In this document: piece after piece, positions 1 through 64,000 of the stretch
Position numbering within the stretch: position 1 is the stretch's first letter
Layout: the number at the start of each line of letters is the position of its first letter
Source of the DNA: Siphonodentalium dalli
Lineage: Eukaryota > Mollusca > Scaphopoda > Gadilida > Siphonodentaliidae
Direction of reading: 5' to 3'
Length of the DNA stretch: 64,000 nucleotides
Assembly: GCA_032622095.1 (NCBI GenBank)
Contig: CP136067.1
Span: 49,763,899 to 49,827,898 of the forward strand
Program-made: the position numbers and the translations under genes
The notes under the pieces: model-generated
Database searches by the model: none
What the model saw: only the letters and a program-made list of their open reading frames with translations
Told to the model about the DNA's origin: nothing

Positions 1-1555
1 AATATATAGGTTCTAAAATATTTTCGGACATAAATTCCGAGCCCCATCCCTCTGAGTTTATGGCCAAAATCAGTATGTGAATACTGAAACACACTATTAA
101 GAATAACAGCAAGTTTGATATCTTGTTCAATGTTAATGTATATTTCCACAAGTAATACTTTCCCTACAACACAAGTAGGCATTTTATGTCATTTCGGTCG
201 AGGTAGTTCAATATTTCTGCAGCTGGAAAAAAATATAAAAAAATAATAAAAAAAAAACATTTCCCTACCTACCTACCCTAATTTTTTCTCTCCGTTATCG
301 GAAACATATTATCTTTTTTATTTGGCCTTACTAAAACCGAAACCAAGGTTTTTTTACCGAAACGTAAATTCTAAAACCTCACAACACTATCTTTCACCCA
401 ACACAACTTTCCATTAATGATTAACTTTAAATAGTAGAGCCGAAATCGACAATTAAATCGTGTCTGCGAAATTGACATGAACATGGTGTAACTTGCAACT
501 AGTTCAGTCGGCTCATTTCCTTTGATGTGATGTCTTTGAATTGGGGTCAAAGAAAAATGCCGTTTGATGAATTGTTATCAAAAACGGGCCGTGGATATGT
601 CGTCATGCACGTGGCTACATCAAACTTTCAAACTATTTGTTGTGGAATAGCCTAGAATACATGGGTAAGTTAATGCATTGCATCGTCGATACAATACATT
701 ACAATAAAATAAATACACCGAGGCCCCGTACAACAGCATCTGCAGGACAAGTGCCTGTATTCGATCACAAGTCCGCCAATACCTACCTACATGTATATAG
801 GATACATGTATTTATATTTGTCATGAGCTGTGAAATAAAATTCAAATTCAATTCGCTTGGGATGACTGACTGCCTACCTACTAGTACTAGTAATCCCCGG
901 GATAACTGATTGCCTATAGTAATCCCCTTTTAATACTTGTCTTAAAGTAATTTTATAGTGAAAGTTGTGTAAACACATAGCAATATTGCATGAACATTGG
1001 ATGTATTCATGTAATACATATTGCTTTGTGTTTACATGGCTAATTTCAGTATAAAATTACTTAAATACACTAGTATTAGTAAGTGCACTAGTAATGTTTT
1101 CATGAGAAATGTATATGAGAAACTGTATGTACATTTTACAGTTTACTGAGAATGCTGAACATCTACTAATACTACTAGTGTTGTTTTCAATGTGTGGGCA
1201 TGTAAATCTAAAATGAATTGATATATTGTAGTTCAAAGTGAACATGACACTGCATATTAGGCTTAAAAAAAATTACCTTTGTTTCCCTTAACGGAGCTGA
1301 AAAATATAGGTGCGGGCGAGCGGGAATTTTTTTTTTTTTTTTTGTGGAAATCTCCCAAAAGTTCTCGCTTTCCCATGTATATATAGTTCTGACATGTATA
1401 ATATACATGTCAGGTGTGATTTGAATGCTGGAAGCTTCATTATGATATTGGAAGGAGATCAGCAAGACACAAGGCATAAAATAGAATAGCATAGTATTTA
1501 TTTGTATTTAAAATCACAAAGTACAATAAAAAGTAAATATTCAATACCAATTCAA
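1..1555. other. Upstream non-coding stretch, repeat fragments
   Basis: AT-rich sequence with no recognisable coding exon. Two fragments of one short repeat family are visible, at about 236-340 and, inverted, at about 1262-1345. Both pair a TCCGTTA-like GGAAACA block with a CCTACCTACCTACC or GC-rich end; further members occur at 4808-4885 and 11940-12035. The first exon of RPS11 could lie here or further upstream but no start codon with an in-frame donor was found. Confidence 0.4.
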
Positions 1556-1903
1556 TCAAAAATATCCTATACCAACATATGCTACCATTTTCACTTTAAA
1601 AGTGTTTAAGATATCGCCAACAAAACACTCATTTTCAATGTTAAACGTTTCCTTTGAATCAAAGTCCAAACTACATTTAACGACAACGTTGTCCGTAAAA
1701 TCCGTATGGTGTTCTTGAAACACGTGTAAAAACTTCTTAACATGTGAAACTACGGTAAATTTGTTGACCGCGTCCATGATGATGAGAGAACATTTTAGAA
1801 ACTTTAGCCCTAACACACTGCTGCTAACCATGGTTTGTGACGCCATGACATAGGTGAATATTCCTGTTTTGATGGAAGATTTTAGTGATGAGCAGATTGT
1901 CAA
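1556..1903 (-). CDS. Possible terminal exon of an unidentified minus-strand gene
   Basis: An open frame of 115 codons ends at 1556, and on the same strand an AATAAA-like signal follows about 55 bases later (near 1499-1504), the expected layout of a last exon. The peptide is moderately hydrophobic with no low complexity and no repeat relatives elsewhere in the window, unlike most short frames here. I do not recognise the family. A second minus-strand frame at 1996-2289 could be an upstream exon. If real, the gene lies head to head with RPS11. It may equally be chance; confidence is low. Confidence 0.17.
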   Translation of the reverse strand: MTICSSLKSSIKTGIFTYVMASQTMVSSSVLGLKFLKCSLIIMDAVNKFTVVSHVKKFLHVFQEHHTDFTDNVVVKCSLDFDSKETFNIENECFVGDILNTFKVKMVAYVGIGYF

Positions 1904-2817
1904 ATAGAGCCTGGCGCCGATTATTTGAGATCACAATCGGCCGATTCAGGCGCTGATTCCGATTTAATATTGTAATACTTATACCAGAATATGTGTTATA
2001 TAATACTTAGAATTAGAAGCAAGCAACAACCGTAGTAATATGCCAGTACACAGTATATATACATAAGTATACGTTTGGGTAAGTATATACATGTATGTGC
2101 AATATCAGAATTCTTGATCGTGGGTGCGCACTGGAGCTTATCATTTTTGCTCGTTTTCGAACTGGAGCCATAACATTTTGGCACTGGAGCCACCGGGTGC
2201 TTGTCTTTGAATGTGCCACATGTAGATGTTTTTAGATTGTTCGTGAATATGTTTGCTTTTTTGTGTTCCGGAGATAACAAACTTACCATAAAACTAGGGT
2301 TTGCCCAATGGAATGTCCCACTTCTGATCTAAAAACAAACTTTACCGCCGAAGATTACGGTAAAATGTCGAAAACGAAGTGATAACCTCTTAATTTTTCA
2401 ATCTTTCGTGAGTGTTGCAAATCAAATTCAAAACACACGGATACAGACGGTATTACTCTACATATCACAATACAATTTTGAATGAATAATGTAGATTGTT
2501 AAGAAAATAATTACCATTTTAAGTGCCGCGACGCTGATTTTCACAACATTTCAGTGAGGGCAACTTAGCATTTATCGATGTGCACTGGACGATTTTACGA
2601 TTTCGGACTGATTTAGGAGGAGTGGTGGTCCCCCAGTGATTTTAGTGTTGAAAATTTTCAATTTGCCACAATACCTCATTATCAATTTTGAAGTATCAAA
2701 AATTAGTGATTAATTTTCAAAAATGGATCCAATTTCCAGGTAAATTGGTTGTTAAAAAGAATATTTGATCATTCTCAGGACCATATTTTGAACTTTGTTC
2801 CACTATCACCTTTCCAG
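1904..2817. other. Presumed 5' intron or upstream region of RPS11
   Basis: No exon could be assigned. A good splice donor (CAG then GTAAAT) follows an ATG at 2723-2739, but joining it to exon 2 gives an immediate in-frame stop, so it is not the RPS11 start. The acceptor for exon 2 is the pyrimidine-rich tract ending TTTCCAG at 2811-2817. Confidence 0.35.
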
Positions 2818-2946
2818 ATAGAAAAGGCCTTCCAGAAGCAGGCAACAGTTTTCTTGAACAAGAAATCTCAGCTGACGTCAGGAAAAGGCAAGAAAAATTT
2901 GAGATATGTGAGGAATGTTGGTCTCGGTTTCAAGACACCCAGAGAG
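2818..2946 (+). CDS. RPS11: RPS11 (uS17) exon 2
   Basis: Ribosomal protein S11 (uS17) of the cytosolic 40S subunit, an OB-fold protein that binds 18S rRNA. This 129-base exon encodes 43 residues, beginning [12 protein letters not shown] and ending [11 protein letters not shown], which align with the N-terminal part of animal RPS11. It is bounded by the acceptor TTTCCAG and the donor GTATAA, and both ends are in phase 0. In other animals about five residues (an MAD-like start) are encoded by a tiny first exon; that exon is not visible here, so the coding sequence is incomplete at its 5' end. Exons 2-4 join to 152 residues, which with about five missing residues matches the usual length of about 158. 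Confidence 0.95.
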
Positions 2947-3047
2947 GTATAAATTGTTTTTCACCTTTATTTGTTTTCTTTCTTTGTTTTCTTCAATTAC
3001 TCCAAAATTTCTCATTCATTTCTTGGTTTCTTTGTCACAATTTTAAG

Positions 3048-3118
3048 CTCTGTGATGAATTAATCGTGACTGTCTTCCTATGACAAAATAGTGAAGATAT
3101 TAAGCGATTGCGGAGTAG
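3048..3118 (+). ncRNA. SNORD35: Degenerate box C/D snoRNA, U35-like copy 1
   Basis: Box C GTGATGA at 3052-3058 is followed by a guide that differs from the other copies by one base (GACTGTC in place of GACGGTC). The expected box D position reads CGGA (3111-3114), and the terminal stem is weak. It is the only copy outside intron 3 and is probably a decayed or very old paralogue. Confidence 0.55.
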
Positions 3119-3445
3119 CATTACAGATGACATGAGACCTTGAAGCCAGTATTACTGCACTTGTTTCTACCTAGTGCAGCCTATTCAATGTTAAAAATTT
3201 TGTTAGGGAAGTTTTCTCGTTTGGGGAAACATTAAAAGATGTTTATGTGACTAATAGATTTGTCTACCATTTCCAGTAGGAGTAAGTTTGTGCCATAGAG
3301 GCTTGTAATTTGGGGGAAATATTTCTGATGAGTATGAGAATAACGTAATAGAGAAGTCATCTTCTGTTCATAAAGCAAGAGTTTCTGTGTATAGGGAAAT
3401 TTAGGGTCAGAATTTGGGGGGAAAATTTACTATCTTCCATATAAA

Positions 3446-3626
3446 CCTTGAAATAGTGTGTCTGTCATTTGCAGAATGAGGTCCCCAGAGGGTGAATTTA
3501 GTGATGCTATCCCGCATAGTGGGCTAGCATCACCAAACTCGTGCTCTGGGGACCTCATTCTGCTCAGGTCACTAAATTCACACACTGGGGACCTCATTCT
3601 GCAAATGACAGACACACATTTCAAGG
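3446..3626. repeat. Long foldback (hairpin) element in RPS11 intron 2
   Basis: The arms read inwards from CCTTGAAATAG at 3446 and outwards to CATTTCAAGG at 3626, and pair over about 45 bases including the block GAATGAGGTCCCCAG. The same block is repeated internally near 3545, so alternative foldings are possible. It looks like a small palindromic mobile element. In the pre-mRNA it would form a strong hairpin just upstream of the exon 3 branch-point region. Confidence 0.8.
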
Positions 3627-3701
3627 CTTGATAGGGAATTAATAAAATATCCCTGCAATAACCACTTTATCTATTTCGTGTTTTATTTACCTTCCTTTCA
3701 G

Positions 3702-3907
3702 GCTGTTGAGGGCACATATATTGACAAGAAATGTCCATTCACTGGTAACGTGAGCATCCGAGGACGAATCCTCACTGGAGTTGTCATGAAGCTCAAAATG
3801 ACGAGGACAATAGTGATCCGGAGAGACTACCTTCATTTCGTGAAGAAATACAGTCGATTTGAGAAGAGACACAAAAACATGTCTGTGCATCTGAGTCCTG
3901 CATTCAG
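3702..3907 (+). CDS. RPS11: RPS11 (uS17) exon 3
   Basis: This 206-base exon encodes the central part of RPS11, from [16 protein letters not shown] through [11 protein letters not shown] to [11 protein letters not shown], near-identical to animal orthologues. It includes the basic rRNA-binding strands and the conserved [11 protein letters not shown] segment. It starts in phase 0 after CTTTCAG and ends in phase 2 at CATTCAG, where the two bases AG are completed by the first base of exon 4 to give arginine. The donor is GTATTG. The next coding base lies 23.9 kb downstream. Confidence 0.97.
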
Positions 3908-3973
3908 GTATTGATGCTACCTCTAGTACACTGCCACTTTAGTTTCCAAGATTTGGGGTGGAAAATAATTAAC

Positions 3974-4344
3974 TAGGGCTGCAACGATTCATCATTAATT
4001 CAATGTATCACGATACACTTTCAAACGATATACGTATCGTGTCATGTGTATCGTGATACAGGAAATAAAGTAATGTCTGAAGATGGGCTAGTGTAAAAAA
4101 TCAAAACCTACAATTATCTCTCAAGTTTATATGTATACTATGTATATTTGACTCATCTAGCCAACAATTAAACTTCATTTTACTTTAAAATGAACTCTAC
4201 TCCAGTTATAAACTTGTTGTTTCTGATAATTCAGGCGGTATTTATTTGGAAACACTAATGTTGTGTATTGTGATACGTATCGTATCGTTGATCATGTGTC
4301 GTGATTCGTATCATATCGTGACCAAGTGTATTGTTGCAGCTCTA
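3974..4344. mobile_element. hAT-like miniature element
   Basis: Termini TAGGGCTGCAACGAT and, inverted, TAGAGCTGCAACAAT enclose several iterated GTATCGTGATAC-like palindromes. The termini match those of hAT-superfamily non-autonomous elements. The flanks (TAATTAAC and ATATTAAT) are only partly similar, so the 8-base target duplication is eroded. No transposase frame. Confidence 0.7.
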
Positions 4345-5017
4345 ATATTAATCTCTTCATTGCTTATGATATCGAGTGCTGGGCCGATGACGTTATGGCC
4401 ATTTTCCAGTTGAAAAATATAACGTGATTGTCACGAAAACCATGAAACTGACTCTGTTGAAAGGCTATTATCATTCACAATCATGGAACATCGTACACTG
4501 TTTGAAACTTCGAGAGACAGTTGTTTCGATGCACACATCTCTGAGTTTCAGTTATGAATAATGGCCAACTGCTAGTGTGCTGAAGTAGGTCCGTGCTCAG
4601 TACTGACGTATAGCACACAGCATGACATTTTACATCCATACTCAGTACTGACTTATAGCAGCCAAGAGGTTAATGGAATTGCATGTACTCACATGTGGCC
4701 TAATAAGTGATTGGTGGGGATTTAGGCTAAAATTAATAATATTGATTGCAATTTCACACTTGTCTCAATGCCAAATAATTGTGATCCTTGGGAATTTTCT
4801 CCAAAATTATTAATAAGGCCTAAAAAAAATATACGTTTGTTTCCGCTAACCCGACCGACCCTATTTTAAACCGCCGACTCTAAACTTTTTATTTTGAGAT
4901 TTTTTTTTTAAATATCTAAATCTCTATTATATTGGGAAGAAAACCAACATTGATATTTTTGTTGTTGGTAATTAAAACAAATTAGGCATAATTCCATTGT
5001 AATTTGTAATTATTATT
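4345..5017. other. Intron sequence without a gene
   Basis: No gene seen. A fragment of the short TCCGCTAAC/AGGCCTAAAAA repeat family lies at about 4808-4885, inverted relative to the copy at 11940-12035. Confidence 0.4.
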
Positions 5018-8000
5018 AGCTCAACTTACTTGTAAGTTTGAGCTATTGCCATGGTTTGGCGTCCGTCGTCCGTGTGTGCGTGTGTCCGTGTGTCCGTGTG
5101 TCCGTCAACAATTTCCTTTGGCGCGGGCTACAGGTTGTACCTTTGGTCTGATCTTCGTGAAATTTGTCATGAATGTTGACATTGACATGTAGATGGGAAC
5201 GAGTCATTTTTGGGTCATTCGGCCAAAAAACATGGCCGCTGGCAGCCATCTTGGATTTCAAGATTCAATCCATTGGCGCGGCCTACAGGTCGTACTGTTC
5301 ATCTGATCATCATGAAATTTGTCATTGATGTTAATAATGACATGTAGATGGGAACGAGTGATTTTGGGGTCGTTCGGCCAAAAAACATGGCTGCCAGTAG
5401 CCATCTTGGATTTTACTCTTTGCATGACTAAATCCTTTGGCGCGGGCTACAGGTCGTTGTTTTGGTCGGAAGTTTATGAAATTTGTCATGGATGTTAACA
5501 CTGTCATGTAGATGGGAACGAGTGATTTTGGGGTCGTTCGGCCAAAAAACATGGCTGCCAGCAGCCATCTTGGATTTTACTCTTTGCATGACTAAATCCT
5601 TTGGCGCGGGCTACAGGTTGTACCTTTGGTCTAATATTTATGAAATTTGTCATGAATGTTGACATTGACATGTAGATGGGAACGAATCAATGTGGGGTCA
5701 TTCTGCCAAAAAACATGGCCGCTGGTGGCCATCTTAGATTTCAAAATTCAATCCATTGGCGCGGGCTACAGGTCGTACTGTTCGTCTGATCATCATGAAA
5801 TTTGTCATGGATGTTAATATTGACATGTAGATGGGAACGAGTCATTTTGGGGTTGTTCGGCCAATAAACATGGCCACCAGCAGCCATCTTGGATTTTACT
5901 CTTTGCATGACTAAATCCTTTGGCGCGGGCTACAGGTCGTAGCTTCGATCGGAACATCATGAAATTGGTCATGGATGTTAACAATGACATGTAGATGGGA
6001 ACGAGTGATTTTGGGGTCGTTCGGCCGAAAAACATGGCCGCCAGCAGCCATCTTGGATTTTACTCTTTGCATGACTAAATCCTTTGGCCCGGGCTACAGG
6101 TCGTACCTTTGGTCTGATCTTTATGAAATTTGTCATGAATGTTGACATTGACATGTAGATGGGAACGAGTCATTTTGGGGTCATTCTGCCAAAAAACATG
6201 GCCGCTGGCAGCCATCTTGGATTTCAAGATTCAATCCATTGGCGCGGGCTACAGGTCGTACTGTTCGTCTGATCATCATGAAATTTGTCATGGATGTTAA
6301 TATTGACATGTAGATGGGAACGAGTCATTTTGGGGTTGTTCGGCCAATAAACATGGCCACCAGCAGACATCTTGGATTTTACTCTTTGCATGACTAAATC
6401 CTTTGGCGCGGGCTACAGGTCGTAGCTTCGATCGGAACATCATGAAATTTGTCATGGATGTTAACAATGACATGTAGATGGGAACGAATGATTTTGGGGT
6501 CGTTCGGCCGAAAAACATGGCCGCCAGCAGCCATCTTGGATTTTACTCTTTGCATGACTAAATCCTTTGGCCCGGGCTACAGGTCGTACCTTTGGTCTGA
6601 TCTTTATGAAATTTGTCATGAATGTTGACATTGACATGTAGATGGGAACGAGTCATTTTTGGGTCATTCGGCCAAAAAACATGGCCGCTGGCAGCCATCT
6701 TGGATTTCAAGATTCAATCCATTGGCGCGGCCTACAGGTCGTACTGTTCATCTGATCATCATGAAATTTGTCATTGATGTTAATAATGACATGTAGATGG
6801 GAACGAGTGATTTTGGGGTCGTTCGGCCAAAAAACATGGCTGCCAGTAGCCATCTTGGATTTTACTCTTTGCATGACTAAATCCTTTGGCGCGGGCTACA
6901 GGTCGTTGTTTTGGTCGGAAGTTTATGAAATTTGTCATGGATGTTAACACTGTCATGTAGATGGGAACGAGTGATTTTGGGGTCGTTCGGCCAAAAAACA
7001 TGGCTGCCAGCAGCCATCTTGGATTTTACTCTTTGCATGACTAAATCCTTTGGCGCGGGCTACAGGTTGTACCTTTGGTCTAATATTTATGAAATTTGTC
7101 ATGAATGTTGACATTGACATGTAGATGGGAACGAATCAATGTGGGGTCATTCTGCCAAAAAACATGGCCGCTGGTGGCCATCTTAGATTTCAAAATTCAA
7201 TCCATTGGCGCGGGCTACAGGTCGTACTGTTCGTCTGATCATCATGAAATTTGTCATGGATGTTAATATTGACATGTAGATGGGAACGAGTCATTTTGGG
7301 GTTGTTCGGCCAATAAACATGGCCACCAGCAGCCATCTTGGATTTTACTCTTTGCATGACTAAATCCTTTGGCGCGGGCTACAGGTCGTAGCTTCGATTG
7401 GAACATCATGAAATTGGTCATGGATGTTAACAATGACATGTAGATGGGAACGAGTGATTTTGGGGTCGTTCGGCCGAAAAACATGGCCGCCAGCAGCCAT
7501 CTTGGATTTTACTCTTTGCATGACTAAATCCTTTGGCCCGGGCTACAGGTCGTACCTTTGGTCTGATCTTTATGAAATTTGTCATGAATGTTGACATTGA
7601 CATGTAGATGGGAACGAGTCATTTTGGGGTCATTCTGCCAAAAAACATGGCCGCTGGCAGCCATCTTGGATTTCAAGATTCAATCCATTGGCGCGGGCTA
7701 CAGGTCGTACTGTTCGTCTGATCATCATGAAATTTGTCATGGATGTTAATATTGACATGTAGATGGGAACGAGTCATTTTGGGGTTGTTCGGCCAATAAA
7801 CATGGCCACCAGCAGACATCTTGGATTTTACTCTTTGCATGACTAAATCCTTTGGCGCGGGCTACAGGTCGTAGCTTCGATCGGAACATCATGAAATTTG
7901 TCATGGATGTTAACAATGACATGTAGATGGGAACGAATGATTTTGGGGTCGTTCGGCCGAAAAACATGGCCGCCAGCAGCCATCTTGGATTTTACTCTTT

Positions 8001-9427
8001 GCATGACTAAATCCTTTGGCCCGGGCTACAGGTCGTACCTTTGGTCTGATCTTTATGAAATTTGTCATGAATGTTGACATTGACATGTAGATGGGAACGA
8101 GTCATTTTGGGGTCATTCGGCCAAAAAACATGGCCGCTGGCAGCCATCTTGGATTTCAAGATTCAATCCATTGGCGCAGGCTACAGGTCGTACTGTTCGT
8201 CTGATCATCATGAAATTTGTCATTGATGTTAATAATGACATGTAGATGGGAACGAGTGATTTTGGGGTCGTTCGGCCAAAAAACATGGCCGCCAGCAGCC
8301 ATCTTGGATTTTACTCTTTGCATGACTAAATCCTTTGGCGCGGGCTACAGGTCGTTGTGTTGGTCGGAAGTTTATGAAATTTGTCATGGATGTTAACACT
8401 GACATGTAGATGGGAACGAGTGATTTTGGAGTCGTTCGGCCAAAAAACATGGCCGCCATCTTGGATTTTACTCTTTGCATGACTAAATCCTTTGGCGCGG
8501 GCTATAGGTTGCCTTTGGTCTAATCTTTATAAAATTTGTCATGAACGTTGACATTGACATGTAGATGGGAACGAATCATTGTCGGGTCATTCGGCCAAAA
8601 AACATGGCTGCTGGCGGCCATCTTGGATTTCAAAATTCAATCCATTGGCGCGGGCTACAGGTCGTACTGTTCGTCTGATCATCATGAAATTTGTCATGAA
8701 TGATAACAATGACATGTAGATGGGATCGAGTCGTTATGGGGTCATTTGGTCAAAAAACATGGCCGCCAGCAGCCATCTTGGATTTTACTCTTTGCATGAC
8801 TAAATCCTTTGGTGCGGGCTACAGGTCGTAGCTTTGGTCAAATGGTCATGAAATTTGTCATTAATTATAACAATGACATGTAGATGGGAACGAGTCGTTT
8901 TGGGGTCATTCGGTCAAAAAACATTGCCACCAGCATTTTACTTTTTGCATGACTAAATCCTTTGGCGTGGGCTACAGGTCATACCTTTGGTCTGATATTT
9001 ATTAAATTTGTCATGAATGTTGACATTGACATGTAGATGGGAACGAATCATTGTGGGGTCATTCGGCCAAAAAACATGGCTGCCAGCGGCCATCTTGGAT
9101 TTTAAAATTCAATCCATTGGCGCGGTCTACAGGTCGTACTGTTCGTCTGATCATCATGAAATTTGTATGTCGTAGCTTTGGTCAGATCTTCATAAAATTT
9201 GTCATGGATGTTAACAATTATACGTAGATGGGAACGAGTTCTTTTGGGGTCAATTGGCCAAAAAAAATGGCCACCAGCAGCCATCTTGTATTTTACTCTT
9301 TGCATCACTAAATCCTTTGGCGCATGTTAGACATTTCAATTAGCACCTTTCCTATTCCTCCATTTACTGTCAACCATTAAATTATTCCCCTACCTAAGTT
9401 GAGCTACAGTGTCATTGACACTTTCAT
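5018..9427 (+). mobile_element. Pearl/HINE-like element HINE-1 with tandem core
   Basis: The 5' end is a hairpin (AGCTCAACTTAC with TAAGTTTGAGCT, 5018-5044), then a CCGT/GTGT-rich microsatellite (5061-5108), about 26 core monomers of ~161 bp, and a 3' end with AAGTTGAGCT (9396-9405) followed by the palindrome AGTGTCATTGACACT (9408-9422). AAGTTGAGCT is the inverted complement of the 5' terminus. This layout is that of bivalve pearl elements and of Helentron-associated HINEs, non-autonomous rolling-circle elements. No protein is encoded; the recurring 73-codon minus-strand frames are a by-product of monomer length. Confidence 0.8.
5116..9330 (+). repeat. HINE-1 core: 161-bp monomers in 483- and 1449-bp higher-order units
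   Basis: The phrase GGGCTACAGGT recurs about every 161 bases. Related monomers recur every 483 bases, and the block starting near 5160 recurs almost unchanged 1449 bases later. For example 5331-5552 equals 6780-7001, and 6297-6518 equals 7746-7967. After about 8060 the copies diverge and lose regular spacing. The near identity of the 1449-base copies points to a recent unequal exchange inside the element. Confidence 0.85.
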
Positions 9428-10129
9428 TAATTAATTTGTTGGAATTACCGGCAGACGAGTGTGCAAGACATACTTCCGGTATCGTTTCGCTATGAAATTG
9501 TCAAAGCGTATGAAATAACTGCGGTACGTTTTTTCATTCAAAATTTATTTGAACTTTGACAAAACATATCTATATCCGAGAATGGGTTAATCCATTAGTT
9601 ATTGATGACTTCACCACTAGAATATTAATACATTAACTATTTAACCACAGCTTAACATTTATTTCTACGAACATTTCATATTGGTACGTTGAATAGTGTC
9701 AAATAATGTCATTATAATGAACAAGTTTCCCATTTTCGTGGTACATATACATCGTTTTTATCATAGTCATAATGGGCTTGATTCAGTGCAGCTTTAAACC
9801 TTCAGGTCTAACAAATATAGGGTTTCCACTTATCTAATTGAATTCAATTCAATTTTATTGAATTTAGAACAAATATTTTTTTAAAAGCAAACTTTTTTTC
9901 AAAGTTATTAATTTTTTTTTAGAAATTAGAAGCTCGGTGACTCACACCAATACACGTCCTCCAAAAGCCTCAGTAATTCATCTTAGAAGATTCCTCCTAG
10001 CTACTTAACTCAGCTTGGGCTATTGAGTTTTTGACAAATGTTCACAAACAGTCAGTTTCATATTTTTACCACAAAATTTTCCTAAAAATTCCACCACATA
10101 CTATTATTCCGCAGTCCGCACGTATGTTT
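9428..10129. other. Intron sequence without a gene
   Basis: AT-rich sequence; nothing recognised. Directly follows the HINE-1 terminus. Confidence 0.4.
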
Positions 10130-10299
10130 ATTGGGCACTCATGAGTGGTGTCGTATGCGCCGCATGCACCAGAATACGTCTGCAACCGCCCCCCCCCCCC
10201 CCACAATAATAATATACAGTATATATAAGCCCACCCACCACCCATAGTGTCTTATGCGCCAGTGGCTCTGGGAATATGCGCCGCAACCGCCCACAATAA

Positions 10300-10985
10300 T
10301 CTCCTATATATTTTGAGAACTACGTAAATATATGTGTATATTTGTCCTCTATAGACTCGAAAACGGCTGCACCGATTGGGCTCAAACTTCCCATCTAAGG
10401 ATAAAAACCCACGGGAATGGTCGTCGCGGCGTTTTGGAGAAGCTCAGAGCACCCATTCTCCACTCTGTTACAAAAAATGGCACTGTGGGGTTAACGCTCC
10501 TTATATCTTCCATATTTGGGTTCGTTAACCTGTTAACGCTCTTTATTCCCTTCGGCTTTCGCATATGGCTTTTGTTTACGTTATCGCTCGAAATGGAACT
10601 CGCTTCTGTGTGATTCTTACGTACTTAGGGCTTCCTAGGAACGGGGGACATTTTCATCGGGTCAGTTTTTCCGCCCGAGGTGATCTTCACCTTGAAACGG
10701 GTACCCACAAATGATATATATGTGTGTGTCCTTTATAGACTCGAACCGATTGAGCTCAAACTTGCTACCTACAGGAAGTGTCATGGACGGGTTAAATTGT
10801 GACCCCGACTTGACCTTGAAAATGATCAATTCAGGGTCAAATTGAAAAACAAAATTTAAAAAGCCAGTAAATTAAAAAGGCACAATTAACTAATTAAATT
10901 TAAAAATTAATTACAAAAATTAATTACAAAAATAAAAATTGTCATGTTTCTGACGATTGCCGCCAGTGGCGGGCTAACCTGCTAG
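10300..10985 (+). mobile_element. Non-autonomous Helitron
   Basis: It starts TCTCCTATATATTTTG after an A, and ends with a hairpin (GCCGCC, loop AGT, GGCGGGC) followed about 10 bases later by CTAG before a T. Helitrons start with TC, end with a hairpin plus CTRR, and insert between A and T; all are met here. The interior has the GACTCGAAAACGGCTGCACC phrase also found in the Helitrons at 40.6 and 52.4 kb, but is well diverged from them. Confidence 0.75.
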
Positions 10986-11101
10986 TAATATATAATGTAT
11001 CTTATGCGCCATAGAGTGTCTGCAACGGCCCACAATAATAATATATATAAGCGCCCGCCGACCATCCCATCCACCACACATAGTGTCTTATGCAGAATGC
11101 T

Positions 11102-11440
11102 AGTGACTTCGTCCCAAAATGGCGACCTCGTTCCGATTTTATGGGTGATCTCGTCCCAGTCGTCGGTGATGTCGTCCCAGTGTTGATAACAAAGTAAACA
11201 TACGTGTCACGTAAACTCTGGTCAACGTTTATACCCAAAACAGTGTAGTAAACAAGTCATGATATTAAATAATATATTTTATTTATGAAGTATCAGTTTA
11301 TACGATCTTAAATTAAAAACAACCACCGGGACGACATCACCGGGACGAGATCACCGACAAACGGCGACAAGTGGGACGAGGTCACCTCTTCGGGACAAAA
11401 ATTGGTGGGATGAGATCGCAGTGGGACGAAGTCACTGGTC
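11102..11440. mobile_element. Miniature inverted element built from iterated GTGAYNTCGTCCC motifs
   Basis: Terminal AGTGACTTCGTCCCA (11102-11116) is inverted at 11422-11436. Between the ends the 13-base motif GTGAYNTCGTCCC recurs several times in both orientations, inwards on the left and inverted on the right, around an AT-rich centre. CTTATGC lies on both sides and may be the target duplication. Confidence 0.65.
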
Positions 11441-11478
11441 ACCCTTATGCATCTGCGGCCCCGGGAATATGCACCGCA

Positions 11479-11700
11479 ACTGCCAACAATAATGTGGGGA
11501 GTTTGATGCAGAAGTGAAACCTGCGTTGCGGATATGTTATAAAACAGTATATATCTGACGATAAAACGTTATTGTCCCATTTTAGCTTTGTTATATCTCC
11601 TGCCAACAATAATGTGGGGAGTTTGACGCAGAAGTTAAACCTGCATTACGGAAATGTTATAAAACAGTTACCCCGATCTGTGCCAAATGCACTGCTTCCG
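11479..11700 (+). repeat. Two-copy direct repeat of about 121 bp
   Basis: GCCAACAATAATGTGGGGAG and the sequence after it (AAACCTGC, ATGTTATAAAACAGT) occur at about 11480 and again at about 11601 with a few substitutions. Confidence 0.7.
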
Positions 11701-12257
11701 GTTTGACCCCAGTTGTCGAAAGACCCTACGGGAAGTGAACGTTACAATAATTACAGTGTATATATATATCTGACTATAAAATGAAAGTTATTGTTCCATT
11801 TTAGCCTTGTTATATCTCCCTGAGATTGTGTTTTTGTTATATCTTTATGGGATAAGCAAATTAGCAATAATATGGCCTGTAATGTCTAAAATTTCCTTAA
11901 ATATGACACAGTGAATTGCATCCTGAAAAAATAAAAAGATAAAAGAAAAAAAAAAGATTTGCCTACCTACCTACCCAATTTTTTTTCAGTCCGTTAGCGG
12001 AAACAAACGTATAATTTTTTTAGGCCTAATCGTGCTGATTCTATTAGGCGCTGCACCTGTCAGTATTTAAGTTGTCTTGATCTAGTAAATGGAGAAAATG
12101 CTCTTACGTCTTCACAAATGGTAATCCGATAACAGTACCATGCAGCTGTAGCATATGCGTGTGATTTAACATATTTATACCAGTATTTATTAATACAGTT
12201 GGTTATTGGTGGGTGTTACTGCTTACCAGGATTACTAGTTACCAAGTCCTACTGTTT
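11701..12257. other. Intron sequence with repeat fragment
   Basis: No gene. About 11940-12035 is a member of the short family ending TCCGTTAGCGGAAACAAACG then AGGCCTAA. The remainder is unassigned. Confidence 0.4.
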
Positions 12258-12328
12258 GTTAGCTGATGAATTAATCGTGACGGTCTTCCTATATGTTATG
12301 AGGACATAAAACGATTACTGATAGCAAC
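12258..12328 (+). ncRNA. SNORD35: Box C/D snoRNA, U35-like copy 2
   Basis: TGATGA (12264-12269) and box D CTGA (12318-12321) frame the conserved guide TTAATCGTGACGGTCTTCC. The segment between the guide and box D (ATATGTTATGAGGACATAAA) differs from the tandem copies, with a C'-like ATGAGGA. The closing stem is weak. Its guide is intact, so it may be an older functional copy. Confidence 0.72.
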
Positions 12329-12388
12329 CAGTAAATATTTGGCATCTGTGGAAATAAGCCTAAATATAGTTATTTTTTTAATCATTAA

Positions 12389-12796
12389 AGGTACTCAATC
12401 CGATTCGCTTGTTCCCATATCATCAGATTCCAACAACAACCTTTTTTGAAATGCCGTTTCAGTTCAGAATCGATTAATTGCCCAAAAATAATGATAACCA
12501 CAGTCAACTATAGCATAAAATTTCACAAAACCTGTTATTTATCAACATTTGTTCAACGAAATCTGGCTTGTTTGTCAAATATCTGATACACAAAAGCCAC
12601 TTGATTTTAGAGTTATCCATCTTAATCTGCAATTTGGTCCGAGACCGTCTTATCATAGACTTTTTACCAGGCCACTAAAAAAAATAGATGATGAAAAATA
12701 ATAGATTTCAAAAATCGATATCGGATCACTGAGCTTTGATGGACGATTTCCTGGACTCGAATGAAATATTTTTTACCCCCGAACCCAAAAAAAAAA
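12389..12796 (+). mobile_element. TTAA-flanked foldback element, copy A (3' truncated)
   Basis: It begins AGGTACTCAATCCGATTCG directly after TTAA (12385-12388) and runs through CCAACAACAAC, GAGACCGTCTT and the GAGCTTTGATGG block, but stops at the A-rich run near 12796 without the inverted right terminus. It gives the uninterrupted sequence for the site where HINE-3 inserted in copy C. Confidence 0.7.
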
Positions 12797-13074
12797 GGCA
12801 TTTGCGAGCATTATAATTAATTCAGATTATGCATCTTTAAAAATTGCAATTGTTTGTGCCTTAAAATTGCCTTCATCATTTTCTAGGGAAAGATAACCTT
12901 CAATTATCACCGGCCCTGCTTTATTTTTCTAATTTCTGAGAACAATTATTTTTAATGGCCTAATTAATGGTGCTAGACATGGTGTCTGGCTCTTGAGTTG
13001 ATTCCCTTGGTCACTATCCCAAAATCCATATATGCCTTGCTACCATATAATATACAACACCAAGTGCAACATGC
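12797..13074. other. Intron sequence without a gene
   Basis: Nothing recognised. Confidence 0.35.
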
Positions 13075-13082
13075 ATGGTTTG

Positions 13083-13548
13083 TAGAGGTGCCACGACTAT
13101 TGATTTTGATAATCGGTCGTCAATAATCGAGTGCATTCAGTTCATTGAACACGGTGACAGTCGGCACATTTCAAAGACATATTGCCACCTTTCAAGTATA
13201 CTAAAATATACAACGATGTCGCAATGTGTTCAAATCTGCAGTGCGGCCAATTTGTTGAATATACAACGATCCGACGAGAAACCATGTCGCATCATCAAAT
13301 GAACTGCCGACTGTTTGCAACATATATCAGTAGTACTCATGTTATTGGAATCTCTTTGGTACGCGATCAAAGGATGTTAACACCTCGGTTGTAGATAGAA
13401 CTTTGTAAAATAAACACGGTATTCAATAATACCCGGCATCTTCTGACATCCGATATAAATAACACAGATTAATCGACGATGGAAATGGTAATCGATTATC
13501 GGCTTTATCAACGGTTCATCGATTATACGATTAATCGTGGCACCCCTA
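13083..13548. mobile_element. hAT miniature element with perfect 8-bp target duplication
   Basis: Termini TAGAGGTGCCACGA and inverted TAGGGGTGCCACGA are flanked by ATGGTTTG on both sides (13075-13082 and 13549-13556). TAGRGGTG termini with 8-base duplications are characteristic of hAT elements. No transposase frame in 466 bases. Confidence 0.88.
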
Positions 13549-13840
13549 ATGGTTTGTCTATCTCTTTCATAATTTGCTAGTAGCTCAGCTTATTAACACT
13601 TTAACTGAGCTATTTTATGGGTTTTCATAAATGATCGTTTATTCTATTTCTTGCATGCGGCCAACAACCACATTACTTTTATCAAAACTTCCGATACTTA
13701 GGGTGACTGTTAAGTCCAAAGAAAAAACAAAAAACATGGCTATTACAGCATGAATCATAAAAGAATCAGGACGAACAGGAACTTTTTATCCCGCATTGAT
13801 GTGGTACTAGTACCCAGACTGCTGAATATTTAATGGAATG

Positions 13841-13915
13841 GTTGTAACTGATGAATTAATCGTGACGGTCTTCCTAACTGTTATGAGGACATTGAAACGA
13901 TTACTGATAACAGCC
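13841..13915 (+). ncRNA. SNORD35: Box C/D snoRNA, U35-like copy 3
   Basis: TGATGA at 13849-13854, intact guide TTAATCGTGACGGTCTTCC, C'-like ATGAGGA, box D CTGA at 13904-13907. Flanks GGTTGT and ACAGCC can pair as a six-base closing stem with one G-U. It resembles copy 2 more than the tandem copies, so both predate the tandem amplification. Confidence 0.78.
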
Positions 13916-14332
13916 ACAGAATGCTATTTTTAGGGAAATAAGAAAATCAATTAATTTTGTTCATAAGTTATGTTTGCCCCTTCTTTCTACTTATGAACGA
14001 CATTAAGCGATCATAGAAAGAGATCGGCAGATATATATTGTTGATTTTAATTGGCTGATACTCATTACTGAGCAATCAATTGGTAATGCCATTGAACATG
14101 GATGTTGATTGTTTATTTTACTTCGCTACATGAACTATGACACCAATATATTATGCCAACACCTTGTGAAATTATGATTGATCTAATTGCTTGTTTTTCA
14201 AATTAGATAGAGCAATGGAGCATAATGACAGTTTTTGGCGCACCATGGATTATCATATCTCGTTGAAATTTGGTATGCTTGTTTGGCACCGGGAGGGCTT
14301 TCAAAAGAGGGTTCATTGACGTAGCCTTTGTC

Positions 14333-15399
14333 TAGAGCTGGGACGGTTATGGGTTTTTCGTGACCGGTTATGAACGGCAAAAAACCGCGATTAACCGGTT
14401 AACCGCATATTATAGGTATTATTATGGGTGTGTAAGCCCAGTATGCAGAACGGCGATGATTGTGATGCTCACTGACATGGTAAGTTTGAGAACGACTCCT
14501 GCCCATTATACAAAGAAGTTGTCACCCATGACACACATAATCACATACCGGTACTGTAAAAACATATTTTTCGTGTTCAGTGACAACGTAGACCTATGTG
14601 TTCCTACGTGTGGCCAAACACAAAGAACTGACCTCTTGGTTATGTAAACACACAGTGGGTATCATAATGGAGCAGAAGGGGGAACTTGTCAATTAACAAA
14701 AATGTCTTCCAAACTGCGTCAACTTTATTCACTCGAAACCAAAATATTCAAACACGTGCTTTTGTATACGTTTTTATACGTATACGTTTTAGCATTCGGC
14801 AAACCTCGTCAGATTCCATCACCGTTTGCCCCCAGAGGTCACAGGTCGAGGAGTTCAGAATGCCGTTTTAGTAGAAATACAACTGCCTTGTCAGTGCTGT
14901 TAAATAATTACACTCAATGGCTTTTGTTAAACATGCAATTAGTCGCCATGTATGTAGACAATGGATGACGAATAAAGCGCCGGGCTTATTGTTTTCCTAA
15001 TCAGTCCTAATCGAATTAAATCGGAACATTGATATAAACTATAGTCAGACTATAGATAACCCACATTGCCGCTTACATAATAACCAGGGCATTCCTGACT
15101 CCAAGCATACACTTTGGGAACAAGACGGCTGTCCTTTGATGTTTCGTTTTGACGTCGGCAGGCTGTGAAATGTAGCCTTCAATGAGCCGACACACCGCGT
15201 TTGATGTTGTTCCGTCAATCTCGGATTCATTTTAATTGACGGAGACAGATTAACCCTCTTATAGCCAGTTATAGCTGACCATCACAGTGATCATACACTA
15301 TAATAGTGATGTTACGGTTAACCGGCCACGGCAAATCCGTGACCGCTCACGGCCATAGTTGGTGGTTAACCGGTTAACCGCATAACCGTCCCAGCTCTA
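14333..15399. mobile_element. hAT non-autonomous element in the first snoRNA unit
   Basis: Termini TAGAGCTGGGACGGTTATG are inverted at both ends, with a perfect 8-base target duplication CCTTTGTC (14325-14332 and 15400-15407). The outer 40 bases of each end also carry inverted GGTTAACCGGTTAACC-type palindromes. Length is 1067 bases, with no transposase frame. Removing it restores the unit sequence GTAGCCTTTGTCTACATG seen in neighbours. Confidence 0.9.
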
Positions 15400-15479
15400 C
15401 CTTTGTCTACATGTTCGACTGAGTGATAGCTGGAATTTACATTGTATCCCCATCAACAGTCTAGTTGCCTTTTAAGAGT

Positions 15480-15550
15480 TGTCTCATGATGAGTTAATCG
15501 TGACGGTCTTCCTATACAAAACTGAGGATACTATACGATTGCTGAAGACA
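15480..15550 (+). ncRNA. SNORD35: Box C/D snoRNA, U35-like copy 4
   Basis: A small nucleolar RNA predicted to guide 2'-O-methylation of 28S rRNA. Box C ATGATGA (15486-15492) and box D CTGA (15542-15545) are closed by the stem TGTCT/AGACA (15480-15484 with 15546-15550). The guide after box C, TCGTGACGGTCT, can pair 12 bases (two G-U) with the universally conserved 28S segment AGACCGTCGTGA. Vertebrate U35 pairs with the same segment, and its paralogue SNORD35B is hosted by RPS11, so this is very probably the U35 homologue. A D'-like CTGA and C'-like GAGGATA lie in the middle. The second guide position (ACTATACGATTG upstream of box D) has no target I recognise. Confidence 0.85.
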
Positions 15551-16605
15551 GTTTCTTTTGTCTTGTTAAATCTATGCATTTTATAATTCATAATTTCTTG
15601 TAAAGCGATTTCTATAGTAAATCATTCTCATGGTGTCAAGCCTGCCTACCCCCTCCCCCTTTAGGATATTGTTACCAATATATCGCTGATGTACAACATG
15701 AATATGGATGATGGAAAGTATTGTTTTTCACCGAGTTAATCCCCTTTCTTGACTTAGAGAGTCAACTTCCTATTCAAGATAACCATCTATTATCGGGGGA
15801 ATTGTGGTCGCGACCTTTTATTGAGATTATATTTAAGTTTGGTGTTATGATCCACTGGTCAGCATATTTCTAGAAGGTCTTCGAACTCTTTGCAATTTCA
15901 TAGAAGTTAGACCAGAAAACACAATTAATGTTTTTACATTATGATTAAGTAATGTAGATTTCAGTTATAATCAGTAAACAGGATGATAGAACTAAGAGGA
16001 GATTGGATCCTACAAGTTTCCAGAAAATAAAGAGCAATGATGACACAATTGTCTCGTTCGACTGAGTTCAATGATTACAAATCATCGGAATCTTCTGAGC
16101 TCTTTCTGTTGTTAACTCATTCACTGCTGAGTGGTTTCTCCCATTCAGGTCTCGCAGATTACACTGGATTGTTCTATTTATCATTTAATGGGATGTTCTG
16201 ATGTATACAAGCACACAGGCAGAGAAAAACCCAAGGGATGCCCATATCATGCTCAACATTTGTATAGTGGATTACATGCATCCGTCCGTTCATATATCTC
16301 AACCATGGGTTATCGGATCTCAATGTAAATTGGTTTGCAGGTTTGGCATCAGGAGGGCTTTCAAAAGAGGGTTTATTGACATTCATATTTTCCATTCAAT
16401 AGTCATTTAATATCACTCTTTGTTCTTCTGAAAATGTTGGATTTCCGCTAATCATGGGTTATCGGATCTCGATGAAATATGGTATGCATGTTTGGCTGGC
16501 ACCAGGACGTCTATCATTGACATAACATTTGTCTACCTGGTCGACTGAGTGATGGCTGAAATCTACATTGTATCCCCATCAACAGTATGGTTCCCTTTTA
16601 AGAGT

Positions 16606-16678
16606 TGTCATATGATGAGTTAATCGTGACGGTCTTCCTATACAAAACTGTGAGGATACTATACGATTGCTGAAGACA
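16606..16678 (+). ncRNA. SNORD35: Box C/D snoRNA, U35-like copy 5
   Basis: Box C ATGATGA (to 16618), intact guide, box D CTGA 16670-16673, stem TGTC/GACA. It has the CTGTGAGGATACT centre typical of the tandem copies. Confidence 0.84.
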
Positions 16679-17729
16679 GTTTCTTTTGTCTTGTTAAAAC
16701 TATGCATTCTATAATTCATAATTCTTTGTAAATCAATTCCTATAGTAATTTAGTAAATCATTCTCATGGTGTCAAGCCTACCTACCCCGTCACCCTTTAG
16801 GATATTGTTATCAATATATTGCTGATGAACAATATGTTTATTCATGACGGAAAGTATTGTTTTTCACAGAGTTATTCCCCTTTCTTGATTTAGAAAGTCA
16901 ACCTCATATTAATTATAACCATCTATTTTCGTGGGAATTGTGGTCGGCGCCCTTTTGTTGAGATTATATTTAAGTTTGGTGTTATGATCCACAGGTCAGC
17001 ATATTTCTAGACGGTCTTCGAACACTTTGCAAATGCGTAGAACAGAAAAAACAATGTTTTTACATTATGATTAAGTAATGTAGATTTCAGTTATAATCAG
17101 TAAATAGGATGATAGAACTGAGAGGAGATTGAATTCTACAAATTTCCAGAAAAGAAAGAGCAATGATGACACAATTGTCTCGTTCGACTGAGTTCAATGA
17201 TTACAAATCATCGGAATCTTCTGAGCTCTTTCTGTTAACTCATTCACTGCTGAATGGTTTCTCCCATTCTGGTCTCGCAGATTACACTGGATTGTTCTAT
17301 TTATCATTTAATGGGATGTTCTGATGGATACAAGTACACAGGCAGAGAAAAACCCAAGGTGCCCATATCATGCTCAACATTTTTATAGTGGATTACATGC
17401 ATCCGTCCGTTCATATATCTCAACCGTGGGTTATCGGATCTCAATGTAAATTGGTTTGCAGGTTTGGCATCAGGAGGGCTTTCAAAAGAGGGTTTATTGA
17501 CATTCATATTTTCTGTTCAACAGAGTTATTTAATATCATTCTTTGTTCTTCTGAAAAGGTTGGATTTCCGCTAAATCATGGGTTATCGGATCTCAATTAA
17601 ATTTGGTATGCATGTTTGGCTGGCACCAGGACGTCTATCATTGACATAACATTTGTCTACCTGGTCGACTGAGTGATGGCTGAAATCTACATTGTACCCC
17701 CATCAACAGTCTGGTTCCCTTTTAAGAGT

Positions 17730-17802
17730 TGTCATATGATGAGTTAATCGTGACGGTCTTCCTATACAAAACTGTGAGGATACTATACGATTGCTGAAGA
17801 CA
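17730..17802 (+). ncRNA. SNORD35: Box C/D snoRNA, U35-like copy 6
   Basis: TGATGA 17737-17742, intact guide, box D CTGA 17794-17797, stem TGTC/GACA. Core identical to copy 5. Confidence 0.84.
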
Positions 17803-18455
17803 AGTTTCTTTTGTCTTGTTAAAACTATGCATTCTATAATTCATAATTCCTTGTAAAGCAATTCCTATAGTAATTTAGTAAATCATTCTCATGGTGTCAA
17901 GCCTACCTACCCCGTCACCCTTTAGGATATTGTTATCAATATATTGCTGATGTACAGCATGTTTATGGATGACGGAAAGTATTGTTTTTCAGAGTTATTC
18001 CCCTTTCTTGATTAGAAAGTCAACCTCATATTAATTATAACCATCTATTTTCGTGGGAATTGTGGTCGGCGCCCTTTTGTTGAGATTATATTTAAGTTTG
18101 GTGTTATGATCCACAGGTCAGCCTATTTCTAGACGGTCTTCGAACTCTTTGCAAATGCATAGAACAGAAAAAAACAATTAATGTTTTTACATTATGATTA
18201 AGTACGGTAATGTAGATTTCAGTTATAATACAGTAAATAGGATGATGGAACTAAGAGGAGATTGGATTCTACATATTTCCAGAAAAAAAAAGAGCAATGA
18301 TGAACCAATTATCTCGTTAACCTGACTTCAATGATAACAAATCAAAATCTTCTGAGCTCTTTCTGTTGTTAACTCATGAATGGTTTCTCCCATTCAGGTT
18401 CTCACAGATTACACTGGATTGTTCTATTTATCATTTAATGGGATGTTCTCATGGA

Positions 18456-18713
18456 TTGACTGTTTTTCATAATATTACACTTCATTTTCGACTTATTTTG
18501 ACTTAGAAAATTCTGTCTGACTTAATAGCTTTAACAAATATGAACCAATTTGAATAATTTTTTCTGTACAAGTTTTTTGTGACACCATATCGATATTATT
18601 AGTCCGAAGTTTTCTTTAAAGTTAAAAATCTTTTTTGTTGGGTTTACGGATAATGCGGGTTGAATTTGCCACGGTGGGGGTATGCTAGCACTCGAGTGCA
18701 CACCTCTTGTTAT
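18456..18713. repeat. Foreign segment replacing part of a snoRNA unit
   Basis: The unit reads normally to GGGATGTTCTCATGGATTG, then continues with unrelated AT-rich sequence ending GAGTGCACACCTCTTG, and rejoins the unit at TTATCAATATATTGCTG. The lost part would have carried a snoRNA. The end resembles CACGCCCAGCGTAGCTCTTG at 28.65 kb, suggesting a truncated element of that family. Confidence 0.55.
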
Positions 18714-19630
18714 CAATATATTGCTGATGTACAACATGTTTATGGATGATGGAAAGTATTGTTTTTCAGAGTTATTCCCCTTTCTTGATTAGAAAGTCAA
18801 CCTCATATTAATTATAACTATCTATTTTCATTGGAATTGTTGTCGGCACCCTTTTGTTGAAATTATATTTAAGTTTGGTGTTATGATCCACAGGTCAGCT
18901 TATTTCTAGACTAGACGGTCTTCGAACTCTTTGCAAATGTAATGTTTTTACATTATGATTAAGGAATGTAGATTTCAGTTATAATACAGTAAATAGGATG
19001 ATAGAACTAAGAGGAGATTGGATCCTACAAATTTCCAGAAAAGAAAGAGCAATGATGACACAATTGTCTCGTTCGACTGAGTTCAATGATTACAAATCAT
19101 CGGAATCTTCTGAGCTCTTTCTGTTAACTCATTCATTGCTGAATGGTTTCTCCCATTCAGGTCTCGCAGATTACACTGGATTGTTCTATTTATCATTTAA
19201 TGGGATGTTCTGATGGATACAAGCACACAGGCAGAGAAAAACCCAATGGATGCCCATATCAATATGATATCATGCTCAACATTTTTATAGTTGATTACAT
19301 GCATCCGTTCGTTCATATATCTCAACCATGGGTTATCGGATCTCAATGTAAATTGGTTTGCAGGTTTGGCATCAGGAGGGCTTTCAAAAGAGGGTTTATT
19401 GACACTCATATTTTCCGTTCAATAGAGTTATTTAATATCACTCTTTGTTCTTCTGAAAATGTTGGATTTCCGCAAATCATGGGTTATCGGATCTCGATGA
19501 AATTTGGTATGCATGTTTGGCTGGCACCAGGACGTCTATCATTGACATAACATTTGTCTACCTGGTCGACTGAGTGATGGCTGAAATCTACATTGTATCC
19601 CCATCAACAGTCTGGTTCCCTTTTAAGAGT

Positions 19631-19703
19631 TGTCATATGATGAGTTAATCGTGACGGTCTTCCTATACAAAACTGTGAGGATACTATACGATTGCTGAAG
19701 ACA
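19631..19703 (+). ncRNA. SNORD35: Box C/D snoRNA, U35-like copy 7
   Basis: TGATGA 19638-19643, intact guide, box D CTGA 19695-19698, stem TGTC/GACA. Core identical to copy 6. Confidence 0.84.
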
Positions 19704-20760
19704 AGTTTCTTTTGTCTTGTTAAAACTATGCATTCTATAATTCATAATTCCTTGTAAAGCAATTCCTATAGTAATTTAGTAAATCATTCTCATGGTGTCA
19801 AGCCTACCTACCCCGTCACCCTTTAGGATATTGTTATCAATATATTGCTGATGTACAGCATGTTTATGGATGACGGAAAGTATTGTTTTTCACAGAGTTA
19901 TTCCCCTTTCTTGATTAGAAAGTCAACCTCATATTAATTATAACCATCTATTTTCGTGGGAATTGTGGTCGGCGCCCTTTTGTTGAGATTATATTTAAGT
20001 TTGGTGTTATGATCCACAGGTCAGCCTATTTCTAGACGGTCTTCGAACTCTTTGCAAATGCATAGAACAGAAAAAAACAATTAATGTTTTTACATTATGA
20101 TTAAGTACGGTAATGTAGATTTCAGTTATAATACAGTAAATAGGATGATGGAACTAAGAGGAGATTGGATTCTACAAATTTCCAGAAAAAAAAGAGCAAT
20201 GATGAACCAATTATCTCGTTAACCTGAGTTCAATGATAACAAATCAAAATCTTCTGAGCTCTTTCTGTTGTTAACTCATGAATGGTTTCTCCCATTCAGG
20301 TTCTCACAGATTACACTGGATTGTTCTATTTATCATTTAATGGGATGTTCTGATGGATACAAGCACACAGGCAGAGAAAAACCCAATGGATGCCCGTATC
20401 ATGCTCAACATTTTTATAGTTTATTACATGCATCCGTCCGTTCATATATCTCAACCATGGGTTATCGGATCTCAATGTAAATTGGTTTGCAGGTTTGGCA
20501 TCTGGAGGTCTTTCAAAAGAGGGTTTATTGACATTCATATTTTCCGTTCAATAGAGTTATTTAATATCACTCTTTGTTCTTCTGAAAATGTTGGATTTCC
20601 GCTAAATCATGGGTTATCAGATCTCGATGAAATATGGTATGCATGTTTGGCTGGCACCAGGACGTCTATCATTGACATAACATTTGTCTACATGGTCGAC
20701 TGAGTGATGGCTGAAATCTACATTGTATCCCCATCAACAGTATGGTTGCCTTTTAAGAGT

Positions 20761-20833
20761 TGTCATATGATGAGTTAATCGTGACGGTCTTCCTATACAA
20801 AACTGTGAGGATACTATACGATTGCCGAAGAGA
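20761..20833 (+). ncRNA. SNORD35: Box C/D snoRNA, U35-like copy 8, box D mutated
   Basis: TGATGA 20768-20773 and the guide are intact. Box D reads CCGA (20825-20828) in place of CTGA, and the 3' half of the stem is changed (AGAGAG). Box D is required for 15.5K/NOP58 binding and stability, so this copy is probably dead. Confidence 0.6.
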
Positions 20834-21727
20834 GTTTCTTTTGTCTTGTTAAAACTATGCATTCTATAATTCATAATTCCTTGTAAAGCAATTCCTATAG
20901 TAATTTAGTATATCATTCTCATGGTGTCAAGCCTACCTACCCGTCACCCTTTAGGATATTGTTATCAATATATTGTTGATGTACAACATGTTTATGGATG
21001 AACTCTTTGCAAATGCATAGAACAGAAAATAACAATTAATGTTTGTACATTATGATTAAGTAATGTAGATTTCAGTTATAATACAGTAAATAGGATGATA
21101 GAGCTAAGAGGAGATTGAATTCTACAAATTTCCACACAAAAAAGAGCAATGATGACCCAATTATCTCGTTAACCTGAGTTCAATGATAACAAATCAAAAT
21201 CTTCTGAGCTCTTTCTGTTGTTAACTCATGAATGGTTTCTCCCATTCGGGTTCTCACAGATTACACTGGATTGTTCTATTTATCATTTAATGGGATGTTC
21301 TCATGGATACAAGCACACAGGCAGAGAAAAACCCCAATTGATGCCCATATATCATGCTCAAATCATGCTCAACATTTTTATAGTGGATACATGCGTCCGT
21401 CCGTTCATATATCTCAACCACGGGTTATCGGATCTCAATGTTGTTGGTTTGCAGGTTTGGCATCAGGAGGGCTTTCATAAGAGGGTTTATTGACATTCAT
21501 ATTTTCCGTTCAATAGAGTTATTTAATATCACTCTTTGTTCTTCTGAAAATGTTGGATTTCCGCTAAATCATGGGTTATCGGATCTCGATGAAATTTGGT
21601 ATGCATGTTTGGCTGGCACCAGGACGTCTATCATTGACATAACATTTGTCTACCTGGTCGACTGAGTGATGGCTGAAATCTACATTGTATCCCCATCAAC
21701 AGTATGGTTCCCTTTTAAGAGTTGTGA

Positions 21728-22259
21728 CAGGGATTTTTCTGCCTATTTTGGGAATGGGTTCGGGTCCCTTCGAATTGGGAAAAATGTGTCTTTACAGACC
21801 AAAATTGGGAATTTTCCATGTTTTTGAAAAATTCAATTAATCACTGTTACACACATGTAAATAGTACTAATTCCGTAATTTTCGGGTGTATAACGCGACT
21901 GTACACGTGTTTTATATAAATCAGAAATTTATTTAGAGGTATCTTCCCTCTTTCATAAATGCGCTGACTGGTAGAGGGGAGGTAATTTGCATGTTAAGCT
22001 AATAGTTAGGTTGCTGCATGTACATTATACAATGCGGGCTCCCGATATCGCTGATTTATTACGGGTTTTCAGCCGCTTATCGATCGACTGAGTGTACAAA
22101 ACATCAGAATAATTTATAATTATTCAATAAACCTGATGGTAATATATACCTGCCTGCAATTGGGAATTTGGTGGTTAAAAATTGGGAATGAAGGAGCATT
22201 TTTCCCATTGGGAATGGGGCCGAATACCGGACCCTGAGGACACCTAAAAAAAATCCCTG
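21728..22259. mobile_element. hAT-like miniature element abutting a snoRNA
   Basis: Termini CAGGGATTTTT and AAAATCCCTG are inverted, of hAT type. The insertion lies between the unit sequence AAGAGTTGT and the snoRNA at 22260, touching its closing stem. No clean 8-base duplication is visible (left GTTGTGA, right TGTCACAT). Interior unidentified. Confidence 0.65.
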
Positions 22260-22332
22260 TGTCACATGATGAGTTAATCGTGACGGTCTTCCTATACAAA
22301 ACTGTGAGGACACTATACGATTGCTGAAGACA
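22260..22332 (+). ncRNA. SNORD35: Box C/D snoRNA, U35-like copy 9
   Basis: TGATGA 22267-22272, intact guide, box D CTGA 22324-22327, stem TGTC/GACA. GAGGACACT replaces GAGGATACT in the centre. A transposon ends at its first base, which may affect 5' flanking pairing. Confidence 0.82.
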
Positions 22333-23400
22333 GTTTCTTTTGTCTTGTTAAGTTTCTTTTGTCTTGTTAAAACTATGCATTCTATAATTCATAATTCTTT
22401 GTAAATCAATTCCTATAGTAATTTAGTAAATCATTCTCATGGTGTCAAGCCTACCTACCCCGTCACCCTTTAGGATATTGTTATCAATATATTGCTGATG
22501 AACAATATGTTTATGGATGACGGAAAGTATTGTTTTTCACAGAGTTATTCCCCTTTCTTGATTTAGAAAGTCAACCTCATATTAATTATAACCATCTATT
22601 TTCGTGGGAATTGTGGTCGGCGCCCTTTTGTTGAGATTATATTTAAGTTTGGTGTTATGATCCACAGGTCAGCATATTTCTAGACGGTCTTCGAACACTT
22701 TGCAAATGCATAGAACAGAAAAAACAATGTTTTTACATTATGATTAAGTAATGTAGATTTCAGTTGTAATCAGTAAATAGGATCATAGAACTGAGAGGAG
22801 ATTGAATTCTACAAATTTCCAGAAAAGAAAGAGCAATGATGACACAATTGTCTCGTTCGACTGAGTTCAATGATTACAAATCATCGGAATCTTCTGAGCT
22901 CTTTCTGTTGTTAACTCATGAATGGTTTCTCCCATTCGGGTTCTCACAGATTACACTGGATTGTTCTATTTATCCTTTAATGGGATGTTCTGATGGATAC
23001 ATGCACACAGGCAGAGAAAAACCCAAGGGATGCCCATATCATACTCAACATCTTTATAGTTGATTACATGCATCTGTCCGTTCATATATCTCAACCATGG
23101 GTTATCGGATCTCAATGTAAATTGGTTTGCAGGTTTGACATCAGGAGGGCTTTCAAAAGAGGGTTTATTGACATTCATATTTTCCGTTCAATAGAGTTAT
23201 TTAATATCACTCTTTGTTCTTCTGAAAATGTTGGATTTCCGCTAAATCATGGGTTATCGGATCTCGATGAAATTTGGTATGCATGTTTGGCTGGCACCAG
23301 GACGTCTTTCATTGACATAACATTTGTCTACCTGGTCGACTGAGTAATGGCTGAAATCTACATTGTATCCCCATCAACAGTATGGTTCCCTTTTAAGAGT

Positions 23401-23471
23401 TGTCATATGATGAGTTAATCGTGACGGTCTTCCTATACAAAACTGAGGATACTATACGATTGCTGAAGACA
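23401..23471 (+). ncRNA. SNORD35: Box C/D snoRNA, U35-like copy 10
   Basis: TGATGA 23408-23413, intact guide, D'-like CTGA as in copy 4, box D CTGA 23463-23466, stem TGTC/GACA. Confidence 0.84.
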
Positions 23472-24100
23472 AGTTTCTTTTGTCTTGTTAAAACTATGCA
23501 TTCTGTAATTCATAATTCCTTGTAAAGCAATTCCTATAGCAATTTAGTATATCATTCTCATGGTGTAAAGCCTACCTACCCCGTCACCCTTTAGGATATT
23601 GTTATCAATATATTGCTGATGTACAACATGTTTATGGATGACGGAAAGTATTGTTTTTCTGAGTTATTCCCCTTTCTTGATTTAGAAAGTCAACCTCGTA
23701 TTAATTATAACCATGTGTTTTCGTGGGAATTGTGGTCGGCGACCTTTTATTGAGATTATATTTAAGTTTGGTTTTATGATCCACAGGTCAGCCTATTTCT
23801 AGACGGTCTTCGACCCTTTGCAAATGCATAGAACAGAAAAAAAACAATTAATGTTTTTACATTATGATTAAGTAATGTAGATTTCAGTTATAATACAGTA
23901 AATAGGATGATAGAACTAAGAGGAGATTGGATTCTACAAATTTCCAGAAAAAATGAGCAATGATGAACCAATTGTCTCGTTCGACTGAGTTCAATGATTA
24001 CAAATCATCGGAATCTTCTGAGCTCTTTCTGTTAACTCATTCACTGCTGAATGGTTTCTCCCATTCAGGTCTCACAGATTACACTGGATTGTTCTATTTA

Positions 24101-25165
24101 GGCCAAAGCGAAAAATAGGTGTGTTTCCACTCCCATCCATAAAAAAAACAGGGGGGGGGGGGTGGCTTTTCACTTTATTTATTTTTTTTCACTTTATTCT
24201 TTCGCGGGGAAATTTAAATATCATATTTGTGCTATCTTTCTAATAATTATGTCATTTATGAACTTATTGTGAAGGCTAACAATGTATGTACTGAATTTCA
24301 GTGTCTTGTATTTAATCTACATGTGCAAATTGTACATATGTTCATTAATATTCAATAAAACAACTAGTTTCAATATTTACAACAGTGTAGAATAACTTTC
24401 CACATAATTAGGCGTCAAGGCCTTTGGGGTGATTCTTTTCATAGACTTGAAAAAAGGTGTTGCAGTGGGGAACCTTTGTCATTTTGTTTCTGCCTTGCGC
24501 CATGTGTATGCATTTAAAAAACTTAAGTGCCAACACGCTGCTGGCACTTGTTTGGGACGACATGTTGACACTATTTCCCGGATGTTGGCAAAATTGTTTT
24601 AGATCTTCCGGTAAATATACACTCCGGCTTCCGTTCGGTAAATTACCGTAGGCCTATATCATCCGGTTGTTACAGTCCGTTCTTTTCAGACACCGTTGGA
24701 AGTTTTGGGACAGATGTATTCTTTGCGATTGCATTCGCGTAAATATTGTGTAGCATTATTTTGCCGGTATATTTGGGCATGTCGTTAGTTGACGTACATT
24801 AATAATGCGGTCATAAACTCATCACCCTAATGCCGCCATGGAGCTTCATTTTACAGTGTGTCTGAAAACCACGTGCGCGTTTGTTTTTGTTTATAATCTG
24901 TTGCTCTATCGGTCACAACACGGAATTTTATTGTCAGTGGGTCGATTTAATAACCAAATAAGGAGACAATTTTAGTATGCTTGTTTATGTGAGAGGTCTA
25001 TATATAACAATATAAATAGTGTAGTATTAATTCACGTGGAAATAGTAAATACATCGTATTTTATTTTTCGGGATTTGGAAAATAAATAAAGTGAGTTTCG
25101 TCGGGGGGGGTTTTGAGGTGGGGCGGGCGGGGGGAGTGGAAACATGCCTATTTTTCGCTTTGGCC
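24101..25165. mobile_element. PIF/Harbinger-like non-autonomous element
   Basis: Terminal inverted repeats of about 35 bases (outer GGCCAAAGCGAAAAATAGG, two or three mismatches further in) are flanked by TTA on both sides (24098-24100 and 25166-25168). A 3-base TTA duplication and GG-rich termini fit PIF/Harbinger. Removing it restores CTATTTATCATTTAATGGG of the unit. Long G runs lie just inside each end. No transposase frame in 1065 bases. Confidence 0.8.
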
Positions 25166-25455
25166 TTATCATTTAATGGGATGTTCTGATGGATACAAGC
25201 ACACAGGCAGAGAAACACCCAATGGATGCCCATATCATGCACAACATTTTTATACCTTCATCCAAAAGATTGGAGGAAAACTGGATTACATCTGTCTGTC
25301 TGTCCGCTCATATATCCCAACCCAATGAAGTTTGGTATTCAGGAGGGCTTTCAAAAGAGGGTTCATTGACGTAGCGTTTGTCTACCTGTTTTCACTGAGT
25401 GGTGGTTGAAATCTACATTGTATCCCCATAAACAGTCTGGTTGCCTATGAAGAGT

Positions 25456-25539
25456 TGTCACATGATGACTCATTGATGAGTTAATCATGACAGTCTTCCT
25501 ATACAAAACTGTGAGGACACTATACGATTGCTGAAGACA
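25456..25539 (+). ncRNA. SNORD35: Box C/D snoRNA, U35-like copy 11, guide mutated
   Basis: TGATGA 25474-25479 and box D CTGA 25531-25534 are present, but the guide carries two changes (ATCATGACAGTC for ATCGTGACGGTC) that weaken pairing with 28S. A second box C-like CATGATGA 12 bases upstream lengthens the 5' end. Last copy of the array, probably non-functional or of shifted specificity. Confidence 0.6.
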
Positions 25540-25560
25540 GTTTCTTTTGTCTGGTTACAG

Positions 25561-27308
25561 GCCTTTAAATCCATCAAAATTTGCGAGAATCAATTAATAG
25601 CATTTATGTAGCTAATCAGCTGCTTTTACAAGAATCAAACTGAGAATCAAGAATCTGATTCTGATGAAGGGGTGGGGCTGCAGTTTGAAATCTTGCTAGA
25701 ACACTCTTATTCACCAGGACCTCTTCTGTACATCCCTAACCAATCGTAGACATGTGAAAATAGACCTTTCCCAGACAATATAGAGGGCTTTGGTTGCATA
25801 AATCTAATTGGTTAGCTCTAGATTTTTCAGGTCTCGTTTGAATTATACTGATAAAACACCCCATTGTAACGTACCGGTATACTAGAACAATATTTCATGT
25901 ATGTTGAGATTAGTAAATCAGCACCCTGCTTGATTGCGCTAATTTCTAAATTCTATTTAATCTTATAATCATCGGCTGTGGTTCTGTTTATTACGCATCT
26001 CATACAGTACTTACTTCACTGGCTTTATAACTGTTTAAATTCTGACAGTGGAAGATTTCGGATATAGTGACAGAGGCTGCTGGAAACTATAGCTAGACCT
26101 ACTGTACATCAAGTGTAGGCACAATCGGATACATACATGTATGTGGCTTGTTTACCTATGCATGCAAGTTCATTTCCCTGACAATGTTGTACAAATGTGT
26201 TTATATACATGAACATAAATTCATTTATCATGTACAATTTTAGTCCACCAAAATCGGGTTATATAATGCCGAAATGTGTTATAAAGCTACTACGAGATAA
26301 CTCGTAGTTGGCACCTGGGACGGAATTTACCTGTGGCCAATGCTGGTGCCAGCTACGAGTTATCTCGCAGGTAAATACATATTACGTTTTTGATGTCTTG
26401 GTGACGTAGAGTGTACCAGTGATTATATATAAATTCATTTACTGTGTCTTATACATATGTCTGATAAATTCCGTCTCAGTTGCAGACTACGAGTTATCTC
26501 ATAGTGGCCTTACGACTTATGTCTCCGCATCATGTAAACCGATATTGGTCGAACCGTCACTTATCCATACATAAAGTTTCAACTACTATCGGCAAAACAT
26601 GCAATCCCATGTTATTGTACGGAATGGAATTACCCATTGGTTTTCGGCAGTGAACGTGATAAGCCCGGTTAAAACTATGCAGTCTATTATGGTAAATCAT
26701 TATGTTCTGATGGATACAAGCCCACAGGCAGAGAAAAACCCAATGTACATGTATGCCCATTCATCACTCGATCTAACATATTCTACAAATTTGGCTGTTA
26801 GTTGAATATTTAGTTTTATCTGTTGAGTTATGGATTGTGACCTCATCTTTAGAGATTCTAAGTAATTCTGACTAATATTTGCGCTTCGACCGGTACTGTA
26901 TATTTGCGCTTTGACCGGTAGTACAGGCAAAACTTTTGTCAAATACAACTTAAAAGGTACATGTTACATGTTTGATTATAAGGAACAAGAGTATTGACAC
27001 TTTGTCCATTGTGTGAGCTTATCTGCCATAGCTTCCAAATCAAATTATCAGTATCAATTATCCTAAGCAGGAGTTACTTGTTACTATACAATGTACCTGT
27101 ATTCTATATGAGAGCAATGATGAAACACGTGTCTCGTTCGACTGAGATCAGTGATTACAACTTTATTCGGAAAATTCTGAGCTCTTATTTACACCAAATT
27201 TTATATCATAGAAATTTTAGAAAACAACTCTTTTCTTGCATAGTATGGCGTTAATAGAACTATACTATATACCATTGTAGCCCCTCAGTCACTTGAGTGT
27301 TGGGGGGG
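25561..27308. other. Intron sequence without a gene
   Basis: No gene seen. CTACGAGTTATCTCG-type inverted phrases recur at about 26290, 26350 and 26490. A fragment of the snoRNA unit (GGATACAAGCCCACAGGCAG, about 26705) and another near 27115 (GAGCAATGATGAAACACGTG) are present without a snoRNA. Confidence 0.45.
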
Positions 27309-27394
27309 GGGATGCCACATTCCTAATCACTCCATTGACTGTAACACATGAAATTATTCCCTTTCCAAATTGAGTGTCATTGACACTTTCATTA
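27309..27394 (+). mobile_element. HINE 3' end fragment
   Basis: CACTCCATTGACTGTAACAC, ATTATTCCCTTTCCAAATTG and TGTCATTGACACTTTCATT match the 3' tail of the HINE elements at 9.4 and 34.9 kb. The element body is missing. Confidence 0.7.
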
Positions 27395-27655
27395 GTGACC
27401 CCAGTAAACAGTCGACAAGAAGACGGTCTCGGACCAAATTGTGGATGAAGATGGATAACCCAAAAATCAAGTGGCTTTTTTGTGTCAGATAGTTGACAAA
27501 CCGGGAAAATTTCATTTTGGGCAATTTTATACTAGAGTTGACTGTGGTTAGCATTATTTTGGGCAATTAGTCGATTCTGATAACTGAAGCGGTATTTAAA
27601 AATGTTGTTGTTGGAATTTGATGATATGGGGACCATCGAATCGGATTGAGAACCT
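27395..27655 (-). mobile_element. TTAA-flanked foldback element, copy B (truncated)
   Basis: On the minus strand it begins AGGTTCTCAATCCGATTCG after TTAA (27656-27659) and runs through CCAACAACAAC and GAGACCGTCTTCTTG to the junction with the HINE fragment. The right half is absent, so the HINE probably inserted into this copy. Confidence 0.7.
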
Positions 27656-27767
27656 TTAACTGTGAAACATTATGATCTGATCTCAAGAAGTCCATATTTA
27701 TATGGAATAACCTCATAACCGTGTGAGGATCATTATAGTTATTTAACATGCTCTTCTTTATTTACAG

Positions 27768-27891
27768 GGACGTGATACCTGGAGATATTGTTACAGTCGG
27801 AGAATGTAGACCACTGAGCAAGACTGTACGATACAATGTACTCAAGGTGGTGAAGCCAGGAGGCAAAACGAAGAGCTTCAGCAAATTCTAA
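27768..27891 (+). CDS. RPS11: RPS11 (uS17) exon 4 and stop
   Basis: Last exon, 124 bases after the acceptor TTTACAG. Its first base completes the split arginine codon; it then encodes [20 protein letters not shown] and ends with a basic tail KSFSKF before TAA (27889-27891). The [15 protein letters not shown] segment is diagnostic of uS17. The reading frame from exons 2 and 3 is kept exactly. Confidence 0.97.
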
Positions 27892-27912
27892 AGATCCTCT
27901 TGTTGGGGTCAA

Positions 27913-27918
27913 AATAAA
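27913..27918 (+). terminator. RPS11: RPS11 polyadenylation signal
   Basis: AATAAA 22 bases after the stop codon, giving a very short 3' untranslated region as is usual for ribosomal protein genes. A repeat element begins about 30 bases further on. Confidence 0.8.
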
Positions 27919-27947
27919 AATTAAAAAACATCTACTGTCCTATTTTT

Positions 27948-28664
27948 ATACGCCCGTTTGAAACAACGGCCGTATTATAGTATTGGTCTGTCCGTCCGGG
28001 CGTCCGTTAACCTGGTTTCCGGATGATAACTTTAGTTAGAGTGAACCAAATTTAATAAAATTTGGTATGTGGGTTTATTAGCCGAAAAGTAAGTTCAAGT
28101 TCGAATTTGGGTTCCGCCTGCCAATTTTCACCGGAGTTATGCCCCTTATTTGACGTTTTTTTACTTTGAAAATCCTTGAAATTTGTTGTCCGGATGATAA
28201 CTTTAGTATAGTTTATCGGAATGAATCCAAATTTGGTATATTACTTTCTCCCACCAAAACACAGGTCAAGTTCGAACTTGGGTTCTGTCCGACCATTTTT
28301 GGCAGAGTTATGCCCCTTTTTCGACTCAGAAAATTCAGTTTTTCTTATGTTTTTTGGTTTCCGGATGATAACTCGATTTTGGAATGTTTATACGCAAAAC
28401 CCGTTTTTTTGTGAATTACATATATCGAAATACAGCTCAAGTCCGAATTTCGTTTTAATCTGATAATTTTTGCGAGAGTTATGGCCCCCTTTTTGACGTA
28501 ATTTGACTTAGAAAATCCCTGAAATTTGTTGTCTGGATGATAACTTTAGTTAGAGTGAATCGATTTCAATCAAATTTGGTATGTGGGTTTATTAGGAGAT
28601 GTTCCATCCGCCAATTTTCCCCAGAGAGGGCGTATTTTGCACGCCCAGCGTAGCTCTTGTTATA
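27948..28664 (+). mobile_element. Pearl/HINE-like element, family B
   Basis: Terminal ATACGCCC (27948) is inverted as GGGCGTAT (28628-28635). After the 5' end come GTCTGTCCGTCCGGGCGTCCG, then four monomers marked by GGATGATAACT at 28021, 28192, 28363 and 28535 (period 171). Same architecture as HINE-1 but unrelated sequence. Lies directly behind the RPS11 poly(A) site. Confidence 0.65.
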
Positions 28665-31150
28665 TGCCTGTTTTGAAAAAGCGGAACATATTATGTTATT
28701 GGTCCATCCTGCCTAACATTCGGTAATTAGGGGTACTTTTTTGCCCAGGCCATCATTATTGGCTTTTTGAGCTAACCTGAGACAAAGTCTCCTGTGGAGC
28801 TATTGTCATCCCTCCTCGTCCGTCCATCCGTCAAGAATCTTTTTCTTCTCCAGAACAAGACCGAATGGGTTCATATTTGATGTGGATGTTCCCTAGGTGA
28901 CTCACATTGAGATTTTGTTCAAATGAGGTCACCCAGTTAAATAGTTCTGAAGCCAGGACCATAACTCTCTCCTACCATAGCATTTCTTAAAATGACAAGA
29001 ATCAGGCCGATCTAGCTCACATTTTGTATGGAGGTTCCTTGTGTGACTGGGATTCAAATTCAATCACCGGGTAATGGACAGAGTCTGGTATATAACTTAT
29101 TTTTTAGATAGAACTCCTTGATCAATTTAAAAAAAAAATATATATATTTTCTTTTCTTTTTTTATTATTTTTTTAAAGAAAATAAGGGGTATACTGGATT
29201 GACTGCGTCTGTCCATCCGTCCGTCACGCTTTCTCCCTCCGTGTGTCGGTCCGTCCATCCGACCTCATAACTCGAACAACTATGAACCCATTTCAATACT
29301 TTTTTGTATGCAATCTCCTTAGGACTGCCTCTCCGCATGATGCTAATTGCGGTTCGGTCCGACTTTTTAGATCACCTGAGACGAAGTCTCCGGTGGAGCT
29401 ATAGTCATCACTCCCCGTCCGTCTGTCCGTCCGTCCGCACTAACCAGAGAGTACTTGTGGGGTGCGATGAATTTAACATGCTTTTCTTCTAATTGTTTTA
29501 TTTACAAACCATCTCAGTTATTTCGTTAATATAATATTTCTCAGAATATGTAATATATCTGAAATAAATATTTAGGAAAAAAAGATATTTGAAAAAGCGG
29601 ATATATTAACAAAATAACGGAGATTGCTTAGAAACAGTTTATAACACCACAAATAATCAATTTCGTCCCGTATAAGTCGAATTCTACACTAGGGTGGGTG
29701 GGCTGCTCTTTAAAAATACGCTCTTTAAAAAATCGTCAGTTGTGGGTTGCACTCCACAAGTTACTCAAACAAAAGATCGCATCCCACAAGTATTCATAGG
29801 TATGTGCGGTCACCCCATAAGTATACTCTGGCCAGTGCGTCTGTCCGTCCGTCTGTCAACTTTTTTTTTAAACATCTTCTCCTCTGAAACCATCATACCG
29901 AATTGGTTCATATTTGGTGTGGATGTTCCCTAGGTGACTCTCTCATTCAGATTTGTTCAAATGAGGGGGGGGGGGGGTGATTGACAGATTTGTTCAATGA
30001 AATGTAGTTTTGAAGCTCACCTGAGACGAAGCTATAGTCATCACTTCTCATCTGTCACCTGTCTGTCCGTCCATCCATCTGTCAACAATTCTTTGAACAT
30101 CTTCTCTAGATCATAAGACTGAGTGGGTTCATATTTAGTGTGGATGTTCACTAGGTGACTCGCATTCAGATTTGTTCAAATGAGGTCACTCTGTCAAATG
30201 GTTGTGAAGCCAGGGCCATAACTCTTGCCCTCCATAGTAATTCTTAAAAACGACTTCTCATGTACCATCAGGTTGAATGGGTTCATATTTGGTATGAAGG
30301 GTCTTTTGGTGACTAGTTCAGATTTGTTCAAATGGGTCACCTGGTCAAATAGGGGCCAAGCAAAGGACAGTTTTCCTCTTAATATGCTTCCTTCACACGG
30401 ACCATCAGGTTTATTTTACTGATATTTAGTATGAAGGGTTCTTTGGTGTCTGGGATTCAAATTTATTCAGATGGGGTCACCAGGTTAAATAGGGTGAGAC
30501 CAGGGACATAACTGTATGTCTCTATAGTAATATTTAAAATGTCTTCTCAAGAGAGGTTGGACTATTTAGCTTACATATATAGTATGGAGGATCCTTTAGT
30601 GACTGAGATTCAGATTTGTTAACATGAGGTCAACCCGTTAAGAAATGACGGGGCTATGGGGACTTGAGACTTTTGTGTCTAATAAAATCATTAAAATACA
30701 AAATTCATTAAAACATCTACCTTAGACTGATTAATCTGACATACATATAGTGTTTTTGGGTCCATGGATAATTGGGGTTTAAACATGTCTAAATGGTTTT
30801 ATAAAAAGGTGCTTGTGAGATTGGAAATTTCCAACAATAGAGCAAGTTTGAGATGTCGGTAGTGAAATTCCAACCTAAGACTTAGGAGCCTGGAGCCCGG
30901 TTGGGAGGGGATATGTTGAGCTGGAGGAGGAGGGGGGTGATCAGTAGTGTACAGTTTTTGGTAAGATAAAGGTAGATATTCACTGATCTACATACATGAA
31001 GCCTCTCTAGCCACATATCCTGTTTAGATCTAATTCTTTTAAAGTGATTATGAAAAGTTCTGACTTGTGCTCTCCAGAGTATCAGTTTTTGCAGTCTGGT
31101 GAGCGACCCCACAGTCTTAGACTGTCTTGTTGACAAGAGTTATATATCTT
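28665..31150 (+). repeat. Mosaic of CCGT-microsatellite/monomer repeat fragments, family C and relatives
   Basis: Starts of the type CACCTGAGACGAAG..GGAGCTAT followed by CCGTCCGTCC occur at about 28770, 29370 and 30015. Monomers with GGGTTCATATTTGGTGTGG and TTCAAATGAGGTCACC recur at roughly 150-base spacing to about 30650. A different CCGT-rich start lies at about 29205 and another at 29840. No gene; 30680-31150 unassigned. Confidence 0.6.
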
Positions 31151-31159
31151 TGAATAACT

Positions 31160-31850
31160 TTTTTTTTCAATTTTATCACCTGTTAGCGCGATAACTCAAT
31201 AAAATATTAACTGATTACCACCATATTTGATATATGAGTCTCTTACAACAATACCTCAAACGAGTTCGAAAACCAGGTTTGTCCGGAAAAAAATTCCGAA
31301 GTTATGGGTCTTAGTTTGTCTCTTTTTTAGCAATTTTATCACCGTTGGCGCGATAACTCGATGAAATATTACCTGATTTCAACAATATTTGGTATATGAG
31401 TCTCCTGCAACAATATCTTGGACAAGTTCGAAAACCAGGTTTGTCCGAATTTTTTTCGCGGAGTTAAGGGTCTTAGTTTGTCTATTTTTAGCAATGTTAT
31501 CACCGTTGGCGCGATAACTCAATGAAATATTAACCGATTTAAACAATATTTGATATATGAGTCTCTTGCAACAATATCTCGGACGAGTTCGAAAACCTGG
31601 TTTGTTTCGAAAAAAAATTCCATAATTATGGGTCTTAGTTTGTCTATGTTAATAACAATTTTATCACCGTTGGTGCGATAACTTAATGAAATATTAATGG
31701 ATTCCATTGATATTTGGTATATAGGTCTATTGCAATAATATACCACCGTCCGACTTTTTTCCCCGGAGTTGTGCACCTTATTGGCAGAAGTTTGGTTCGA
31801 CTGCCAAAAAACTCGACAAAAGCATCTTAGATGCGTACCCCTTGTTTATA
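31160..31850 (+). repeat. Four ~162-bp tandem monomers, family D
   Basis: The phrase GCGATAACTC (ACTT in the last) occurs at spacing 162, 161 and 164 from 31190. Monomers contain ATATTTGGTATATGAGTC, GTTCGAAAACCAGG and AGTTATGGGTCTTAGTTTGTC. The tail GATGCGTACCCCTTGTTTATA is like the family B end. Confidence 0.75.
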
Positions 31851-31879
31851 CCAGAGTTATGGCCCTTTTTATGTGTACC

Positions 31880-32110
31880 CATACCATAGTATGGTACACA
31901 TAGTGTCGACGTCCGGATTGACCACTCGTCGTTCGTCCGTCCGTCTGTCTGTCCGTAGACACTTTACTCATGGTGCGATAACTCAAATATTTTCTTTCCA
32001 ATCTGAACCAAATTTGGTTTATCAGATTGGAACCAAATTTTGTATGTGAGTTTATCAACCCAAAATACAGATCGAGTTCAAATATGGGTTTGATCCGATT
32101 ATTTTTAATG
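31880..32110 (+). repeat. 5' end of a further CCGT-type element
   Basis: Hairpin ATACCATAGTATGGTA, then CGTTCGTCCGTCCGTCTG, then GGTGCGATAACTC and one partial monomer (AAATTTTGTATGTGAG). Truncated. Confidence 0.6.
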
Positions 32111-32761
32111 GAGTTAAATTTTTAAGAGAAAGTCAATCACACAGCAGTGAATTATTAGATTCTATATTTAGCTATGGAGAGGTACAGTTTATTGACATGA
32201 TACACTAGTGTACATATGGCCAGCTAGCAGCTGCAGAGACACTGTATCTAATCTTAGAAAAAAGTTAGCCCACCCATTCCCTAGTTCCATCATATGATGT
32301 CATTGAAAATGATTAACCCTCTCCTCACATCATATGGTTTTGATGCTTTTCATTTGATCGTTCTCTGATTCTATATCCAGGTTGATGGTGATCCACTTTT
32401 CACTTGCATGGATTTTGGGATTAAAATTAACCCAATCCATAGACACATGATATCCGATAGGCAGATATTTAATTATGCCTTTCACTTTGAGCCAGGTTCA
32501 GTAAGGATTTCTAAAAACCACCAATTCAATAATCATCATTAGAGGAAATGTCTTATTTTCAAATTCCCTCTATTGCATTTGGGGTGCAGGATAATAATAA
32601 CGTTGCTTGTATTCTTGAGACTGACTTATTGTATGGTCTTCTAAATCCAATTACTTGCTTTTATAGACTATTTTGTGATGCTCAGTTCATTAGTGTGGTT
32701 AAGATTAATCCCTTGCTATCTGATTTGATAACTCAAATATTTGTCAATGATTATGTTTATT
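32111..32761. other. No gene recognised
   Basis: AT-rich sequence with one 71-codon open frame (32548-32763) of no recognised family. Interrupted at its right by HINE-2. Confidence 0.35.
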
Positions 32762-34880
32762 AGCTCAACTTTACTTTGTAAAGTTTGAGCTATTGCCATG
32801 GCTTGGTATCTGTTGTGCGTGTGCGTGATTCGTTAACAATTTCCTTTAGCACGGGCTACAGTTTGTACCTTTGATCCGATTATTATGAAATTTGTCATGG
32901 ATGTTGACATGTAGATGGGAACGAGTCATTTTGGGGTCATTTGTAAAAAAAACATGGCCGCCATTGGCAATCGTGGATTTCAAAATTCAATCCATTAGCA
33001 CGGGCTACAGGCCGTACTGTTTGTCTTATTGTCATGAAATTTGTCATGGATGTTAATATTGACATGTAGATGGGAACGAGTAACTTTGGGGTCATTCGAC
33101 CAAAAAACATGGCCACCGGCAGCCATCTTGGATTTTACTCTTTGTATGACTAAATCCTTTAGCACAAGCTACAGGTCGTACCGTTAGTCTGATTATCATG
33201 AAATTTGTCATCGCTGTTGAAATTGGAATGTAGATGGGAATGAGTCATTTTGGGGTCATACGGACAAAAAACATGGCCGTCAGTGGCCATCTTTGATTTC
33301 AAAATTTAATCCATTAGCACGGGCCACAGGTCGTACTGTTTGTCTGATCATCATGAAATTTGTCATGGATGTTAACATTGACATGTAGATGGGAACGAGT
33401 AGTTTTGGGGTCATTCGGCCAAAAAACATGGCCGCCAGCAGCCATCATGGATTTTACTCTTTGTATGACTAAATTCTTTAGCACGGGCTACAGGTCGTAC
33501 CTTTAGTCTGATCATCATAAAATTTGTCATCGATGTTAACAATGACTGTAGATGGGAATGAGTCATTTTGTGGTCATTCGGTCGAAAAACATGGCCGCCA
33601 GCAGCCATCTTGGATTTTACTCTTTGTATGACTAAATTCATTAGCACAAGCTACAGGTCGTACCTTTAGTCTGATCATCATGAAATTTGTCATGGATGTT
33701 AATATTGACATGTAGATGTGAACAGGTAATTTTGGGGTCATTCGGCCAAAAAACATGGCCGCCAGCAGCCATCATGGATTTTACTCTTTGTATGACTAAA
33801 TTCTTTAGCACGGGCTACAGGTCGTACCTTTAGTCTGATCATCATAAAATTTGTCATGGATGTTAACAATGACATGTAGATGGGAACGAGTCATTTTGTG
33901 GTCATTCGGTCGAAAAACATGGCCGCCAGCAGCCATCTTGGATTTTACTCTTTGTATGACTAAATTCTTTAGCACAAGCTACAGGTCGTACCTTTAGTCT
34001 GATCATCATGAAATTTGTCATGGATGTTAATATTGACATGTAGATGTGAACAGGTAATTTTGGGGTCATTCGGTCAAAAAACATGGCCGCCAGCAGCCAT
34101 CTTGGATTTTACTCTTTGTATGACTAAATCCTTTAGCACGGGCTACAGGTCGTACCTTTAGTCTGATCATCATAAAATTTGTCATGGCTGTTGAAATTGG
34201 AATGTAGATGGGAACGAGTCATTTTGGGGTCATTCGGACAAAAAACATGGCCATCTTGGATTTCAAAATTTAATCCATTAGCACGGGCCTCAGGTCGTAC
34301 TGTTCGTCTGATCATCATGAAATTTGTCATGGATGATAATATTGACATGTAGATGGGAACGAGTAATTTTGGGGTCATTCGGCCAAAAAACATGGCCACC
34401 AGCACCCATCTTGGATTTTACTCTTTGTATGACTAAATTCTTTAGCACGGGCTACATGTCATACCTTTAGTCTGATCATCATAAAATTTGTCATGAATGT
34501 TAATAATGACATTTAGATGGGAACGAGTCATTTTGGGGTCATTCGGCCAAAAAACATGGCCGCCAGCAGCCATCTTGGATTTTACTCTTTGTATGACTAA
34601 ATTCTTTAGCATGGGCTACAGGTCGTACCTTTAGTCTGATCGTCATAGAATTTGTCATGGATGTTAACAATGACATGTAGATGGGAACGAATCATTTTGG
34701 GGTCATTCGGCCGAAAACATGGCCGCCAGCAGCCATCTTGGATTTTACTTTTCTCTTCATGTCTATAAACTAGTATTAGACATTCAAATTTCCACATTCC
34801 TAATTGCTCCATTGACTGTAATACATGTACATTAAATTATTCCCTTTCCAAGTTGAGCTACAGTGTCATTGACACTTTCA
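32762..34880 (+). mobile_element. Pearl/HINE-like element HINE-2
   Basis: 5' hairpin AGCTCAACTTTAC..GTAAAGTTTGAGCT (32762-32791), about twelve 161-base monomers, tail with AAGTTGAGCT and AGTGTCATTGACACT (about 34850-34876). Almost no CCGT microsatellite remains. Complete at both ends. Confidence 0.8.
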
Positions 34881-35380
34881 TATTTCATTGTCATAGTTTA
34901 TAACACATAGTTAATCATGACACATTCTTCACTATAGATTTTGGTATCGATTGAATGGTTTTGAAAATATTAACCCTAATTTTAATTATATTTCTGCTGT
35001 TTATAGACTTGTATCTTTCCAATGATCAGCTTAGAAGAAAATTAACGCACCCATTCCATAGACATACAGTATACTTCCAATGTAATGACTCTAATATCTT
35101 CAATCTGACCATTCTCATATCTCACCTCTAGTTATCTCATAATTATGCATTAAAATATGTTATATCCAATCATTATCAATCATATTTTACCAAAATTATA
35201 ACTATTTTATCTTTAACTGTTATGTATAGTACTTCTGCCTGACTATGGACTGACCTTAATTAGCTTTATCACTCTATAAGACATATCTATTTTAGAGTGA
35301 CCTAATAGGTTGAAATCGAAAGCCATATCCATGTTCATATGGAAGGTGCCCAATAAGTCTTATGCCACTTTTGAACTTAA
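34881..35380. other. No gene recognised
   Basis: AT-rich sequence; nothing recognised. TTAA at 35377-35380 is the target site of the next element. Confidence 0.35.
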
Positions 35381-37490
35381 ATGTACTCAATCCGATTCGA
35401 TGGTCCCCATATTATCAGATTCCAACAACAACAATGTTTGGCTCAACTTACTTTGTAAGTTTGAGCTATTGCAATGGGTTGGCGTCCGTCAACAATTTCC
35501 TTTGGCGCAGGCTACAGGTCGTACCTTTGGTCTGATCTTTATGATTTCAAAATTAAATCCATTGGTGCGGGCTACAGGTCCTACTATTCGTCTGATCATC
35601 ATGAAATTTGTCATGGATGTTAATATTGACATGTAGATGGGAACGAGTCATTTTGGGGTCGTTTGGCCAAAAAACATGGCCACCAGCAGCCATCTTGGAT
35701 TTTAACATTTGCATGACTAAATCCTTTAGCGCGGGCTACAGGTCGTAGCTTTGGTCGGATCTTCATGAAATTTGTCATGGATGTTAACAATGACATGTAG
35801 ATGGGAACGAGTCCTTTTGGGGTCATTCAGCCAAAAAACATGGCCGCCAGCAGCCATCTTGGATTTTACTCTTTGCATGACTAAATCCTTTGGCACAGGC
35901 TACATGTCGTACCTTTGATCAGATCATTATGAGATTTGTAATGGTTGTTTACATTGACATGTAGATGGGAACGAGTCATTTTTGGGTCATTCGGCCAAAA
36001 AACATGGACGCTTTCAAAATTAAATCCATTGGCGCGGGCTACAGGTCGTACTATATATTTGTCTCATCATCATGAAATTTGTCATGGATGTTAATATTGA
36101 CATGTAGATGGGAACGAGTCATTTTGGGGTCGTTCGGCCAAAAAACATGTCCGCCAGCAGCCATCTTGGATTATACTCTTTGCATGACTAAATCCTTTGG
36201 CACAGGCTACAGGTCGTACCTTTGGTCAGACCATTATGAGATTTGTCATGGCTGTTGACATTGACATGTAGATGGGAACGAGTCATTTTGGGGTCGTGCG
36301 GCCAAAAAACATGGCCGCCGGCAGCCATCTTTGATTTTAATCTTTGTTTGACTAAATCCTTTGGCACGGGCTACAGGTCCTACCTTTGTCGGATCATTAT
36401 GAAATTTGTAATGGCTATTGACATGTAGATGGGATGGAGGCATTTTGGAGTCATTCGGCAAAAAAACATGGCCACTAGAGGCCATCTTGGATTTCAAAAT
36501 TAAATCCATTGGCGCGGGCTACAGGTCCTACTATTCGTCTAATCATCATGGGCTACAGGTCGTATTGTTCGTCTGATCATCATGAAATTTGTCGTGGATG
36601 TTAATATTGACATGTAGATGGGAACGAGTAATTTTGGTCGTTTGGCCAAAAAACATCTCCGCCAGCAGCCATCTTGGATTTTACTCTTTGCATGACTCAA
36701 TCCTTTGGCAAGGGCTACAAGTCGTATCTTTGGTCCGATCATAATGAGATTTGTAATGGATGTTAACAATGACATGTAGATGGGAAACGGTTCGTTTTGA
36801 GGTCATTCGCCCACAAAACATGGCGTGCAGCAGTATTTTACTCTTTACATGACTAAATCCTTTCACATAGGGTACAGGTCGTATCTTTTGTCGGATCATC
36901 ATGAAATGTATAATGGATGTTAACAATGACATGTAAATGGGAACAAGTCTTTTTGGGGTCATTCGGCAAAAAAAAACATGGCTGCCAGCGGCCATCTTGG
37001 ATTTTACTCTTTGCATAACTAGGCCTTTCAACTTTCCACATTCCTAATCACTCCATTGACTGTAACACATAAAATTATTCCCTTTCGAAGTTGAGCTACA
37101 GTGTCACACTTTCATTTTGAAATGCCACTTCATTTATCAGAATCGACTAATTGTCCAAAAATAATGCTATCCACTATAGTATAAAATTGCCCAAAACCTG
37201 TTATTTATCAACATTTTGTACAATAAAATTTTGCTGGTTTGTCAAATATCAGACACAAAAAGGCCACTTGATTTTAGAGTTACACATCTTCATCTGCTAT
37301 TTGGTCTTCGCATCGACTGGGCGGCCTGGGCCACTAAATATTCCAGGTGGTGAAAATAATAGATTTAAAAAATGATATCTACTCATTCTGAGCTTTGATG
37401 AATGGGTTCCTCGATTCATATCTAATATTTGTTACCCCCCTGAAGCCAAATAAATAGTAACTGAGGGGTGATTAATCGGATTGAGTACCT
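35381..37490 (+). mobile_element. TTAA-flanked foldback element, copy C, split by HINE-3
   Basis: Left terminus ATGTACTCAATCCGATTCG after TTAA (35377-35380); right terminus CGGATTGAGTACCT before TTAA (37491-37494). Without the nested HINE-3 it is about 435 bases. TTAA duplications are made by piggyBac and Kolobok transposases; the AGGTAC terminus does not fit the usual CCC start of piggyBac, so the superfamily is open. Confidence 0.75.
35440..37114 (+). mobile_element. Pearl/HINE-like element HINE-3, nested
   Basis: Starts GCTCAACTTACTTTGTAAG and ends AAGTTGAGCTACAGTGTCACACTTTCATT, with the terminal palindrome partly deleted. Nine or ten monomers, some shortened. It interrupts the TTAA element between CAACAATGTTT and TTTTGAAATGCC; copy A at 12.43 kb shows the unoccupied sequence. 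Confidence 0.82.
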
Positions 37491-37494
37491 TTAA

Positions 37495-38430
37495 TTAATA
37501 GTAAGGTGTGAATTGTTGAAAAGGTTGGTGTAAGGATTTATGAAAATAGCTAATCGCTATCGCCAAGGTATGGGTTAAACATCTGCCGATCGTGATCGGA
37601 CTCTCGTTCAACTAAGAATTGAACAGATTTGAGATGTTTATACTTACAAGATAACACCAGCAGCTTACCATTAATTACCTGTGATATCAGTTTAGCTCTA
37701 AGAGGGAAAAGAGTTAAATCTGATTTATTGAATTGGTGTTATTTTTAGCCATCATATGTTCAACAGTAAGGTGTAACCCATTCACGAATCAATGGACTCT
37801 CCCATTCAGTTCTAAAAGTATAAATTGGAATAGTCTATTGTTCATTTGTAGGGATGTTCTCATAATTTGAGCAGACCAAGAGAATCCCATTTAGTAGCAC
37901 TATTTTTATAAAGTTACGCAGTCCTATAATATGATATCTGATGCTCAATGTACTGCACAAATACAATTACTTGAATAGCCATCTGTTGTTTATTGCATTT
38001 CCATAGTGTGTGGACAGGGTTTATCAACTCCCACATAGCTCTCTGGTTTAGCCTATCAATGCAACATTCAAGTGACATACCTGGTACAGTCCCCTAATTT
38101 TATAGAGTTAAAATTGTTAACCCTGGTCATCAATTTTTTGCTTTTGTATATTTTTCATGTAATCATTCTATTATATCTCCAGGTTTCTCCTCCTACACAT
38201 GTATGGATTTTTGTAGTTAAAAATGAACCCTTCTCAACATTCCTGATATTTTAACAGAAATACCTTTCATCTGATATATCTCATTTTATTGAGATGTATG
38301 TAAATTTGGTATGTGAGTTTCTCAGCCCAAAATACAGATAGAATTCGAATTTGGGTTTGATCTGGTTTTTTTTTAACGGAGTTATGGCTTATGGATTTTA
38401 GCGTCCAAGCTGAAAATAGCTCATCACTAT
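37495..38430. other. No gene recognised
   Basis: Unassigned sequence; a TAACCCATTCACGAATC phrase near 37765 recalls the piggyBac-like terminus at 56.7 kb. Confidence 0.35.
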
Positions 38431-38984
38431 CGCCAAGGTATGGGCAGAGGCGGACTGGCCGATCGGGAGACCGGGATATTTCCCGATGGGCCGGAGGCCG
38501 GACAAATTCTGATTCCACGTGATTTTCTATCAAGCGAGAATCCGAGGGTTTTTTTACGGTTTGGGGGGGGGGGGGGGGTATATGTGGTTGGGCGGCCCCA
38601 ACCACAACTTGGGCCTCAAATGAAACTGACGTGGGCCGCCACATGTGTTGTTTAACCTGCCGTGTATCCAATAAGATGGCACTCTTCTCACATAAATTCA
38701 TGAAGTGAATTCCATTTTACGACGGCGTCTGAGATTGTCTCGATTGTAACCATATTTGGAACCGTCACTAAACAAGAATATATTGATTCGCAAATTATTC
38801 CACATATCAAATGTTTTACTTCGGATAATGTGTACTGCCAATATATATATATATACAAATATATCACCCGAGAAGCGGAAAACCGGCGAGGAAAGACAGA
38901 AGTTACCTAAATTGGGAAGTTTGCAGGTTCCCCATGTGAGCATAATGTGACGTTCGGGGCAGGGATGTGGCTAGGGGTCTCCGC
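38431..38984. other. No gene; G-rich repeat fragment
   Basis: GGCGGACTGGCCGATCGGG and GTGGGCCGCCACATGTGTTG (near 38630) belong to a repeat also present at 40130-40200. A run of more than 10 G lies at about 38564. A frame on the minus strand here is low complexity and not supported. Confidence 0.4.
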
Positions 38985-39293
38985 TGGGGGGGGGTGTCCA
39001 CCTTGGGAAGTTCCAACTGCACCCCCCCCCCCCCCCCTTGAGTCGGAATCAGACCAACACAACTTTTTTTTGCATAATTCCATTTGCACCCCCCCCCCCC
39101 CCACCTTGAGTCGGAATCAGACCAACACAACTTTTTGCATAATTCCATTTGCACCCCCCCCGTGTACCTCATGCTCAGGCCTAATTTCCTATATATTCAT
39201 AAGCCATGCTTCTATTTTATTTTCCCAGTATGAGAACATTAAGATATTTTAACCTGAAAATTGCCCCAAAAAAAAACAACTAGTGATTTAATT

Positions 39294-40513
39294 CCAGACA
39301 AATGCACACAGCTACCGACAACAGACCAGGAAACACCGGGGCCGACCATGGTTGTTCGGCCCGGTGTGAGAAAATTTGGAAAACTATACAAGAAAATAAA
39401 TCGCAAATCCTAGCATCTAGACTGGCCTCAACTGAAGCTTTCCTAGTGTTGGAAATTTCAAACCTCATGCTCCCCCTCAGGTTGGAAAATTCTTCAACTG
39501 ATGACCATTTATGTCTACAAGTTTGACCAAATGTAGTAAAATATTGTTTTTGCTAAACTAATTAGCAGTTTTGTATTGGCCATGTGGATGGGGCAATGAC
39601 ACACCGGGCCGACCATGGTTCGGCCCGGTGTGCGAAAATTTTGAAATCTGAACAAGAAAATCGCAAAATTCCTAACATCTAGACTAGCCTCAAGCCTTCC
39701 TACTGTTGGAAATTCCAATGACGATGTTGACCAATTGTATGACAATATTGTTTTCTTAAATTAACTAGAAGTTTTTGACTGGCCACGGGGAGGGACCAGG
39801 ACACAAGCTTTCCAAGTGTTGGAAATTTCCAACCTGTCACCCCCCTAAGGTTGGAAAATTTCCAACTGATGACCATTTCTGTCAAAAAATTTTACCAAAA
39901 ATAGGAACATATGCAAATATTGGTCGAAAAACAATAATTCCCCCAATAAATTGTTTTATAATCAAACTAGAAGAACATTTTCAACCTATTGTTGGTGTAA
40001 AATTTCGTTGTGGCAGGTATGAAATTTCCAACTATTGAAAATATAGCTCTCTGCTGGGGGGGTGAGACACCCCCCCCCCCCCACACCCCCCCCCCCTCTG
40101 GCCACATCCCTGGTTCGGGGGAGGGTGGGGGGGGGGGCTGGTCGAGAGACCGAGAAAATTCAGGACGTGGGCCGCCACATGTGTTGTTTAACCAGCCGAA
40201 TTGGCTAATCGTAATTTTGTCATTAAATGAACTTGTCAGCATCATATAACACCACGTAAAGACCCCGTTAATCTCGAGATTCCAGCTGTAAATCCCAAAA
40301 GAATCTCACGCACCCCTCCCGGACCCTCCCCCAATTAAAATTTACTACAAAATAGGAACGCTTCAGTTGAAGCCAGTCTAGATGCTAGGATTTGCGATTT
40401 TCTTGTATAGTTTTTCAAAATTTTCTCACCCCGGGCCGAACAACCATGAACAGCCCGGTGCACATGTGTCCTGGTCTCTTGTCCGTAGCCGTGTGCATTT
40501 GTCTGGAGTTAGA
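39294..40513. mobile_element. Element with ~145-bp terminal inverted repeats
   Basis: Left arm 39294-39440 starts CCAGACAAATGCACACAGCTA and includes GGCCCGGTGTGAGAAAATTT and CTAGCATCTAGACTGGCCTC. The right arm, 40358-40513, is its inverted copy. A third partial copy lies at 39598-39690. No transposase. Confidence 0.65.
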
Positions 40514-40606
40514 CGCTCGCTAGATGTTAGAATTTATGCAATTTTTCAGGTAAAAATATCTGAATGGTCTCATATCGGGAATATATAGAACCACGGTTTG
40601 TGAATA

Positions 40607-41518
40607 TCTATTATATATTTTGGAAGATCTGTTTGTGTGTTTGTGTGTAATCGATGGACTCGAAAATGGCCCAGCCGATTTCGATGAAACTTGGTATGTG
40701 GGGGTATTTTCGGGTCAGGACTAACATAGGCCTATTAATTTGTCCGTGCGAGGTCAACTTTTCACGTGCCGAGGTCAAATCTGTTTTTACGCCGTTTTGC
40801 GCTAATATATTTCAGTTCGGTGCTTACAAATCGATTCGAAACAGCGCGAATAATAACATGCCAGTCATAATAATGACACTATGAGAATCTTTCGTGTTTC
40901 CTCTTTCCAACGATATATAATAGGTATGTATCCGTTTTAGTTATCTGCCTCAATTATTAAGAAGAAGTGGTACGATCTTCTATCAGGGTAAAAACAATGC
41001 GTAACTTCTATGACGTCGTTAGAGGTCATAAAGTTAGATCACGTTAACTCTTAACAGGCCGATGCATTTGACTGTTTAAGAGACGTCTTGGCGATATCTC
41101 GGGCACCGATGGTAATTTATCTTTACGTTGAAACTTGATAATTAATGAGCGTGTGTATATGAGGCGCGTTTATATACTTCAGTGGAAATCAAATCGGGTT
41201 AAACTGGCGGATTTTTACGGACGAAATTTGATGCATAGGGTATCTCGGTATCCGCTGGGCCGATTTCCCGGTATCCGCTGGGCCGATTTCCACCATTTTT
41301 GGGGTGTTGGTGTTTGACCCCACCTGACCTTGACCTTCAAAATGGTCAATTCAAGGTCAAATCGGGTAAAACCGGATGGATTTCGACGGGTACTTTTGTC
41401 GGGTACTTTTGTTCGGGCACTGTGTTTTGGACGGGTCAAATCGTGACCCCACTTGACCTTGGCCTTCAAAATAGACAATTCAAGGTCAAAGCCCGGACGA
41501 AGTCGGGTCACCTTCTAG
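40607..41518 (+). mobile_element. Non-autonomous Helitron
   Basis: Starts TCTATTATATATTTTGG after A, followed by a GTGT-rich microsatellite and GACTCGAAAATGGCCCAGCC; ends GCCCGGACGAAGTCGGGTCA (hairpin), CCTTCTAG, then T. The core holds GACCTTCAAAATGGTCAATTC-type direct repeats, as in the element at 53146-53659. Confidence 0.85.
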
Positions 41519-41645
41519 TATAGGATATATTATGCCAGAGGTGCAAATGGAATTATGCAAAAACATGTATTTGGTCTGATTCTGATTCAAGGGGGGGGGG
41601 GGGGTGCAGTTGGAATTTCCCAAGGTGGACTGTGGACACCCCTCG

Positions 41646-41878
41646 AACATGCAGATGGGCCGGTATTATATTAATTTTAACCACCCAAAAGAAGCAACCA
41701 CTCCAGCTGACCACTCAGGAAAAAAATAGCCCTTAAGGTTCAAATGTAGGAACATGCGTGCGTTTGTCCGAGCTTTTATTCCTACATTTTTTTCGCTAAA
41801 TGTTTTTTTAACTTGGCGCAGATATTTACTACCATGGGAAAATGTGCCTCTGCGATTATGATGTCCATCATACTTTTT
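41646..41878. other. No gene recognised
   Basis: Unassigned sequence between repeats. Confidence 0.3.
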
Positions 41879-43190
41879 AGCTCAACTTTACTTTGTAAAG
41901 TTTGAGCTATTGCCATAGCTTGGTATCCGTTGTCAGGGTGTGTGTGAGGGTGTGTGTGTGTGTGTGATTCGGTCAACAATTTCCTTTAGCACGGGCTACA
42001 GGTCGTACCTTTGGTCTGATCACTATGAAATTTGTCATAGCTGTTAACATTGACGGGAACGAGTCATTTTGGGATCATTTGCCAAAAAATCATGGCCGCC
42101 AGTTTAAAAATTCAATCCATTAGCACGGGCTGCATGATCGAGTGTTCATCTTATCATCATGAAATTTTTCATGGATGTTAATATGGACATGTAGAAGGGT
42201 TATTTTGGGGTCATTCGGCCAAAAAACATGGCCGCCAGCAGCCATCTTGGATTTTACTCTTTGCATGACTAAATCCTTTGGCACAGGCTACATGTCGTAC
42301 CTTTGCTCAGATCATTATGAGATTTGTCATGGTTGTTTACATTGACATGTAGATGGGAACGAGTCATTTTGGGGTCATTCGGCCAAAAAACATGTCCGCC
42401 AGCAGCCATCTTGGATTTTACTCTTTGCATGACTAAATCCTTTGGCACAGGCTACAGGTCGTACCTTTGGTCAGATCATTATGAGATTTGTCATGGCTGT
42501 TGACATTTACATGCAGATGGGAACGAGTCATTTTGGGGTCATTCGGCCTAAAAACATGACCGCCAGCAGCCATCTTGGATTTTACTCTTTGCATGACTAA
42601 ATCCTTTGGCATGGGCTACAGGTCGTACCTTTGGTCAGATCATTATGAGATTTGTCATGGCTGTTGATATTGATATATAGATGAGAATGAGTCATTTTGG
42701 GGTCATTCGGCCATGGCTGCCAGCGGCCATCTTGGATTTCAAAATTCAGTCCATTAGCACGGGCTACAGGTTGCACTGTTCGTCTGATCATCATGAAATT
42801 TGTCATTGACATGTAGATGGGAACGAGTCATGGGAACGAATCATTTTGGGGTCATTCGGCCATAAAACATGGCCTCCAGCAGCCATCTTTGGATTTTACT
42901 CTTTGCATGACTAAATCCTTTGGCATGGGTTACAGGTCGTACCTTTGGTCGGATCATCAATAAATTTGTCATGGCTGTTAACATTGACATGTAGATGGGA
43001 ACGAGTCATTTTTGGGTCATTATGCCATAAAACATGGGGGGAAATTCACTGTAAACAGCTGTATATGAATTTCTGTGCATACTATTTATCATGGATGTTA
43101 ACATGGACATGTAAATAGGAATGAGTCATTTTGAGGTCATTCGGCCAAAAAAACATGGCTGCCAGCGGCCATCTTGGATTTCAAAATTTG
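41879..43190 (+). mobile_element. Pearl/HINE-like element HINE-4, 3' truncated
   Basis: 5' hairpin AGCTCAACTTTAC..GTAAAGTTTGAGCT (41879-41908), a GTGT microsatellite (41937-41969), and about eight irregular monomers to ATCTTGGATTTCAAAATTTG. No terminal AAGTTGAGCT or AGTGTCATTGACACT follows. Confidence 0.75.
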
Positions 43191-44189
43191 CAACAAAATA
43201 CAACACGATAACTGCCTGCAGTCAGTTTACAGTTAGAATTACATTATTTCTCTCATTCAAAGTGGTTTTGAAGCCCAACTCATTGCCAAAACACTAAAAA
43301 ACAAGCAGGAAATTTTGTTTTTAGTTGCGGAAAAAATTGCTTGTTGGTGGCTTTGAACACCCACCCACCCCGGCATACGTGCCGGAATTTTTTTTCACCC
43401 CCCCCCCCCCTGGATTTGTCGGAAGATCGGCAAATTGTTTTTTTTATCAATTTTGTGTTCTCCCCTCCCCGTTCCCATCCCTGATCCTTGTGGTGCCATA
43501 GCATGCAACTTGGGAAAATTTAAACTACACCATTAGATTTATTATATCACGGAGATTGTTAACCTGCGCCGCAGCTCCATTATATATAGTCCTCGTAAAA
43601 TAAGTTACCACTGGTCTGCATGTTAGACCGCTTTCGAGTCCTCTCTCTATATATATATAGATGGTGTCCCGATAATTTATATAGCAGACATACAGTCATG
43701 CAGACAGAGACACATACATTCGCAAATATATATATTACAAGAAAACCATAATCAGAAATGGTAACGCCCTCAAGATCATATTATTAGCCATAAATATAAA
43801 TTATAATATAAAAATATATTGGTTACATGAATGCACCGCCTCAGAATTCCGTTAAAACAACTAATCCTTCAAATTATTACAAAAAACTACGGCTTATTAC
43901 TGCAGGTTCCTCATTCATCACACCAGAAAGCTTCTAAATGCGGATCAAAAATCGGAGGCATTGTGTTCCCGCCAAGAGTGCATGGCGCAGCCATTGTTCA
44001 TACCTAACCACCGAAAGCAATTAACGCGGTCATAATAGTTACATACTGCAACTATAAGACATCCAGCGATTACACACTCCACGAAAACCCGAAATGTGTT
44101 GTCCTGCGAGAAATCCCATCGCTATAGCTCAATTTGACACGGCCAGATTAGCCCGGCTAATTCCTACAATATCCTAAAACAATAAAGCT
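43191..44189. other. No gene recognised
   Basis: Mixed sequence with a C tract near 43400. Its last part (about 44000-44189) may be eroded upstream LINE sequence. Confidence 0.35.
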
Positions 44190-44565
44190 TCTCAAATCAT
44201 CGGCATAGTCAACAGAACTTGGACATCGACATTTTCTAATCGCTCTACATAAGCATGGTCAGACATATCATCGAATAATGTAACTCTGCATGGAGCCCAC
44301 ATCACAAATATCAAAGCATTGTATTAGAGAAATACAAAGAAAAGCAACGAAACTAGTTCAACTCAAAACTCTATGCTACCGAGAATGATAAGACTCACTC
44401 TGATGTCTTTAAAATATCGAATATTTAGAGGAGATCTAATCGAGGTATATAAACTGCTGATTGGTCATTACAATATCAATGCCTGTCACCTATTAGAAAG
44501 ACATTCATCAGGAAGAACAAGAGGACAAAATAAATTGACATATACGCACCCGTTTCCTCATTAAA
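44190..44565 (+). pseudogene. LINE-type reverse transcriptase C-terminal remnant
   Basis: The frame at 44373-44564 contains LKYRIFRGDLIEVYKLL, matching the LxYRRLRGDxIEVYKIL segment found after the reverse transcriptase core of many animal non-LTR retrotransposons. Upstream, in other frames, translations include AWSPHHKYQ-like and IQRKATKLVQL-like pieces of the same region. At least two frameshifts and stops break it. Only the 3' end survives, the usual result of 5' truncation during target-primed insertion. Confidence 0.7.
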
Positions 44566-46170
44566 ATCAACATATTTCGACCATTTTAGGTGACTTCCGC
44601 GAATTCGGGAACCTCCGCAAATAGAAAATCCGCAAATAGGGACCTACTGCGAATTGTCAAGCCGGAAAACCCCATTATCTATAAATAAAACTCCCAGCAA
44701 ACCACAGCTATCTAGAATCTCTAAGACAGTATACACACAAGGGCGCTAATAATGACGTCATCCGAATAACCATGGTGCTCGGGATTTGAGAACCAGTACA
44801 GAAGTTCTGAAAACTTCGTACGAAACTATATGGGGCATTGATCCACTACATAAGGCTTTATCATTGCAAAATATATCACTTACAGGAATTACCCACTGGT
44901 AATGTCTCCAGTGCTTCCTTATTGATCACGTGATAAATATGAAAACTAATCAAAGTACAGGTCCACCTACTTTATGGAATTGATATCATTTAATATTAAA
45001 ATATTAACGATATGACCGAGGTAACCGATGTGCTCTTGATTGAGAAGCAGTCTATGTGTTCAGAAACCTTCGTCCGAAACTATTGGCATTGTAACCATGG
45101 CACTGCTTCTTAATTGACATATTGCTCCGTGAGAGCGATATTTGTGAAGATTAATAAATTCAAACTGACTAACGTCGGTTATTCAAAAATGATGGCCATC
45201 GTAAAACATTTTATTATATGATGAGTCGGTCGTAATGTCACATGGCGTTGCTATAGAGGGTTTTCAATTTCCAAATGCACCTCACCCTTTGAGCTAGACA
45301 GAAATGGCCACGCCCGGGAAATTCCATTTACATATATGTATACGTTGTATACATATAAGTTTGTAGGAGTCGGCGATTTCGGTATACCCCTTCCAGATGG
45401 CTATTCTGACTTGGACACCATCATTTCAGGGAACTTTAAATCACACCGTTTGATTAACCGCTCCACGATGACGCCTATATACATGTACGTTTGTCGGATA
45501 ATCGGTGAAAAAAATAAGTTTTTGCTGTCCGCCTCGATCCCCATCCTTAACCCGAATGGTGCTAACTGGTTAAAAGTTCAAATACAACATTAAGTTTCTT
45601 ATGTCACGGATATGGACATCGGGTGATACAATATAATTTATCAATTTTGGTGTTGCATACATTCCTGAATACGATGGTGCCTTTTGGCCACTTTGAATCG
45701 TGTCATAGATTCCATGATGTACAATGAATATGACTATTTGTAACATTAATGGTGGAAATCGGCGGCGAAAGGTTATTTTTATCAATTTATGTGCCCCCCC
45801 CCCCCAAATCAGCGATGGATGGCGCCACTTAGGTATGTTTAATCATAGATTAGTCTATGGTTTAACCAAATCATATATCATGGAGTTTATTATTATTAAG
45901 TTTGATGAAAATCGGCGACAAAAACATTGTCACGAATATGGTGCCTTTCCTTTCTTCCGTCCCAGATTCCGACGGCCTTTATACATTTTTAACCTTGCCC
46001 ATTATTTTCATCGTAAATATGCCATGTTACATGTAGATCCAGGCATCCATCTGGAGTCCTACATGTATAGATAGTACCACGTTAATTTCTGTAGCGGACA
46101 TACAGACATTCGCAAATATATATATAAGGCTATAGCAGGATTTCCCGGTGTAGCCTGGGATAAAGTAATA
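44566..46170. other. No gene recognised
   Basis: A 116-codon plus-strand frame (45724-46074) and an 85-codon frame (45336-45593) have no recognised family. A C tract lies at about 45793. Confidence 0.35.
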
Positions 46171-46189
46171 CAAATTTTAAATATCTTTT

Positions 46190-46440
46190 CTCTTGGCTAA
46201 AGACATATTATGGACTTGTTCGGTGTGTGAAGCTGATAAGTTAGTATTCAGGCGGTATGCAACCTGGGGGAATGTAGCATGCATCCTACTAACATCGCCG
46301 ACAATTTCAAAGAAATCGACCGTACCACTCAACAGAAAACAGTGAACTACGCTAAATTGCAATATATTTACATCTCGATTCGAGACGAAACTATCGGCGA
46401 TAAACTAACGCAAATGATTTTGCCATCGAGAGCCATTGCG
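46190..46440 (+). repeat. Host repeat, intact copy
   Basis: GATAAGTTAGTATTCAGG, CTGGGGGAATGTAGCAT, AATCGACCGTACCA, AACTATCGGCGATAAACTAA in this order. A second copy flanks the Helitrons at 52.3-53.7 kb and gives their empty site. Confidence 0.7.
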
Positions 46441-46459
46441 TTTAATTAATATATAAGAA

Positions 46460-47183
46460 CTAGAATGTGACCCGACTTCGTCCGGGCTATTCAAAAACCA
46501 AATTTCAAGTCGATAGCTCCACCCGTTTCCGAGATCTGGGTCTGCGCATGCGCGAAGCTGGCGTCGCACGGGCTCGGCGACCCGATAAAATTCGTATCCG
46601 GGGCAAGATACATTCGCATACCAAATTTCAAGTCGATAGCTCCACCCGTTTCCGAGATATATATATTGCCCAATGTCATTTGCGGATACCTCGGCCGGTG
46701 ATGAGTTAACGCGACATCGGCCGGTTAAGAGTTAAACGCGATCACGTCACGATCTGTTGACGGCGTAATATATTTACGGAATGTTTTTCGATGAGCGAAG
46801 CATGGTCCTGCGTTCTTCTCGATAATTAAGGTAGAAACTTTAAACGTACACAGGCGTGTGATACATCATTGTAAAGATGAAGCGCCACAGATGCTAACCG
46901 TGCAAATTATATGACTGGCAATTTATAATTCGCGCTATATCGAATCGATTTGTGAGCACCGAACTGAAATATATATTAGCGCAAAACGGCGTAAAAACAG
47001 ATTTGACCTCGGCAAGTGAAAAGTTGACCTCGGATCTGAAAATTAATAGGCCCATGCCACCCCCCGGCCGAAAATACCCCCACATACCAAGTTTCATCGA
47101 AATCGGCTCGGCCGTTTTCGAGTCCATCGCGATCACACAGACAGACACACACACAAACAGATCTTCCAAAAATATATAATAGA
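46460..47183 (-). mobile_element. Helitron m1 of minus-strand concatemer
   Basis: Read on the minus strand it starts TCTATTATATATTTTTGG at 47183 and ends with hairpin AGCCCGGACGAAGTCGGGT then CTAG at 46460. The base beyond is T on that strand. Contains two 122-bp monomers (GCATGCGCGAAGCTGGCGTC) and the longer spacer with GATCTGTTGACGGCG. First of eight elements joined without spacer. Confidence 0.85.
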
Positions 47184-47860
47184 CTAGCCGATGATCCCGA
47201 CGTTGTCCGGGCTATTCAAAAAACCAAATTTCAAGTCGATAGCTCTACCCAGCCCGACGTTGTCCGGGCTATTCAAAAACCAAATTTCAAGTCGATAGCT
47301 CTACCCGTTTCCGAGATCTAATCTGCACATGCGCGAAGCTGGCGTCGCACGGGCTCGGCGACCCGATAAAATTCGTATCCGGGGCAAGATACATTCACAT
47401 ACCAAATTGCATGTCGATAGCTCCACCCGTTTCCGAGATCTGGTCTGCGCATGCGCGAAGCTGGCGTCGCACGGGCTCGGCGACCCGATAAAATTCGTAT
47501 CCGGGGCAAGATACATTCGCATACCAAATTTCAAGTCGATAGCTCCACCCGTTTCAGAGATCTCGTCTGCGCATGCGCGAAGCTGGCGTCGCACGGGCTC
47601 GGCGACCCAATAAAATTCGTATCCGGGACAAGATACATTCACATAGCAAATTTCAAGTCGATAGCTCCACCCGTTTCCGATATCTCGTCTGCGCATGCGC
47701 TGCACGGGCGTCGCACGGGCTCGCCAATACGACAACGACCACCGCCTGGTCAAACTACACACACGTACCAAGTTTCGTCCCGATCGGTCGAGAATCGTAG
47801 ATTTATATTAATGACAGACAGACAAACAAACAGACAGAGGTCATCAAAATATATATGAGA
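47184..47860 (-). mobile_element. Helitron m2
   Basis: 677 bases. Hairpin AGCCCGGACAACGTCGGG near its 3' end, four to five 122-bp monomers, then a CTGT/TTTG microsatellite at the 5' end (ATATATTTTGATGACCTCTG). Nearly identical to m5 and close to m7. Confidence 0.85.
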
Positions 47861-48501
47861 CTAGCCGATGAGCCCGACGTTGTCCGGGCTATTCAAAAAC
47901 CAAATTTCAAGTCGATAGCTCCACCCGTTTCCGAGATCTGGTCTGCGCATGCGCGAAGCTGGCGTCGCACGGGCTCGGCGACCCGATAAAATTCGTATCC
48001 GGGGCAAGATACATTCACATACCAAATTTCAAGTCGATAGCTCCACCCGTTTCCGAGATATATATATTGCCCAATGTCATTTGCGGATACCTCGGCCGGT
48101 GATGAGTTTAACGCGACATCGGCCGGTTAAGAGTTAAACGCGATCACGTCACGATCTGTTGACGGCGTAATATATTTACGGAATGTTTTTCGATGAGCGA
48201 AGCATGGTCCTGCGTTCTTCTCGATAATTAAGGTAGAAACTTTAAACGTACACAGGCGTGTGATACATCATTGTAAAGATGAAGCGCCACAGATGCTAAC
48301 CGTGCAAATTATATGACTGGCAATTTATAATTCGCGCTATATCGAATCGATATCTGAAAATTAATAGACCCATGCCACCCCCCGGCCGAAAATACCCCCA
48401 CATACCAAGTTTCATCGAAATCGGCTCGGCCGTTTTCGAGTCCATCACGATCACACAGACAGACACACACACAAACAGATCTTCCAAAAATATATAATAG
48501 A
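47861..48501 (-). mobile_element. Helitron m3
   Basis: 641 bases; like m1 but lacking about 80 bases (TTTGTGAGCACCG to CTCGG). Nearly identical to m6. Confidence 0.85.
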
Positions 48502-49526
48502 CTAGCCGATGATCCCGACGTTGTCCGGGCTATTTAAAAAACCAAATTTCAAGTCGATAGCTCTACCCAGCCCGACGTTGTCCGGGCTATTCAAAAACCA
48601 AATTTCAAGTCGATAGCTCTACCCGTTTCCGAGATCTGGTCTGCACATGCGCGAAGCTGGCGTCGCACGGGCTCGGCGACCCGATAAAATTCGTATCCGG
48701 GGCAAGATACATTCACATACCAAATTGCATGTCGATAGCTCCACCCGTTTCCGAGATCTGGTCTGCGCATGCGCGAAGCTGGCGTCGCACGGGCTCGGCG
48801 ACCCGATAAAATTCGTATCCGGGGCAAGATACATTCGCATACCAAATTTCAAGTCGATAGCTCCACCCGTTTCCGAGATCTCGTCTGCGCATGCGCGAAG
48901 CTGGCGTCGCACGGGCTCGGCGACCCGATAAAATTCGTATCCGGGACAAGATACATTCACATAGCAAATTTCAAGTCGATAGCTCCACCCGTTTCCGAGA
49001 TATATATATTGCCCAATGTCATTTGCGGATACCTCGGCCGGTGATGAGTTAACGCGACATCGGCCGGTTAAGAGTTAAACGCGATCACGTCACGATCTGT
49101 TGACGGCGTAATATATTTACGGAATGTTTTTCGATGAGCGAAGCATGGTCCTGCGTTCTTCTCGATAATTAAGGTAGAAACTTTAAACGTACACAGGCGT
49201 GTGATACATCATTGTAAAGATGAAGCGCCACAGATGCTAACCGTGCAAATTATATGACTGGCAATTTATAATTCGCGCTATATCGAATCGATTTGTGAGC
49301 ACCGAACTGAAATATATATTAGCGCAAAACGGCGTAAAAACAGATTTGACCTCGGCAAGTGAAAAGTTGACCTCGGATCTGAAAATTAATAGGCCCGTGC
49401 CACCCCCCGGCCGAAAATACCCCCACATACCAAGTTTCATCGAAATCGGCTCGGCCGTTTTCGAGTCCATCGCGATCACACAGACAGACACACACACAAA
49501 CAGATCTTCCAAAAATATATAATAGA
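48502..49526 (-). mobile_element. Helitron m4
   Basis: 1025 bases; monomer array as in m2 joined to the full m1-type spacer. Longest member, plausibly an exchange product of m1 and m2 types. Confidence 0.85.
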
Positions 49527-50203
49527 CTAGCCGATGATCCCGACGTTGTCCGGGCTATTCAAAAAACCAAATTTCAAGTCGATAGCTCTACCCAGCCCGA
49601 CGTTGTCCGGGCTATTCAAAAACCAAATTTCAAGTCGATAGCTCTACCCGTTTCCGAGATCTAATCTGCACATGCGCGAAGCTGGCGTCGCACGGGCTCG
49701 GCGACCCGATAAAATTCGTATCCGGGGCAAGATACATTCACATACCAAATTGCATGTCGATAGCTCCACCCGTTTCCGAGATCTGGTCTGCGCATGCGCG
49801 AAGCTGGCGTCGCACGGGCTCGGCGACCCGATAAAATTCGTATCCGGGGCAAGATACATTCGCATACCAAATTTCAAGTCGATAGCTCCACCCGTTTCCG
49901 AGATCTCGTCTGCGCATGCGCGAAGCTGGCGTCGCACGGGCTCGGCGACCCAATAAAATTCGTATCCGGGACAAGATACATTCACATAGCAAATTTCAAG
50001 TCGATAGCTCCACCCGTTTCCGATATCTCGTCTGCGCATGCGCTGCACGGGCGTCGCACGGGCTCGCCAATACGACAACGACCACCGCCTGGTCAAACTA
50101 CACACACGTACCAAGTTTCGTCCCGATCGGTCGAGAATCGTAGATTTATATTAATGACAGACAGACAAACAAACAGACAGAGGTCATCAAAATATATATG
50201 AGA
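49527..50203 (-). mobile_element. Helitron m5
   Basis: 677 bases, copy of m2 at an offset of 2343 bases. Confidence 0.85.
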
Positions 50204-50843
50204 CTAGCCGATGAGCCCGACGTTGTCCGGGCTATTCAAAAACCAAATTTCAAGTCGATAGCTCCACCCGTTTCCGAGATCTGGTCTGCGCATGCGCGAA
50301 GCTGGCGTCGCACGGGCTCGGCGACCCGATAAAATTCGTATCCGGGGCAAGATACATTCACATACCAAATTTCAAGTCGATAGCTCCACCCGTTTCCGAG
50401 ATATATATATTGCCCAATGTCATTTGCGGATACCTCGGCCGGTGATGAGTTAACGCGACATCGGCCGGTTAAGAGTTAAACGCGATCACGTCACGATCTG
50501 TTGACGGCGTAATATATTTACGGAATGTTTTTCGATGAGCGAAGCATGGTCCTGCGTTCTTCTCGATAATTAAGGTAGAAACTTTAAACGTACACAGGCG
50601 TGTGATACATCATTGTAAAGATGAAGCGCCACAGATGCTAACCGTGCAAATTATATGACTGGCAATTTATAATTCGCGCTATATCGAATCGATATCTGAA
50701 AATTAATAGACCCATGCCACCCCCCGGCCGAAAATACCCCCACATACCAAGTTTCATCGAAATCGGCTCGGCCGTTTTCGAGTCCATCGCGATCACACAG
50801 ACAGACACACACACAAACAGATCTTCCAAAAATATATAATAGA
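50204..50843 (-). mobile_element. Helitron m6
   Basis: 640 bases, copy of m3 at an offset of 2343 bases at its left boundary (48296 to 50638 internally is 2342). Confidence 0.85.
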
Positions 50844-51520
50844 CTAGCCGATGATCCCGACGTTGTCCGGGCTATTTAAAAAACCAAATTTCAAGTCGAT
50901 AGCTCTACCCAGCCCGACGTTGTCCGGGCTATTCAAAAACCAAATTTCAAGTCGATAGCTCTACCCGTTTCCGAGATCTGGTCTGCACATGCGCGAAGCT
51001 GGCGTCGCACGGGCTCGGCGACCCGATAAAATTCGTATCCGGGGCAAGATACATTCACATACCAAATTGCATGTCGATAGCTCCACCCGTTTCCGAGATC
51101 TGGTCTGCGCATGCGCGAAGCTGGTGTCGCACGGGCTCGGCGACCCGATAAAATTCGTATCCGGGGAAAGATACATTCGCATACCAAATTTCAAGTCGAT
51201 AGCTCCACCCGTTTCCGAGATCTCGTCTGCGCATGCGCGAAGCTGGCGTCGCACGGGCTCGGCGACCCGATAAAATTCGTATCCGGGACAAGATACATTC
51301 ACATAGCAAATTTCAAGTCGATAGCTCCACCCGTTTCCGATATCTCGTCTGCGCATGCGTTGCACGGGCGTCGCACGGGCTCGCCAATACGACAACGACC
51401 ACCGCCTGGTCAAACTACACACACGTACCAAGTTTCGTCCCGATCGGTCGAGAATCGTAGATTTGTATTAATGACAGACAGACAAACAAACAGACAGAGG
51501 TCATCAAAATATATATGAGA
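50844..51520 (-). mobile_element. Helitron m7
   Basis: 677 bases. Its 3' end carries the CTATTTAAAAAACC variant of m4, but the rest is m2-like, so it looks like a recombinant of m4 and m2 types. Confidence 0.83.
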
Positions 51521-52071
51521 CTAGCCGATGAGCCCGACGTTGTCCGGGCTATTCAAAAACCAAATTTCAAGTCGATAGCTCCACCCGTTTCCGAGATCTG
51601 GTCTGCGCATGCGATAGCTCTACCCGTTTCCGAGATCTGGTCTGCGCATGCGCGAAGCTGGCGTCGCACGGGCTCGGCGACCCGATAAAATTCGTATCCG
51701 GGGCAAGATACATTCACATACCAAATTTCAAGTCGATAGCTCCACCCGTTTCCGAGATCTCGTCTGCGCATGCGCGAAGCTGGCGTCGCACGGGCTCGGC
51801 GACCCGATAAAATTCGTATCCGGGGCAAGATACATTCACATACCAAATTTCAAGTCGATAGCTCCACCCGTTTCCGAGATCTCGTCTGCGCATGCGCGAA
51901 GCGGGCGCCGCACGGGCTCGCCAATACGACAACGTCCACCGCCTGGTCAAACTACACACACGCACCAAGTTTCGTCCCGATCGGTCGAGAATCGTAGATT
52001 TGTATTAATGGCAAACATACAGACAAACATACAGACAGACAGAGACAGAGATCTGCAAAATATATATGAGA
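51521..52071 (-). mobile_element. Helitron m8
   Basis: 551 bases. Ends the concatemer; the 5' start (TCTCATATATATTTTGCAG on the minus strand) is preceded by A. Includes a short internal duplication (GCATGCGATAGCTC) and a CAGA-rich microsatellite. Confidence 0.83.
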
Positions 52072-52307
52072 TGACGGTGTGAGTGTTGTCAATTTGGATA
52101 AATTTTCGTAAAAATAACTACTTTAAGCAAGATTATTCTATTTGATCACAATACCGTAGTGTTTCACATCACTTTAAAGACATAGGCCTATTATGTACTT
52201 ATTCGGGTGCGTGGAACTGATAAGTTAGTATTCAGGTGCTATGCCAACTGGGGGAATGTAGCATTCTACAAACATCACCGAAAATCTCAAGCGAATCGAC
52301 CGTGCCA
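52072..52307 (+). repeat. Host repeat, second copy, left part
   Basis: From about 52180 it matches 46190-46330 (GATAAGTTAGTATTCAGG, CTGGGGGAATGTAGCAT, AATCGACCGTGCCA) and is cut by the Helitron at 52308. It resumes at 53660. Confidence 0.7.
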
Positions 52308-52416
52308 TCTATTATATATTTTGGAAGATCTGTTTTTGTGTGTGTCTGTCTGTGTGATCGCGATGGACTCGAAAACGGCTTTTGAATAGCCCGTACGAAG
52401 TCGGGTCACCTTCTAG
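52308..52416 (+). mobile_element. Minimal 109-bp Helitron
   Basis: TCTATTATATATTTTGG start, GTGT/CTGT microsatellite, GGACTCGAAAACGGCTTTTG, then hairpin AGCCCGTACGAAGTCGGGT and CCTTCTAG. All terminal signals are present with essentially no core. Confidence 0.85.
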
Positions 52417-53145
52417 TCTATTATATATTTTGGAAGATCTGTCTGTCTGTGTGTCTGTGTGTGTGTGTGTGTGTTCGCGATGAACTCGAAAACGGCCAAC
52501 CCGATTTCGATGAAACTTCGTATGTGAGGGTATTTTCGGCCGGGAAGTGGCATAGGCATATTAATTTTCAGATCCGAGGTCAACTTTTCACGTGCCGAGG
52601 TCAAATCTGTTTTTACGCCATTTTGCGCTAATATATTTCAGTTCGGTGCTCACAAATCGATTCGATATAGCGCGAATAATAAATTGCCAGTCATATGATT
52701 TGCACGGTTAGAATCTGTGGCGCTTCCTCTTTCCAATGATGTATCACACGCCTATGTACGTTTAAAGTTTCTACCTTAATTATCGAGAAGAACGCAGGAC
52801 CATGCTTCGCTCATCGAAAAACATTCCGTAAATATAATTACGCCGTCAACAGATCGTGACGTGATCTCGTTTAACTCTTAACCGGCCGATGTCGCGTTAA
52901 CTCATCACCGGCCGAGGTATCCGCAAATGACATTGGGCAATATATATATCTCGGAAACGGGTGGAGCTATCGACTTGAAATTTGGTATGTGAATGTATCT
53001 TGCCCCGGATACGAATTTTATCGGGTCGCCGAGCCCGTGCGACGCCAGCTTCGCGCATGCGCAGACCAGATCTCGGAAACGGGTGGAGCTATCGACTTGA
53101 AATTTGGTTTTTGATTAGCCCGGACGAAGTCGGGTCACCTTCTAG
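52417..53145 (+). mobile_element. Helitron, middle of plus-strand concatemer
   Basis: Starts TCTATTATATATTTTGG directly after the preceding CTAG and ends hairpin plus CCTTCTAG. The interior is the m1 type in the opposite orientation: the long spacer and one or two 122-bp monomers. Confidence 0.87.
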
Positions 53146-53659
53146 TCTACTATATATTTTGGGACTTCTGTCTGTTTGTTTGTTGTTTGTCTGTTAGCTA
53201 TGGCCGGGAAAACTGCTGGGCGGATTTTGACGAAATTTGATACCTACGGTTACCTTTGTCCAGGGAGTGTTTTGGACGGGTCAAATCGTTAATCCGACCT
53301 GACCTTGACCTTCAAAAAGGTCAATTCAATGTCAAATCGTGTAAAACGGGACGGATTTCGACGAAATTTGATACCTAAAGATACTTATGTCCGGGGAGTA
53401 TTTTGGACGGGTCAAATCGTTACCCCGACCTGATCTTGACCTTCAAAAAGGTCAATTCAAGGTCAAATCGGGTAAAACGGGACGGATTTCGACGAAATTT
53501 GATACCCATGGGTCCTTTTGTCCGGCGAGTGTTTTGGACGGGTCAAATCGTGACCCCGACCTTACCTTGACCTTCAAAATTGTCAATTCAAGGTCAAATC
53601 GCGCAATTCGCCGAAAAGCAGAGGGAAACAGCCCGGACGAAGTCGGGTCCACCAGCTAG
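53146..53659 (+). mobile_element. Helitron, last of plus-strand concatemer
   Basis: Starts TCTACTATATATTTTGGG and ends AGCCCGGACGAAGTCGGGT then CCACCAGCTAG before T. The core is three direct repeats with GGACGGGTCAAATCGT and GACCTTCAAAAAGGTCAATT, different from its neighbour but like 40607-41518. Confidence 0.85.
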
Positions 53660-55332
53660 TTCCATATAAAACATCGTCTGAACTATACTAAATTGTAAGT
53701 ATTTACTACTCGAATCGGGACGCAACTATTGACGATAAACTAAGGAAAACGATTTCGCCATCGGCAGTCACGTGAGACACAATAATAAGATTGTTTTCGG
53801 GCATAACCACATGTACATAACTGTCCAGACGAACACTGATTCCTCAAACTAATATATAAAAAAAAAGATAAAAATTCTAGTTAACCACTGTGATTAAAAA
53901 AACAAAACTTTTGTGTTTAGACAGATGACAAAATTTAGGTGATAGAAATTCAGTCCGGTATCTGGGGCCACTGTTTCGCAGAACTCACTAATATTTGATA
54001 CGGGTTGGGCCAAGGTCACCTGAAACGATATCTTTTAAAACTCAGACATCCTCTAAAAATCCACAAATTCATGACTAACCTTCTACCCCTACTGCATGAT
54101 CATTCGAAACTGTTGAATGTCACCATGCATATATTACGTATATTATACTTATTATACGCTATGTACGGCGCAAAAACAAATATATAGAGAGTTTGTTTCA
54201 CGAGGGGAGCCGAACCTGGTAACACCCGAGTGAGTGAGATAAACTAATGCGGATTTTACAAATAGGACCGGCTCCCGGGGCCCGAGTCAATTATGTCATG
54301 TAATCATCGAAACCATTTTATTACTCTGTTTATTATACACTTTCCATCAGCTGGTCGCGTGCACTCACCGGGGACGTAATTCATATATGTGACATTATCA
54401 TTTTTATTTCACCGATGTATCCTTATAAAACAAGGCGAAGTCTGTGATAAATTATAATAGTTATTATGTGTTTACGTAAATCATTACGTACATTGTACCG
54501 GGTAATAGACCTACAGTTGTGGTAAAGACAAGGTGCACTTGCAAAATAATGCAACCTCCACTAAAACGAGCCGTGTCAAAGGGGGTGGTGTTGTTGTCAG
54601 TCATGCAAGGACTATTTTATACAGAAACACTTTTGTGTTATGTGTCATTGGTCGAGATTAATCGGAATTTGTTATCTGTATACAAGTAATTTCTCCTTGT
54701 ATATTTTAAAACAGTTTCTGTGTTATAAGCCAGTTGACCATTTCTATACTAAAGCATCATTGGTGATTATAGCTATCCCATAGGAAATGTTCAGATAATA
54801 CATGTAAGGCCAACAATAGGTCGTTTGTTGAACTTACTACCTAAGCATTTCCCTCAAATAAATAGGACTTTTTTTCTGCACTTTTATTATCTGTCGTCTG
54901 CTTCTATCACCTTAACATCCATCCAAATGGATAATAGACAATTCCGATGTACACTTTTTAACATGTTGGGAGAATCCATTTAGTATAGAAAGGGTTAATG
55001 GACTCGTGACTGGGCGTTGGGAACTAACATGCCCTTCCGGACTCGACCTTCTAGTTTCTGAATGTCCGATCGCGAGTCCCTCATAACTCTCAAATAACAT
55101 TCTCACGATAATTGAATTGCGAGAATTCGTTGACGACTCTCATAAATATCTGCCATTCATTGGTGACATTTCATTGTTCGTGATGGTGGCAACCAAGAAT
55201 TATAGAGGCAACAATTCGATAAGAATCTACACAATCCAATAGTCTGATATAAAGGCCAGATATCGTCACAGGCAAATCATACCATGGAACAGACACAAAC
55301 GTAACGACCCATTAGCTAATCAGAAGATTATT
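53660..55332. other. Host repeat remainder, then no gene
   Basis: 53660-53780 completes the host repeat (AAATTG, GACGATAAACTAAGG). The rest, to 55332, shows no recognised gene. Confidence 0.4.
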
Positions 55333-55812
55333 AGGTACTCAATCCGATAAAACTCATCTCAATTACTATTTCAATGGCTTCGGGGGTCAAAAATATTTGA
55401 TTCGAGTCGAGGAAGTCACCCATCAAAGCTCAGATTTGTTAGATATCGATTTTAGAAATCTAATATTTTTCATTATCGGGAATTCTTTCTGGCCCAGTAC
55501 GTAGTCAAAATTGCGTGATTATTACCACTTGATTTTAGAGTTATCCATCCTTGTCTGTTTGAATAGAGTTTTGGTGTAATCATCTCGAGCAGGTTTCAAA
55601 ATTGACGGCAATTATTAGTACTCATCTCGAGAAATTAACAAATTTCAAAAATCAATATCTAATAACTCTGAGCTTTGTTTGATGGGTTCCTCGACTCGAA
55701 TCAAATATTTTTTACCCCCAAAGCCAAAGAAATAGTAATATAGGACCCTCTGATCGGATTGTTGTTGTTGGAATCTGTTGAGATGGGGACCCTCTTTACG
55801 GATTGAGTACCT
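55333..55812. mobile_element. TTAA-flanked foldback element, copy D (both ends)
   Basis: Starts AGGTACTCAATCCGATAAA and ends CGGATTGAGTACCT before TTAA (55813-55816). The left half (ATTCGAGTCGAGGAAGTCACC, CATCAAAGCTCAG) is the inverted complement of the right (TCCTCGACTCGAATCAAATA, CTGAGCTTTG), so the single strand folds back over most of its length. Confidence 0.78.
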
Positions 55813-56040
55813 TTAAACATGTGAGAAATGGCATATTCGACTCGTTAGAATTTCGGGATACCCGATGTTTTGAAATACAAACAACTTCACTGCATGTATC
55901 ATCAGTTAAAGGATGGCACTCTATTTGCATGCCGTACATTAAGCTGACTTTTCACTGTCATAATTGTGATGTTCGATTAGATATGTTCGTAGCAAACGCC
56001 CTGTCTTATTCAGTTGTAATCTGGATTATTGTGCAAGTTG

Positions 56041-56679
56041 CAGAGAATTATGTGTTCATAAAAAGAACAGAGAATCATCTGCGATGCAGGAAACTATGTG
56101 AATACCAGGCGCAATGTTTGAGGGTCTACTTCAACAAAGGTAGATGCTTGATGATTACTGACCCTCGTAGTCTGTATGCATGGGAGGAAGTTCATAAATC
56201 AGAAATACCAGGGAAGGTCTGCACAACTCCAAACATTTGTAAAGGGGCAGAATTGTGTGTTCCGACCTTTCTGTCAGAACCAGGATATAGATGCGAAGCA
56301 ATAACAGATAGATTCGACATCCAAATATCAAATAAGAGTAGGACCTATGCTGTTGGATATTGCAAAGATCAGAGTAGACAATTACTGAGAGTGAGAAACC
56401 ATGATCATTGGTTTGATATATAGTAAGTTATATCCGAGCACATTCACATCTGAGAAGCATACCAGGATTCTGGATCAATGGGAAATTGATCAACAAAGGC
56501 ACAAGTTGGGTCACGGTTACAACAGTCAACAATGTGAGGCACACCGGCGGCAAACCTCACTTCACTGGTACCTTGGTGAACCAAATGGAGATGGTGATTG
56601 CTTGGAACTGAAGATGACTGACTATCTGATGAATGATATTCCCTGCTCAGAATTAGGGAAGTCATTTATTTGTGAGTGA
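56041..56679 (+). pseudogene. C-type lectin-domain gene fragment with frameshifts
   Basis: An exon-like segment after GTTGCAG encodes, in order, a cysteine-rich stretch (CRKLCEYQAQCLRVYF, GRC) like a PAN/apple module, an EGF-like piece (CTTPNICKGAELC, EPGYRCE), and the start of a C-type lectin domain (YCKDQSRQLLRV). The domain continues in a second frame with FWINGKLINKGTSW (about 56460-56510), and in a third with WYLGEPNGDGDCLEL and NDIPC..FICE before a stop at 56677-56679. Two frame changes in 250 bases suggest a pseudogene, though assembly errors or an intron at GTAAGT (56423) cannot be excluded. EPN is the mannose-type calcium ligand motif; the usual WND is MND here. Extracellular carbohydrate binding is the family role. 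The open frame extends upstream to 55803 but overlaps a transposon there. Confidence 0.72.
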
Positions 56680-56735
56680 TCATGCTGTTAGAACTGAAAG
56701 GACACAGACTTTATATTCTTGAGTGATGAAGTTAA

Positions 56736-57269
56736 CCCATTCATGACGGAAATTGCGCTGGCGCAACATTAAAGACCCTGTGCCAATGCATTATCTTATA
56801 TTTGCCTAACAATTTTTTATGATTTTTTATCAAATTTTCTTATATTCTTTAACAATTTTTATTATTTTTTCTTACATTCTTTAACAATTTTATCATTTTA
56901 TCTAAACAATTTTTATTATTTTTTCTTACATTCTTTAACAATTTTATCATTTTTATCATTTTTTCTTACATTCGTCAACAATTTTATCATTTTTTCTTAC
57001 ATTCTTTATCATTTTTCATAATTTTTTTGTACATTCTTTAACAATTTTTTATCATTTTTCACTATTATTTCTTGCATTATTTACCATTTTTTTGTTATCA
57101 TTTTTTTCATTTTTTCTTACATTTTTTAACAATTATAAAAAATAATATAAAATTTGTTAGGCCAATGCGTTCTCTTATACATGTATATGCCAGGCGACCT
57201 ATGGTCGACTCGCATATATAAGAGAATGCATTGGCATAGGTTATTTAATCTTGCGCCAGCATGAAAGGG
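56736..57269. mobile_element. piggyBac-like miniature element
   Basis: TTAA on both sides (56732-56735, 57270-57273). Termini CCCATTCATG and inverted CCCTTTCATG start with CCC as in piggyBac, followed by subterminal inverted GCGCTGGCGCAA and GCCAATGCATT. The centre (about 56810-57140) is an AT-rich minisatellite of TTCTTACATTCTTTAACA units. It inserted about 55 bases beyond the lectin stop. Confidence 0.82.
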
Positions 57270-57273
57270 TTAA

Positions 57274-58757
57274 AGATTTATTATGGAAGATGTTTTCCTT
57301 GACAATAAAATATATTTGCATCAGTTAAACGAACATGGCTCTTTCCAAACCCAAAATGATGTATACATAATTTGGTAAGAGGTATCTCAGAACATGCCTA
57401 TACACGGAAGATTTCCGTCTTATATCTTATATTTTTCGACAACTTTTAGATAGTTTCGACTGTTTCGGTTCATTTTTGTAGTCATCGGTCGCGTACACAT
57501 TTCAAATGTAGACCATGTGAATAAAATCTGGATCTATCGTCGCTCTGTAACGTTTATGGTTCCACATAATTTTGATGATTAAAAAGAAGAGAAAGCAGAG
57601 CGTGAAGTTTATAAATAGTTTCATGTTAAGTGTCAGACGCACATTTTGACAACATTTCCTGGTATTTCAAAATGGATTTTCTCAAAATCTGTTCGGAATT
57701 TCTTTGCGACATTTTGGTACAAGCGATTATTGTGGCACAATATTTATGAACCATCGACCCGTTGGATATTATAACCTCATTTACTTTACTTTTACGACAT
57801 GAACAATATTTTTAATTTCACTGTTTCGTGTACCAAGAACTTCTGTTAAGTATTTGTTTTCCAAAAGTGCAGTTCATATATCCATGTTATCATATCTGAA
57901 GATCATGAGGAGATACTTAATTTTTCTTGAATGGTGAAATTTAATGATTTTTTAAACTAGAAAGGCAACTACCCATAAATAAGTTTCTATATTTGAGAAT
58001 GTTCATGTTATGCCTGTCGATCAATGATAAATTGGGCTGAGATGAGTTCAACACCGGTCATGGATTCACAACCAAGCTCAGCTGACCACTATATCTCTTA
58101 ACACTGTGGCATAATTCCAGTTGATTGCTCCATGCTTGAGTGGATCACATTGTATATATCAACATTTATTTGGGCTGGAATATGTGTGTCTTCTTTATAA
58201 TATATGGGGTTTATGATGCTATATTATGTAATTAAACATCTAGCTCAACATTATAATACTAATGAAGCCTCCTCTCATATATAGAGCCAAGACAATAAGC
58301 TATTAGGTGATTGGAGTGTTGTGTGAAATTATTAATTATTCTAGTAGTTCTTGGTACCGAAAGAGAAAAAAGAAAATAATATTTTCATCCTCTCAAATGT
58401 ATTAAATTCCATTTTTTGTTTCGTCTCTTAATAATTGCTCAGATTATATATGTACAATGAAGTTGATGATAAGTAGAATTCAAGGAGTTTTGCCAGATAG
58501 AACCAGAGAAATTCTTTGTTGAAAATATCTTGTAATTTTTTGGCTGGATTTATGCAAAACGTGCGCCCCCCCTTAAGATAACATGCACCATATACATATT
58601 CCGGACTTAAGTTTCCGTTTCTAGAATTTCGATAAATTCAAATGGCACAGTCTTTGTTCTGGACCCGAACACATTGTATTCGAATTCAAGAGAAGAAACT
58701 GTATCGGTGTCAACAGGATGTCACTTTATGTTTAGTTTAGTTTATTTGGGTTTATCG
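57274..58757. other. No gene recognised
   Basis: AT-rich unassigned sequence; no supported exon. Confidence 0.35.
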
Positions 58758-59174
58758 TTATTCAGCTGCCAAGCCACGTGACGTCGTCAGTTTTACTTGT
58801 GGGGAAAATACAGTGGGGAGGGTTAATCTCGCCTGGAAATCATTGCACTGCACGTGGAAACCATAAACTAACCCACATAAACTGACCAACTTGCCCAGAT
58901 ACACGAATCCTCCTGATCGCAAATCCGCGTTTATTTCGAACAACCATCGCCATCGTGGGGCGAACGCGCCTCGTTTCTTACACAAAATGTGCGCCTCACT
59001 CATATCATGCAATAGTGGAGCGGACGGAACCGATTTCAGAAAGTTTTGTCCATCGGCACCACACACGGGCTTGTGATACATCATTTTGAAGGTTATGACA
59101 TTCCGCATCGGATAGGACCCGGTGTGAAATATACAAATGATGCAAAAGATGATTTTTAGCTGATTAAGTGCCAA
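58758..59174 (-). CDS. Unidentified open frame, 138 codons
   Basis: Open frame starting at a methionine with a short hydrophobic N-terminus (IIFCIICIF). The C-terminal half is noticeably GC-richer than the surroundings. I do not recognise the family. The abrupt base-composition change suggests part of a mobile element such as a terminal repeat. Low confidence that it is translated. Confidence 0.18.
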   Translation of the reverse strand: MALNQLKIIFCIICIFHTGSYPMRNVITFKMMYHKPVCGADGQNFLKSVPSAPLLHDMSEAHILCKKRGAFAPRWRWLFEINADLRSGGFVYLGKLVSLCGLVYGFHVQCNDFQARLTLPTVFSPQVKLTTSRGLAAE

Positions 59175-60275
59175 AATTCAGCAAAAATCCCTGTTTTTGT
59201 AAAATTCGGCAAAATGAGAAATAAAAGTATAGAAACGGGAACATTTTGCGCTGAATATTGTAGTCTACATATCTCTAGATATTTACTATGATAGTGGTAC
59301 GATTTCTCTGATATAACGAAGATTGTTTTTAGATTTATTGTAAAAATAGACAAAACAGCGCAATTTATCATTTCTTTTGCCTCACTTAATGGGCGATAGA
59401 TCAATATTGTTCTGACCGGGGATATCGTATATAGTCTAGAAAAGTGCGTATATATATACCGCATACGACAGTATGCTGAATGTGTCATCATATATAACAA
59501 GTGATGTGTTATGTAAGATTATTTCAACCCTCACCCCAAAATTCAGCAAAAAGTCACTGTTTTAGGGAAATTCGGCACAAATGAACACAAATGAACAGGT
59601 ATTCGGGATATGTTTGTGCTACGATATAGCATGTTACACACTTCTAAATACAAAGTAATGCAATGCCATGATTGCGGTGATAGATGTAAAAATTTCTTAA
59701 ATTTACGTGGAAAATAGACAAAAAATCATTCATTTTCAGTTGTTTCGCCCCTCATAATAGGCGTTTATTCAGTATTGCATTGAATGGAGATCCCGTATAT
59801 CATATAGAAACCTGTGGAAATATATACTGCATACGATTGTAGGATAAGGATGTCATTCTTTGCCATAGATGCTATGTGGTGGTAGATTGTGTCATCCCCA
59901 CCCCAAAATTCAGAAGAAACAAAATCAGTTTTAGAAATTTCGGTATGGCAGAATACGAAAGCACAACTCCGATTATTTTGTGCTATTATAATGAAGTCTA
60001 CCCACTTCGAGATATACATTATGATAACGTCATGGTATAATTTACAGATGGCAACATTTCGGAGTTTTCTGATGAAAGTAGACCGAAAATCGTGAAATAT
60101 AAACTTGTTTTGCCCCTCTATATACATAGGTGATAATTCAATTCCATTTTGAACAATAATCCAGGACAAGCTCTCAAGAGTTGACGAGACACATAATGCA
60201 TATGAATGTTTTCGGATTGTATCATCTTCTGTCGCATGTGTTTGGTTACGGTATTGTACCCATCGAACAAACACG
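59160..60275. repeat. Three diverged tandem copies of ~366 bp
   Basis: Copies begin near 59168, 59533 and 59900 with AAAATTCAGCAAAAA or AAAATTCAGAAGAAAC, followed in the same order by an AAATTCGGCA-like phrase, GTAAAAATAGACAAAA or equivalent, a TTGCCCCTC-like phrase and a GCATACGA phrase. Similarity is low but the spacing (365, 367) is regular. The 169-codon minus-strand frame at 59765-60274 lies within it and is not recognised. Confidence 0.6.
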
Positions 60276-60704
60276 GAATATTCCTATACACATTTATGCA
60301 TTATGCACATACCTTATCAAGCTGAGGCTTTTGATAGTTACTTGAGTTGAAGAAATTACATCATTGTATATGTTTACTTCGCATAATATAGCTTCACAGT
60401 TGTATAAGATTATACGTATCGGGAGGTTTAGTGTTAATAACCAGGTTCAGCCACAGTACATGTAACTTGTAACGTTTGTTGCCATTACCAACGGAATCAC
60501 CTGACCATTCCGCTTACACGTACAACATCAAACAACCGTTTAGACGTTTTGTGTCAAATGTGAAGCATTGCGAAATGTGTATATCAGAGGGGTGTCCAAT
60601 CTTTATATCAATCGACGAACCTGTGCTCAGTGAACGTTTGTTAAATTCTTCAGCAGCGGTGACCACGCCGTTACTTTTGCCAAATGGGTCGTTGGTACGA
60701 CTTC
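60199..60704 (+). repeat. Left arm of large inverted repeat
   Basis: Sequence from TATGAATGTTTTCGGATTG through CATTATGCACATACCTTATC, TTCGCATAATATAGCTTCAC and GAGGGGTGTCCAATCTTTAT to TTGGTACGAC is inverted at 63451-64000 with roughly 10% differences and a small indel. Confidence 0.85.
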
Positions 60705-61665
60705 CTTTACACCGTTGATCGTCTGCAACCTGGAACCGATGGAAGCCAAAGTTTGTTTGTATCTGGGTGCAGAAATGTTCTCCAATGCGGTCGCATAGCC
60801 TACTATTCTTCGATACACATAGAGGGGTTTTAGCGACCAATGGACATGAACTACCCACGAGACGGCACAGCCATTAAGGTGAGCTCGCGATCTCACCACA
60901 TCTATTCGTGGCTCAACCCTGCACGTTGAGCCAAGGGGTCGTGTTTGGAATGAACCTGCAGCCACCGGGACTTGATGTTCCCCCATGGCTGCCACTTCCC
61001 TTTAATCATATAATAGAATAATTGTTTTACATCAACGGTACTGTACAACCAGTATATATACTGTATTTCTGTGGCTCTCCTATCTGGGAGTCATCATCCA
61101 CGACTTTGCCCTATGGGGACCTTCCCACAGTATTTGGGGTTTTAATGCGTCACGATCTTCTTGGTCACAGCCATCAAATCGAGCCTTGTCATCAACCTTG
61201 CGATGTTCTTTAATTCTATATATCGTCCTTGAATCCCCATTGGGGTACCGTGGCGCCGTTTTTGGGTTGGGCCATATTTCTTGGAATATGATGACGAACA
61301 GATGCCGTAATATCTCCAAGACCTTGCTCATTACATGTCCAATTTATCTGACCATGTATGTCTGCCAAAGTGTCAGGAAGAATATATTTCTTATATGCAT
61401 TTGGTTTCACTTCAGGATAGGGTGGTTTTGGTTCAGCTCTTTGAAACCCATCCCCATTGCTTATATGGTAGCAGAAAGTACTGCTGTATTGTCATGTGAT
61501 CATATAGACCCATAATAGGTTCGTTAAGCTTCTGAGCATTTGTGAATTTCCAGACCTTCCAGGAGTCACATATGGCATATTCTGCCAATATCTGTGTTCT
61601 CTACCATAGCTGATGCCTGATCCATGCTGCTTATTGAGGTATAAGTGGGCTCGTGATAATCAGTT
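60705..61665. other. Spacer of the inverted-repeat element, no gene recognised
   Basis: Several 60-120-codon frames on the minus strand (for example 60627-60995) could be degenerate coding sequence downstream of the gag-protease fossil, but I cannot match them to polymerase or integrase. Confidence 0.4.
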
Positions 61666-63002
61666 TCAATAGTTCCAATTCCTTCTGGGGAATTTGTGTT
61701 GATCTGACAAGTGACGAGAAGATACTATCTCTGGCAGAGTTTCCGATGAGTCAGATGATACAACTCGGTATGCCTTGTTCCTTTCGTTGGACTCAATGAT
61801 CAGCAGCTCGTGTGCTACATCATTTATGTAACATATGGTATTTATCTTCCGATAAGTAGTCATACAGTTTCTTGAGAGCATGGAAACTGTTGCTCCAGTA
61901 CCAATCAGAAACCTCACTGGCTGCCCATACAGATTGCAATCTAAATACAGCTCCCCTCTTCAGAAGAGCTGTATCTAACAAACTCGTTGGAGTTACGATG
62001 TCCACTTGTGTTCTGCTGGTCTCCCCTACCACGATATGCATTATGGCACATGTCGCGTGGATTGTGAGAAGTTCTGCATCTGGTGCGTTCTTTGTATTCG
62101 TTCGTGTTATAATCAAGATTATCATTATAATTATGTCTCCATTGTCTATCGTCACGATAGTCCCTCCAGGACTCATTTGTGTTACCCTTTTTCTCCTTGT
62201 TTTGGTTCTCCAAGTTTGTCATTCTTTGTTAATCTCCCCTTTACACCTCTTCACATCAGTCAATATTTGTTTTATGTCCTTCATCTCAGAGATGGACTGT
62301 GATGTCTCGGACGGTTGTGAGCTATTTTGAGCTTTCCCATTAGAACCAGTTTGGGGCTTCAGATCATCTCTTATCTTTTTTAGTTCTTCAAACTCTATAT
62401 TTTTGCTTTGTGTTGTGTCTGCTTCATTTACTACCATAGCATAGTGTTTAGCCCTATGTTTTTCAGACTTGGCAAAAGCCACTAATTCAAACACATGTCT
62501 TATGCTCTCACCAAGAGAGCCCAGTCGTGCTTGTTGTACAATGAGCCGTATATATATCTGGATCATACAACCCACCAATGAACTGGTCCTTTGCCAAGGC
62601 GTCTCTCAATTCGTGTGTTGCAGTATGATATAATATATTGGTCAGACGTCGGTACCCCACCCTTGCCCTTTGTCGTCGTGCACGCAATTGTACCATCTGG
62701 TCAGTCTGGTTTTTGGGAGCAAATCGGCCTTTTATCGCACCAACAAGAACGTTGTAGTCTTCTTCTCGTCCTTGGAGTAGGTCACCGAGTGTTCCTTGCG
62801 CCAATCATCTCAAGGATGCGCATAGATAAAGGCCCATGTCATCAGTTTCCAATCCATTTATATTGGAACAAATTTCAAAGTGTGCTTGGTAATCTAACCA
62901 TGATCTTGTGACATCATAGCTATCTGGTGTCACAAATTGTTTCCGTTTTTCACCGGATTTTCTAGAATTTTTTTGGTTCGGGCGATATTTAGCGCAATGC
63001 AT
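61666..63002 (-). pseudogene. Fossil gag-protease of a Ty3/gypsy-type LTR retrotransposon
   Basis: Read on the minus strand from 63002: VTPDSYDVTRSWLDYQAHFE and GLYLCASLR are the N-terminal part of a gag common in animal gypsy elements. One in-frame stop (TGA near 62805) is followed in the same frame by LAQGTLGDLLQGREEDYNVL and LRDALAKDQFI. A frameshift near 62545 leads to QQARLGSLGESIRH. A CCHC-like knuckle region follows (about 62040-62120), then the protease core RFLIGTGATVSMLS, where the catalytic D of D-T/S-G is G. Reverse transcriptase and integrase were not found. Not capable of activity. Confidence 0.8.
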
Positions 63003-63450
63003 TACAATGGATGCCTACCGTAAATCATTATTTGCTGTGTTGGAACTTGACAGCTTACGCATAATAACCTACTGCACGCATGAATTACGCATATGGTGCT
63101 ACAGGTACATCACTAGAATATGTGTTCTTTCTATCAGTTGTCGATTTTCAATAGCTGTAGTTACGATTACGGATTCGAGAAACCCAAGTATATGGGCACG
63201 CGAGTTTTGCATGCATTCATCTAGTGTACAACTAACAATATTTATCATGTAAACAACATAATTAAATACAAACATAACTATATCACAATACTGTGTGTGG
63301 CAAGAAGATTGAATGCAATGAACGGCACTATTTTCTCCCAAATGGACTCGCAATCGTCACTTCTGTAAAAATGTGTTTAGACCGTACGAAACACATACGC
63401 CTACTATAAGCTATACTCGTAATTCCTATATGTATAGTACTACTATAATG
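63003..63450. other. No gene recognised
   Basis: Unassigned spacer between the gag fossil and the right arm. Confidence 0.35.
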
Positions 63451-64000
63451 GTAGTTCGTACAACAACCCATTTGGGAAAAGTAACGACGTGGTCACCGCT
63501 ACTGAAGAATTTAACAAAAGTTCACTAAGCACATGTTCGTCGATTGATATAAAGATTGGACACCCCTCTGATACACATTTCGCAATGCTGCACATTTGAC
63601 ACAAAACGTCTAAACGGTTGTTTGATTGTGTACGTGTAAGCGGAATGGTCATGTGAGTCAGGTGATTTCGTTGGTAATGGCAACACGTGTTAAAAGTTAC
63701 ATGCATGTACTGTGGCTGGACCTGGTTATTAACAAACACTATAAACCTCCAAATATGTATAATCTTATACAACTGTGAAGCTATATTATGCGAAGTAAAC
63801 ATATACAATGATGTAATTTCTTCAACTCAAGTAGCTACCAAACGCCTCAGCTTGATAAGGTATGTGTATAATGCATAAATGTGTACAGGAATATTCCGTG
63901 TTTGTCTCATCTTGCAATGTATTGTACTGTTGGGGCGATAGGTGCAATAACGTAACCAAACAAATGTGACAGAAGATAATTCAATCCGAAAACATTCATA
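63451..64000 (-). repeat. Right arm of large inverted repeat (runs off the window)
   Basis: Inverted copy of 60199-60704. Relative to the left arm it has an insertion near 63910 (CATCTTGCAATGTATTGTAC). The outer boundary is not in the window, so the element is at least 3.8 kb. Confidence 0.85.

Follow-up and report, generated by a model that had tools for sequence, protein, structure and literature searches.

An intronic array of U35- and U30-type box C/D snoRNA elements in RPS11 of the scaphopod Siphonodentalium dalli, with predicted guides

Intron 3 of the ribosomal-protein gene RPS11 in Siphonodentalium dalli carries 19 snoRNA elements (ten U35-type and nine U30-type, damaged ones counted) and fits an intronic snoRNA cluster, with at least two snoRNAs in one host-gene intron. 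We read it as a box C/D array that grew by tandem duplication of a U35+U30 segment and whose guides are predicted, and we give this reading a probability of about 0.77.

The RPS11 host gene and its snoRNA elements

The window is the whole 64,000-nt stretch analysed. Genome-wide matches to RPS11 at E 0.001 are confined to exons 2, 3 and the last exon, which are 84, 74 and 53% identical to human RPS11. Exon 1 was not found with two patterns in ~8.8 kb upstream. RPS11 had been proposed as a conserved U35 host; the three exons here are joined by GT-AG introns, and an excerpt of PMC2653536 places chicken U35 in RPS11 intron 4. The gene and its snoRNA elements are as follows.

2818..2946 (+): RPS11 exon 2, GT-AG joined
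3702..3907 (+): RPS11 exon 3, GT-AG joined
3908..27767 (+): RPS11 intron 3, 23,860 nt, GT-AG
27768..27891 (+): RPS11 last exon, GT-AG joined, stop TAA at 27889-27891
3053..3114 (+): U35-type, intron 2, damaged (D box reads CGGA; guide has one mismatch)
12264..12321 (+): U35-type, C to D box, good, C box CTGATGA, flanks diverged from array
13849..13907 (+): U35-type, C to D box, good, C box CTGATGA, flanks diverged from array
15487..15545 (+): U35-type, C to D box, good
16613..16673 (+): U35-type, C to D box, good
17737..17797 (+): U35-type, C to D box, good
19638..19698 (+): U35-type, C to D box, good
20768..20828 (+): U35-type, damaged (D box reads CCGA; inner stem disrupted)
22267..22327 (+): U35-type, C to D box, good, 4-bp stem
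23408..23466 (+): U35-type, C to D box, good
25474..25534 (+): U35-type, damaged, two guide mismatches, weak stem
16030..16104 (+): U30-type, canonical guide GTCTCGTTCG
17156..17230 (+): U30-type, canonical guide, 9-bp closing stem
18290..18361 (+): U30-type variant, changed guides
19045..19119 (+): U30-type, canonical guide
20192..20263 (+): U30-type variant, changed guides
21142..21213 (+): U30-type variant, changed guides
22829..22903 (+): U30-type, canonical guide
23953..24027 (+): U30-type, canonical guide, 4-bp stem
27110..27186 (+): U30-type, canonical guide; lone and diverged copy, with 587 nt from D box to acceptor

The U35 guide TTAATCGTGACGGTCTTCC, searched on both strands with up to 3 mismatches, matches 11 places, all on the plus strand and 9 of them exact, against 0 in 100 shuffles. 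One match is in intron 2 (3060) and ten are in intron 3 (12271-25499), the count given by the original prediction. C and D boxes, closing stem and the 12-bp 28S guide match occur together in 8 of the 11 elements, in agreement with the six to eight good copies foreseen; two of these eight have the C box CTGATGA, not RTGATGA. The remaining three (3060, 20775, 25481) look damaged. Pairing of the guide with 28S was also found as expected, at 12 bp. Since the genome's own 28S target is AGACCGTCGCGA, the duplex comprises 11 Watson-Crick pairs and one G-U, not two G-U as had been claimed. It is intact in 9 of the 11 copies, with 1 and 2 mismatches in the others. The D' register is compatible with the 28S C at the fifth nucleotide, but the box itself is poor (CCTA). 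The guides at 12271 and 13856 are letter-identical, even though the sequence flanking these two copies can no longer be aligned to the array.

Interspersed with the U35 copies, and continuing past the last of them, are nine U30-type elements that the original prediction did not include. They mostly alternate with U35 in ~1.13-kb units, and the set therefore extends to 27186, beyond the 12258..25539 first proposed. All nine have a C box RTGATGA, a D box CTGA and a terminal stem. The D' guide has a 10-bp match to 18S CGAACGAGAC (human 18S; computed for the copies at 17156 and 27110), and the U30 name, 18S target and register are assigned provisionally; a search of the genome for its own 18S gave short fragments only. 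Canonical guide letters are the same in six of the nine copies, including the one at 27110 despite its diverged flanks, and the guides are changed in three.

A generic C/D scan with a 5-bp stem gave 9 candidates in intron 3 (eight U30-type elements out of nine, one U35-type out of ten), none on the minus strand of the intron and none in 27768-64000; shuffled sequence gave a mean of 0.06 and at most 1. A covariance search had been suggested as a check on the U35 class. Across the whole window no Rfam family reached its gathering score, and no SNORD35 row appeared up to E 10 in 1-30000. The closest family to the U35 type is nematode sn3071 (37.3 bits against a gathering score of 40), with which it has GACGGTCTTCC in common. 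The Rfam snoU30 model hits the three variant copies and none of the canonical ones, peaking at 29.5 bits where 45 are needed, and is outscored by SNORD103 (up to 31.4 against 45 bits).

Tandem units and sequence conservation

Whole units are spaced by 1124-1141 nt (4 intervals), and broken or fused units by 1499-2066 nt (3 intervals). Growth by ~1.13-kb duplication, as proposed originally, is supported; the unit is a U35+U30 pair, and part of the array also occurs on another chromosome (C5).

15399..24100 (+): main array, ~1.13-kb U35+U30 units in tandem, some whole and some broken
14242-14320, 25166-25557, 26702-26746 (+): smaller unit fragments
17384..17640 (+): part of a unit spacer belonging to a dispersed repeat with at least 83 matches, those within the array among them (40 of 1881 candidates were scored)

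The ancestral intron would have held U35- and U30-type guides, and the segment with both was presumably duplicated in tandem through unequal recombination until there were ten U35-type and nine U30-type elements. The C5 copy consists of pieces of the 3' part of the array. No RPS11 exon is among the matches shown there and no host gene was seen among the open frames; 2.3 kb before it, a stretch of 677 nt matches 27943-28599, the sequence right behind the last RPS11 exon, at 94% identity. The stretch 14333-15399 (~1.07 kb) is 96% identical to the RPL7A intron, and its two ends are 97-98% identical to the RPL13A region. It looks like a later transposon insertion, because it splits a unit fragment, has inverted ends and 8-base border repeats, and is absent from the C5 copy. 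A single mobile element spreading the arrays was rejected: at E 1e-5, nothing in the RPL13A region matches the RPS11 unit.

Two further host genes, RPL13A and part of RPL7A, were read for arrays, and both have them. RPL13A holds 13 SNORD33-type and 7 SNORD34-type elements, and in the portion of RPL7A covered, SNORD24 and SNORD2-like elements recur in units of ~2.8 kb. Amplification in the same style in these genes means that this is not a story of U35 only; the U35 guide itself was not found at up to 2 mismatches on either strand of the two stretches (70,000 and 9,925 nt). RPL4 was located at C5:202636706-202664405, with gaps of up to 13.5 kb between exon matches.

The snoRNA bodies are conserved relative to their flanks in RPS11 and RPL13A. 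Among seven array copies, U35 diversity from C to D box is 0.0094-0.0097 and guide diversity is 0, against 0.047 in the spacers. U30 bodies fall below the spacer value within their classes (0.013 for five canonical array copies, 0.023 for three variants), and the eight array bodies pooled are more variable than it (0.076). When the unit is divided into windows of 60 nt, diversity in one spacer window (0.017) is no higher than in the window that holds U35 (0.018), so conservation within the array is, alone, weak evidence. RPL13A bodies differ by 0.006 (type A, five copies) and 0.000 (type B, six copies), with flanks differing by 0.055 for type A and by 0.025 to 0.098, according to stretch, for type B.

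Predicted release and targets, and alternative explanations

If the intron is transcribed, the RNAs would most likely join box C/D proteins on the RPS11 pre-mRNA. U35 would direct 2'-O-methylation to the 28S cytosine in AGA[C]CGTCGCGA, and U30 to the 18S adenosine in CGA[A]CGAGAC. Release of inner copies would need internal cuts or processing independent of splicing. Several snoRNAs per intron are a known processing problem and need not give a high yield. Copy number does not automatically raise guide dose; a higher dose, as first proposed, may follow, and selection may have acted on it.

The expansion could instead be neutral, a side effect of recombination in a genome that is large and rich in repeats, with one or two working copies left among decaying passengers. 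We consider this a serious contender at somewhat under even odds. The damage in 3 of 11 U35 copies, the changed guides in 3 of 9 U30 copies, the broken units, the dispersed repeat in the spacer and the satellite repeats within the intron all fit it; guide, boxes and stem kept in eight U35 copies, the identity of the six RPL13A type-B bodies within diverged flanks, and the same pattern in further host genes speak against it.

It is unlikely, in our judgement, that the main products of the intron are long RNAs with snoRNPs at their ends and along their length, like sno-lncRNAs, with few mature copies released because exonucleases halt at the outermost snoRNPs. According to excerpts of PMC11028025, sno-lncRNAs can arise from two snoRNAs in one intron, and some intronic snoRNAs are made without splicing, which counts against this outcome. 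The one RPS11 unit tested suits it, with spacers of ~500 nt, no strong hairpin between snoRNAs, and a weak 12-nt inverted repeat as the only one besides the U30 stem.

More doubtful still is that the variant U30 copies (18290, 20192, 21142) were retargeted, losing the 18S guide for a predicted 28S target, GATTTTGATTT, through a 3-nt deletion and neighbouring changes that created a perfect 11-bp match in box D register. They would then mark the 28S uridine in GA[U]UUUGAUUU. Boxes and 7-bp stems are intact in these copies, and, counting upstream from box D, the 11 Watson-Crick pairs occupy positions 3-13 (calculated on 18290; the other two have identical letters in the matching stretch). At least 11 pairs were reached by 6 of 2000 shuffles against a 1118-nt 28S fragment, and as this covers only the 3' part of 28S, the chance over all rRNA is several times higher. 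The match is moreover A/T-rich, the three copies represent a single shared event, and two C5 relatives show a half-way state.

An assembly artefact, to which tandem repeats are prone, is very improbable given that unit copies differ by ~5-10% from one unit, plus indels.

The wider pattern and known systems

Beyond the duplicated RPS11 array, the main interest lies in the wider pattern across host genes. On a bolder and rather unlikely reading, giant ribosomal-protein introns in this lineage would be snoRNA factories, in which resident guides (U35 and U30 in RPS11, U33 and U34 in RPL13A, U24 in RPL7A) were separately multiplied, many would be released per transcript, dose would be coupled to ribosomal-protein output, and spare copies could gain new rRNA targets. 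If the copies are made, they would be a natural experiment on whether rRNA methylation is limited by guide dose, on the number of snoRNPs that a single intron releases, and on how guides gain new targets.

The human U35 host is likewise RPS11. SNORD35A/B (U35; yeast snR73) and nematode sn3071 (RF01166) have the same antisense core and 28S cytosine as the elements described here, which differ in having ten copies in one intron and one elsewhere, a poor D' box and Rfam scores below gathering. Human U30 is hosted by SNHG1/UHG. SNORD30 (U30) has a D'-adjacent guide to 18S CGAACGAGAC, as the elements here probably do (10 bp to human 18S); here the host is RPS11, nine copies stand among U35 copies, and weak snoU30 rows fall on variants only.

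The host-guide link has held here for U35, U33/U34 and U24; sponge SNORD24 differs, residing in RPL5 according to an excerpt of PMC3412847. Intronic snoRNA clusters and gas5-like hotspots also place several snoRNAs in one intron or host, while animals mostly have 'one snoRNA per intron' (excerpts of PMC11028025). The gas5-like case described in part of PMC2653536 involves spreading among introns; here one unit was amplified inside an intron.

Large local box C/D tandem families with subfamilies are also known as SNORD113/114, SNORD115/116 and rat Bsr. Excerpts of PMC11028025 describe these as orphan families in repeated lncRNA introns, eutherian for SNORD113/114 and SNORD115/116, which are imprinted, and rat for Bsr. 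The arrays here differ in that their guides are for rRNA, a single intron holds many of them, and the hosts are ribosomal-protein genes in a non-mammalian animal; the 28S match and single intron of a protein-coding gene rule against a SNORD115/116-type repeat. Among the matches listed by a literature search, judged mainly by titles and abstract openings, none describes snoRNA arrays like these within introns of ribosomal-protein genes. In the reviewed literature, as far as the excerpts of PMC11028025 extend, large snoRNA tandem repeats are eutherian orphan families; here, in contrast, conserved rRNA guides in known hosts appear multiplied within single introns of three ribosomal-protein genes.

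RPS11 and its U35-type elements

The assembly spans 2.23 Gb in nine contigs, one of which (C7) supplies the window. Judged by its RPS11 exons, the genome probably belongs to a non-mammalian animal. RPS11 matches at E 0.001 across the genome comprise exons 2, 3 and the last exon only, positioned as follows.

2818-2946, RPS11 exon 2
3702-3907, RPS11 exon 3
27768-27891, RPS11 last exon

Two GT-AG introns, 755 nt and 23,860 nt long, separate these exons and hold the snoRNA elements. RPS11 is supported as the host proposed in the original prediction. Two patterns tried over about 8.8 kb upstream gave no match to exon 1. Mutually similar, satellite-like tandem repeats of ~164 bp lie in intron 3 (5114-9166) and beyond RPS11 (32844-34749, 35554-37021 and 42202-43037). 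On the minus strand of intron 2, a long hairpin at 3464-3609 weakly matches the microRNA model MIR831 (33.6 vs 100 bits) and is probably an inverted repeat.

Searching the window for the U35 guide with up to three mismatches gave 11 places, nine of them exact, against a chance expectation of none. A sequence model built from 13 U35-type elements, namely the 11 of the window plus two from a second contig (C5), recovers the same 13 and nothing further in 111,001 bases. Both searches bear out the predicted copy number of one in intron 2 and ten in intron 3. TGATGA is present in all 11 window elements and CTGA in nine, and the guide pairs at 12/12 positions with this genome's own 28S, a 1118-nt 3' fragment, in nine of the 11. 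Boxes, full pairing and a closing stem occur together in eight (12271, 13856, 15494, 16620, 17744, 19645, 22274 and 23415).

The own 28S target reads AGACCGTCGCGA. The 12-base pairing predicted for the guide stands in length but not in its two G-U pairs: at the tenth place, where human 28S has T, the guide G pairs Watson-Crick, which leaves one G-U pair. When one U35 body was shuffled against the 28S fragment, 7 of 200 shuffles had a best score of at least 10, the observed score, so duplex length alone is no proof. The U35 assignment rests instead on site and register, both of which are known for U35. Counting back from the putative D' box, the fifth guide nucleotide lies opposite the 28S cytosine modified by U35. 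The corresponding Neurospora snR73/U35 site is 26S-Cm2917, according to PMC2780460.

U30-type elements and growth of the array

The cluster also contains nine U30-type elements (ATGATGA, CTGA and a GAGC/GCTC stem), located between or after the U35 copies and overlooked when it was described as a U35-type set. All nine keep boxes and stem (4-9 bp). In six, GTCTCGTTCG precedes D' and complements CGAACGAGAC of human 18S, the predicted U30 target; the genome's own 18S was not found in a search of the assembly. In the other three, at 18290, 20192 and 21142, the guide next to D' is altered and 3 nt are deleted close to box D. The resulting sequence, AAATCAAAATC, is an 11-bp match to the own 28S in box-D register. 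This match was equaled by 6 of 2000 shuffles on the 1118-nt fragment and is only suggestive of variant copies having gained a 28S target. Rfam snoU30 matches comprise these three variants only, with a maximum of 29.5 of 45 bits, which counts against the U30 name.

Whole and broken copies of a ~1.13-kb unit are found mainly at 15399-24100, in agreement with the predicted growth by unit duplication; its spacer is partly a dispersed repeat. The elements at 3060, 12271, 13856 and 27110 are taken as older because their similarity to the unit is confined to the snoRNA itself. Within the array, excluding older and C5 copies, U35 diversity from box C to box D is 0.0097 (0.0094 with the whole D box; seven copies), that of the guide 0 and that of the spacer 0.047. 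U30 diversity is 0.076 over eight copies, 0.013 among five canonical and 0.023 among three variant ones. Since one spacer window is as low in diversity as the U35 window, the stronger sign of selection is that the old copies keep their guide unchanged next to flanks that have diverged.

A ~1.07-kb stretch at 14333-15399 has hAT-like features: its ends are inverted repeats of each other, and 8 bases are repeated at each border. It is 96% identical to sequence in an RPL7A intron and its ends also match the RPL13A region, which suggests one transposon-like family in three snoRNA-host genes.

Related sequences elsewhere in the genome

Pieces of the 3' part of the array lie within C5:208089633-208093132. 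They include two elements of U30 type and two of U35 type, and one U35-type copy matches the 19-nt guide exactly; the matches listed there include no RPS11 exon. Sequence sharing 94% identity with the 3' neighbor of RPS11 sits 2.3 kb before this copy. The 28S on C5 (8524-9641 of stretch L027) is a 3' piece only; a run of A within non-rRNA sequence lies a short way before its start, as though an insertion had interrupted it.

We asked whether other classic snoRNA hosts resemble RPS11, considering host genes only; RPL13A and RPL7A were read, and RPL4 was placed on C5 (202636706-202664405). In RPL13A (C1:218665001-218735000 covered), a 17-kb intron has 13 SNORD33-family matches, eight at or above the gathering score, and the two largest introns seen have seven SNORD34 matches, four at or above it. 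Many of these elements lie in ~0.5-1-kb tandem units. SNORD33 occurs as two types, mostly alternating in ~1-kb units. Over 11 of the 13 matches (two outlying ones omitted), diversity is 0.006 in bodies vs 0.055 in flanks for type A, 0.000 vs 0.025, 0.038 or 0.098 by stretch for type B, and 0.027 with types pooled. The SNORD33 D guide forms 13 bp with human 18S, two or three of them G-U.

RPL7A occupies 47 kb on C9, of which we covered exon neighborhoods and 9,925 nt (C9:163598001-163607925) of one 19.8-kb intron. These regions hold SNORD24 at three places at or above gathering and three below, SNORD36 at two at or above, and SNORD2-like elements at four below. SNORD24 and SNORD2-like elements recur in ~2.8-kb units, with long matches 87, 88 and 96% identical and shorter ones 73-80%. 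Arrays are thus present in RPS11 and in both further host genes read.

Probable processing and comparison with known systems

The snoRNPs probably assemble on RPS11 pre-mRNA. By the usual route, as summarized in PMC11028025, trimming of the debranched intron proceeds inward from each end until it reaches the snoRNP. Such trimming of an intron with 19 elements would free the outer ends alone; inner copies would require internal cuts, and sno-lncRNA-like RNAs would otherwise result. Copy number may therefore not translate into dose, and this is the weakest step of the original prediction. In the one unit tested, the intervals separating the snoRNAs contain no strong hairpin and nothing beyond a 12-nt inverted repeat, which is weak. 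The last U30-type element lies 587 nt before the acceptor.

No earlier report of rRNA-guide arrays within single ribosomal-protein introns was found in the portion of the literature covered. Chicken U35 also resides in RPS11 (PMC2653536). Sponges have SNORD24 in RPL5 and an H/ACA snoRNA duplicated into the adjoining RPL13A intron (PMC3412847). A review (PMC11028025) describes one snoRNA per intron as predominant in animals. It presents the large tandem repeats of snoRNAs as orphan families of eutherians and suggests that understudied genomes might hold new ones.
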